The notes beneath the pieces are model-generated. The model was not told the origin of the DNA and searched no databases. It worked only from the letters and a program-made list of their open reading frames with translations. The translations under genes and the position numbers were made by a program. From Ignavibacteriales bacterium (GTDB lineage: Bacteria > Bacteroidota > Ignavibacteria > T3Sed10-11), in NCBI GenBank assembly GCA_003567775.1, contig PWYR01000094.1, positions 1 through 49,529 on the forward strand: a DNA stretch of 49,529 nucleotides. Direction: 5' to 3'. Shown piece after piece: positions 1-49,529 of the stretch (positions within the stretch are counted from its first letter, which is position 1; every line of letters begins with the position of its first letter).

Positions 1-301
1 TTCCTAATCGCACGACTTTGTCTATTTCGGGGAACGTAGTCTTCAACTGCCGAGCCATAGGGTATGGCGTCGATACGCTCTTTACTACCTCACCGCTCCG
101 CGGTTGCGTAAACTCTTTAACCACCCGGAATACCCGGTCGGAGTTCTCGTGAAATGTGTCGTATGATAATTCGAACCGGACGTACACGATAATCAAAATA
201 CAACACGCGATCCCCACCGAGAGTCCGCCGACACTGATGACCGAATCGATCTTGTGTTTCCAGAGGTTGCGGAATGAGGTCTTTAGGTAGTTTTTTAGCA
301 T
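1..301 (-). CDS. MacB/FtsX-type ABC permease, N-terminal part (runs off window edge)
   Basis: Reverse strand from ATG at 301 reads MLKNYLKTSFRNLWKHKIDSVISVGGLSVGIACCILIIVYVRFELSYDTFHENSDRVFRVV, open to the edge; same N-terminal pattern as the other permeases. Confidence 0.88.
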   Translation of the reverse strand, partial: MLKNYLKTSFRNLWKHKIDSVISVGGLSVGIACCILIIVYVRFELSYDTFHENSDRVFRVVKEFTQPRSGEVVKSVSTPYPMARQLKTTFPEIDKVVRLG

Positions 302-320
302 TGTGTATCTCCTTTCTTAT

Positions 321-436
321 GCATGGCGCATAGAGCAAAGCGCATAGCGTATGTAATTGACTTGATTGCAGCTTATAGCACCAAGCGCTTTGCACTGCGC
401 TCTTTGCACTGTGCGCTTTGCGCTTGGCGCTATGCC
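321..436. repeat. CGCATAGAGCAAAGCGCATAG-type imperfect palindrome
   Basis: gcatggcgcatagagcaaagcgcatag ... gcgctttgcgcttggcgctatgcc. Confidence 0.7.
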
Positions 437-2814
437 TACTCATATCTAAGCGCCTCGACAGGATTCGCCATCGCAGCTCTGATCGCTTTTGCACACACCG
501 TGATAATAGCAATAATCAACATAAGTAACCCTGCCAGTGCAAATATCCACCAGCTTAAATCAATCCGGTACGCAAAATCTTCCAACCATTTTCCCATTAA
601 ATAATAGCCGGTGGGTGCTGCAATTATAATAGCAATAATAACAAGTTTTGTAAAATCTTTCGATAGTAAAACGATAATGTTCGTTACTGATGCACCAAGC
701 ACTTTACGGATGCCGATTTCTTTCGTACGTTGTTCGGCGATGAAAGCCGCGAGTCCGAACAACCCAAGACAAGCGATGAAGATCGACAGCAGTGCAAACG
801 ACGAGACGATTTGTCGTAATCGTTCCTCTGTCCGGTACATTGCTCTGAACGAATCGTCGAGAAAGCGATAATCGAACGGCATTCCGGGTGCAAATCCTGA
901 GAGTGTTGCCTCTATGTGATCGATTGCCCCGCGTACATTCTCCGGGTCTATACGCGCTGCAAGAATTCCCTGTGCCGACCATCCGGCTCCTTCATGGAGT
1001 TGAAATACAACCGGTCGTATTTCGTGATGTAGCGACGTAAGATGAAAATCTTCTACCACGCCGATAATTTCACCGTCTGTTCCACGAATACCGAACGGCT
1101 TTCCAATCGCTTCTTCCGGCGCCCATCCTAATTCACGGACGAAAGTTTCATTGAGTATATGAGCGCGTCCGATATCGGTTTGAAGGTCGGGGAAAAAATT
1201 TCTACCCGCAATTATCCGCATACCTAATGTTTCGATGAATGACGGATCGACAACTGCAGGTTGAAATCGAATTGTTTCTTTGTCGGTTTCAATATGAGGT
1301 GAAATCTGTTCAGGTTTAATTCCGAGTGAAATACGGAAACGTCCCGGAGTTGCTTCTGATATAGTTGCATTAATTATCGCTGGGTGTTCAATCGTACGTT
1401 CACGTACCTGTTCCCGTAAGTTCCACAGTTGCTGCCCCCGTAAATTAACAAGCGCTACATAATTTCCATCGAAACCGAGATCCTTGGTTTGTATAAAATG
1501 TAATTGATAATAAATTACGCTTACACCGATCATTAAAAGAAACGAGACTGCAAACTGCAGAACGACAAGAGATTTTTTCAGGAGATCGCGTCCGGTTTTC
1601 GTAGTGGTTGGTTTCCTTCCGTAGATGACACGAACCGGATCGAATCTTGAAAGATAAAAAGCCGGATAGGAACCCGAGACGATCCCGATAAAAATGACAA
1701 AAATGCATAATGCGGCAATAGCCCGTCCGTGATGAAAAAGAGCAAGTTCTTTCTCAAATAGAGCATTGAACGCCGGCAACACGGTTTCCGCAAGAAAAAT
1801 TGCCAGTCCGAGCGAGACAAGACTTACCAGAATCGATTCGGTTAAAAATTGCAGTGCAAGCTGTTTACGGGTTGCCCCGAGTGTTTTTCGAATTCCCACT
1901 TCAAGCGCCCGCTTTATACCCTGTGCTGTTGCGAGATTTATATAGTTAATCCCGGCGATTATTAAAACGAATAATGCAGCGAAACCGAAGATGTATAGGT
2001 ATTTCACATCTCCGCGAAAACCATCCGCCCGGTGCATTTCAGATAGATATACTGAAGTCAAGGGGGTGGCGAGCGTAATAGGCGGTTCATTTTTGAAATG
2101 CGGCTCAAGCGCTCTGTAAATCTGTGATTCGAGTAATTCCATGTCGATACGTTCGTTGAGCAGGACATACGTATAATACATATATGCACCCCACCCGTCG
2201 GGTATACGCTGAGAATCCGGAAGCCGCTCGACTGAGGCAATAATGTCAAATTGAATAGTTGAACCCGCCGGTGGATCTTCCATAACGGCGAGAACGGTCA
2301 CAGCATCATCGTTCAGCAGCAGAGTTTCACCTAAGGGATTGATTTCGCCAAAGAATTTCCGGGCAGTGCTTACCGTTAGGATTATACCGTCGATGTGGTT
2401 TAAAGCAGCAAAAGGATCACCTATCACCGGATTGAACGTAAACATTGTAAAGAACGACGGTTCTCCATGAATAATCTGAAAATCATCGCCAAATTCCCGG
2501 GACTCATTTGTCAGACGGGCTGATTGACTCCGAAAGTGTGTAGCAATTTCGACGGATGGAACCTCGTCTTCGAGTGTATGTTTAAGAGGATACGCCGTTG
2601 CAGTACTTCTTCCCCAAAAAGGTGATTCATGTCCAATGAGGACGATTCTGTCGGCGTTTTCGTGAAACCGGTCGAATTGCAGTTCATCGTGGACATACAA
2701 TCCGACAAGTATGCAGACCGTCATGCCGATAGCCAACCCCATTACATTCAGAATAGTATAGAGGGGTCTGCGTCGTAACGAGCGAAAACCGATGAGAAAG
2801 TATTTTCTGAGCAT
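436..2814 (-). CDS. MacB/FtsX-type ABC transporter permease (array copy 1)
   Basis: MLRKYFLIGFRSLRRRPLYTILNVMGLAIGM...ANPVEALRYE; start moved in from ORF start 2877 because the extra residues come from an intergenic repeat. Confidence 0.93.
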   Translation of the reverse strand: MLRKYFLIGFRSLRRRPLYTILNVMGLAIGMTVCILVGLYVHDELQFDRFHENADRIVLIGHESPFWGRSTATAYPLKHTLEDEVPSVEIATHFRSQSARLTNESREFGDDFQIIHGEPSFFTMFTFNPVIGDPFAALNHIDGIILTVSTARKFFGEINPLGETLLLNDDAVTVLAVMEDPPAGSTIQFDIIASVERLPDSQRIPDGWGAYMYYTYVLLNERIDMELLESQIYRALEPHFKNEPPITLATPLTSVYLSEMHRADGFRGDVKYLYIFGFAALFVLIIAGINYINLATAQGIKRALEVGIRKTLGATRKQLALQFLTESILVSLVSLGLAIFLAETVLPAFNALFEKELALFHHGRAIAALCIFVIFIGIVSGSYPAFYLSRFDPVRVIYGRKPTTTKTGRDLLKKSLVVLQFAVSFLLMIGVSVIYYQLHFIQTKDLGFDGNYVALVNLRGQQLWNLREQVRERTIEHPAIINATISEATPGRFRISLGIKPEQISPHIETDKETIRFQPAVVDPSFIETLGMRIIAGRNFFPDLQTDIGRAHILNETFVRELGWAPEEAIGKPFGIRGTDGEIIGVVEDFHLTSLHHEIRPVVFQLHEGAGWSAQGILAARIDPENVRGAIDHIEATLSGFAPGMPFDYRFLDDSFRAMYRTEERLRQIVSSFALLSIFIACLGLFGLAAFIAEQRTKEIGIRKVLGASVTNIIVLLSKDFTKLVIIAIIIAAPTGYYLMGKWLEDFAYRIDLSWWIFALAGLLMLIIAIITVCAKAIRAAMANPVEALRYE

Positions 2815-2857
2815 TGTAAACCTCCCGGTAGTTAGTTTGGTTGTCTTTCCTCGTAAG

Positions 2858-2945
2858 GTGCATAACGCATAGAGCAAAGCGCATAGATTAGATAGAGCAA
2901 CGTAAATAGAATCCGCTTTGCACCATGCGCTATGCTCTATGCGTT
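2858..2945. repeat. CGCATAGAGCAAAGCGCATAG-type imperfect palindrome
   Basis: gcataacgcatagagcaaagcgcatag ... cgctttgcaccatgcgctatgctctatgcg. Confidence 0.75.
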
Positions 2946-3008
2946 GTTTTCTTCGTTAACTTGACAATATTTCCACAATTTCGTATTTTTGGAATATCTA
3001 ACTCCAAA

Positions 3009-4187
3009 ATGCTTAGCAAAATGGAAAAATATATTCCAAGATTTTTTAAAAGTCCCGATCAGAGCTTTTTCCTCTTCGGTCCACGCGGAACAGGGAAATC
3101 CACTTATTTGAAATATCACTTTCCGGATGCCCTTTGGATCGATTTGCTTAAACCGGATGTATTCCGGTCTTATGCAGCCCGTCCGGAACGCATTATAGAA
3201 GCGGTCCGCGGCAATCCGGACAAAAGAACAATTATCGTCGATGAAGTTCAAAAAGTACCCGATATTTTGAGCGCCGTTCATAGTCTCATCGAAGAAAAAA
3301 TAAAGAAAACATTTGTACTCACCGGTTCCAGTGCCCGTAAGTTGAAGCAATCCGGAATTGATTTACTTGCAGGTCGAGTGTTGTATCGAACATTCCATCC
3401 GTTCCTGCTATCTGAATTACCAAAACCTCCCGATTTTGACGAACTATTGGAATTAGGTCTGTTACCCATAGTGATTTCATCTCCAACTCCCAAAGATACC
3501 CTCGATGCATATGTCACTCTCTACATTCGTGAAGAAGTTCAACAGGAGGGATTGGTTCGTAATATCGGTAATTTTTCCCGCTTCCTTGAAGCCGTTAGTT
3601 TCTCGCACGCATCTCTCCTGAATGTCAGCAACGTAGCCAGAGAGTGTGAAATAGAGAGAAAAACCGTCGAGGGATATATACAAATCCTCGAAGATATTTT
3701 GCTGGCATTTCGCTTGCCGGTTTTTACTAAACGTGCACAGCGTGCTTTGGTTTCCCGTCCGAAATTTTATATTTTTGATACCGGGGTCTTTCAAAGTTCG
3801 CGTCCTATAGGATCGCTCGACCGTCCTGAAGAAATCGCCGGCGCCGCTTTGGAAGGTTTGGTTGCTCAGCACCTTCGCGCCTGGAATGCCTATAAGGGCA
3901 ATCATTACGAACTTTACTTTTGGCGTTCGCGGAGCGGCGTCGAAGTCGATTTCATATTGTACGGCAAACATGATATATATGCGATCGAAGTTAAAAACAC
4001 CAATCGTATTCGTCCGGAGGATTTGCGTCCGTTGAAAGAATTTCGCACCGACTACCCTCAAAGCCGGACAACCTTTTTGTACCGGGGAAATGAAAAGCTT
4101 CTGATCGATCATATTCAGTGTATTCCCGTTGAATTATTTTTAAAACAATTGTCTCCGGATTTCGAGTTATCTTCACTTTTCACATAG
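3009..4187 (+). CDS. AAA family ATPase with DUF4143-like C-terminus
   Basis: Walker A GPRGTGKST, IIVDEVQKVP, LTGSSARKLK, C-terminal FWRSRSGVEVDFIL nuclease-like motif; opposite strand to the array. Confidence 0.88.
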   Translation: MLSKMEKYIPRFFKSPDQSFFLFGPRGTGKSTYLKYHFPDALWIDLLKPDVFRSYAARPERIIEAVRGNPDKRTIIVDEVQKVPDILSAVHSLIEEKIKKTFVLTGSSARKLKQSGIDLLAGRVLYRTFHPFLLSELPKPPDFDELLELGLLPIVISSPTPKDTLDAYVTLYIREEVQQEGLVRNIGNFSRFLEAVSFSHASLLNVSNVARECEIERKTVEGYIQILEDILLAFRLPVFTKRAQRALVSRPKFYIFDTGVFQSSRPIGSLDRPEEIAGAALEGLVAQHLRAWNAYKGNHYELYFWRSRSGVEVDFILYGKHDIYAIEVKNTNRIRPEDLRPLKEFRTDYPQSRTTFLYRGNEKLLIDHIQCIPVELFLKQLSPDFELSSLFT

Positions 4188-4249
4188 CGCATAGCGTGGT
4201 GTTTCCGATCCATTTACGCTTTGCTCAATGCGCCATGCGCTCTGCTCAT
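4182..4249. repeat. CGCATAGAGCAAAGCGCATAG-type imperfect palindrome
   Basis: acatagcgcatagcg ... cgctttgctcaatgcgccatgcgctctgc. Confidence 0.65.
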
Positions 4250-6621
4250 TCATACCGCAATGCTTCGACCGGGTTTGCAACCGCAGCCCGAACCGCCTGA
4301 AAACTCACGGTTGCAAGTGCAATAATCGTGGAGACAACGGCAACGAGGACAAATAACCACGGCTCAAGAGAAACTCTGTAGGCGAAGTTTTCCAGCCAGT
4401 TGTTCATAATAAACCATGCGAACGGCCATACAATCACGTTTGCAATCAGAATGAGTTTGATGAAATCCCACGTTAGCAACGTTACAAGCTGCGGCGCCGC
4501 AGCGCCGAGTGTTTTCCGTATGCCCATCTCTTTTGTGCGGCGTTCGGCGGCAAATGCCGATAATCCGAACAATCCGAGACCGCCGAGTATGGCGGCGAAT
4601 ATTGCGAAGTAAAGAACTATTTTTGCAGTCCGTTCTTCGGTGCGATATAAAAAGTTGTGATACTCGTTCATAAACCGGAATGAAAAGGGTATTTCAGACT
4701 CAAAGGCACTCCAGGTGTTTTTAAGGTGTTCAACGGCGCCCGGTATATCGTTCCCGGCGATACGGACATTCATATATTGTTTGAAACGATCATTCGGAAA
4801 ATTCGTAATGACCATCGGTACCGGTTTGACATGCAACGATTCAAAGTTAAAATCTTTAACGATGCCGATGATGTTGCCCGACATCACATTTTCCAGCTCT
4901 GCGTATGCACCGACCGGTTCCAGGAGTCCGAGCGCTGCCGCTGCTGTTTCGTTAATGATGAGAGCTTCGAAACGGTCGGTAGGGAATGCGGGATCGAAGC
5001 TTCGTCCCGATTTCATTACAAGTCCGAAAGTTTTGAAGAAATCCTCATCGACGAATAACGCGGTGACGTCATATCTGGCGCCGGGTTCGAGGGTAAGACT
5101 CCAACCGCCGTACACATTGCCGATAACACGGTGAGTTGAGGATGCATGTAATATCGAAGGATGCCGCATCAACTCGTTTTTGAATTCTTCCGTACGGCTT
5201 TGAATCGATGGTGTAGTCGTTTGGAAGTAAAGTAAATTCTCTCTGTCATAACCGATATCAACCGATTGGAAATGCCGCAATTGCTGATAGATGGTTATCG
5301 TTGCAAAAATCAATCCTATGACGATTGAAAACTGAAAAACGACGAGCACTTTGCGGATACGTGTCTGCGACCGTTCACCATGAAATGCACCTTTGAGAAT
5401 TCGAGCCGGTTGAAAGCCCGATAAATAAAAAGCAGGATAACAACCCGCGAACAGACCGATGAGGATAGCAACTGCAAATATGAATCCGATAAATGTTAAA
5501 TCGCCTGCATAATGAACCGACTCAGGAAGTTGTGCCAGTGTTCTGAATGACGGCAGTACCAGTTCGACAAAAACGAGTGCGAACAAAAACGCGATCATTG
5601 AAAAGATAACCGACTCCCCGAGAAATTGACGTATCAATGAGAACCGGTCGCTGCCGGATACTTTTCGTATGCCGACTTCCCGGGCGCGGTGCATCGAACG
5701 CGCGGTGGTAAGATTCATGAAATTAACGGCAGCGATAAATATGATCAGAATCGCAATTGCGGAAAAAATGTATACATACCGGATATCTCCGCTGACGGCT
5801 GCATATTTTGTATCACTGTACAGATAAATATCGGTTAACGGCTCGAAAAACGGTCTGAACATTACCGGCTGCTCGCCGTTGACATACCTATCGAGAAAAG
5901 CTTGTAGTGGTTCTTCGATGTCGTTAGGTGACGTTCCATTGCGGAATAAAACATACGTGTAAAAGTTAGCCGCGTGATAAATGTCGAGCGCCCCGGGCCC
6001 CATCTGCGATTCGTGTTCCAACGTGTTCAATGAAATCAGGAAGTCGAACTGTATATGTGAGTTCTCCGGAACATCCGCGAAGACACCGGTAACGGTCACA
6101 TCGTATTGATCGTTGAAATTGAGCACTTTCCCAATCGGATTTTCATCACCGAAATATTTCCGGGCGGTACGCTCCGACAGAGCTGCGGTGAACGGTTCAC
6201 GAAGAATTGTTTCCCGATCGCCCAGAATGACGGGGAACGAGAAGAATTCAAACAACGATCCGTCGGCGAAGTGAATACTCTGACTGAACTTTTTTTCACC
6301 TGCGGTTATTGCGACCGGTCGCCACGGCATAATGCGGGCGTAGTTTTCAACGGCGGAAAATGTCTCAGTAAATCGAGGGCCATATCCCGGCGGCGACATT
6401 GCGAGTTTTTCCGACTGCCCGTTTGTTTCGACAGAAACACTGACGCGGTATATATTTTCCCGGTTTTCATGAAAAAGATCGTAACTCAGCTCGTACCGCA
6501 CCCATAGCGTAATCAGAATAAATCCGGTCAGACCGACGACGAGACCGAAGATATTGATCGATGAAAATAGTTTGTTCCGCGTCAGATTGCGGAGTGTTAT
6601 TTTAATGTAGTAAGAATTCAT
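4246..6621 (-). CDS. MacB/FtsX-type ABC transporter permease (array copy 2)
   Basis: MNSYYIKITLRNLTRNKLFSSINIFGLVVGL...ANPVEALRYE. Confidence 0.94.
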   Translation of the reverse strand: MNSYYIKITLRNLTRNKLFSSINIFGLVVGLTGFILITLWVRYELSYDLFHENRENIYRVSVSVETNGQSEKLAMSPPGYGPRFTETFSAVENYARIMPWRPVAITAGEKKFSQSIHFADGSLFEFFSFPVILGDRETILREPFTAALSERTARKYFGDENPIGKVLNFNDQYDVTVTGVFADVPENSHIQFDFLISLNTLEHESQMGPGALDIYHAANFYTYVLFRNGTSPNDIEEPLQAFLDRYVNGEQPVMFRPFFEPLTDIYLYSDTKYAAVSGDIRYVYIFSAIAILIIFIAAVNFMNLTTARSMHRAREVGIRKVSGSDRFSLIRQFLGESVIFSMIAFLFALVFVELVLPSFRTLAQLPESVHYAGDLTFIGFIFAVAILIGLFAGCYPAFYLSGFQPARILKGAFHGERSQTRIRKVLVVFQFSIVIGLIFATITIYQQLRHFQSVDIGYDRENLLYFQTTTPSIQSRTEEFKNELMRHPSILHASSTHRVIGNVYGGWSLTLEPGARYDVTALFVDEDFFKTFGLVMKSGRSFDPAFPTDRFEALIINETAAAALGLLEPVGAYAELENVMSGNIIGIVKDFNFESLHVKPVPMVITNFPNDRFKQYMNVRIAGNDIPGAVEHLKNTWSAFESEIPFSFRFMNEYHNFLYRTEERTAKIVLYFAIFAAILGGLGLFGLSAFAAERRTKEMGIRKTLGAAAPQLVTLLTWDFIKLILIANVIVWPFAWFIMNNWLENFAYRVSLEPWLFVLVAVVSTIIALATVSFQAVRAAVANPVEALRYE

Positions 6622-6633
6622 TTTGTTTCCCGA

Positions 6634-8994
6634 TTATTCATAACGTAATGACTCAACAGGATTTGCAACCGCCGTACGTATTGCCTGATAGCTTACCGTT
6701 GTCAGTGCTATTACCAATGCCAATAAACCCGATGCCGCAAATACCCACCAGCTAATGCTAATCCGGTATTCAAAATCCTGCAGCCACGTGTTCATGAAAT
6801 AATATGCAACCGGCGCCGCAATGACGACGGCAATGAACACAAGTTTAATAAATTCTTTCGAGTGTAATCCGGCAATCCCTGCGAACGATGCGCCGAGTAC
6901 TTTGCGAATGCTCATTTCTTTCCTGCGTTGCTCGGCGGTAAATGAAGACAAACCGAACAGTCCCAGTGCTGAGATAATCACGGCGAATATAGCGAAGTAT
7001 TGTGAAAGTTTACCTATACGCATCTCACTCCGGTACAGTGCGGCGTACCGCTCATTGACAAAACGATAGTCGAACGGATAAGCCGGATTAAAGTTTTCGT
7101 GAGCTTGTTGAATTCTCTCCAGTGTATTTCTGATGTCATCGGTTTGCACCCTGATATAGCCCGCTTGCATAGTGGGAATTGACGGATTTAAAAGCATAAA
7201 GAGCGGAGCTACTCCATTGCGCAGGTGCTCATAATGAAAATCTTTAAGCACACCGATAATCTCGGCGTCCTGTCCCCAGAGTGTAATGGAGCTATTCACC
7301 GGGTCCTCGATTTCCATAATATCGATAGCTGTTTCATTGAGTATCACCTTTGCCGAGTCGGCGCCATATTCACGGGAAAAAGCCCGTCCGTTTGCCATCT
7401 CGAACCCGAATGTCTCAATTAGGTCGTAATCTACCCAGATAGACTCGAATAGCACATGCTCATCGGGGTCTTTTCCCGGCCAGCCGACGCCGCTTGTATT
7501 ATTACTTCTCCCGAGAAAATGATGTGTCGATCGTGAAATGTTCGTATTACCCGGAATTGCCAGCACCTCGCTTCGAAACGGTTCCCAATTTGCACGCAAT
7601 TCCCCTTCAATCGGGAAATAGAGCAGATTTTCTTTTTCATAGCCGAGATTCTTAGTCTGTACATATTGTATTTGCATATATATCAAAATTGTCGAAACGA
7701 TTAATACAATCGAAAGCGAGAACTGGAAGACGACGAGTCCTTTCCGTATCAGTACTTCTCCTTTTGAGGATATGACCTTACCTTTCAGCGTCTTCACGGG
7801 GTCGAATGCAGATAGGAAAAATGCTGGATAACTCCCCGCGACGAGACCGGTTATCAGCGTTATGCCCGCGAGCATGAGATATATATTCAACGTTGTTAAA
7901 TCGAGAGTTACCTGTTTATCTGTCAGGTTGTTAAATGCAGGTAAGAAAAGTTCGACCAGTATCAACGCGACGATCAGCGAGAAAAAGGAAACGACTATCG
8001 ACTCGCCGATATATTGACCGATCAACGACCCTCTGCCGGCGCCGATCGATTTACGAATGCCAACTTCCCTCGCCCGTGTTATTGACCGGGCAGTGCTGAG
8101 GTTCATAAAGTTAACGCACGCAATGAGCAGGACGAATACGGCGATAATCGAAAAAAGCCGTACATATTCAATACGTCCGCCGACAACCTGACCGTGCTCG
8201 AATCGACCGTGTAAATAAAGATCGGCAAACGGATATAAAAACAGATCTACCACAGATCCTTCATTTCGTTCCTTGATAAAGTTTTTAATTTTATCGCTGA
8301 CCAGTTCGGGATCGACGCCGGCACGAAGTTTGGCAAGCGTACGGGGACCATTGTTTCCCCAGGAGTTCACCCATTCATTCCTGGTTTCGAAATCATGAAA
8401 CGGAAGAATAAAATCGAATTGCAATGTTGAATTTTCCGGAAATGTCCGGTACACGCCGACAACTTTATATAACCGGTCGCCCTCGACTACCATTGTTTGA
8501 TTCAGCGGGATTTCATCGGAGAAAATTTTTCCGGCAAATTCGTCGGAGACCACTATTGTATTCGGTTCTGTCAACCATTCAGCGGGATTACCACTAACGA
8601 TATCGAACGTGAGGATATTAACAATATCGGGCCGGGCATAGATGCCGCTTCCTTTGAGTGAATTAGCGTTGTGGGTGAACAGATAATTTATATTCCATGT
8701 ATAGGTAGCGGCGTACTCGAATTCCGGTACTTCTTCCACGAGCGCAGGTGCAAGAGGACCCGGCGTAGCCGTAAAGGTAAATACCTGGCCGTTCGCATAT
8801 ACCTGATGTTCCATCACCTGGTAGATGCGGTCGATATCGTCATGATACCGGTTTACGCTTAACTCATCGAGTACCCAGAGTAATATGAGAATACTGCATG
8901 CGAGTCCGATCGACAACCCGGATACATTAATTAAAAATGAACTTTTATGACGGGTGAAATTTCTGAATGCGGTTTTAAGATAGTTTGTTAACAT
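6634..8994 (-). CDS. MacB/FtsX-type ABC transporter permease (array copy 3)
   Basis: MLTNYLKTAFRNFTRHKSSFLINVSGLSIGL...ANPVESLRYE. Confidence 0.94.
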   Translation of the reverse strand: MLTNYLKTAFRNFTRHKSSFLINVSGLSIGLACSILILLWVLDELSVNRYHDDIDRIYQVMEHQVYANGQVFTFTATPGPLAPALVEEVPEFEYAATYTWNINYLFTHNANSLKGSGIYARPDIVNILTFDIVSGNPAEWLTEPNTIVVSDEFAGKIFSDEIPLNQTMVVEGDRLYKVVGVYRTFPENSTLQFDFILPFHDFETRNEWVNSWGNNGPRTLAKLRAGVDPELVSDKIKNFIKERNEGSVVDLFLYPFADLYLHGRFEHGQVVGGRIEYVRLFSIIAVFVLLIACVNFMNLSTARSITRAREVGIRKSIGAGRGSLIGQYIGESIVVSFFSLIVALILVELFLPAFNNLTDKQVTLDLTTLNIYLMLAGITLITGLVAGSYPAFFLSAFDPVKTLKGKVISSKGEVLIRKGLVVFQFSLSIVLIVSTILIYMQIQYVQTKNLGYEKENLLYFPIEGELRANWEPFRSEVLAIPGNTNISRSTHHFLGRSNNTSGVGWPGKDPDEHVLFESIWVDYDLIETFGFEMANGRAFSREYGADSAKVILNETAIDIMEIEDPVNSSITLWGQDAEIIGVLKDFHYEHLRNGVAPLFMLLNPSIPTMQAGYIRVQTDDIRNTLERIQQAHENFNPAYPFDYRFVNERYAALYRSEMRIGKLSQYFAIFAVIISALGLFGLSSFTAEQRRKEMSIRKVLGASFAGIAGLHSKEFIKLVFIAVVIAAPVAYYFMNTWLQDFEYRISISWWVFAASGLLALVIALTTVSYQAIRTAVANPVESLRYE

Positions 8995-9109
8995 GAATTA
9001 TTCCTTATCATTTGTCTTTACTTTTTAGTAAACGTCAAACGTGAAACGTGAAAACGATTCACCCCTTCGATGATAGTCATTTCTCTTTTCACACATCACT
9101 TTTCATATA

Positions 9110-11494
9110 TTACTCACTCCTCAATGAATGTACCGGGTTAGCTAAAGATGCCTTTGCCGCAAGATATCCGACCGATACCATTGCAATGAAAAGCGCTCCC
9201 GCGGCTGCAAATATAAAAATGATGAAATTTATATCAATGCGATATGCGAAGTTTTCGAGCCAGCGGGAGAGCAGATAATACGCAACCGGCCATGCTATGA
9301 TATTTGCCAACAGCACCAGTTTTGAAAAATCTTTTGATAACTGGAAGACGATCGACCTCACCGGGGCGCCGAGAACTTTGCGGATGCCGATCTCTTTCGT
9401 CTGTCTTTCGATTGTGAAGGAAGCAAGAGCAAATAAACCAAGACAGGCGATGAAAATAGCAAGTCCCGTGAAGTACCATATGATTTTTCCGAGTCGTTGT
9501 TCCGAACTGTATAAATTATCAAACGATTCATCTACAAATGAATATTGAAACGGCCACTCGGGAGCGACTGCATTCCAGCTTTCTTCAAGAAATTCGATCG
9601 TCCCCGCGATATTTTCCGGGCGGATGCGAACCGGAATCCGGTAATACCAGTGCGGTCTCATCGAGAAGAGGAGCGGCTCAATACGACTGTGCAGCGACTG
9701 AAAATGAATATCGTTTACTACACCGATAACGGTTCCATCCAGCCAGTCGTATGAAGTCAGGAGCCGGGTACCGACGGGGTCATCCAATCCGAGTGTGCGG
9801 GCGGCTGACCGGCTTATGACGAATGACTCTTCTGCATCGGCACCGTATTCTCTCAAAAATATCCGTCCGTCAATGACATCTACACCCAATGTTTCAAAAT
9901 AGTCGTAATCGGTGGCAATCAGCTTGAGGAAAACAGACTCTTCCGGAGATGTACCTTCACGATGCACACGGATATTATTTCCGAGCAGCGTCGGAGGTAC
10001 GCTGCTTGCACCTGATGCCCGGACGACGCCGGAATGATGTTCTATTTCGTTTACAAATAGTTGATATCGTTCATACGCCCTTTGATCGACCTGATTGTTA
10101 ACTACAATTACATGCTCTTTGTCGAATCCCAAATTCTTATGACGCATATATTCAAGCTGTTGATATACGGTCAATGCGCCGATAATCAATGCGATTGAGA
10201 TACCGAATTGTGCAACCACAAGCACTTTTCTGAGTGAACCGCTCCTCCAGCTTCCGGTATGTGTTCCTTTCATAATGTCAACAGGTTGAAACGAAGAAAG
10301 AAAAAGCGCAGGGTAACTCCCGGCGATCAATCCCGCAAGCAGTGTAATAACAATGGCGCCGCCGAGAAATTGTAGATTCGAAGTATATTGAATGCTAATA
10401 TTTTTACCCGTGATTTCGTTGAAGGTAGGAAGCAATAACTCTACCAACACCACAGATATCATAAGCGCTATGATCGAGAGTAATATCGTTTCTCCGATAA
10501 ACTGTTTCACCAGGTGAAGTCGATTTGCGCCGATAACTTTTCGCAGGCCGATCTCTTTTGCCCGTATCGATGATCGGGCTGTGGAGAGGTTCATAAAGTT
10601 GATGCAGGCAATAAGAATAATGAAGAGTGCGATTGCCGAGAAACTATACACGTACGATATATCACTGTGCGATGCAATATCCCACCCGATATGCGACGAT
10701 CTGAGGTGTATATCGGTTATCGGTTGCAGGGTGAATTTGCTTCTCGTAATGTCCATACCCGGAACATGGCTCTCGGCAAATGCGGGAAGTTTTTCTTCTA
10801 ATGCAGCCGGTGAAACTCCCTCACGAAGCAGAATATACGTATAATAGTTCCTGTATGCCCACATCTCCAATCCCGGTGCTTGTCCATCGCTTCTGAGACT
10901 TTCAAACGATGCGAGAAAATCGATTTTCAAATGCGAATTCTGCGGGGTGTCTTTCATCACTCCCGTGATAACGAAATCGTGCTCATTGTTAAATGTCAGG
11001 ATCTTTCCGACAGGGTCCTCGCTGCCGAAATACTTCCGTGCTTTTGACACGGTGATGACAACGGTAAACGGATCGCGAAGTACCGTTTCGGGATTACCTT
11101 TTGTTAGAGGAAACGAAAACACCCGGAAGAAATCCGGATCTGCAAAAATGAAGTGACTCTCATCATATCGTGCATCATCGACCGAAAGGATGGTGTTATA
11201 GTAACGATGAATGCGAACGCTCGTTTCGATTTCGGGGAATTCCTGTTCCAGAGCCGGAGCGAGCAGCGCCGATGTTACCGCCGCCCCCGATTTGGTTGCC
11301 GCTGCCTCATAAACAACCCGGACGATGCGGTCTGCATTGGTATGAAATCGGTCGTAACTCAGTTCGTCCTGAACGTAGAGTAAAATCAGGAAACATGCAG
11401 TTAAACCGATGGTTAAACCGGCAATATTCACGAATGAGTAGCTTTTATGGCGTAGTAAATTACGCAATGCAATTGTAATATAGTTTTTAATCAT
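9110..11494 (-). CDS. MacB/FtsX-type ABC transporter permease (array copy 4)
   Basis: MIKNYITIALRNLLRHKSYSFVNIAGLTIGL...ANPVHSLRSE. Confidence 0.94.
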   Translation of the reverse strand: MIKNYITIALRNLLRHKSYSFVNIAGLTIGLTACFLILLYVQDELSYDRFHTNADRIVRVVYEAAATKSGAAVTSALLAPALEQEFPEIETSVRIHRYYNTILSVDDARYDESHFIFADPDFFRVFSFPLTKGNPETVLRDPFTVVITVSKARKYFGSEDPVGKILTFNNEHDFVITGVMKDTPQNSHLKIDFLASFESLRSDGQAPGLEMWAYRNYYTYILLREGVSPAALEEKLPAFAESHVPGMDITRSKFTLQPITDIHLRSSHIGWDIASHSDISYVYSFSAIALFIILIACINFMNLSTARSSIRAKEIGLRKVIGANRLHLVKQFIGETILLSIIALMISVVLVELLLPTFNEITGKNISIQYTSNLQFLGGAIVITLLAGLIAGSYPALFLSSFQPVDIMKGTHTGSWRSGSLRKVLVVAQFGISIALIIGALTVYQQLEYMRHKNLGFDKEHVIVVNNQVDQRAYERYQLFVNEIEHHSGVVRASGASSVPPTLLGNNIRVHREGTSPEESVFLKLIATDYDYFETLGVDVIDGRIFLREYGADAEESFVISRSAARTLGLDDPVGTRLLTSYDWLDGTVIGVVNDIHFQSLHSRIEPLLFSMRPHWYYRIPVRIRPENIAGTIEFLEESWNAVAPEWPFQYSFVDESFDNLYSSEQRLGKIIWYFTGLAIFIACLGLFALASFTIERQTKEIGIRKVLGAPVRSIVFQLSKDFSKLVLLANIIAWPVAYYLLSRWLENFAYRIDINFIIFIFAAAGALFIAMVSVGYLAAKASLANPVHSLRSE

Positions 11495-11502
11495 GTTTTT
11501 TG

Positions 11503-13911
11503 TTATTCATATCGTAATGAGTCTACCGGATTTGCAATCGCGGCTTTTATCGTTTGAAAACTTATCGTTATCGATGACAATAACAATACGATCACGATCG
11601 AGATAATAAATGCATCAAAGAGAATATTAATTCTATAGGCAAAACTCTCCAACCATTTTTGTATTACATAATATGTAATAGGTACGGCAATGATTCCGGA
11701 GACGATCAATATTTTGGTAAATTCAGTCCACAACAATTTTAATATTGTTCCCGTAGACGCTCCTAAAACTTTCCGGATGCTGATTTCCTTTGTACGTTGC
11801 TCGACGGTAAAGGTCGAAAGGCCCAGCAAACCAAGACAGGAGATAAAAATCACAAAGAAAGAAAATGAACCGATGATGGAAGCAGTTTGCACCTCGGCAT
11901 TATACAAGCGATCGAAGTCTTCATCGAGGAAGAAATATTCAAACGGGCTATAGGGAGCGAACGCATTCCATTTTGATTCTATAAAACGAATACTTTCGGA
12001 AATATTTTCTCCCCCGATTTTCACGGAAAAATAACGGTGCAATCGTGGATAGACCATGACGACAAGCGGTTCAATCCGTTGGTGTAATGAGGTGAAATGG
12101 AAATCGGATATAACGCCAATAACCTGTCCGGTTCTTGTTACGCCCCCGATTCCCGATACGGAAAATCGTTTTCCGAGTGCATTTTCAACCGGAATCCATC
12201 CGAACTCCCGCGCCGCCGATTCATTGAGAATAAACGCCTCATTTGCATCGGTCGCAAGCTCTTCCAAAAAGGGGCGTCCCGCCGCCATATCCATATCAAA
12301 TAAATTTATAAAATCAAAGTCTACGGAAAGCACCCTCATAAAACCGTCATAGTCAATTCCCTCCGGATGAACGGGGTGCCCGCGCTCGAGCCTTCCCGGT
12401 ATTTCTGATGACATAGAGACATTCTGTATGTGTATATGTCCAAGCAATTCATATTTGAAGGATTCGCTTTGTGCTCTAATATTTCCATCGCGTGTGGGGA
12501 TAATTACCACCTGCTCCTTTTCAAATCCGAGACCGGCGGTTCTCATGTATGTCAATTGCTGGAATATGGTAATTGTTGCGGCGATAAGTCCTATTGACAG
12601 GATAAATTGCATCGAAACAAGATACCTGCGAATTGAAAGCTGCAAGGTTTTTCCTCTTCCCAACTCCAGTTTGTTTTTCACTATATCGATTGTTTTGAAA
12701 GACGATAAAAATAAGGCGGGGTATATACCTGCTAATACTGCAACCCAGAGCATCAGGAATGCTAAAATACCAATAATATATATGCTTTCATAATATTGTA
12801 TTGCTATTGTTTTTCCGACGAGGTTTTCAAATGTCGGGCGGAATAGTTCTACAAAAGTTAATGCGATAATGAAAGCAATAAATGTCAGCACAAAAGTTTC
12901 TCCGAGGAACTGACGAATTAATTGACTCCGTTGTGCGCCGAGAACTTTTCGCAAGCCGACTTCTCTTGTTCTTTTAGTATAACGCGCGGTTGAAAGATTC
13001 ATGTAATTAATGCACGCAACAATCAATATACAGAGTGCTATTGCTATATAAAGATAGATGTATCGAATCATCCCCGATTCGGATAATTCGTTATTTAAAT
13101 TCGAAAAGAGATAGATAGTCGTGAGCGGCTGGAGATGGAAATCAATTATCGATGCATCGCTCCGAATCCAATCCGGAAGATGTACGTTGCGCTCAATAAA
13201 AATTTGCATTCGTTCTTCCACCGATTCTACTGTATATCCTTCACGAAGTAATACAAATGTGTAGAGATGCAAACTCATCCAATCGTCCGGGTGGTACGGC
13301 AGTGTTATATATGATAAAAGAAAATCGAATTGTATATGTGAATTGGGGGGAACGTTTTGAACTACCCCAGTAACAGTATATGTTCCCTGGTTGATATCAA
13401 TGGATCGATTCATTGGATCTTCATCGCCGAAATATTTACGTGCGATGTCTTCGGTTATCACAACCGAATACGGTTCAGTAAGTGCGGTTGCAGGATCACC
13501 TTTAACAAGAGGAAAATTAAAAATGTCAAAGACCATTGCATCGGCATACATTATGTGTTCTTCATAAAATCGTTTGTCTTCATATACCACGAGCAGTTCA
13601 GCGGGGAACCGTGTCGGTCGAATACGAACGAAATCCTCGATCTCCACAAAATTGTCCGACAAAACCGGACCTACCGGTGGTGATGTAATTGCATTCTTAT
13701 TTACATCTCCCCGGAATTCAGCTTCAACCGTTATTCTATATATCCGGTCCGAATTTTCGTGAAATCGATCATAACTTACTGCATCAAGTATCAACAGTAC
13801 GATGAAGATGCATGCGGCGATGCCGATGGCAAAACCGAGTATTGTTACCAGCGAAAAGATTTTATTTCGAAGGAGCGTTCTCAGCGCAATTTTAATGTAG
13901 TTGATTAACAT
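11503..13911 (-). CDS. MacB/FtsX-type ABC transporter permease (array copy 5)
   Basis: MLINYIKIALRTLLRNKIFSLVTILGFAIGI...ANPVDSLRYE. Confidence 0.94.
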   Translation of the reverse strand: MLINYIKIALRTLLRNKIFSLVTILGFAIGIAACIFIVLLILDAVSYDRFHENSDRIYRITVEAEFRGDVNKNAITSPPVGPVLSDNFVEIEDFVRIRPTRFPAELLVVYEDKRFYEEHIMYADAMVFDIFNFPLVKGDPATALTEPYSVVITEDIARKYFGDEDPMNRSIDINQGTYTVTGVVQNVPPNSHIQFDFLLSYITLPYHPDDWMSLHLYTFVLLREGYTVESVEERMQIFIERNVHLPDWIRSDASIIDFHLQPLTTIYLFSNLNNELSESGMIRYIYLYIAIALCILIVACINYMNLSTARYTKRTREVGLRKVLGAQRSQLIRQFLGETFVLTFIAFIIALTFVELFRPTFENLVGKTIAIQYYESIYIIGILAFLMLWVAVLAGIYPALFLSSFKTIDIVKNKLELGRGKTLQLSIRRYLVSMQFILSIGLIAATITIFQQLTYMRTAGLGFEKEQVVIIPTRDGNIRAQSESFKYELLGHIHIQNVSMSSEIPGRLERGHPVHPEGIDYDGFMRVLSVDFDFINLFDMDMAAGRPFLEELATDANEAFILNESAAREFGWIPVENALGKRFSVSGIGGVTRTGQVIGVISDFHFTSLHQRIEPLVVMVYPRLHRYFSVKIGGENISESIRFIESKWNAFAPYSPFEYFFLDEDFDRLYNAEVQTASIIGSFSFFVIFISCLGLLGLSTFTVEQRTKEISIRKVLGASTGTILKLLWTEFTKILIVSGIIAVPITYYVIQKWLESFAYRINILFDAFIISIVIVLLLSSITISFQTIKAAIANPVDSLRYE

Positions 13912-14015
13912 AGTTTTAATTCCATATTTTTTTCTTCAAAACACATAGCGAACCGAGAAGCCACGCTATGCTATTCATAACTCAATGTCTCGATCCCGCA
14001 GTTTCGGGATCTTGT

Positions 14016-16358
14016 TCATTCATACCTAAGGGACTCGACAGGATTTGCCAGTGCCGCCTTTACCGTTTGATATCCTACGGTCAAAACAGCGATAATGAAC
14101 GCAATTACTGCCGAGGTAACGAACACCCACAACTGCAAGTCAATACGATAGGCAAAACTTTCCAGCCATCTGCTCATCCCAAAGTATGCAACCGGCCAGG
14201 CGATTATGTTGGCAATGATCACCCAGCGAGTAAATTCTTTTGTAAGAAGCAATACAATCTGTGATACCGACGAGCCGAGCACTTTTCGTACACCGATCTC
14301 TTTGGTTTTTTGTTGTGTCATGTATGAAGCAAGTCCGAACAAACCGAGACACGCGATAAACAATGCCAGCACGGCAAATGATAAGAATAAATTCCCGAAC
14401 CGCTCTTCCGACTGATAAAGCCGTTCGATAGAAGCATCAAGAAAATGATATTCAAACGGATACTCCGGAGAGAAGCGATTCCAGGTATCGTGCATAAATA
14501 CAAGTGTTTCACCAAGATCCCTGTCTGAAACGTGTATCAATGCTCGTGATAATGTGTTTTCTCTCCAGGTTAACACAAGCGGTCCTATCGGTGAATGAAG
14601 CGACTGAAAATGAAAATCTCTCATTATGCCAATAATTCTGATTGTACCGTACGGTTCAATATACAACTCTCTTCCAACAGGGTCATCAAAACCGAAATAC
14701 GATACAGCGGTTTCGTTGAGAATATATGTATCTTGTCTGTCCGATTCTCTGTCCCACGAGAAGTTTCTTCCTTGAATTAATTCCAACCCAAGGATTTCCA
14801 TATAGTCCGGATCAACCGGAAGAAATGTAAACTGTTTTAACTCCTCGTCAATCATCCAGGATTCCTGCCATCCGAGATAGCCGGGAATTGCGTTGCCTCG
14901 TGATGCATCGAGTACTCCCGGATGCGAAAGCAACTCTTGTTCAAATGCATCCCATTGTCGCTGAATATCTGAATTGAGCCGCATATGTACGATACGCTCC
15001 CGGTTGAAGCCCATGTCCATTGTTTTCATATATTCAAGTTGAGTATAGATGACAATTGTACCGGCGATCAGAATGATCGATATGGAAAACTGGAACACAA
15101 TAAGTGCTTTTCGGAGTCGTGCAGCATTTTTTCCTTTTGTTACTTCACCTTTAATGACCGATGCAGGATCATATGATGTGAGATAGAAAGCAGGATATAA
15201 TCCTGCAAGAATTCCGACAAGAAAAATTCCCGTTAATAAACCGAGCAGTAGTACAGGGTCTTGGAAATAATTAACATCGATATTAGTTGCCAACAGATAA
15301 TTAAATCGAGGCAGAATTAATTCTATAATAGCTATGGCTACGATGAGTGCGAAGAAACTGATCAAAACGGATTCGCTCAGGAACTGGGTGATGAGTTGTC
15401 TGCGATGCCCGCCGATTGTTTTACGGATGCCGATCTCTTTTGCCCGTACCGTTCCTTTTGCAGTGGTAAGATTGATGAAATTTATACCGGCAATAATAAG
15501 TATAAAAACCGCGATAGCAATGAACAGATGCACCAAATTCTTGTTGCCGCGCAGACTGCCGCTCGTATACACAGCATCGTCGGCGAAGTAGATTCCGGTG
15601 AGTGGACGTAAATGGAACTCGGGTACTTGATTAAACGAAGCGAATGATTCCTTATAAAATTTATTGATCTTTGATTCCAATGCAACTATGTCCGCCCCCG
15701 GTTGTGTGAGCACGAAGGTTTGAAAATTCCAATTCCCCCGGCTTTCCATGAAATCGGGATTACCAGTCATCCGGATCAGAAGTTCGAACGGTACAACTGC
15801 ATCGATGCGAAGATGCGAGTGTGCAACATCTTTCATAATAGCGGTGACCGTCATATCCCATTGATTGAACAAATGGAGCGTTTTTCCGACCGGATTGGCG
15901 GTATCGAAAAATCTTTTCGCGGTCGATTCGGTTAGTACAATTGAAAACGGATCGTTTAGAGCGGTCTCGGGGTCACCGTGAATGAGCGGATAGGTAAATA
16001 CATCAAACAGGGACGGGTCCGCAAGGATAAGATGATCAAGGTGGAATCTGTTGTCGTCGATTTTAACGACGGGATTGTGAAAGCGGGCGTCGATACGAAC
16101 GACGTTTTCAACTTCCGGAAAATTTAACCGAATGTCGGTTCCGTATGCAGGACCGAGCATGCCCCATTCACCCGATTCAAGACGATAGATACGATCTTTT
16201 TTATCGTGGAATTGATCATAGCTGTATTCATGCTGCACGAACAACATAATCAGCGTGAATAATGCAACCCCTATTGCCAATCCGAATATATTTATAAACG
16301 AGAATCCTTTATTTCGAAGGATGTTTCGTAGTGCGGTTTTTATGTAATTGGCTAACAT
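14016..16358 (-). CDS. MacB/FtsX-type ABC transporter permease (array copy 6)
   Basis: MLANYIKTALRNILRNKGFSFINIFGLAIGV...ANPVESLRYE. Confidence 0.94.
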   Translation of the reverse strand: MLANYIKTALRNILRNKGFSFINIFGLAIGVALFTLIMLFVQHEYSYDQFHDKKDRIYRLESGEWGMLGPAYGTDIRLNFPEVENVVRIDARFHNPVVKIDDNRFHLDHLILADPSLFDVFTYPLIHGDPETALNDPFSIVLTESTAKRFFDTANPVGKTLHLFNQWDMTVTAIMKDVAHSHLRIDAVVPFELLIRMTGNPDFMESRGNWNFQTFVLTQPGADIVALESKINKFYKESFASFNQVPEFHLRPLTGIYFADDAVYTSGSLRGNKNLVHLFIAIAVFILIIAGINFINLTTAKGTVRAKEIGIRKTIGGHRRQLITQFLSESVLISFFALIVAIAIIELILPRFNYLLATNIDVNYFQDPVLLLGLLTGIFLVGILAGLYPAFYLTSYDPASVIKGEVTKGKNAARLRKALIVFQFSISIILIAGTIVIYTQLEYMKTMDMGFNRERIVHMRLNSDIQRQWDAFEQELLSHPGVLDASRGNAIPGYLGWQESWMIDEELKQFTFLPVDPDYMEILGLELIQGRNFSWDRESDRQDTYILNETAVSYFGFDDPVGRELYIEPYGTIRIIGIMRDFHFQSLHSPIGPLVLTWRENTLSRALIHVSDRDLGETLVFMHDTWNRFSPEYPFEYHFLDASIERLYQSEERFGNLFLSFAVLALFIACLGLFGLASYMTQQKTKEIGVRKVLGSSVSQIVLLLTKEFTRWVIIANIIAWPVAYFGMSRWLESFAYRIDLQLWVFVTSAVIAFIIAVLTVGYQTVKAALANPVESLRYE

Positions 16359-16376
16359 CGTGTTGTCCTTTTAACG

Positions 16377-16450
16377 CTTGGTGCAGGGCGCAAAGTGCAT
16401 AGCGCAGACCGTTTTTCTCCCGAACGCTTTGCGCTATGCTCTATGCACAT
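16377..16450. repeat. CGCATAGAGCAAAGCGCATAG-type imperfect palindrome
   Basis: cttggtgcagggcgcaaagtgcatagcgc ... cgctttgcgctatgctctatgcac. Confidence 0.7.
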
Positions 16451-16498
16451 TGCTATTCATATCTCAACGATTCAACCCCGCTCAAGGCGGGATCTCGT

Positions 16499-18889
16499 TC
16501 ATTCATATCTAAGAGACTCGACCGGATTTGCCAGCGCTGCCCGTACCGATTGATAACTCACGGTGAACAACGCAATAATAAACGCAATTGCTGCCGTAAA
16601 CAGAAACACATCCAAACCAATCTCAATACGATAAGCGTAATTTTGTAACCAGCGGTTCATTACGTAATATGCAGCCGGCAATGCTATCATATTGGCGACG
16701 AGTACCCATTTTGTGAATTCTTTTGAAAGTAACAATACAATTTTTGATACACTTGCACCGAGTACTTTGCGTACGCCGATTTCTTTTGTCCGTTGTTGCG
16801 TGGAATATGAAGCAAGACCGAACAAACCGAGACAGGCAATGAATATCGCAAGTATTGAAAAATAGAGTACAATTTGTCCGAATCGTTGTTCCGAACGATA
16901 CACCCGATCGATATCTTCGTCTAAAAAACGATATTCAAACGGCCAGTCTGCTATGTGAGCGTGCCATATTCCCCGGATGTCCTGGACGGTTTGCTGCATA
17001 TTCTCGGGCCGGATTTTTAATAATAGTTGCGAGTACCATTGGGGCCAGATGTGCAGAAAGACCGGCATAATCTGAGAATGAAGCGATTCGTAGTTGAAAT
17101 CCTTCACCACACCGACGGCTGTTCCGTCTTTCATACCTTGAAACAAATCGAACCGGGCGCCGATCGGATCTTCGAGTCCGAAATGTCTGACGGCGGCTTC
17201 GTTAAAGAGAATGGCTTCATGTTCGTCGCGTGCGTGTTCGATAGACAGGTTACGGCCTTTTACTATCTCGATACCCATCAGATCGATAAAATCGTAATCG
17301 ATTGCCATGACATTTATTAATTCGAATCGTTCGGACGGTTCGCTTATGGGACTTATCCTCCACGAATTTAATTGTTCCGACGGGACGTTCGAAGCAGCCG
17401 CAGTTTGCAGCACCGACGCATCGCTGAGGAAGGCATCTTTTAATACATCTACCTGCCGGCGAGCCTCCGGATTATTGAGTTCTACTATCAGAATTTGATC
17501 TTTATCGAAGCCGAGATCTTTTGTTCGCATGTATGTCAATTGATTATAGATGATGATCGTGCTCGCGATCAGTCCGATCGAGATTGCAAATTGTAAGGTA
17601 ACAATACCCTTCCGCAGGGCGGCATGATTGCGTACATTACCGGCGGATGATTTACCGGATAAGACGTCAACGGGCTTGTACGATGAAAGAAATAGCGCCG
17701 GATATATCCCGGCGCCGAATCCGACGAACAAAATTATTCCGAGCAATCCTGTCGCTGCAATTCCGTTTGCGAATGACCTGAGAGACATTGCTTTCCCCGT
17801 GAAATCGTTAAACCACGGGAGTGTTAACTCGATAAAAAGTAAACCGATTATGAGCGCGGCAACGGTAACGACAATTGATTCACCGATAAATTGCCGTATT
17901 AACTGCGGGCGATTGGCGCCGATTGTTTTTCGTATCCCGACTTCTTTGCTTCTGCTTACCGAGCGTGCGGTCGTAAGGTTGATGAAATTAAAACAAGCTA
18001 TTACAAGAATAAATAGTGCAATGATAACAAATATGTAAATATATGCAATGTTGCTGTTTTGCTGCAGTTCAAGATCGAAATGAGAACGAAGATGGATATC
18101 GGTTATAGGTTGCAGATGGAATTGCAAGTTTACCGTGCGTGCTCCTTCGGGCATATGTTCATTCATAAATGACGCCAGTTGTTGTTCAGGAGTTGAGGAA
18201 TCGGTGCCGGGAGAGAGCAATACATAGGTGTAGAGCCAGATGTTACCCCAATGCTGAAACCACACGGGTGAAAGCAGCGCTTTTGTGCTTTCCATGGATG
18301 CGATCAAATCGAAGTGAAAGTGAGATTGTTGCGGGAAGCCGGTTACGACTCCGGTTACAATAAAAGGATGCTGATAATCGTATAAGAGAGATTTTCCTAT
18401 CGGGTTTTCATTGCCGAAATATCGCTGTGCGGTCTCTTCGGTGATGACAACGGAGAACGGCTCGTTCAGCGCCGTCGCCGGATCGCCGTGAACAAATCGA
18501 ATTGTGAACACATCGAAAATGGCGGGATCGGCAACAAAAAAGTTCGTTTCGATAAAATCATTATCATTATATCTGATCCGGGCCTCGAACCTTGCTATCC
18601 TGACCGATTTTTCGATCTCAGGAAAATTTGCCGTGAGTATATCCGATAAAAGCCAGTTTGTTCGCGCTACTTCCCGCACTTCACCGCCGCTTGCCTCATG
18701 TGTGCGAAATACGCGGTAGATACGATCGGAATTTTCGTGAAAGCGATCGTAGGCAAATTCGTCTTTTACATACATGAATATCAGCAGGCAGCAGGCAATT
18801 CCAACTGCAAGCCCGATAATGTTAATTGCAGAATATCCTTTTTGTCGGATAATGGTACGTACTGCTATCTTAATATAGTTCGCGATCAT
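16499..18889 (-). CDS. MacB/FtsX-type ABC transporter permease (array copy 7)
   Basis: MIANYIKIAVRTIIRQKGYSAINIIGLAVGI...ANPVESLRYE; start set at MIANYIK by alignment with the other copies. Confidence 0.93.
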   Translation of the reverse strand: MIANYIKIAVRTIIRQKGYSAINIIGLAVGIACCLLIFMYVKDEFAYDRFHENSDRIYRVFRTHEASGGEVREVARTNWLLSDILTANFPEIEKSVRIARFEARIRYNDNDFIETNFFVADPAIFDVFTIRFVHGDPATALNEPFSVVITEETAQRYFGNENPIGKSLLYDYQHPFIVTGVVTGFPQQSHFHFDLIASMESTKALLSPVWFQHWGNIWLYTYVLLSPGTDSSTPEQQLASFMNEHMPEGARTVNLQFHLQPITDIHLRSHFDLELQQNSNIAYIYIFVIIALFILVIACFNFINLTTARSVSRSKEVGIRKTIGANRPQLIRQFIGESIVVTVAALIIGLLFIELTLPWFNDFTGKAMSLRSFANGIAATGLLGIILFVGFGAGIYPALFLSSYKPVDVLSGKSSAGNVRNHAALRKGIVTLQFAISIGLIASTIIIYNQLTYMRTKDLGFDKDQILIVELNNPEARRQVDVLKDAFLSDASVLQTAAASNVPSEQLNSWRISPISEPSERFELINVMAIDYDFIDLMGIEIVKGRNLSIEHARDEHEAILFNEAAVRHFGLEDPIGARFDLFQGMKDGTAVGVVKDFNYESLHSQIMPVFLHIWPQWYSQLLLKIRPENMQQTVQDIRGIWHAHIADWPFEYRFLDEDIDRVYRSEQRFGQIVLYFSILAIFIACLGLFGLASYSTQQRTKEIGVRKVLGASVSKIVLLLSKEFTKWVLVANMIALPAAYYVMNRWLQNYAYRIEIGLDVFLFTAAIAFIIALFTVSYQSVRAALANPVESLRYE

Positions 18890-18918
18890 AATGTTTATAT
18901 ATAGGTTGATTTTGTTGA

Positions 18919-21345
18919 TCATTCATATTTCAAACTTTTTCCGGGATTTGCTAATGCTGCATTAATCGCCTGATAACTTACAGATATAAGCGCGATCAGA
19001 ATGGCTATGATCCCTGCCGTTACGAAAAATCGTATACCCGGATCGATACGATACGCAAATCCTTCGAGCCATTTATTCATCGCAACATATGCAACAGGCC
19101 ATGCAATGATGTTAGCGATTACGACCAGCTTTAAAAATTCTTTCGACAGCAAACCGACAATTCCCGGAACGGACGCGCCTAACACTTTTCGGATTCCTAT
19201 TTCTTTTGTACGTTGCTCTGTCGAATATGTTGACAACCCGAGCAATCCGATGCATGAAATAAAAATCCCGATGCCTGTAAATATCCCGATGAGCTTACCG
19301 AATGCGCGGTCGGTGCGATAATATTGATCCAGTCTATCATCCAAAAAGAACCATGAAAACGGTTGCCCGCCGCTGAATTCATTCCAATGTGTTTCAATCG
19401 TATTAATTATTGCATTGATATTGCCTTCAATGCGTACTACCATGTGCATCGGTGTACTCCGTGAGATCATCATCACTTTCGGGTAAATCACCTCATGCAG
19501 CGGCTCGTAATGTACGTCTTCCGTGATACCGACAATGCTCATGGTTCGCTGCTCGTTGCCGAAAAATCCGACGAGTCTACGGCCGATCGGTTGTTCATAT
19601 CCCAGAATATTCGCGGCGCTTTCATTTATGATCACCGCATTATTGATATCGGTAGCGTAATCGGAAGAGAAGTATCGCCCCTCTTTTAAACGGATGTCCA
19701 TAAGCGGAAGAAAATCATAGTCGCTCCAGAGCTGACGCATTCTGATAAGCTGCGAGGATTCGTCGCCTTCCCGTCTGTAAACTCCGCTGTCTATATCGCG
19801 ACCGGGTAGAATTTGTGTATATGCCGCTCCGGTAATGCCCGGCTGATGTAACAGTGTTTCTTTGAAACTCTCGCTATTCCGGCCAAGGAGCCACGTGTTA
19901 TCCACCACGAGCAATTGTTCTTGATCGAACCCGAGATTGCTTGTGCGGATGAATTGTAATTGATTGTAAACGACCATCGTGCCGATGATCAATGCAATCG
20001 TCACGGCAAACTGGGTGACGACGAGGAAATTGCGCAGACGGCTGTTTCGCATACCGCTTCCCAATTCACCTTTCAATACTTTAACCGGCTGAAACGCCGA
20101 AAGAATAAATGCAGGATAGCTTCCCGCAAAAATACCGACCGATACGGTGAAGATCACTAAACCGGCTATTGCCCATGGGTTGATAAAGACCGAAAGGGAG
20201 AGAGATTTCAATGTTAAATTGTTGATAACCGGAAGCAGCAATTCAATGATGCCGAAGCTCATAACCGCGGCAATAGCGGTGAGCAGAACGGCTTCGCCGA
20301 TAAACAAAATAACTAATTGCGATTTGTCCGATCCGAGCGCTTTACGTACACCGACCTCTTTTGCGCGACGGGCGGAACGCGCTGTATTGAGATTCATATA
20401 GTTGATGCAGGCTATCGCAAGAACGAAAACGGCGATGAGTATAAGCGAATATACGGTAACGGCATTACCGCCGGGAAGTATTTCCTCGTCAAGTTGCGAG
20501 TGCAAGTGAACATCGGTTATTGGTTGGAATCGGTAACGGTAATGTAATCCCCGGGCTTCGCCCTCCCGCCAATCGATTCCCAGTATTTGCTCAACCACCG
20601 GTCGTATATTCCTGTTGACAACGGTCTGGAATGTCGATTCCGCGTGTTCGGGTGAAGCTCCTGCTTTCAATAGAACATACGTGTACCATGTATTGTTTAT
20701 CCAATTGTCTTTATCCGGAATATCCATACCGACGATAGATGCTAACATATCGAATTGCCAGTGTGATTGCGGAGGAAAACCTTTCACCACACCTGCTACT
20801 GTGTATGGAGGATCCCCATCTATTTCCAGCATTTTTCCGAGCGCCGATTTTGCTCCGAAATATTTTCGGGCGATATCGTCGGTGATGATAACGGTATTGG
20901 GTTGAGTCAGAAATGTTTTCGGATCGCCTTCTAATACGTCAATGCTGAAGACATTAAAAAACGACGAGTCGGTGAAAAACACTCGGGACTCGGTGAACAG
21001 AGTATTCTCATATCTGACGGTGACGTTGCCGGTCGGTTTGCCGTTTCGCGACCGGAAATGAGTCGCTGCTTCGATCTCCGGAAGTTCGGCGCGGAGAGTC
21101 GGGGCTACCGGACCGCTGCTGCGCGCCGTTCTCAACTCCCTGTCCGGTAGTTGCGCATCGAATGTGATGCGGTATAAGCGGTCGGTGTTTTCATGAAACC
21201 GGTCGTACGATAATTCATCGTGTACCAACATCAGAATGATCAGGAAGGCGCTCATACCGATGGCGAGTCCCGCGATATTGATTGCGGTGTAGGTTTTTTG
21301 CCGGAGCAGATTTCGGACGGCTGTTTTAAAATAGTTTGGGAGCAT
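18919..21345 (-). CDS. MacB/FtsX-type ABC transporter permease (array copy 8)
   Basis: MLPNYFKTAVRNLLRQKTYTAINIAGLAIGM...; divergent terminus ANPGKSLKYE. Confidence 0.94.
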   Translation of the reverse strand: MLPNYFKTAVRNLLRQKTYTAINIAGLAIGMSAFLIILMLVHDELSYDRFHENTDRLYRITFDAQLPDRELRTARSSGPVAPTLRAELPEIEAATHFRSRNGKPTGNVTVRYENTLFTESRVFFTDSSFFNVFSIDVLEGDPKTFLTQPNTVIITDDIARKYFGAKSALGKMLEIDGDPPYTVAGVVKGFPPQSHWQFDMLASIVGMDIPDKDNWINNTWYTYVLLKAGASPEHAESTFQTVVNRNIRPVVEQILGIDWREGEARGLHYRYRFQPITDVHLHSQLDEEILPGGNAVTVYSLILIAVFVLAIACINYMNLNTARSARRAKEVGVRKALGSDKSQLVILFIGEAVLLTAIAAVMSFGIIELLLPVINNLTLKSLSLSVFINPWAIAGLVIFTVSVGIFAGSYPAFILSAFQPVKVLKGELGSGMRNSRLRNFLVVTQFAVTIALIIGTMVVYNQLQFIRTSNLGFDQEQLLVVDNTWLLGRNSESFKETLLHQPGITGAAYTQILPGRDIDSGVYRREGDESSQLIRMRQLWSDYDFLPLMDIRLKEGRYFSSDYATDINNAVIINESAANILGYEQPIGRRLVGFFGNEQRTMSIVGITEDVHYEPLHEVIYPKVMMISRSTPMHMVVRIEGNINAIINTIETHWNEFSGGQPFSWFFLDDRLDQYYRTDRAFGKLIGIFTGIGIFISCIGLLGLSTYSTEQRTKEIGIRKVLGASVPGIVGLLSKEFLKLVVIANIIAWPVAYVAMNKWLEGFAYRIDPGIRFFVTAGIIAILIALISVSYQAINAALANPGKSLKYE

Positions 21346-21507
21346 TGGTTGATATAATGGTTTTGTTAATGTTCATGGTGCATAGAGCTAAGCGTATCTT
21401 TATTGCGACCGAAAACAAATTGATTTGAATTTCTTGCTGCGTCGCACGCGCTATGTGTTTAACTCTATGGTCTCTATGTTCTGCACTATGCGCGAGACGC
21501 CTTATAC

Positions 21508-22209
21508 CTACGACGCCGCAACACCTGCTGCTGTCTTCAATATATTCTCCGACACAATATGTCCATCAAATAGATACACGATACGATGCGCATACTCGGC
21601 ATACATTTGTGCGTGAGTTACCATGATGATCGTCGTACCGTCCTCATTTAATTCGGTGAGCATCTTCATAACCTCATCGCCGTGCGCGGAGTCGAGGTTA
21701 CCGGTCGGCTCGTCGGCGAGGATGAGTTTCGGTTTTGCAATGATCGCCCGGGCAACGGCGACACGCTGCTGCTGACCGCCGGAAAGTTGCTGGGGAAAAT
21801 GGTTTCGCCTGTGTGCTATCTCCATCTGTTCGAGTACTTCTTCGACACGTTGTTTCCGATCCGATCCTGAATATCCGAGGTACAGCAGAGGCAGCTCAAC
21901 ATTCTCAAAAACGGTTAGTTCATCGATCAGGTTGAAGCTTTGAAATACGAACCCGATATTCGATTTACGTAGATTTGCCCGTTGACGCTCGGTGTGTTTC
22001 GATACTTCATGGTTGAGAAAATGATATTCACCGCCCGATGGGTTGTCGAGCAGTCCTAAAATATTGAGCAGCGTCGATTTACCGCATCCCGACGGCCCCA
22101 TAATGGCGACGAATTCACCTTCGTGTACTTCAAGATTTACGTTGTTTAATGCAGTTGTTTCCACCTCTTCGGTGGTGTAGAGCTTTTTGAGGTTGATTGT
22201 TCGTAGCAT
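21508..22209 (-). CDS. ABC transporter ATPase, MacB/LolD type
   Basis: Walker A GPSGCGKST, signature LSGGQQQRVAVARAI, Walker B LILADEPTGNLDS. Confidence 0.96.
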   Translation of the reverse strand: MLRTINLKKLYTTEEVETTALNNVNLEVHEGEFVAIMGPSGCGKSTLLNILGLLDNPSGGEYHFLNHEVSKHTERQRANLRKSNIGFVFQSFNLIDELTVFENVELPLLYLGYSGSDRKQRVEEVLEQMEIAHRRNHFPQQLSGGQQQRVAVARAIIAKPKLILADEPTGNLDSAHGDEVMKMLTELNEDGTTIIMVTHAQMYAEYAHRIVYLFDGHIVSENILKTAAGVAAS

Positions 22210-22262
22210 AGTTTGTGGTTCCTTATAATATTAATGTATATTACGCTTTGTTTCATGAAGTT

Positions 22263-22288
22263 GGCAAAGGGCAGAAGTCAGAGGGCAG
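22263..22288. repeat. Left arm of imperfect inverted repeat flanking the S23 ORF
   Basis: ggcaaagggcagaagtcagagggcag; reverse complement matches 22733-22758 at 22 of 26 positions. Confidence 0.7.
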
Positions 22289-22296
22289 GTGCCCGG

Positions 22297-22665
22297 CTAT
22301 TTGGTTTTGGATATTAACATGGATAACCTACCAAATAACTGGTTCATTTCTGCTTCGATAATCTCTAGTTCTCTTTCATTGCAATATTCTAATTGTTTCG
22401 CAATTTCAAGTTGTGTGTCAAGTTCAACCAATGAAGATCTGGCGATTTCGTAGAATCGTCGCCTATCTTTTATATTTGATCTCGAAGCACCTTCTGCAAT
22501 ATTAGATGAAATTGAAACCACAGATCTTCGTATTTGGGATATCAATGCATACAATTCATGGTTTGGAAATTTATGAGTTAGCTTATATATGTGTACGATA
22601 AATTGTATACTTTGTTGCCACACTTCGAGTTTCTTATGTCCGAGGGATAACATTTTTTCCTCCAT
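22297..22665 (-). CDS. Four-helix-bundle protein (S23 / 23S rRNA intervening-sequence protein family)
   Basis: LGHKKLEVWQQSIQFIVHIYKLTHKFPNHELYALISQIRRSVVSISSNIAEGASR...FYEIARSSLVELDTQL is the family pattern. Confidence 0.92.
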   Translation of the reverse strand: MEEKMLSLGHKKLEVWQQSIQFIVHIYKLTHKFPNHELYALISQIRRSVVSISSNIAEGASRSNIKDRRRFYEIARSSLVELDTQLEIAKQLEYCNERELEIIEAEMNQLFGRLSMLISKTK

Positions 22666-22725
22666 TTTATATTATTTAAAAAGGTTTCGTGAGAGAAAAT
22701 TCACCTTTTAATCGCATCAACTATT

Positions 22726-22758
22726 TTGCCTTTTGCCCTCTGCCTTCTGCCTTCTGCC
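22726..22758. repeat. Right arm of inverted repeat flanking the S23 ORF
   Basis: ttgccttttgccctctgccttctgccttctgcc. Confidence 0.7.
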
Positions 22759-22812
22759 AACATTGTACCTTCTCCACCACCGTCTCACATTTCACATCTC
22801 ACATTTCACATT

Positions 22813-24063
22813 TCACCTCAACATCAACCGGTCGATATCCCCGAACCCGTCATACGACGATGTTATCACCTGTTCACCCGGCTCAAGTCCTTCGATTACT
22901 TCAAAATACTGCGGGTTTTGTCTACCTAACCGGATATTTCTTTTAATGGCCTGATCACCCGAGGCGCTGACTACATACACCCACTGACCGCCGGTTCGCT
23001 GGAAGAAGCCGCCGCGTGCAAGAAGAATGGCATCTTCAAGTGCGCCGAGTGCAAGGCGGATGCGCAATGTTTGTCCTCGCCGGATATTATCCGGTTCATC
23101 GCCGACAAATTCCATATCGACTTCGAACCTCCCCTCGCGAACCTGCGGATAGACGCGGGTGATTTCGAGGGTGTACGTTTGCCCGGCAAAATCGAATTCT
23201 CCCCGCTGGCCTATATTGATGCGGGCGATATAATGTTCATCGATCGATGCGCGGACACGAAAACCCTCGAGGATATCGATCTGACCTAACCTCTCGCCCC
23301 GCGATTTCGACGCGCCGATCTCGGCATTGAGCGAAGTAAGTTGTCCGCTCACCGGAGCGGTGAGAATAAGATTGTGTAGACTGCCCCGTACGAGTTCGAG
23401 GTTTGTCATCATCCGCTCAAGCGACGATTCGATATGACGGAGCTGATTCTCGGTAGCAAGCGAATCCAATCGCAATGTTTCGGCGACAAGCATAAGTTGC
23501 CGTTCCATTTGCTCGTAGGCTTCCCTCGAATCGAGATATTCCTGTTCGGAGATGAGATTCTTTTCCCATAATTCTTCATTCTGATGGTAGATTCGTTTGC
23601 GATTTTTCATTTGATATTCATAAGAGAGTACCTGTTCACGCAGACGAAGCCGCTGCTGCTGGAGATTCAACCGGGTATTTTGCAGGTTGTTGATCTGCTC
23701 GAGAAAATGCGCTTCACGACTGAATACATCGAGCTGTAAAGTGCTATTATTAAGCGTTAAGATTGTATCGCCTTCTTCGACAATGCTGCCGTCTTCAATA
23801 TGAATTTTTTCTACGCGGCCGCCCTCAATTGCATCCATATAAATAGTTCGAAGCGGGATGACGGTGCCGCTGACCGGAATGAATTCAAGAAATTCGCCAT
23901 GCCGGACTGTCGATATGGTAATTCTGTCGCGGTCGACGTTCAGCCGCGAACCGCTTTCGCTGATGACAAAGCTGTAGATAGTGAAGATTATAAAAAGAGC
24001 CGTGAATGCTATGAGAGCAATTTTTTTAGGCGTCCATTTCTTTTTTTCTATTTTTCGGTCCAT
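22813..24063 (-). CDS. HlyD/MacA-like periplasmic adaptor (membrane fusion protein)
   Basis: N-terminal TM, biotinyl-lipoyl-like segments, long coiled coil, beta-barrel region with FAGQTYTLEITRVYPQVREGRFEVDMEF; adjacent to the ABC ATPase. Confidence 0.92.
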   Translation of the reverse strand: MDRKIEKKKWTPKKIALIAFTALFIIFTIYSFVISESGSRLNVDRDRITISTVRHGEFLEFIPVSGTVIPLRTIYMDAIEGGRVEKIHIEDGSIVEEGDTILTLNNSTLQLDVFSREAHFLEQINNLQNTRLNLQQQRLRLREQVLSYEYQMKNRKRIYHQNEELWEKNLISEQEYLDSREAYEQMERQLMLVAETLRLDSLATENQLRHIESSLERMMTNLELVRGSLHNLILTAPVSGQLTSLNAEIGASKSRGERLGQIDILEGFRVRASIDEHYIARINIGQRGEFDFAGQTYTLEITRVYPQVREGRFEVDMEFVGDEPDNIRRGQTLRIRLALGALEDAILLARGGFFQRTGGQWVYVVSASGDQAIKRNIRLGRQNPQYFEVIEGLEPGEQVITSSYDGFGDIDRLMLR

Positions 24064-24132
24064 TGTTTGAATTTCGATTTACGAGTTACGAATTTTTGAT
24101 TAGATGTGTGACGCACATTTGTTTATTAATAA

Positions 24133-24148
24133 TGCAATAAGTGCGCCA
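24133..24148 (-). promoter_or_regulatory. Putative sigma54 promoter upstream of the adaptor gene
   Basis: Minus strand TGGCGCACTTATTGCA: GG and GC separated by exactly 10 nt; about 60 nt leader to the ATG. Confidence 0.7.
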
Positions 24149-24198
24149 CATGTAATATTTATGATTTTTGGCAGAATTTGGCATTTTTTAAAAATAGA

Positions 24199-24236
24199 GT
24201 GTCAACATACCGGACACTGGTGTTCGGAATCGGACA
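24199..24236. promoter_or_regulatory. Putative activator-binding paired dyads
   Basis: GTGTCaacataccgGACAC followed by TGTTCGgaatCGGACA; same layout at 27729-27766. Confidence 0.65.
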
Positions 24237-24380
24237 GGTGGGAGCCATACATGCCCGTCGCCTACAGTTGTTAGATTACGGGAAAATCGTCGATGATACA
24301 TTCCCTTTTTTATAATGGTGACGGGCACGTTTCCATTAAATGGGTAGTTGTTTCTTGACTTTTTGGACACCCCCGGATCC

Positions 24381-24415
24381 GTCAGCACCGATTGATATCT
24401 TACCGTTATCAATGC
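24381..24415 (-). pseudogene. Degenerate permease C-terminal remnant
   Basis: Minus strand reads ALITVRYQSVLT, like the ALTTVSYQAIRTAVANPV region of intact copies, then diverges. Confidence 0.55.
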
Positions 24416-24491
24416 TCATTGATTTTTATATAAAAACTTCTTAACTTATTTCCGAAATTCAGAAAGTCAGGAATCCAGAAATAGAAATAAA

Positions 24492-24740
24492 ATGTCAAAA
24501 ACTGTTCAAATCAGAAAAAAAGGTACGCTGACCCTTCCGATGGAATTCCGTAAAAGGTATCAACTCGGAGAGGGCGATCCCGTGACGTTGATTGATCTCG
24601 ACGAAGGGATTTTTCTAAGTCCAAAAGCTTCCGTATTACCCAAACTGGTCTCACAAATTGAAACACTCCGGGAAAAGCGTAACATTTCATTAGCTGAGCT
24701 CATTGATGGTGTCCAAACAATTCGGAACCAGAAAGATTAG
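24492..24740 (+). CDS. AbrB/MazE-type antitoxin-like DNA-binding protein
   Basis: MSKTVQIRKKGTLTLPMEFRKRYQLGEGDPVTLIDLDEGIFLSPK swapped-hairpin pattern. Confidence 0.85.
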   Translation: MSKTVQIRKKGTLTLPMEFRKRYQLGEGDPVTLIDLDEGIFLSPKASVLPKLVSQIETLREKRNISLAELIDGVQTIRNQKD

Positions 24741-24742
24741 TT

Positions 24743-25186
24743 TTGCCTGAGTTATCTATAATCAGAGTATTTTTCGATTCAGATGCTATCATTGCCGGTT
24801 CTGCATCCCGCAAGGGCGCCGCCTTTATTTTGCTGCAATTAGCTGAGTTGGGTTTGATCGAGGGGGTTGCCTCGGTAAAAGTGATCGACGAATGCCGGAA
24901 GAATCTTGAGATGAAACTTCCCGAAGCCCTCCCTGCTTTTGAACAGATAGTCTCGCACGCACTGAACATTGTAAATAACCCATCTCAAGAAAAAACCGTG
25001 CAATACACACAAATGGCGCATATAAAAGATGTACCCATTTTAACCGCGGCCATTACGACAAATGCAAATTTTCTGGTTACCTTTAATACCAAGGATTTTT
25101 ATCCCGAACCTCATGTAGATTTAAACGTCGTTGAGCCCGGAGAATTATTAAACAGAATTCGTCATATACTCGGCCAAATGACTTAA
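24743..25186 (+). CDS. PIN-domain protein (probable toxin, TTG start)
   Basis: VFFDSDAIIAG acidic motif, internal E/D motifs, ILTAAITTNANFLVTFNTKDF; 2 nt after the AbrB-like ORF. Confidence 0.82.
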   Translation: MPELSIIRVFFDSDAIIAGSASRKGAAFILLQLAELGLIEGVASVKVIDECRKNLEMKLPEALPAFEQIVSHALNIVNNPSQEKTVQYTQMAHIKDVPILTAAITTNANFLVTFNTKDFYPEPHVDLNVVEPGELLNRIRHILGQMT

Positions 25187-25203
25187 TGAATGCATATGGA
25201 ATA

Positions 25204-27609
25204 CTATTCGTATTTTAATGCTTCGACCGGATTCGTAAACGCAGCCCGTACCGATTGATAGCCCACTGTGAGTATGGCAATCAATAATATTGCCGCCATA
25301 GCCAATAAGAATATACCGATACCTATGGACGTCCGGTACGCGAAGTTCTCCAGCCATTTCGTCATGAAATAATACGCAACCGGCGATGCGATGAGGATGG
25401 AGACCGTTACAAGCAGCACGTACTCTTTTGACAGCAGCATGAATATCCCCGATATAGACGAGCCGAGGACTTTCCGTATGCTTATCTCTTTTTTCCGCTG
25501 CTCGACGGTAAACGAAACAAGCCCGAACAACCCGATACACGCAATAAAAATGGCGAGGAACGATGAGACGGTAAATATTTGGGCAAACAAATGATCGTCG
25601 CCGTATAAGTCATACAGATAATCATCGTAGAAGAAATAGGTAAAAGGAGGATAGGAAATATTTTCATTCCAAATTCTTTCTATATCCGATACCAGCCTGG
25701 ATATATCATTTGTGTTATATGCGATGGTTATATATTGTAAATTTGAAAACTCCCGATCTATGAGCAGAAATACCATCGGCTCGACCGGATGGTGAAGGGG
25801 CTTGAAGTGAAAATCTTTTACCACACCAATAATCTCGCCGGATAGATCATCACCCCACTTTTGCCCGACTATTGTCTCCGGTGAAAGGTAACCAAGCCGT
25901 CGGGCGGTAGTCTCATTGACTACTATTTTTTGATCGAGATCTGCCGGGTGGTCTGGAGAGAACCATCTCCCCGCAGTCAGAGGTATGTTATATATATCTA
26001 TAAAATCGTAATCTACAGAGTAAATCGATAGTACCATTTCTCGCGTTCCACCTGCTTGTGTTTGGAATTCACGCCCCGAAGTTTGTGTTGATCCTCCTAA
26101 CATTCCTGCCGATACCGTTACTCCCGAGACATCGTGCCGATTGAGAAAATCCTGCTTTATTGCGTTGTATGAATTGGTAACCTCTGGATACCGTTCCATA
26201 CCGGTGTCGATTACCAATAGTGAGTCCGTTTTAAACCCGAGTTCCTTGTTCTTAATGTAACCGAGCTGTTGATAAATGATAATGCTGCTTATTATGATAC
26301 CGGCAGATATTATAAATTGTAAAACGACTAGTGCTTTTCGTAAGGATAATTTACCTTTTTGAACGGGTGAATGCATTTTCAGAATGTGAATCGGCAGCAT
26401 CCTTGATATATATACCGAAGGATAAAAACCGGCAGTAATCCCTATAATAATTGCAAATAACGGAATTGCGATAATCAGATTATCCATTTGTGAAAAAATG
26501 GATGAATAATTCTTATTTGCGAGCGCATTAAATAACGGCAGTCCCAATTCGGCAAGCGAAAGTGCAATGAATGAGGAAAGTATGCTTATCATCACTGATT
26601 CGAATATAAACTGGTTTCTGATTGCTTTTCTGTCCGATCCGAGCACTTTCCGGATGCTTATCTCCTTTGTGCGTTTTGTTGCAATTACAGTGGATATTAA
26701 AACATAATTCACACAGGCAAGGAGAATTATTAAAAATGTAATTGCAATGAAGATAACGACATTTGCGGGGTTTCCGGTTGGTCCAATTTGCCCGAAACGT
26801 GTTGAATTGAGGTAGATCCATGTGAGCGGCTCGAGTCCAAATGAAAGTCTGTAACCGATTTCCTCTCCTTTTACTACATACTCATCATAAAAACCTTCAA
26901 GTTTGTTTTCCAGTTCAGTAATATTCACATTTTGATCAATAAGTAGATACGTATAAAATCCTCCGTCGAACCAGTTTTGTGTCCAGGCTTGGTATGTTTC
27001 AGGACTGACGGTTGAATATGAAACCAACATATCAAATTGTATATGTGAATTGGAAGGAATGTTTTGTAGTACACCGGTGACTATAAATTCATACTGCCCG
27101 ATACTCAGGATGGTTTTACCCAACGGGTTTTCTTCTCCGAAATATTTTCGCGCGGTCTGTTCTGTCATAACAACACTCCGGGGTTCGGTTAGTGCCGTTT
27201 CAGGGTTGCCGCGAATAAGCTCAAAATTGAAGATATTGAATATAGATTGGTCGACAATAAATACGTTATCCTCCGTAAATGTTTTTTCATTATAACTAAA
27301 CACATATTGTGCATGACGGAATCGAACATAATTATGTATTTCAGGGTACAAATCGGTTATTGCAGGACCGACCGGGAAGGCAGTAAGCGCTCCTTTGAAC
27401 TCCTCATCGTGGCCATAGACATCCCAACCGAGCCGGTATATTTGATCTGATTTTACGTAAAACCGGTCGTAGCTTAGCTCGTCTTTAATCCAGATAAACA
27501 GGAGAATACTCACCGCAATGCAGATCGAAAGCCCGGTGATGTTGATGAACGAAAAAAGTTTGTTTCTCCGGAGATTTCGGAGAGAAGTGATAAGGTAGTT
27601 TTTGAGCAT
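25204..27609 (-). CDS. MacB/FtsX-type ABC transporter permease (array copy 9, separate unit)
   Basis: MLKNYLITSLRNLRRNKLFSFINITGLSICI...TNPVEALKYE; start moved from 27678 because the ORF extension covers a promoter. Confidence 0.93.
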   Translation of the reverse strand: MLKNYLITSLRNLRRNKLFSFINITGLSICIAVSILLFIWIKDELSYDRFYVKSDQIYRLGWDVYGHDEEFKGALTAFPVGPAITDLYPEIHNYVRFRHAQYVFSYNEKTFTEDNVFIVDQSIFNIFNFELIRGNPETALTEPRSVVMTEQTARKYFGEENPLGKTILSIGQYEFIVTGVLQNIPSNSHIQFDMLVSYSTVSPETYQAWTQNWFDGGFYTYLLIDQNVNITELENKLEGFYDEYVVKGEEIGYRLSFGLEPLTWIYLNSTRFGQIGPTGNPANVVIFIAITFLIILLACVNYVLISTVIATKRTKEISIRKVLGSDRKAIRNQFIFESVMISILSSFIALSLAELGLPLFNALANKNYSSIFSQMDNLIIAIPLFAIIIGITAGFYPSVYISRMLPIHILKMHSPVQKGKLSLRKALVVLQFIISAGIIISSIIIYQQLGYIKNKELGFKTDSLLVIDTGMERYPEVTNSYNAIKQDFLNRHDVSGVTVSAGMLGGSTQTSGREFQTQAGGTREMVLSIYSVDYDFIDIYNIPLTAGRWFSPDHPADLDQKIVVNETTARRLGYLSPETIVGQKWGDDLSGEIIGVVKDFHFKPLHHPVEPMVFLLIDREFSNLQYITIAYNTNDISRLVSDIERIWNENISYPPFTYFFYDDYLYDLYGDDHLFAQIFTVSSFLAIFIACIGLFGLVSFTVEQRKKEISIRKVLGSSISGIFMLLSKEYVLLVTVSILIASPVAYYFMTKWLENFAYRTSIGIGIFLLAMAAILLIAILTVGYQSVRAAFTNPVEALKYE

Positions 27610-27661
27610 GGTGTTGTAACTCCTGAAATTGGTACCCCGTGTACCTTTGTTCACTAAATAC

Positions 27662-27677
27662 GGCAAAAAGTGCGCCA
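27662..27677 (-). promoter_or_regulatory. Putative sigma54 promoter upstream of array copy 9
   Basis: Minus strand TGGCGCACTTTTTGCC: GG-N10-GC, near-identical to the site at 24133-24148. Confidence 0.7.
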
Positions 27678-27728
27678 AATAATATTTTGGTGATTTTTAA
27701 AAGATTTTAGCAATACTTAGTCGACCGA

Positions 27729-27766
27729 GTGTCACTTTACCGGACACAGGTGTTCGGGAACGGACA
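27729..27766. promoter_or_regulatory. Putative activator-binding paired dyads
   Basis: GTGTCactttaccgGACAC followed by TGTTCGggaaCGGACA. Confidence 0.65.
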
Positions 27767-27780
27767 GTCGGGATTATGGC

Positions 27781-27890
27781 ACACTGATGACGCACCTGTC
27801 CGCCGAGTATTTTGGCGGAGATGATACTGATTTTCACTGATTAGATATAATAAAATCTGTAAGCATCTTTCACATCAGTGTCATCAGTGT
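27781..27890. repeat. Imperfect inverted repeat element
   Basis: acactgatgac (27781-27791) and gtcatcagtgt (27880-27890) with related internal actgattttcactgatt. Confidence 0.6.
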
Positions 27891-27912
27891 TCCATAAATT
27901 TTATTAATTCAC

Positions 27913-27951
27913 TCATACTTGGACGGGATTCGTAAACGCAGCCCTTAATGA
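27913..27951 (-). pseudogene. Degenerate permease C-terminal remnant
   Basis: Minus strand SLRAAFTNPV then frameshifted KYE*, matching copy 9 tail SVRAAFTNPVEALKYE. Confidence 0.65.
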
Positions 27952-28042
27952 ACCGGTGAAATTCCCTATGTATATTTACCCGCAATCATAATCAACAAGT
28001 ATTCTTTTCTTCGAATAAATTATTTATATTGCAACAAACCAC

Positions 28043-28058
28043 TGTCCGTTTCCGTACA
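28043..28058. promoter_or_regulatory. Putative activator-binding dyad upstream of its own gene
   Basis: TGTCCGtttcCGTACA fits the TGTYCG-N4-CGNACA pattern of the other two sites. Confidence 0.45.
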
Positions 28059-28107
28059 CTTGAACAGATAGCATTTGTTAAGTGTAAGAAATCCCGGGAA
28101 ATGAATT

Positions 28108-29487
28108 ATGCGTTCAAAACACGGCAAACTCCTTATCATCGATGACGACGAAGACGTCCTCACCGCTGCGCGGTTGTTTCTAAAACAGCATGTAGCATCG
28201 GTGCACACCGAAAAGAATCCGGAAAAGATCCCGTTCCTTATCACGAATGAGTCATACGACGTCATTTTACTCGATATGAACTATACACGCGATGCCACAA
28301 GCGGGAAGGAGGGATTCCACTGGCTTAATAAGATAATCGAACTCGATCCCTCGGCGGTCGTTATTCTCATAACTGCTTATGGCGATATAGAGATGGCGGT
28401 CCGGGCAATCAAAGAAGGTGCGATGGATTTCATTACCAAACCGTGGCAAAACGAGAAATTACTCGCTACCGTAAATGCGGCATTAAAATTGCATAGTTCA
28501 AGATTAAAGATCGATTCGCTCCGTCAGCGTCAGCAACAATTGAGCGCCGATCTCGATCAGCCGTTTCATGAGATGATCGGAACGTCGCCGGCGATGCAGG
28601 ATGTGTTCGGAATAATAAAGAAAGTAGCAAAGACCGATGCGAACGTGCTGATTATCGGTGAGAACGGCACGGGTAAAGAACTTGTCGCGCGGGCGATCCA
28701 CCGGCAGTCCGATCGCGCGAACGAGGTTTTTATCAGCGTAGATATGGGATCGATTACGGAGACGCTGTTCGAAAGTGAGCTTTTCGGCTATACAAAAGGT
28801 GCATTCACCGACGCAAAACAGGATAAACCGGGAAGATTTGAAATTGCATCCGGTGGCACGCTGTTCCTCGACGAAATCGGCAATATATCGCTTCAACAGC
28901 AATCGAAACTTTTAACCGTTTTGCAAAATCGCGAGGTGTATCGCCTCGGATCGAATACACCGCGTCCGATCGACATCCGGCTGCTCTGTGCGACAAACAT
29001 GCCGATTCACGATATGGTAAACGATAATATTTTCAGACAGGACCTGCTTTACCGGATCAACACCGTAGAAATACACGTACCCCCGCTGCGCGATCGTGTT
29101 GAGGATATACCGCTTTTGGTCGAACATTTTCTTGCCGTCTATTCAAAACGTTATAGAAAAAATGTGAAACGATGCTGCTCCGCAGCATTGAAAAAATTGG
29201 AAAATTATTCATGGCCAGGTAATGTCCGGGAATTGCAGCATGCAATCGAGCGGGCAGTAATAATGAGCGATTCGGATATGCTGCAGCCGCAGGATTTTTT
29301 GTTGCAGCGAAGCGAGCAGCACGAAAACGGCATACACGCTCAATCTTTTAAACTCGATGATGTTGAGAAAATAACTATCTTAAAGGCAATCGATAAGTAC
29401 GACGGCAACATCAGCAAAGCGGCGCGTGAACTTGGATTAACGCGCGCATCATTATATCGCCGGTTGGAAAAATATGGCCTACAATAA
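28108..29487 (+). CDS. NtrC-type sigma54-dependent response regulator
   Basis: Receiver (IIDDDED, LLDMNY, FITKPW), AAA+ (GENGTGKELVARAIH, GAFTDA, GGTLFLDEI), Fis-type HTH (ISKAARELGLTRASLYRRLEKYGL). Confidence 0.96.
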   Translation: MRSKHGKLLIIDDDEDVLTAARLFLKQHVASVHTEKNPEKIPFLITNESYDVILLDMNYTRDATSGKEGFHWLNKIIELDPSAVVILITAYGDIEMAVRAIKEGAMDFITKPWQNEKLLATVNAALKLHSSRLKIDSLRQRQQQLSADLDQPFHEMIGTSPAMQDVFGIIKKVAKTDANVLIIGENGTGKELVARAIHRQSDRANEVFISVDMGSITETLFESELFGYTKGAFTDAKQDKPGRFEIASGGTLFLDEIGNISLQQQSKLLTVLQNREVYRLGSNTPRPIDIRLLCATNMPIHDMVNDNIFRQDLLYRINTVEIHVPPLRDRVEDIPLLVEHFLAVYSKRYRKNVKRCCSAALKKLENYSWPGNVRELQHAIERAVIMSDSDMLQPQDFLLQRSEQHENGIHAQSFKLDDVEKITILKAIDKYDGNISKAARELGLTRASLYRRLEKYGLQ

Positions 29488-30874
29488 ATTCAGAATACAT
29501 GTTACACTGCAAGTACTCTTACTCGGAGTTACCGTCTTCATTGTATTGTACCTCTACGTTAGAACCGATTTTGTAGCAACATTATTTCTGATAGGTGCAG
29601 TTATCGTGTTTCAGATTGTTTATCTCATCAGATATGTGGAAACAACAAACCGGGAATTGAACCGCTTTCTGAATGCGATGAAACACGAGGATTATTCGAC
29701 CTCGTTTGCAGGTCTCAAGATCGGGCCGTCATTCGATCAATTGCACAAAACATTTTCCGATTTCACTCAGCAATTTATTCAGGTTCGATCGGAGAAAGAG
29801 GAAAACTACCGGTTCCTTCAGACTGTTGTGCAGCATGTCGGAACGGGCGTTATCTCGTTTGAACCGGGCGGGGAGATTGCGTTGATGAATGCTGCTGCAA
29901 AGCGATTGCTGCATATCGGCGATGTAAAGAACATCAAAAAGCTCAATAACGATGAGCATCGCATAGGCGATACGTTACTCCGGTTGCGAGCAGGTGAAAC
30001 TATGCTCATTCCTTCGACATTCGATAGCACCCGGCAGACCCTTGCAGCGTATGCCACCGAATATAAACTCGGCGAGAAAAAATATACGCTGGTTTCTCTC
30101 CAGAATATTCAAAATGAACTTGACCGCGAGCGAATGGCGAAGGAGCTTGAGATTGCCCGGACAATACAAAAATCGTTGCTGCCGGATCAAAATCCCCGGG
30201 TGCCGGGCTACCGGATTTCGGGTGTCTGCATACCGGCTAAAGAGGTGGGCGGCGATTATTATGACTTCATTCACCTGCCGGATGGTAAACTTGCGCTGAT
30301 CATCGCCGACGTATCGGGAAAAGGTATCCCTTCGGCATTTTATATGACATTGACCAAAGGCATGATACAGTCCCAAATACTGTATACGGGTTCACCAAAG
30401 GAGATCCTGATCCGTGTTAATAATCTTTTGTACAATACCATTGCCGAGAAGTTTTTCGTAACCATGTTTTTTGCAGTGCTGGATCCCGAAAAACGAACAT
30501 TGGTCTGTACCCGTGCAGGACATAATTCTGCAATACATTATCAGTGCGAAACGACACATGTATCACACATACGGCCCGACGGAATCGGGCTCGGTCTTGA
30601 ACGGGGCGAGGTCTTTGAAAAAAATCTTCAAGAGCAAACGCTCCACCTCAAGCGCGGGGATGTAGTTGTTTTCTATACGGACGGATTTACCGAGGCATAC
30701 AATAACGACCGGGTGGAATATGGAGAGAAAAAACTTATGGATTTGATTCAACTCAATGCATCGGTTGATCCGGATGAACTGATTCAAAAAATAACCGACG
30801 ATGTAACGTCATTCACCGGCGCCAACCACCGGCACGATGATATGACAATGATTGCGATAAAGGTGACGGACTGA
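29474..30874 (+). CDS. Membrane-anchored SpoIIE/PP2C-type serine phosphatase with PAS-like sensor
   Basis: Two TMs, PAS-like segment, then LEIARTIQKSLLP, GGDYYDF, IADVSGKGIPSAFYM, FYTDGFTEA, DDMTMIAIK. Confidence 0.93.
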   Translation: MAYNKFRIHVTLQVLLLGVTVFIVLYLYVRTDFVATLFLIGAVIVFQIVYLIRYVETTNRELNRFLNAMKHEDYSTSFAGLKIGPSFDQLHKTFSDFTQQFIQVRSEKEENYRFLQTVVQHVGTGVISFEPGGEIALMNAAAKRLLHIGDVKNIKKLNNDEHRIGDTLLRLRAGETMLIPSTFDSTRQTLAAYATEYKLGEKKYTLVSLQNIQNELDRERMAKELEIARTIQKSLLPDQNPRVPGYRISGVCIPAKEVGGDYYDFIHLPDGKLALIIADVSGKGIPSAFYMTLTKGMIQSQILYTGSPKEILIRVNNLLYNTIAEKFFVTMFFAVLDPEKRTLVCTRAGHNSAIHYQCETTHVSHIRPDGIGLGLERGEVFEKNLQEQTLHLKRGDVVVFYTDGFTEAYNNDRVEYGEKKLMDLIQLNASVDPDELIQKITDDVTSFTGANHRHDDMTMIAIKVTD

Positions 30875-30876
30875 CG

Positions 30877-32232
30877 ATGATCTACAAACATTTTCGTCTT
30901 CATATTATTATTCGCGTGGTACTTATCAGCGCGTCCGTATTATTGCTGTTCTATTTATTGTTTCAAACGGACCTCTATGCGACAACCGCCATCATAGGTT
31001 TGGCGATAGGATTGCAAATATACGGTTTAATCCGTTTTGTCGATCAAACCAACCGCGATCTCTCCCGCTTTTTACTTGCAATTCGTCATGGCGATTACTC
31101 ACAATCATTCACTCCGCGTGCATCGGGCAGATCGTTTAAAGAATTGCACGATGCTTTTAATGAAGTAATCAGTTTTATTCAGGAGCAGCGGTCGGAGAAG
31201 GAAGAGCAATACTGGTATCTCCAGGCAGTTGTACAGCATATCGGGATGGGATTGATAGCATTCCGGCAAAACGGTGAGATCGATCTCATCAACGGCGCCG
31301 CGAGGAAACTTCTTCGAGCTATTACGACACATACCCGACAAGCGGGAGTTACACCCCGGTCTATTCAATCGCTCGAACAAATAAACAAGCCGCTTGCCGA
31401 TGCCGTGTATGCATTGCAGGATGGCGGAAAAAATATCGTCAAAATTCAGACGAGCGATGATATATTTCATCTAGCGGTTTACGCTACAATGTTCAAACTC
31501 GGCGGCGATAGATATACGCTCGTTTCGTTTCAAAATATCGGGCGCGAGCTGGAAGAGAAGGAGATGGAGGCATGGCAGAATCTCATCCGCGTTCTTACGC
31601 ATGAGATAATGAATTCCGTAACTCCCATTTCATCGCTTGCCTCAACCGGGAGTTCGTTAGTTAAAAGTGAAATAGCCGGAGAGGTTGTCGATGATATTCG
31701 CGATGCTTTTCAAACCATTGAGAAGCGAAGCGAGGGTTTGCTTCATTTCGTTAATGCTTACCGGAACCTTACGCGTATTCCGAAGCCCTCGTTTCAAATC
31801 ACCCCGGTGAAAGATATGTTTAATAATATAATCAAATTGCTAAAGCCCCAGATCGCAGGGAACAACACAATGGTTGAAACATCTGTAGAACCGAAAAAAC
31901 TCGAGGTTACCGCCGATCCGGAGTTAATCGAGCAGGTGTTAATAAATTTGCTGAAAAACAGCATCGAGGCATTGCAGGAAAGAGACGGCGCAGTCATACG
32001 GCTCACCGCACGGCTCGATCCGCAGGGACGAGTTGTGATGCAGGTAGCGGATAACGGTCCGGGGATCGTGCCGGAGGCAATCGAAAAAATATTTATTCCG
32101 TTTTTTACCACAAAGGATAACGGATCGGGCATCGGTTTGAGTCTTTCACGCCAGATCATGCGTCTCCACGGCGGGTCGATCAGTGTTCGTTCAATCCCCG
32201 ATAAAGAGACGGTTTTCACGTTGCGGTTTTAG
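30877..32232 (+). CDS. Sensor histidine kinase
   Basis: H-box VLTHEIMNSVTPI, N-box LINLLKNSIEAL, DNGPGI, GSGIGLSLSRQIMRLHGGSI; N-terminal half resembles the preceding phosphatase. Confidence 0.95.
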   Translation: MIYKHFRLHIIIRVVLISASVLLLFYLLFQTDLYATTAIIGLAIGLQIYGLIRFVDQTNRDLSRFLLAIRHGDYSQSFTPRASGRSFKELHDAFNEVISFIQEQRSEKEEQYWYLQAVVQHIGMGLIAFRQNGEIDLINGAARKLLRAITTHTRQAGVTPRSIQSLEQINKPLADAVYALQDGGKNIVKIQTSDDIFHLAVYATMFKLGGDRYTLVSFQNIGRELEEKEMEAWQNLIRVLTHEIMNSVTPISSLASTGSSLVKSEIAGEVVDDIRDAFQTIEKRSEGLLHFVNAYRNLTRIPKPSFQITPVKDMFNNIIKLLKPQIAGNNTMVETSVEPKKLEVTADPELIEQVLINLLKNSIEALQERDGAVIRLTARLDPQGRVVMQVADNGPGIVPEAIEKIFIPFFTTKDNGSGIGLSLSRQIMRLHGGSISVRSIPDKETVFTLRF

Positions 32233-32284
32233 TATTTCAATAATTCATCGATTATTTCTTCAATAACTGAATGGTTCGCCGATT

Positions 32285-32674
32285 ATGAATAGACAAACAT
32301 TCGAAAGCGGTGCTCCGTGGGAATCTGTGTTTGGGTATTCACGGGTAGTTCGTGCCGGGCAATTTGTGTATGTATCGGGAACGACTGCAACAGATACCGA
32401 AGGGAAGATTGTCGGAAGCGGTGATATGTACCGGCAAACATTTCAAACGTTAAATAATATAAAGACGGCGCTTGAAAGTGCGGGAGCGCGAATTGAGGAT
32501 GTTGTTCGTACAAGAGTTTACGTGACGAACATCGACGATTGGGAAAATGTCGCAAAAGCTCATAGCGAATTTTTTAAGGATATTAAGCCCGCTTCAGCGA
32601 TGGTGGAGGTTAAACGATTAATCTCACCGGAAATGCTTGTAGAAATAGAAGCCGATGCAGTTATTGCTATTTGA
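32285..32674 (+). CDS. RidA/YjgF family protein
   Basis: GYSRVVRAGQFVYVSGTTATD...ALESAGARIEDVVRTRVYVTNIDDW. Confidence 0.93.
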   Translation: MNRQTFESGAPWESVFGYSRVVRAGQFVYVSGTTATDTEGKIVGSGDMYRQTFQTLNNIKTALESAGARIEDVVRTRVYVTNIDDWENVAKAHSEFFKDIKPASAMVEVKRLISPEMLVEIEADAVIAI

Positions 32675-32734
32675 AGAATAGTTAGATATACCTATAACTC
32701 TTAAAAATTCCCGGTATTTATATGAAATTTGAAA

Positions 32735-33451
32735 ATGGGTATTCTTGGTGTACAGATATTAAAGCAAATTCCGGATATTCCGAAATGGATATATGTACGA
32801 TGGATGATCCTTTCCGGTCAGGGCAGGATATACCGTGATGATGATTCGGATCTGTCTTCGCTAATTGTTCAGCATCCTACCAATCTGTTGACTTGTGTTC
32901 TCGGTAAACCCGAACCGCAATTAATTTATGAAACAATATCTGCAGAAGATGATCATATTCGTGTGATCGCATTTGAAGAAAATGTTGATTATGTTAAACG
33001 CGTATTGGCGGGATGGGAGCAATCGATCGCGTATCTTCATATGTTATCGAACGAATACAAATGTGAACCGGTGACCGATCATTCGATTAGATTTTTAGAG
33101 AAGGACGAGCTGGCACAATCGACCCGTATCCCGGTCGGTTTGCAGAGTGAATTAAACGAAGCAATGCTGCGTACTCCGGTTGCTGCTTATTTTGTCAATG
33201 CGCAGCCCGTTACGTTTTGTTATGCAGCGGCAGAAACCGAATCATGGTGGGATGTTTCAGTCGATACGCTTGAGGAATACCGTGGTAAGGGATATGCGGG
33301 TTACACCGTTAAATATTTAATTGAATATATGAGGAGTAAAGGCAAGAATCCCGTTTACGGCGCCGAAGAAACCAATGAAGCTTCCACAAAGCTTGCGCGT
33401 AAACTCGGTTTTAAACCGGTTGATAAATTATATCTGTTTAATAGACGCTGA
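32735..33451 (+). CDS. GNAT-family acetyltransferase
   Basis: DVSVDTLEEYRGKGYAGYTVKYLIEYM...EETNEASTKLARKLGFKP. Confidence 0.82.
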   Translation: MGILGVQILKQIPDIPKWIYVRWMILSGQGRIYRDDDSDLSSLIVQHPTNLLTCVLGKPEPQLIYETISAEDDHIRVIAFEENVDYVKRVLAGWEQSIAYLHMLSNEYKCEPVTDHSIRFLEKDELAQSTRIPVGLQSELNEAMLRTPVAAYFVNAQPVTFCYAAAETESWWDVSVDTLEEYRGKGYAGYTVKYLIEYMRSKGKNPVYGAEETNEASTKLARKLGFKPVDKLYLFNRR

Positions 33452-33480
33452 AAAGCGACGGAGTTTTACGGGAAAAATAT

Positions 33481-33566
33481 AACCACAAAGTCTCTAAGTC
33501 TCTAAGATTTTGATTAATAATACTTTACAATTAGTGTTTTCTTTGAGTCTTGGAGTCTTGGTGGTT
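33481..33566. repeat. Imperfect palindromic intergenic element
   Basis: aaccacaaagtctctaagtctctaag (33481-33506) and ctttgagtcttggagtcttggtggtt (33541-33566); 21 of 26 arm positions pair. Confidence 0.75.
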
Positions 33567-33590
33567 CAATTATTTTATTCAGGAAGATAT

Positions 33591-33812
33591 ATGATCTACG
33601 ATTATAAATGCAAACAATGCAATGAAGTATTTGAAGTATGGGCGACCTTATCTGAAAAGAAAAAGGGGTTACAACCCGAATGCCCGAAATGTCAATCGAA
33701 AGAAACCAAGCAGATTATGGGTGCATTGAGTATAGGAGGCGAGAGTTCAAAAACCGGTAACGGCGGAGGTATGCCTCCGCCGATGTGCGGTCCCGGCGCC
33801 GGGTGTTGTTGA
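33591..33812 (+). CDS. FmdB-like zinc-ribbon protein
   Basis: MIYDYKCKQCNEVFEVWATLSEKKKGLQPECPKCQSKETKQIMGALSIG; start set after the upstream repeat. Confidence 0.88.
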   Translation: MIYDYKCKQCNEVFEVWATLSEKKKGLQPECPKCQSKETKQIMGALSIGGESSKTGNGGGMPPPMCGPGAGCC

Positions 33813-33976
33813 CGTCGGTTTCGAGTTTACAGTTTTTAGTTTCGTGTTGTTAAATATTGTAGTGAAATAGAAAATGCTGCCAATAAACACGAAACAAAAA
33901 ACACAAGACACTAAACTATCTAAAATTATGAAGAAAATCACAGTCAAAATCTTCGCGCCGCCGTTCATCACCGTCA

Positions 33977-34392
33977 ATGATAAACTGGTTCACAGCGGCG
34001 GACAGATACAAATCTATCATAGAACGGGAAGGATATTCCGTATCTGCTGAAGTTCGCTTTAACATTAACAGCTATGCACCCAGAGAGATTATTGAAGCGG
34101 CTACGGCTCTACCGCTTTCGAGATACTCCGCGAAGCCGATGAGTCCAGCGCAACGCTCATTATGATGGGAAGCCAGGGACGCGGCTATGTACGCGAAGCA
34201 TTAATATATGCAAATGTCATCGGCTGCGATCTGGGACCGAAAATTACACCGATCGGTTCACTCGCAACGCTTCTCTGGCTTCATGTTCTTGCATATAAAG
34301 GAGTGAAAATCACGTGGGGATACTATTTTAAGATCGGCATCGTATTAACTATTCCAACTTTATTTTTCACGTTGCTCGGATTATATCTATGA
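33977..34392 (+). pseudogene. Decayed universal stress protein fragments fused to ArsB-like C-terminus
   Basis: One frame REGYSVSAEV...APREIIEAA, next frame [23 protein letters not shown], running directly into [45 protein letters not shown]. Confidence 0.7.
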
Positions 34393-34487
34393 AGATATGC
34401 GTAACAGGATGATGGAAAACGATACGCTGAAAGAAATTTTCCGTTCGCAGGATGAATTGGTCGCACAGCTCAAAAAGGAACACAACA

Positions 34488-34859
34488 ATGCTCGACATGA
34501 ACCTAAAACTGGCTGCCGAGGAGTTCGTCCGGTATCTTAATTCATCGAAAGAGGTAAAGGACTTTCAGGCAGTGCAGAAGAAATTTAATAACGATCCGGA
34601 AGTGTCGGAACTCTGTCAGAAGTTCACACGGCTTGCGCAGGAGTTCCGGCAAAAGCAGGCGACGGGTTCCGTGACACAGGAAGAGATCAACACGATCAAG
34701 CAGCTTCAGCAGCAGATAAATACGCATCCGGTAACGCAGGAGTATGCACAGAAGCAGCAGGAACTGAAAATAGTTCTGCAGGAATATAATGTTTGTATTA
34801 GTGAGATAATTGGTCTGGATTTTTCGGCAACTGTTGCTCCACAAACCGGATGTTGTTAA
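34488..34859 (+). CDS. YlbF-family protein
   Basis: Helical ORF LAAEEFVRYLNSSKEVKDFQAVQKKFNNDPEVSELCQKFTRLAQEFRQKQ with C-terminal GCC. Confidence 0.72.
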   Translation: MLDMNLKLAAEEFVRYLNSSKEVKDFQAVQKKFNNDPEVSELCQKFTRLAQEFRQKQATGSVTQEEINTIKQLQQQINTHPVTQEYAQKQQELKIVLQEYNVCISEIIGLDFSATVAPQTGCC

Positions 34860-34905
34860 ATTACAATTAGTAAAGACTTTTACTCAGTAATATAAAGGAG
34901 TAATA

Positions 34906-35319
34906 ATGCGCATTCTCATACTCTGTACCGGCAATTCCTGCCGCTCACAAATGGCGGAGGGATATATTAAACACTTCAAACCCGAATTCGAAGTTTATTC
35001 AGCGGGTACGGCTCCTGCCGAACAAGTACATCCGCTTGCCGTGAAAGTAATGAAAGAAGACGGCGTGGATATTTCCGGAGGAAAACCGAAACTTGTCGAT
35101 GAATTTCTCTCACAACCGTTCGATTACGTTATTACCGTCTGTGATAATGCAAAAGAAACGTGCCCTGTATTTACCGGAAACGTAAAAAAACAACGGCACA
35201 TCGGTTTCGAGGATCCTGCCGCAGCACAAGGAACCGAGGAAGAAGTGCTGCCGGTATTCAGGAAAGTTAGAGACCAGATAAAAAGTGAATTCAAAAAGTT
35301 TGTTGATAGATTACAGTAA
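34906..35319 (+). CDS. arsC: Arsenate reductase / low-molecular-weight phosphatase family
   Basis: ILCTGNSCRSQMAEGY, VYSAGTAPAEQVHPLAVKVM, VITVCDNAKETCPVF. Confidence 0.9.
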   Translation: MRILILCTGNSCRSQMAEGYIKHFKPEFEVYSAGTAPAEQVHPLAVKVMKEDGVDISGGKPKLVDEFLSQPFDYVITVCDNAKETCPVFTGNVKKQRHIGFEDPAAAQGTEEEVLPVFRKVRDQIKSEFKKFVDRLQ

Positions 35320-35808
35320 CACAGGTTTCACCTATTTGGGTTAATTATTGTTAACGCCATTACTTCCATAAATATTTGCTCTCCTTGTTTATTTTTTTCA
35401 CCGACCTCATTTATGCGCCGGATCTAAAAAGCAAATTCCCAAGATTGAAAATTCCGAAATAAGTAATAATAATACTCTATTGTAGAATATCTCGGCAAGA
35501 AAGAGCGTTCATGTCCCCAGAAGAATAATTATAGTTGTGTAAGGGATAACGGTGTGTCGAATATTGCGAATCAGGTGATGCAGTATGCAGCACAAAAAAC
35601 ATTACTATGAATAGTAAATAATCGACAGTAATACCACTACCGGGTTATTTATTAAGAAAATAATGGTATGGTTTTTGATATTAAATGCTTCGTTACTCAT
35701 CGTGCTCTATACATGGGAACAAAAAGTCTACTATTTAAATGCGTAGTCCGGTTAAACAACTGCGTATTTTAAGAAACGGTCAACGTGAGGAGTTAATATA
35801 CTTCTCTC

Positions 35809-36711
35809 ATGCAACGGAGATTCTCAACGATGAAACACACTCATAGTGAGGAATACCTGCCGGAGGATTTAGAAAGCTGTATTGCCGAGCTGAAAAATGA
35901 TCGTTTGTACCAAAGCGCAGCAGAGCAGATTGAAAATTTGTTAAAGTTTGATTATGAGACAAAAATTGCCGCTTTGGAAGAGATTGACATTACAGACGTT
36001 TTCATCGACAACATACCATCCCGGATTGAAAGGGGAGAATTAATAGCAGATTTTACCCGTTTGAAGGTTCAGGAGTCATTTCTTTCCAATCGCTTTTCAG
36101 AATTCTGTAAAATAATAGTTAAAGAAAAAAACGAAAAAGTTGAATCATTGATTCCTGCCGTTCAATCGGGAGAGATAGATTTTTCTCTTCTCCAGAGTGC
36201 TTTGGTCAATCGTGGAGATTATTTATCGATTTTACAACGGGAGTTCGGCATAGAACCTCTTTTGCTGATTTCTCTCTTTGTGAATATCTACAGACCAATT
36301 TTTGAAGCAGCCGTAGAACTCAGCGGAAAGACATTCGATCTCTCACAGTGGAAAAAGAGTTGGTGTCCGTTTTGCGGGTCGTTTCCCTGTATGTCGCGTT
36401 TAGAGAAAGATACGGGGAAAAGGTACCTGTGGTGTATGAGATGCAACAGCGAGTGGCATTTTAAAAGATTGAAATGTCCGTTTTGCGGTGAAGAAGATAC
36501 AAAAAATTTGGACTATTTTTACCTTGATGACGGTAGTCCCTACCGTGTTGATGTGTGTAGGAGTTGTAATGCATATTTGAAGACGGTTGATGAAAAAAAA
36601 GGCGCGTCGGGAAAAGTACTGTTTTTAGTGGAGGATATCAAGACTACTTATTTGGATCTACTGGCTGTAAAAGAAGGTTTTCACAAAAAAGTTAAAGGAT
36701 ATGAGCAATGA
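35809..36711 (+). CDS. fdhE: Formate dehydrogenase accessory protein FdhE-like
   Basis: CPFCGSFP, WCMRCNSEWHFKRLKCPFCGE, VDVCRSCNAYLKTVD; overlaps start of the FDH alpha gene. Confidence 0.88.
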   Translation: MQRRFSTMKHTHSEEYLPEDLESCIAELKNDRLYQSAAEQIENLLKFDYETKIAALEEIDITDVFIDNIPSRIERGELIADFTRLKVQESFLSNRFSEFCKIIVKEKNEKVESLIPAVQSGEIDFSLLQSALVNRGDYLSILQREFGIEPLLLISLFVNIYRPIFEAAVELSGKTFDLSQWKKSWCPFCGSFPCMSRLEKDTGKRYLWCMRCNSEWHFKRLKCPFCGEEDTKNLDYFYLDDGSPYRVDVCRSCNAYLKTVDEKKGASGKVLFLVEDIKTTYLDLLAVKEGFHKKVKGYEQ

Positions 36712-39700
36712 AAATCTCGAGAAAAGACTTTTTAAAGATTTCAGGAAGTTTCACATTAGGGATGATGCTCCTTGGAATTCCTGATCTCAAATTTGCAGAA
36801 GAAATTCTGGAAGCAAAAAAAGACTTTAAACTAAAGTACGCTAAAGAGACAACGACAATTTGTCCCTATTGTTCTGTCGGTTGTGGAATTCTTGTAGCAA
36901 CTAAAGAAGGAAAAGTGATCAACACCGAAGGCGATCCCGACCATCCTATCAATGAAGGCGCTTTGTGTAGTAAAGGATCGGCTCTCTATCAGGTGGCAGT
37001 CAACGAACGAAGGCTTGATAAGATTCTTTATCGCGCAAAAGGATCGGATACATGGGAGGAAAAAGATTGGGATTGGGCAATTTCGGAGATTGCAAAAAGA
37101 GCAAAAGCGTCTCGTGATTCGTCTTTTATTTCCAATTATGAAGATGGAACAAAAGTCAACCGCACTGAAGGGATAGCCTGTCTGGGTGGTGCATCATTAA
37201 ACAACGAGGAATGTTATCTTTTATCAAAGATGATGCGCTCTATGGGGATCACCTACTTAGAGCATCAGGCACGGTTATGTCACTCTTCTTCGGTCGCGAG
37301 TCTCGCCGCTTCATTTGGCAGAGGCGCTATGACCAACCACTATATTGATGTCGTAAATGCCGATGTCATTATGATAATGGGGAGCAATGTATCGGAAAAC
37401 CATCCCATTACAACAAAGTGGATCAATAGAGCGAAAGATCGTGGCGCCGTGGTCATTTCCGTCGATCCCCGTTATAGTCGCAGTTCATCCATCGCCGATA
37501 TTTATGCTCCGTTCCGGTCGGGAACGGATATCGCTTTCGTAAACGGAATGATACTTTATGCACTTCAAAACAACTTTGTCAACAAAGACTATGTACTTAC
37601 TCACACCAACGCATCGTTTATAATCAAAGAGAGCTACGATTTTAAAGACGGACTTTTCAGCGGATTTGACCCCATAAATAAGAAATATGATTCTGCTAAA
37701 TGGGGATATGAATTGGACGAGGCAGGGATTCCCAAAAAAGACGAAACCCTGCAAAATCCAAGGTGCGTATATCAACTAATGAAAAAACACTATTCTCGTT
37801 ATGATTCAAAAAAAGTGTGTGCAATAACGGGTACACCCGAGGATGTCTACCTGAAAATCTGTGAAGTGTTTACTTCGACTTCCGCCCCCGACAAGGTAGC
37901 CACGTGGCTTTATGCGATGGGATCAACCCAACATAGTTACGGGACGCAAAATATACGGACGTATGGTATCCTTCAACTTCTCATGGGAAATATCGGGATG
38001 GCTGGTGGAGGAATCAATGCATTACGAGGTATATCAAATGTGCAGGGTTCAACCGATTATGCACTTCTTTTTCATCTCCTTCCCGGATACCTAAGAATTC
38101 CAGATGCAAAAGAACATCCCACATTAAAAGCGTACTTGGAAAAAACCACCCCCACAAATAACGATCCAAAAAGTGCAAATTGGTGGGGGAATACACCAAA
38201 ATATGTTGTCAGTCAACTTAAAGCATGGTGGGGAGAAGAGGCGCAAAAAGAGAATGATTTTTGTTACGATTACCTCCCAAAGAATGAGGGGGACCGCTCC
38301 TTTATAAAAGTATTCCATGCAATGTATGAGGGAAAAATTAAGGGTCTCTTTCTCTTCGGTCAAAACCCGGTCGTCGGTGGCCCAAATACTACTAAAACTT
38401 TAGCTGCACTGGAAAAATTGGACTGGATGGTTTCAGTTGATCTGTGGCAGACTGAAACATCAACCTTCTGGAAAAGACCCGGAGTAAATCCTTCTCAGAT
38501 AAAGACAGAAGTTTTCGTTCTCCCGGCTGTCTCTTCCGTAGAAAAAGAGGGATCAATCACCAATTCAGGCCGCTGGGCGCAATGGCGCTATAAGGCGACT
38601 GAACCCGTTGGTAAATCAAAGTCTGATCTTTGGATTATGGATAGGGTGTTTAAGAAAATCCGTGATCTTTATAAGAATGGAGGGGGAGCTTTCCCTGATC
38701 CGATTCTGACTCTAAACTGGAACTACGGAGAAAAAGAACCGGATGTTCACAAAGTGGCGAAAGAAGTAAACGGGTATTTCGTTGCAGACGCAGATTTAAA
38801 AGAAAGAGGCAAATTTCAACAAGGACAGCAGGTTCCCTCGTTTGCTTTCTTATTGGACGATGGATCTACGGCGTGCGGGAACTGGCTCTATTCGGGATCG
38901 TACACCGATCAGGGCAATATGATGGCACGACGAAATGATGAGGATGCCCCCAACAAGATTGGACTCTATCCCAACTGGGCGTGGTGTTGGCCTGTGAACA
39001 GGCGGATTATTTATAATCGTGCTTCCTGTGATGTAAATGGCAATCCCTATGATCCTCAAAGATGGGTGGTAAAGTGGATTGCCGAAGAAAAGAAATGGAT
39101 TGGAGATGTCCCGGATGGAGCTTGGGCTAATATTGAAAAATACGCTTTCATAATGAGGCCTGAAGGGGTTGGCTGTTTATTTGCAACCGGTCTTGCCGAT
39201 GGACCTTTCACCGAACATTATGAACCGCTCGAAAGCCCTGTAAACAACATTATGTCGTCACAACAGGTTAATCCAATAGCAAAAGTCACTCAGGATGAAT
39301 TTATTGATAAATTAGGCAGTCCCGGGAAGTTCCCCATAGTTGCAACAACCTTTAGAGTTTCCGAACACTGGCAGGCAGGAGCAATGACACGCAATTTACC
39401 ATGGTTAGTGGAGTTAATGCCTGATATGTTCGTTGAAATAAGCGAGGAACTTGCAAAGGAAAAAGGGGTTGCGAATGGAGACAGGGTAATAGTTAATTCT
39501 GCAAGAGGTTCCATAGAAGGATACGCCGTTGTTACAAAACGTTTTAAGCCGCTACTTATTACGGGTAAATTGGTTCATCAACTGGGACTTCCGTGGCACT
39601 ATGGTTATGAGGGCCTCGCAACGGGTGATATAGGGAATACTTTAACCCCCAACGTAGGCGACGCTAACACTCATATTCCCGAGTATAAGACTTTCTTGTG

Positions 39701-39719
39701 TGATCTTAAGAAGGCGTAA
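36708..39719 (+). CDS. Formate dehydrogenase alpha subunit, molybdopterin type, cysteine variant
   Basis: CPYCSVGCG...ALCSKG, ARLCHSSSVASLAASFGRGAMTNHYIDVVNADVIMIMGSNVSENHP. Confidence 0.95.
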   Translation: MKISRKDFLKISGSFTLGMMLLGIPDLKFAEEILEAKKDFKLKYAKETTTICPYCSVGCGILVATKEGKVINTEGDPDHPINEGALCSKGSALYQVAVNERRLDKILYRAKGSDTWEEKDWDWAISEIAKRAKASRDSSFISNYEDGTKVNRTEGIACLGGASLNNEECYLLSKMMRSMGITYLEHQARLCHSSSVASLAASFGRGAMTNHYIDVVNADVIMIMGSNVSENHPITTKWINRAKDRGAVVISVDPRYSRSSSIADIYAPFRSGTDIAFVNGMILYALQNNFVNKDYVLTHTNASFIIKESYDFKDGLFSGFDPINKKYDSAKWGYELDEAGIPKKDETLQNPRCVYQLMKKHYSRYDSKKVCAITGTPEDVYLKICEVFTSTSAPDKVATWLYAMGSTQHSYGTQNIRTYGILQLLMGNIGMAGGGINALRGISNVQGSTDYALLFHLLPGYLRIPDAKEHPTLKAYLEKTTPTNNDPKSANWWGNTPKYVVSQLKAWWGEEAQKENDFCYDYLPKNEGDRSFIKVFHAMYEGKIKGLFLFGQNPVVGGPNTTKTLAALEKLDWMVSVDLWQTETSTFWKRPGVNPSQIKTEVFVLPAVSSVEKEGSITNSGRWAQWRYKATEPVGKSKSDLWIMDRVFKKIRDLYKNGGGAFPDPILTLNWNYGEKEPDVHKVAKEVNGYFVADADLKERGKFQQGQQVPSFAFLLDDGSTACGNWLYSGSYTDQGNMMARRNDEDAPNKIGLYPNWAWCWPVNRRIIYNRASCDVNGNPYDPQRWVVKWIAEEKKWIGDVPDGAWANIEKYAFIMRPEGVGCLFATGLADGPFTEHYEPLESPVNNIMSSQQVNPIAKVTQDEFIDKLGSPGKFPIVATTFRVSEHWQAGAMTRNLPWLVELMPDMFVEISEELAKEKGVANGDRVIVNSARGSIEGYAVVTKRFKPLLITGKLVHQLGLPWHYGYEGLATGDIGNTLTPNVGDANTHIPEYKTFLCDLKKA

Positions 39720-39752
39720 AATATCTTTCGTTACAATATAGGAGAAATCCAA

Positions 39753-40556
39753 ATGTCTACTCGACAAAAAGCGAGACTAGTCGACATTTCAAAATGCATG
39801 GGTTGCCGTGGTTGCCAGGTTGCCTGCAAACAATGGAATGAACTTCAAGCTGAAAAAACAAAGTTTTTCGCCGCTAAGGGCGGATACCAGAATCCGGCAG
39901 CTCTTTCAACTGATACATGGATTTTGGTAAAATTCTATGAAAAACAAACAGAAGATGGATTAACATGGCGTTTTCGTGCTCATACCTGTATGCACTGCAC
40001 GGAAGCTGCCTGTATCGAGATCTGTCCAACCGAACCGAAGGCAATGAGCAGAGATCAGACTACCGGATTTGTCTATGTCAACGAAGAAAGGTGTATTGGT
40101 TGTGGTGTGTGTGCTGAAGCCTGTCCGTTTGGCGTCCCACATGTTGATGCAAATAGGGGAGTATCGACAAAATGCAGTGGTTGTATGGCACGGATTGAAA
40201 ATGGAATGATACCTGCTTGTGCACAGGCATGTCCTGGAGAAGCTATAACCTTTGGAGATTTATCTGCATTGTTGGCAAAAGCAAATGAGAGAATTTCATA
40301 TCTTAAGACAAAAGGTTATACACCCCATCTTTATGGAGAGAGTGAAAGCGGCGGACTTAGAACACTTTTCATTATGCCTGAGGGACTGTTATTTTACGGT
40401 CTTCCCGCAAAACCAAAATCGAAAGTCGATACGTCTCTCTTCCGTCATCGTCTGAAAGATCTTGGAAAAAAAGGCATCCCAATCAATGCGAAGATGGTGC
40501 GGGAAGTTTTAGCCCGTGATGGAATTAAAAAAGATACGGCATCAGAGTTAGCGTAA
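39753..40556 (+). CDS. Formate dehydrogenase iron-sulfur beta subunit
   Basis: Multiple 4Fe-4S motifs: CMGCRGCQVACKQWNE, CMHCTEAACIEICP, CIGCGVCAEACPFGVP, CSGCMARIENGMIPACAQACP. Confidence 0.94.
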   Translation: MSTRQKARLVDISKCMGCRGCQVACKQWNELQAEKTKFFAAKGGYQNPAALSTDTWILVKFYEKQTEDGLTWRFRAHTCMHCTEAACIEICPTEPKAMSRDQTTGFVYVNEERCIGCGVCAEACPFGVPHVDANRGVSTKCSGCMARIENGMIPACAQACPGEAITFGDLSALLAKANERISYLKTKGYTPHLYGESESGGLRTLFIMPEGLLFYGLPAKPKSKVDTSLFRHRLKDLGKKGIPINAKMVREVLARDGIKKDTASELA

Positions 40557-40615
40557 AAACCTAAATTCTCAAGAATCAAACTAAAATAACATATCGACAT
40601 CACGGAAGGGTCAAA

Positions 40616-41740
40616 ATGAAAAATTCTACTTTTTTAACGGCATATCTTGCGTTGTTGTTGATGTTTCTCCCTGTGACCGCGCAAATCAACCTTGTGAAAA
40701 ACGATTCAATGAATCTAAATTTTTACGGTTTTTTCCAATTTGACGCCGCTTATCAAAGCTTCATGATGAATTCTTATAACGCTCCCCGATATCCACTTCC
40801 TCATACCGTTAATAATGACGAGTCAACAACCAACTTATCTGCAATGAACAGCCGTTTCGGTTTTAGATGGGATGGACCGGAAGTATATGATGATACGATC
40901 ATCAAAGGCCACCTTGAGTGGGATCTCTTTGATCCTGCTACAAGAAATCAGATGAGATTCAGAGTACGCCTTGCATACCTTGAACTAAGGGGAAAAGATT
41001 ATTCTATAATTGCCGGGCAGCACTGGGACATCTTCGCCGCCGGGCTTCCTTATACTCTCGTAACAAACGGATTTTACTGGGAAACAGGTAATGTAGGTTT
41101 TAGAAGGGCGCAGCTTCGCTACACAAGATTCTGGGAAAATGGAGAATTTGCGATATCCGCAAGCGATCCCACGACAGACGGCGCAATAAAAAGTGGCATT
41201 CCGCTCCTCAGTGCAAGGTATGCTTACAAGATTAGTAATAACGGTTATGTTGGAATTTCAACCGCTTATGGACGGGAAGACATTAAGATAGGAGAGTATC
41301 CGGACAGGATAGAAAACAGCGTTTCAATATGGGGTGTATCGCTTGATGCAAGAATACCTTTTACGAAAAGATTCAGTCTTTTGGGAGAGCTTACGACGGG
41401 TCAGAACCTTAAACCTTTCTTGAGCAGATCCGGATATTTCTATGATGCCGTTGATGAAAAACACAAAGGTATGGGCACAATTGCAGGGTGGTTAGAGTTC
41501 CTATATTCGGGAGAAAAAGTTGATTTCTATTTGGGCTATTCAAGAGAAAATTTGACTGAAGAAAACTACCTTACCGATGGGGCTTTGGAAGATGCTGCTG
41601 CTGCATTTATCGGTCTAATACGTAAACTCGGAAAGGGAGTGAACTACGGTGTTGAAGTGACTCACTTTACCGGAACATACAAAGAAGCCGAAAATTCTAA
41701 ATCGACACAGGTCTTATTTTCGGTAAAGTACGCATTTTAG
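40616..41740 (+). CDS. Outer-membrane porin-like beta-barrel protein
   Basis: Signal peptide, then LNFYGFFQFDAAYQSF, AMNSRFGFRWDGP, alternating beta strands and C-terminal VLFSVKYAF. Confidence 0.82.
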   Translation: MKNSTFLTAYLALLLMFLPVTAQINLVKNDSMNLNFYGFFQFDAAYQSFMMNSYNAPRYPLPHTVNNDESTTNLSAMNSRFGFRWDGPEVYDDTIIKGHLEWDLFDPATRNQMRFRVRLAYLELRGKDYSIIAGQHWDIFAAGLPYTLVTNGFYWETGNVGFRRAQLRYTRFWENGEFAISASDPTTDGAIKSGIPLLSARYAYKISNNGYVGISTAYGREDIKIGEYPDRIENSVSIWGVSLDARIPFTKRFSLLGELTTGQNLKPFLSRSGYFYDAVDEKHKGMGTIAGWLEFLYSGEKVDFYLGYSRENLTEENYLTDGALEDAAAAFIGLIRKLGKGVNYGVEVTHFTGTYKEAENSKSTQVLFSVKYAF

Positions 41741-41830
41741 TTCGACTAACGATTTTTACTGTGGACGTCCAATATGTCTGCAGGAAATTCCCGATTATAC
41801 AAATCTTTTAAAAGAATAATAGGTACGGAC

Positions 41831-42145
41831 ATGTCACAACTTCCAAAATATTTCGAAGAATTTAAGAAAGGGTATCCGGATATATATAATGCGTATGAAA
41901 AGCTCGGCGAATCGGTTCATACCGCGGGTCCCTTGGACGAAAAGACACGCGCACTCATTAAGATCGGATTATCCGCAGGTGCACAACTTGAGGGTGCACT
42001 TCATTCGCATGTTCGCAAAGCTCTTGAAGCAGGGGTAACAAAGGAAGAAATCTATCAAGCAATTTTACTCGCTGTACCGACGATAGGATTTCCCCCGACG
42101 ATGGCAGCACTGAGTTGGGCGGATGATATTCTGCAAAAAAAATGA
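41831..42145 (+). CDS. Carboxymuconolactone decarboxylase (AhpD-like) family protein
   Basis: GPLDEKTRALIKIGLSAGAQLEGALHSHVRKALEAGVTKEEIYQAILLAVPTIGFPPTMAAL; upstream in-frame ATG at 41774 possible. Confidence 0.88.
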   Translation: MSQLPKYFEEFKKGYPDIYNAYEKLGESVHTAGPLDEKTRALIKIGLSAGAQLEGALHSHVRKALEAGVTKEEIYQAILLAVPTIGFPPTMAALSWADDILQKK

Positions 42146-42151
42146 TGCGGT

Positions 42152-42739
42152 ATGCTGGCAGCGAACGATGTAACCGGGGTTGTACTCGCCGGTGGGAAAA
42201 GCAAAAGAATGGGAAAGGATAAGTCCTTCCTTTCATACCACGGTAAATATTTTATCGACCGAATAATTGACGCGTTGAAAAACACCGCTGTTCCCAGGAT
42301 ACTCATCAGCGTTAATGAAGTCGATAATTATGACTCACTGCCTTTACGGAAAATAAAAGATTCATTTGTGGATCACGGTCCCCTTGCCGGCATATATGAA
42401 GCTCTTTCGGTGAGTTCGACCGATCACATTATATGCGTTCCATGCGACATGCCGCTTGTCGATTCCGCGGTACTAAGATATATTCTTTCAATATCAACGC
42501 CGTATACAATAAACGTAACATCTGTGGATCAAAACATACATCCGCTCCTTGGCGTCTTTCCGAAAACAATTCTCCCGAAGCTTGAGAATTATTTAAAGTC
42601 GGATAGAAAAAAGGTGATTGATTTCTTAACAGATGCCGATTATAACCTTATCGATCTTTCAGCTTACCGTAACAGGATTATCAATATCAATACCGAAGAT
42701 GAGTACAGGTCTTTAGTTAACGCGTGTGCCGATGAATAA
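42152..42739 (+). CDS. mobA: Molybdenum cofactor guanylyltransferase
   Basis: GVVLAGGKSKRMGKDKSFLSYHGK, VDHGPLAGIYEAL, CDMPLVD; located in the FDH locus. Confidence 0.88.
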   Translation: MLAANDVTGVVLAGGKSKRMGKDKSFLSYHGKYFIDRIIDALKNTAVPRILISVNEVDNYDSLPLRKIKDSFVDHGPLAGIYEALSVSSTDHIICVPCDMPLVDSAVLRYILSISTPYTINVTSVDQNIHPLLGVFPKTILPKLENYLKSDRKKVIDFLTDADYNLIDLSAYRNRIININTEDEYRSLVNACADE

Positions 42740-44453
42740 GAATATACATGAAATATGGCTCAAAGCTGCGGTGATTGGAGGATTGTGGGGGGCATCGGAA
42801 ATCGTATTAGGCAGCTTTCTTCATAACCTGCGAATCCCCGAGATAGCAGGTAATATTCTTGCCGCAATCGGCATTATACTCTTGATTTCCTCACATCACA
42901 TTTGGCGGGAGCGAGGTATTATCTGGCGTGCCGGATTAATTTGCGCTGCACTCAAACTACTCTCGCCGAGTCCGGTCATCATCGGTCCGATAATGGCTAT
43001 CACCATGCAGGCATTTTTGGTATATAGTAGTATTTCGATATTCGGCAGCAATATAGTCGGATACCTCGTCGGCGGAGGGTGTGCGATGATGTGGAATCTC
43101 GTACTGCGTATTCTTTACGCACTTGTCGTCTTCGGCCGCACACTTATTGAATTGTATGAGAGTATTGTGGAAACTTTTTTTGGCTATTTTCATCTGCCCG
43201 TTTCAGGATTTTGGATTCCGCTCATTGCTGCTTTTTTAGTCTTCTTTATTTTTGGTTGTGCGGCAAGCGTCGTTGGGGTATATATCGGGCGAAAATCGGT
43301 TCAATATAAAAATACAATCCGAATCGATTCGAACCGATCCGTTGAGCATTTCCCGATTGCTTTTGCATCAAAAAGCCATAGTAATTATTCGTCGGTTAAG
43401 ATCCTTCTTCACCTTTTATCACTTGGCGTCGGATTGCATCTTGTTTTCAATTATCCGTTTACATTGGGAATAAGTGCATTATTTTTATATGCGGGAATTA
43501 TATTCTTCACAGAGCGAAGTATTCTTTCACCGGTTATCTATAAGCCGGTCTTTTGGATAGGATTAATTATTTTAACGACACTCACGGGTATATTCCTTGG
43601 CAAGAGTAATAATTCCACTCTTGTCTCTGCGGAAGGATTTCAGATCGGTTTGGAGATGAGTATGCGGGCGTTGTTCATTGTTATCGGATTTAGTGCGCTG
43701 AGCAGAGAACTGGGAAATCCTCATCTGCTGCAGTCAGCTTCCCGCCTTGGACTATACCGGTTTACCAATATAATGCGGGTTGTGTTCAATGTAGTACCAC
43801 ATATGATTGCCGAACTCCCGAAGGGAACGCAATGGCGTAATCCGGTGCGCGTTTTGTCCGGTATGATAAACAAGCTCGATGATTGGTTGTCGGTAATACG
43901 TCAGCAGCAAAAACGTGTAAATAATATTTTTATTCTAAGCGGTAAACGTAACAGTGGTAAGAGCACGATACTGCAAGGTGTGATAAACGGACTGCAGGAA
44001 AAAGGATTCAGAATTGCGGGTATCCGCGCGCCGGCAATAATGCAACACGGTCGGAAAACTGGATTTTATATTCATGATATAAAAACTGACAAAAAAGCTT
44101 TGCTCTGTGAACGTCGTTCCGAATCAGTTCCTTCTACACCGCAATCATTTGAATTTCATGAGAACGGACTGAAGCTCGGGAGGCAAGCGCTTTCACCACA
44201 AGCAATAAACGATGCAGATCTTATCATTATCGATGAAGTCGGTCCGCTCGAGCTGAAAGGAGAGTGCTGGGCTGAAGCAATTGAGCAAATATTCAACACC
44301 TCGGAGAAACCACTGCTGTGGGTGATACGCAAGGGACTGGTCGATAAGGTGTGTATGCATTATGGAATAATGAATCGGCGCGATTTCGACGTTGAATATC
44401 ACAACGCCGAGTCGATCGTCAGTGAAATTATAAAAAATATTTCACATACCTGA
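42726..44453 (+). CDS. Multi-TM membrane protein fused to a C-terminal THEP1-type P-loop NTPase
   Basis: Several N-terminal TMs; C-terminus FILSGKRNSGKSTILQGVINGLQEKGFRIAGIRAP...DADLIIIDEVGPLELKGECW. Confidence 0.82.
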   Translation: MPMNKNIHEIWLKAAVIGGLWGASEIVLGSFLHNLRIPEIAGNILAAIGIILLISSHHIWRERGIIWRAGLICAALKLLSPSPVIIGPIMAITMQAFLVYSSISIFGSNIVGYLVGGGCAMMWNLVLRILYALVVFGRTLIELYESIVETFFGYFHLPVSGFWIPLIAAFLVFFIFGCAASVVGVYIGRKSVQYKNTIRIDSNRSVEHFPIAFASKSHSNYSSVKILLHLLSLGVGLHLVFNYPFTLGISALFLYAGIIFFTERSILSPVIYKPVFWIGLIILTTLTGIFLGKSNNSTLVSAEGFQIGLEMSMRALFIVIGFSALSRELGNPHLLQSASRLGLYRFTNIMRVVFNVVPHMIAELPKGTQWRNPVRVLSGMINKLDDWLSVIRQQQKRVNNIFILSGKRNSGKSTILQGVINGLQEKGFRIAGIRAPAIMQHGRKTGFYIHDIKTDKKALLCERRSESVPSTPQSFEFHENGLKLGRQALSPQAINDADLIIIDEVGPLELKGECWAEAIEQIFNTSEKPLLWVIRKGLVDKVCMHYGIMNRRDFDVEYHNAESIVSEIIKNISHT

Positions 44454-44609
44454 CGAGTAATGTAATTAAATAATGTCATGTTGGATTTACGGATCCCGAT
44501 GCGAGACAGGGACCGATGGGGTAGCATCGCCGCTATTTAAATGCCAGGAACTATGACTACGGTATCGGCAGAAACTCGGACATTGCGGCTGCGCATATAA
44601 AACCGATGA

Positions 44610-45082
44610 AGAAAAATCAATGAATATCTTTATGTATTTATCGGCATAATTGGAATTCCGCTGGTTGTCGCATTCATCACCGAAAGGTATGTCGATTCAC
44701 ATCCGGCAATGAGCGGGTTGCTTCATACAATTGCCTGGTTCCCCGTACCACTTTTGGCGTTGGTTATTTTTCTCATTGCTGCGTCTCAGGTCGCAACGGT
44801 ACTCGAGGCCGGTCGTCTTCTCTGGCAACCGGTTGTGGTATTTATCATTTTTCTATTCTTCGCAATTATTCTTGCGTGGTTTTTATCAAAAATATTTAAA
44901 CTGTCTATTAAACACTCGCGGGTTCTTGCATTCAGTTTCGGCAGCCGTAATTCATTCGTTGTCCTCCCGATTGCACTTGCGTGGCCCGCATCTTTTGAGC
45001 TGGCAAGCATCATCATTTTTTAGTTGAATTATTCGGGATGGTTGTATTTGTGTGGTTTGTGCCGAATAAATTGTTTCCTTGA
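44610..45082 (+). pseudogene. ACR3/bile acid:Na+ symporter-like arsenite transporter fragment
   Basis: YLYVFIGIIGIPLVVAFITERY...FGSRNSFVVLPIALAWPASFELASIIIF*; +1 frame continues LVELFGMVVFVWFVPNKLFP*; N-terminus absent. Confidence 0.7.
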
Positions 45083-45193
45083 GACGGGATTTTCCGGGAG
45101 CATTCGATATCGGCGACATATAATCAACAGGCTCAACAGCTAAAGATATCATATTATTTTGATGAACCTGAGCTGGCACAATGTTTGTTGATT

Positions 45194-45213
45194 ATATGAG
45201 TAAATACTCATAA
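45194..45213. promoter_or_regulatory. Operator-like dyad upstream of arsR-like gene
   Basis: TATGAG-TAAATA-CTCATA. Confidence 0.6.
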
Positions 45214-45226
45214 TAGGAGAATTTTA

Positions 45227-45541
45227 ATGAATACAACGGCTGAATTCCAGGCTGAAATTTTGAATGCGATAGCTCATCCGAACAGAATCCGGATCCTGGA
45301 AAAAATACGATTTGGTGTAAATTGTAACTGTGAAATCGCTCCTGAACTGGAATTGGAGCAGTCGAATCTGTCCCGTCATCTTAAAATTCTCGTCAAAAGC
45401 GGCATTTTGCGGGCATGGAAAGAGGGATTGCGTACAAATTACGAGATTACAAACGAGCGGATATACGATTTGCTTGACCTGGTATCGGATATTGCAAAAA
45501 CGGATCTTGAAAAGAAGCTCCATACATTCGGTGTGAGTTAA
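45227..45541 (+). CDS. ArsR-family metalloregulator
   Basis: AIAHPNRIRILEKIRFGVNCNCEIAPELELEQSNLSRHLKILVKSGILRAWKEG. Confidence 0.92.
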   Translation: MNTTAEFQAEILNAIAHPNRIRILEKIRFGVNCNCEIAPELELEQSNLSRHLKILVKSGILRAWKEGLRTNYEITNERIYDLLDLVSDIAKTDLEKKLHTFGVS

Positions 45542-45557
45542 ATTTTTTTATATATAA

Positions 45558-45577
45558 ATATGAGTGATTGCTCATAT
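45558..45577. promoter_or_regulatory. Operator-like dyad between arsR-like and thioredoxin-like genes
   Basis: ATATGAG-TGATTG-CTCATAT, same half-sites and N6 spacing as 45194-45213. Confidence 0.6.
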
Positions 45578-45616
45578 TCTCATAAATAAGAAAATACAAA
45601 GGAAAAGTTATTAAAA

Positions 45617-46078
45617 ATGAAAAATAATGCATTTTTCTACTATATGGTAATGGGCGTTGGCTTGTTTGTTATTCTTGTCGCCGCCTATTTATTGAACAAC
45701 CGCGAAAAGCCCGCAGTACAGAGCCCAGTTCAGAGTCACTCGGTTCCCCCGCAGGGTGTTCCGCATGTAACACGCGATGAGTTATATAACCTGCTTTCAG
45801 CGGGCAAGTATTCATTCATCGAATTTGGCGGCAGGACCTGCATCCCCTGTCAGAAAATGCAGCCGATTCTTGCTCAATTGGATGATATGATCGGTTCGAC
45901 GGTGAATATTTATAATGTTTATCTTGAGGATGATCCATCACTTGCGCGGGATTTTCGAGTTAATTTAATACCGACTCAAATTATATTTGATAATGAAGGA
46001 AACGAAATAAGCCGTCGCGTTGGATACTGGGAGAAGTCGTCGCTTATTGACGAACTTCGGAAATTGGGAATAATGTAG
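45617..46078 (+). CDS. Membrane-anchored thioredoxin-like protein
   Basis: N-terminal TM; FIEFGGRTCIPCQKMQPILAQLDD...LIPTQIIFDNEGNEISRRVGY. Confidence 0.9.
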   Translation: MKNNAFFYYMVMGVGLFVILVAAYLLNNREKPAVQSPVQSHSVPPQGVPHVTRDELYNLLSAGKYSFIEFGGRTCIPCQKMQPILAQLDDMIGSTVNIYNVYLEDDPSLARDFRVNLIPTQIIFDNEGNEISRRVGYWEKSSLIDELRKLGIM

Positions 46079-46080
46079 AT

Positions 46081-46419
46081 ATGGAACTTGTGGAAAACAT
46101 AGGAGAGTTCATCGCACTTAATCCGCTTCTTGCATTTACTGCGGTATTTTTCGGAGGCATTTTGTCGAGTGCAAATCCGTGTGTAATTGTCACCATACCT
46201 ATGATTATCGGGTATGTAGGCGGTTATGCCGGCAATAATAAAAAGAAAGCATTTGTCTATGCTCTCGGCCACTGTGTTTTAATGCTGCTCGCCGGTACAT
46301 TCATCGGTGTCGCACAATGTTTTATCAGATCGAAAGGAATTTCAGGTTTTTCTTACTGGACAAAAAAAGTGAGCGGCGCAGTTATAACTGCCGTTGGAGT
46401 ATATGTATTATTTATGTAA
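46081..46419 (+). pseudogene. CcdA/DsbD-like cytochrome c biogenesis protein with apparent internal deletion
   Basis: Start GGILSSANPCVIVTIPMIIGYVGGYAGNNKKKAFVYAL joins family C-terminal GHCVLMLLAGTFIGVAQ...; 112 aa, only about half the expected length. Confidence 0.65.
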
Positions 46420-46470
46420 TGTTGTTTTTCAGTACTGTTATTCGGAAAATATTGAAAGGTCGATAATTAT

Positions 46471-47532
46471 ATGATCCTTGAGTTAATAAAAGCAGGATTG
46501 TTATCGCTTGAAGATTACATTCTTGCGCATACGCTGACATGTCTTGTTCCGGCATTTTTACTCGCCGGGGCAATGGTCACCTTTGTGAATAGAGAAGCCA
46601 TTCTCGACCATCTTGGTGAGCGTGCAAACATCTGGAAGGCATTTCCGCTTGCTGCCGCCGCAAGTTTTCTTGTCGCCGCGTGCTCGTGTACGGTCATTCC
46701 GGTGGCGAGCGGACTGTATTTTGCAGGAGCGGGGATAGGAGTTGCTTTTATCATTTTATGGGTTGCACCTGCCGCAAATGTACTTGCACTGGTTTATACC
46801 GGAAGTATTTTAGGCGGCGAAATGGTGGCGGTTCGAATTATTGCAGCATTGCTTGTCGCGTTTATTGTCGGACTGGTCATGCGCTCGGTATTCGCAAAAG
46901 AACGAACCGAAATGCCTTCCACGCCCGGTGCCGATACAGCGGTTGCCGGTGGAACAAAGAAAATCATTGCGGGCAAGGACCTCGGTCTGATCGGATTCAT
47001 ACTCCTCAGTCTCTTGGCGCCGAACTATCTCGTACAGGAAGGTCCGTATCTGCACAAAATATATGTCTGGGCTGCCGGTACATTGTTGGTTATCGGATAT
47101 GCCTGGAAGTTCATAGCGCGCGATCTGATCGAAACCTGGCTCCGTGAAACATGGTGGTTTGTAAAAGTGATTTTCCCGCTTTTGCTCGGCGGCGTTTTTC
47201 TCGTGGGAATAATAGGTGCAAGCATTCCCGAACAGTGGGTGCAGGACTGGCTGGGAGGGAACAGTCTGCTTGCATCATTTCTTGCAACGCTTATCGGAGC
47301 AGTCAGTTACTTTGCCACGATGACCGAGGCGCCGTTCGTCGATACCCTTATGGGTCTTGGTATGGGTGCAGGACCGGCGCTCACGTTGCTACTCGTCGGT
47401 CCCGGTATCAGTTTACCGAACTGGCTGGCAATCGCGAGAATATTCGGAATTAAAAAAGCATTAGTTTATGTCCCCACAATTATTGTTCTTGGAACATTGG
47501 TCGGATGGTTCTTCGGTAATTTTGTACTGTAA
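46471..47532 (+). CDS. Permease, DUF318/ArsP-like family
   Basis: AGAMVTFVNREAILDHLG, AACSCTVIPVASGLYFAGAGIGVAFIILWVAPAANVLAL, FATMTEAPFVDTLMGLGMGAGPALTLLLVGPGISLPN. Confidence 0.88.
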   Translation: MILELIKAGLLSLEDYILAHTLTCLVPAFLLAGAMVTFVNREAILDHLGERANIWKAFPLAAAASFLVAACSCTVIPVASGLYFAGAGIGVAFIILWVAPAANVLALVYTGSILGGEMVAVRIIAALLVAFIVGLVMRSVFAKERTEMPSTPGADTAVAGGTKKIIAGKDLGLIGFILLSLLAPNYLVQEGPYLHKIYVWAAGTLLVIGYAWKFIARDLIETWLRETWWFVKVIFPLLLGGVFLVGIIGASIPEQWVQDWLGGNSLLASFLATLIGAVSYFATMTEAPFVDTLMGLGMGAGPALTLLLVGPGISLPNWLAIARIFGIKKALVYVPTIIVLGTLVGWFFGNFVL

Positions 47533-47605
47533 CGCGAGACGATGCGGTGGCGTGTGCGATGGCGGTCTCGTGATGGTTAGAACTAAACCACATAATTCAA
47601 CAAAA

Positions 47606-47622
47606 GCGACTCAGAGAGTCGC
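47606..47622. repeat. Perfect hairpin GCGACTC-AGA-GAGTCGC
   Basis: 7-bp arms, 3-nt loop; no following T-run. Confidence 0.6.
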
Positions 47623-47667
47623 ACTACAAAGAATGAAAAACTAAACATAATAAATGGAGAGAAAACA

Positions 47668-47907
47668 ATGAAAATCCAGGTAGCAGGACCCGGTTGCGGT
47701 CGTTGTCAGCAAACAGAAAAAGTACTACTAAACGCAGCACAAGAACTTAATATCAATGCAGATATTTCTCATGTGTATGATATTCAGGATATGGTAAAAT
47801 TAGGCGTACGCATTACACCGGCAGTTCTTATTGACGGAAAGATCGTAATGGCAGGACGAGTGCCGTCAATAAAAGAAGCCAAGAAAATACTGCAACCGGT
47901 GGAGTAA
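47668..47907 (+). CDS. Small thioredoxin-like redox-active disulfide protein
   Basis: MKIQVAGPGCGRCQQTEKVLLNAAQEL...LGVRITPAVLIDGKIVMAGRVPS. Confidence 0.92.
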   Translation: MKIQVAGPGCGRCQQTEKVLLNAAQELNINADISHVYDIQDMVKLGVRITPAVLIDGKIVMAGRVPSIKEAKKILQPVE

Positions 47908-47923
47908 GAAAATAATGGAGTAA

Positions 47924-48005
47924 TGGAATGATGGATGAATGGATTGTTAGACTCATCGTCTGTTAAAAGCCATCAATACCATTATTCCAAAATTCCATCA
48001 TTCCA
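47924..48005. repeat. Inverted repeat element
   Basis: tggaatgatgga (47924-47935) and tccatcattcca (47994-48005), perfect 12-bp arms with further related flanks. Confidence 0.7.
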
Positions 48006-48034
48006 GTACAAACGGTTTATAAAACAGGGTTGTT

Positions 48035-48377
48035 ATGATAGATCTTCTGATTGTAGTACTTATTTTCGGGATTTCTCGGGGTCGGTCCCGGGTTTCTCAT
48101 GATGCCGACTCTGGTGATGCTCGGGTATTCCGCACGTATTGCCGCTGCGACCAATGCACTCATCGTTACATTGCCTTCGTTTTCGGCATTTGTCGCACAT
48201 ATACCGAAAGCGCAGTTCGACTGGACCCTTGTTATCATTACGTCAGTTGTTGCCGTTATCGGAGCACAAACAGGTGCGGCGTTTATGGCAAACAAAGTAA
48301 AATCAAAAACGCTTGCACAAATATTCGCACTGGTGCTTGTTGGATTAGCGGTATATAGAATTTATTTATTATTATAG
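48035..48377 (+). pseudogene. TauE/SafE (TSUP) permease, truncated and frameshifted
   Basis: MIDLLIVVLIFG then +1 frame GFLGVGPGFLMMPTLVMLGYSARIAAATNALIVTLPSFSAF...; ~115 codons, about half the family length. Confidence 0.65.
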
Positions 48378-48389
48378 GAATAATTTCCG

Positions 48390-48755
48390 ATGTATCTAAT
48401 ACTTTCATTATTATTCGGATTACTAACGCTGCAGGAAATACCGGCAGAGGAAGAAAAATATGCAATTATGTATTTTTATACTCCCAATTGCCCTTCCTGT
48501 CAGGAGATAGGCCCCTTTATCGATTACCTGAAAGAGGAGTACAATGTTCCTATTTATTTATACAATATGCGTAATCCGGTCGGATACCGATATGGTGTGC
48601 AGCATAATGCCCGTTACGTGCCATTGTTGATCATTCAAATAGAACGGGGAGATGAAAAAGAGTTTAAGCGGTTTGAGGGTGTAGAGGAAATAAAAGAAGC
48701 GGAATCGCACATTGAAGAAATAAGTAAAATAATAGAACCTGACAAACAGGATTAA
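48390..48755 (+). CDS. Thioredoxin-like protein (CPSC motif)
   Basis: YAIMYFYTPNCPSCQEIGPFIDYLKEEYNVPIYLYNM. Confidence 0.82.
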   Translation: MYLILSLLFGLLTLQEIPAEEEKYAIMYFYTPNCPSCQEIGPFIDYLKEEYNVPIYLYNMRNPVGYRYGVQHNARYVPLLIIQIERGDEKEFKRFEGVEEIKEAESHIEEISKIIEPDKQD

Positions 48756-49258
48756 AATACTGTTCGGAATGTCGGTCCGCATATCGGAGCGAACAATCCT
48801 TTCGTGGAACCGGCGATTGTAAAACCGTCTACCTATAAACCGTGCCGCTGACCGAACATCATGAGGATCTATCAATCCCATATTCATTCGATAGATATGG
48901 CGACACGGTATACTACCCGGCGATAGCACTCCAATTTCAGAATATTGACACTGGATGAATAAAAGATTCATCCAAACTAATTTAAATCTCCCGGATATCA
49001 ATCGTACCGTTCAATTCCATAAATATATCAAGCCGAATCTTTCTTTAAAATGAATTAGTTTTTATAGTCCGAATAAACTAATCCCTTTTTCATCCTTTTG
49101 GAATATAGACTTTCCCTTATAATTTAGTTAACTATTAGACAAAGAAACCGGTGGCGCTGTAGAGATGACGGGATTCGATATATTTGAACAGACCGCCGAC
49201 ATGTTGACCCGTAATCGAATCAATAGTCTATTCATATTACTAAAAAATGAGGTGTCGT

Positions 49259-49529
49259 ATGAAATTAAAATTTAATGTTGTCATTGTAGTGGTAATCTGT
49301 CTTTCGTTCCTTCTTATGATGGGGTGTGGCGCCAGTAAAGCAGTGAAAGGCGGAGCAATTGGCGCAGGAACCGGAGGGGTTGTGGGCGGCCTTATCGGTG
49401 ATCATTATGGAAACACTGCCGTCGGCGCTATCATCGGAGCGGCAGTCGGCGGAACCGCCGGGGCGCTCATCGGTCGTCATATGGATAAACAGGCCGCAGA
49501 GATGAGACAAGATATGAAAAATGCAAAAA
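49259..49529 (+). CDS. Glycine-zipper lipoprotein, N-terminal part (runs off window)
   Basis: Lipobox-like LLMMGCG, then GGAIGAGTGGVVGGLIGDHYGNTAVGAIIGAAVGGTAGALIGRHMDKQ. Confidence 0.82.
   Translation, partial: MKLKFNVVIVVVICLSFLLMMGCGASKAVKGGAIGAGTGGVVGGLIGDHYGNTAVGAIIGAAVGGTAGALIGRHMDKQAAEMRQDMKNAK

Follow-up and report, generated by a model that had tools for sequence, protein, structure and literature searches.

Genes of the locus

The window (the whole stretch of DNA that was analysed, 49,529 nucleotides from an Ignavibacteriales genome) contains an array of ABC transporter genes on the minus strand and a set of regulatory genes on the plus strand (Table 1). The array consists of nine permeases, which are only 33-44% identical among themselves, an HlyD/MacA-type adaptor, a four-helix S23 protein and a single ATPase, the only one seen in the array. 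The domains, ATPase and adaptor of a MacB/FtsX (type VII) system are all present. The adaptor-S23-ATPase gene order is also found elsewhere in the genus. The translation of permease 9 likely begins at an ATG at about position 27610, behind an AGGAGTT ribosome-binding site.

The adaptor is probably the first gene of an operon which continues through S23, the ATPase and permeases 8 to 2. No intrinsic terminator was found on the array strand in the gaps between genes along permeases 8 to 2. The first-pass annotation suggested a single unit of ~24 kb that extends to permease 1, but this is not supported beyond permease 2. A DUF4143 ATPase gene on the opposite strand cuts off permease 1, and the unit is therefore more likely to be about 20 kb long.

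The activator gene encodes a response-regulator enhancer-binding protein. Its Sigma54_activat AAA+ domain (PF00158, E=4.3e-66) contains the Walker motifs GENGTGKE and GGTLFLDEI, while the receiver (PF00072) and the Fis-type HTH (PF02954) both score over the Pfam cut-off. It is followed by a SpoIIE/PP2C-type phosphatase and a sensor histidine kinase. The N-terminal half of the phosphatase (residues 1-275) duplicates the sensor part of the kinase (37% identity). In almost every orthologous locus the kinase gene is a neighbour of the activator gene.

Table 1. Genes, predicted promoter elements and putative activator sites in the window.
Feature	Positions	Strand	Basis or sequence
Permease 1	436..2814	minus	Alignment
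DUF4143 ATPase, between permeases 1 and 2	2925-4187	plus	
Permeases 8 to 2, seven MacB/FtsX-type	4246..21345	minus	Pfam (7 and 8), alignment (others)
ABC ATPase	21508..22209	minus	Pfam
S23/23S_rRNA_IVP four-helix protein	22297..22665	minus	Pfam
HlyD/MacA-type adaptor	22813..24063	minus	Pfam; kept in 5/6 genus genomes
Predicted sigma-54 -24/-12 element, operon	24133-24148; 24133..24149	minus	TGGCGCACTTATTGCA; GTGGCGCACTTATTGCA; GG-N10-GC
Putative activator site, operon, promoter-proximal	24199..24217	minus	TGTCCGGTATGTTGACAC; GTGTC-N9-GACAC
Putative activator site, operon, distal	24221..24236	minus	TGTCCGATTCCGAACA; TGTTCG-N4-CGGACA
Permease 9 (MacB_PCD + FtsX), own predicted sigma-54 promoter	25204..27610	minus	Pfam
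Predicted sigma-54 -24/-12 element, permease 9	27662-27677; 27662..27678	minus	TGGCGCACTTTTTGCC; TTGGCGCACTTTTTGCC; GG-N10-GC
Putative activator site, permease 9, proximal	27729..27747	minus	GTGTC-N9-GACAC
Putative activator site, permease 9, distal	27751..27766	minus	TGTCCGTTCCCGAACA; TGTTCG-N4-CGGACA
Putative autoregulatory activator site	28043..28058	plus	TGTCCGTTTCCGTACA; 49 bp before the activator ATG
Response-regulator enhancer-binding protein (activator)	28108..29487	plus	Pfam: receiver, AAA+ sigma-54 activator domain, Fis-type HTH; GAFTDA loop in the AAA+ domain
SpoIIE/PP2C-type phosphatase	29474..30874	plus	Pfam
Sensor histidine kinase (HATPase_c)	30877..32232	plus	Pfam

Predicted promoters and activator sites

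Two predicted sigma-54 promoters, one before the adaptor and one before permease 9, are each preceded by a two-dyad composite, which is exact at 24199-24236 and 27729-27766. The positions and letters that the first-pass annotation gave for both boxes, both dyads and the site before the activator gene were verified in the sequence. Its reading of two different dyads was revised: the second dyad is another copy of one TGTCCG site. When read on the array strand, each composite, including that of the operon promoter, is TGTCCG-N4-CGAACA followed by TGTCCG-N5-(T)GACA, with the centres 20.5 bp apart. The symmetric form GTGTC-N9-GACAC is not preserved in two congeners, in which its right half is AACAC or AGCAC.

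The genome was examined using pattern searches (2.28 Mb, about 68% complete). With up to 3 mismatches allowed, the composite occurs in exactly 2 places, both of them in the window, while the reversed control gave 0. The -24/-12 box alone is not above chance, with 37 matches in the window at ≤2 mismatches against 34 expected, and 122 genome-wide against 204 for the reversed control. The significance rests on the dyads and their fixed spacing, not on the box alone. The operon box (13.2 of 14.9, aligned with 6 genus promoters) lies 71 bp from the distal dyad, and only the two window sites, both of them non-coding, have a good box (13.2 and 13.4) at 71-72 bp.

The single dyad TGTYCG-N4-CGRACA has 29 sites genome-wide at ≤1 mismatch. 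A large regulon was considered and rejected because long reading frames contain 24 of these sites and a good promoter box accompanies none of those beyond the window; 3 of the remaining 5 are the window's own. The closed regulon suggested by the first-pass annotation is supported by the composite and box scans within the 68% of the genome examined, although an incomplete genome cannot prove it. The genome does possess rpoN (PF04552, E=2.5e-60, G000:C48:15568-16044), as a sigma-54 reading predicts.

Conservation of the layout

Four further genomes of the genus have retained the composite and the box. Three of these (G001, G002, G003) carry the same composite at 0-2 mismatches and G005 has a variant; the site before the activator gene is also found in G002 and G003. 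It could be argued that the two window promoters are alike since the upstream region was copied together with permease 9, in a recent duplication rather than by selected regulation, and the stretch that separates the dyads from the box is indeed partly alike in the two. We consider this the least probable of the alternatives, with hardly any chance of being correct: the invariant columns of the genus alignment are concentrated in both dyads and in the TGGC/TG part of the box, and even distant Bacteroidota, in which no other part can be aligned, retain the layout.

A set of 80 activator orthologs was then compared together with their loci. In 38/80 an adaptor or ATPase gene belonging to an FtsX/MacB array is divergent from the activator gene. 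The dyad (≤2 mismatches) is found in 37 of these 38 intergenic regions, with about 1 expected from shuffled sequences. The other 42 loci have no adjoining array, so the link between activator and array is either not universal or the array is located elsewhere. A sigma-54 scan requiring GG-N10-GC at ≤3 mismatches missed most relatives, some of which have GT or GG in place of GC in the -12 element, and a weighted score was adopted. A box scoring at least 11 at fixed distances (62-63, 70-73 or 84-86 bp) is present in 37/38 cases, against 10/38 on the control strand. The full layout, with two dyads 20.5-22 bp apart and a -24/-12 box at a fixed distance, was detected in 34/44 array-strand promoters and in 0/44 on the opposite strand. 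A chance motif match is rejected by the uniqueness of the composite, the comparison with shuffles and the opposite-strand control.

The same results bear on a reading in which the dyads bind the activator but the array is activated without sigma-54, the GAFTDA loop having lost its contact and the protein acting as an ordinary activator or repressor. The loop is GAFTDA or GSFTDA, and not GAFTGA, in 80/80 orthologs, and sigma-54 was not found with a GAFTDA protein in one study (PMC10714721). However, a Desulfovibrio survey (PMC4641369) lists GAFTDA among the variants that keep activity and gives DVU2106 target operons, and another activator of the same genome (L129) also has GAFTDA. Together with the GG-N10-G(C/T) box, kept at a fixed distance on the array strand only, this makes the sigma-54-free reading unlikely.

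The presence of the dyad follows the recognition helix of the activator. The recognition helix (T/S)R(A/S)SLY is accompanied by the dyad in 60/65 loci, while the loci with a changed helix have it in 0/14 cases with readable upstream DNA. For one locus (L082) hardly any upstream sequence is available, and it should not be counted as lacking the dyad; it was grouped once with the unchanged helices and once with the changed. On the tree, the helix and dyad changes correspond to few events. Other factors may bind palindromes as well, and the dyads might belong to another DNA-binding protein, with the activator acting elsewhere. This is very unlikely given that the dyad is absent in the clades with a changed helix and accompanies the activator gene even where no array adjoins it (23/42 loci).

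A search of 396 genomes of the phylum with DNA alone gave 7 matches, 2 of them upstream of an array adaptor and 1 upstream of an array-type permease. Both adaptor matches have a 45% identical activator placed divergently. Many Bacteroidota and relatives have the same predicted control layout next to related clusters, and the window appears to be the local form of an old, widespread regulatory module. The prediction of the first-pass annotation therefore largely holds and is testable in cultured strains.

Possible autoregulation

Dyads are also found before the activator genes of relatives. In many of them a TAnnTT(T/A)G box follows the activator-side dyad at a distance of 5-8 bp, and TAnnTTTG occurs downstream of the dyad 23 times on the activator side against 1 on the mirror side. 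The dyad is thereby at a constant position across the region where -33 of the activator's promoter is expected, which predicts autorepression. The autoregulation that had been suggested as possible is strengthened by the relatives, but in the window the activator's own promoter is not clear.

There is about an even chance that the dyad pair is an old bidirectional switch of Bacteroidota and relatives, in which the same dimers would activate the sigma-54 promoter of the array and repress the housekeeping promoter of the activator at -33. In the genus, this switch would have been split by permease 9 lying in between, with each part keeping its own site.

Proposed mechanism

An NtrC-type activator and sigma-54 very probably control the array through paired dyads at two promoters. 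The membrane sensor kinase would phosphorylate the activator, two dimers of which would bind the paired similar sites. These are separated by about two turns of the helix and centred 60 and 80 bp upstream of the -24 element. The activator would then form an AAA+ ring and open sigma-54 RNA polymerase at both promoters, one driving the adaptor operon and the other permease 9. The site before the activator gene would feed back, most likely as repression by covering -33 of a housekeeping-type promoter.

Arrays of FtsX/MacB permeases occur commonly among Bacteroidota; to our knowledge, little is known about what turns them on. Here a regulator, its predicted DNA sites and a promoter layout are named together and are conserved. 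As the carriers include cultured Algoriphagus strains, the trigger and role of the arrays are directly testable. Both A. alkaliphilus DSM 22703 and A. chordae DSM 19830 show this layout.

Comparison with known systems

A 2025 survey of Bacteroidia (PMC12316311) has already predicted that sigma-54 controls FtsX-like permeases (COG0577), and the present results tie sigma-54 to the same permease class in the same phylum. That paper is based on promoter prediction and gives no activator, site or layout (the terms bEBP and 'upstream activat' are absent). The link itself is therefore not new; the regulator, site and layout are newly proposed and were tested by comparison, so that a link previously predicted only from promoter scores gains a candidate regulator and mechanism.

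The activator resembles NtrC-family enhancer-binding proteins (NtrC, ZraR) in its receiver, sigma-54 AAA+ domain and Fis-type HTH, in the paired dyads upstream of a -24/-12 promoter and in the likely feedback on its own gene. Unlike NtrC and ZraR, it has a GAFTDA contact loop, an FtsX/MacB array as its predicted target, a DNA motif of its own (TGTYCG-N4-CGRACA) that occurs in closely spaced pairs near the promoter, and a SpoIIE phosphatase with the sensor part of the kinase encoded between activator and kinase. The array shares the HlyD/MacA-like adaptor, ABC ATPase and MacB_PCD + FtsX permeases with MacAB-type and type VII ABC systems, but differs from them in its separate ATPase, its nine diverged permeases and the S23 gene inside the operon.

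Sites in the window and its genome

Every motif named in the first-pass annotation was recovered in the window sequence, at the positions given there. Boxes of the sigma-54 type (-24/-12, GG-N10-GC) number 37 in the window with up to 2 mismatches against 34 expected; a genome-wide scan gave 122 against 204 for the reversed control; these numbers are ordinary, so boxes alone prove nothing. The composite of two dyads, at up to 3 mismatches, occurs at two places in the genome (2,277,369 bases), each inside the window and each with 0 mismatches, and its reversed control had no match in that genome at the same threshold. Single dyads (TGTYCG-N4-CGRACA) with at most 1 mismatch are found at 29 sites, 24 of them within long reading frames. 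The remaining five include the three listed in the table, and only the operon and permease 9 dyads have a good box, 71-72 bp off on the array strand. Because no other noncoding dyad carries one, the regulon looks restricted to the array locus within a genome that is ~68% complete. To this extent the composite and dyad scans uphold the closed regulon proposed earlier, and the genome contains an rpoN gene.

Both array promoters carry the paired dyads, but these had been described as two unlike elements: read along the array strand, each composite repeats a single site twice, with centres 20.5 bp apart.

The predicted array operon

The adaptor, S23 and ATPase genes share a strand with permeases 8 to 2. 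Neighbouring genes are 8-162 bp apart, except that permeases 8 and 7 overlap, and the spaces between genes showed no intrinsic terminator on the operon strand. This arrangement makes a ~20 kb transcript from adaptor to permease 2 plausible. The single ~24 kb unit suggested previously has to be shortened, as permease 1 is split off by a plus-strand gene. Permease 9 forms a separate unit and has a promoter to itself. Identity among the nine permeases is 33-44%.

The four-helix S23/23S_rRNA_IVP protein lies between adaptor and ATPase genus-wide (61-88% identity; L156, L157, L161, L162). In Algoriphagus and Aliifodinibius arrays (L037, L062, L086) an opposite-strand S23 gene adjoins the ATPase gene.

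Features of the window discussed in the text
Feature	Position	Strand	Remark
DUF4143/AAA ATPase gene	2925-4187	+	inside the array, on the other strand; separates permease 2 from permease 1
Array gaps	2815-4245, 16359-16498, 21346-21507		full of variants of short repeated words, e.g. GCATAGAGCATAGCGCAAAGCG
S23 gene	22297-22665	-	
Adaptor gene	22813-24063	-	
Operon promoter	24133-24149	-	
Operon dyad	24221		
Permease 9 gene	25204-27610	-	
Permease 9 promoter	27662-27678	-	
Permease 9 dyad	27751		
Activator-side dyad	28043		
Activator gene	28108-29487	+	
SpoIIE/PP2C phosphatase gene	29474-30874		between activator and kinase
Kinase gene	30877-32232		
Separate cluster	35809-42739		molybdopterin oxidoreductase with 4Fe-4S subunit, FdhE-like protein, MobA-like NTP transferase

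Conservation of the layout

Six genomes of the genus were compared. G001, G002 and G003 carry the composite with 1-2 mismatches, preceding the adaptor gene or the permease 9 homolog. In G005 the adaptor and activator genes directly adjoin, divergently, and share one common, slightly different composite. True activator orthologs (88-91%) are present in G002, G003 and G005 and adaptors in these and G001; G004 has neither. When seven promoters were aligned, invariant columns clustered in TGTCCG-N4-CGAACAC, the second TGTCCG and the TGGC/TG of the box. In G002 (L158; 6186 and 9950) ~10 kb of other genes, encoding an M12-type peptidase with a sorting tail, an AraC-type regulator and a radical SAM protein, separates permease 9 from the activator. 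The pair of sites upstream of the activator has a second copy there, at 6186.

Querying with the activator retrieved 80 orthologous loci, chiefly from Bacteroidota, with some from Latescibacterota, Balneolota and MAGs labelled Chlorobiota or Ignavibacteriales. The array adaptor or ATPase gene is divergent beside the activator in 38 of them, and 37 of these 38 intergenic regions contain the dyad with up to 2 mismatches (~1 from shuffled sequences). The array strand carries a box scoring at least 11 in 37/38, compared with 10/38 for the control strand; the array-strand box is 62-63, 70-73 or 84-86 bp away from the best dyad. In the window's genus the centres of the two sites are ~80 and ~60 bp away from the -24 box, and elsewhere ~94 and ~72 bp; the 62-63 bp group is the proximal site of the same two-site layout. 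The complete layout is passed by 34 of 44 promoters versus 0/44 on the opposite strand.

The dyad follows the regulator's recognition helix. It is present in 60 of 65 loci where (T/S)R(A/S)SLY is kept and in none of the 14 whose helix has changed: nine Bacteroidales reading ITRASLY...EL and five Latescibacterota reading TRSALY (L082, with almost no upstream DNA, was left out). On the tree these changes are few independent events, and a p-value for the association therefore overstates the evidence. The direction, that regulator and site change together, is nevertheless clear, one changed-helix clade being nested among dyad-bearing clades. The ITRASLY...EL clade (L019, L029, L045, L046, L060, L068, L074, L076, L080) also lacks an adjoining array.

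Two DNA-only patterns (dyad plus box, protein not used) gave 7 matches in 396 phylum genomes. Two immediately precede an adaptor, where the divergent activator is only 45% identical to the window's, and one precedes an array-type permease; the other four look like chance. Gene neighbourhood was not used in this search, which makes it independent support, and it shows that the layout extends beyond close activator orthologs.

The activator's own promoter

The Bacteroidota -7 box, TAnnTTTG, is positioned at -12 to -5 (PMC9723704). Beyond the dyad, in the direction of the activator, stands TAnnTTTG or TAnnTTAG, mostly 5-8 bp away. Exact boxes occur in 23/60 cases versus 1/60 on the mirror side, although nine of them sit flush with the dyad (offset 0) and could instead belong to the second dyad. 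A bound dyad would span about -36 to -18 of this promoter and block the -33 region, suggesting autorepression of the activator gene. The autoregulation considered earlier thus finds a predicted counterpart in the relatives, but in the window no clear -7 box was found downstream of the activator-side dyad.

Regulator neighbours and known systems

The first 275 residues of the phosphatase are 37% identical to the sensor part of the kinase. In most relatives the kinase directly follows the activator; the phosphatase was observed for the window's genus and for L066.

The activator's only unusual regulator feature is its GAFTDA loop. GAFTDA is among listed working loop variants (PMC4641369), although an interaction test with a different GAFTDA protein was negative (PMC10714721).

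No description of the regulator, site or layout was found in the open-access literature (subscription journals were outside coverage). A survey published in 2025 placed predicted sigma-54 promoters ahead of COG0577 permeases in Bacteroidia, describing this as the first evidence of a link (PMC12316311); searches of that survey found neither an activator nor a binding site named for these permeases. The mechanism is classical, and the layout is conserved and testable.
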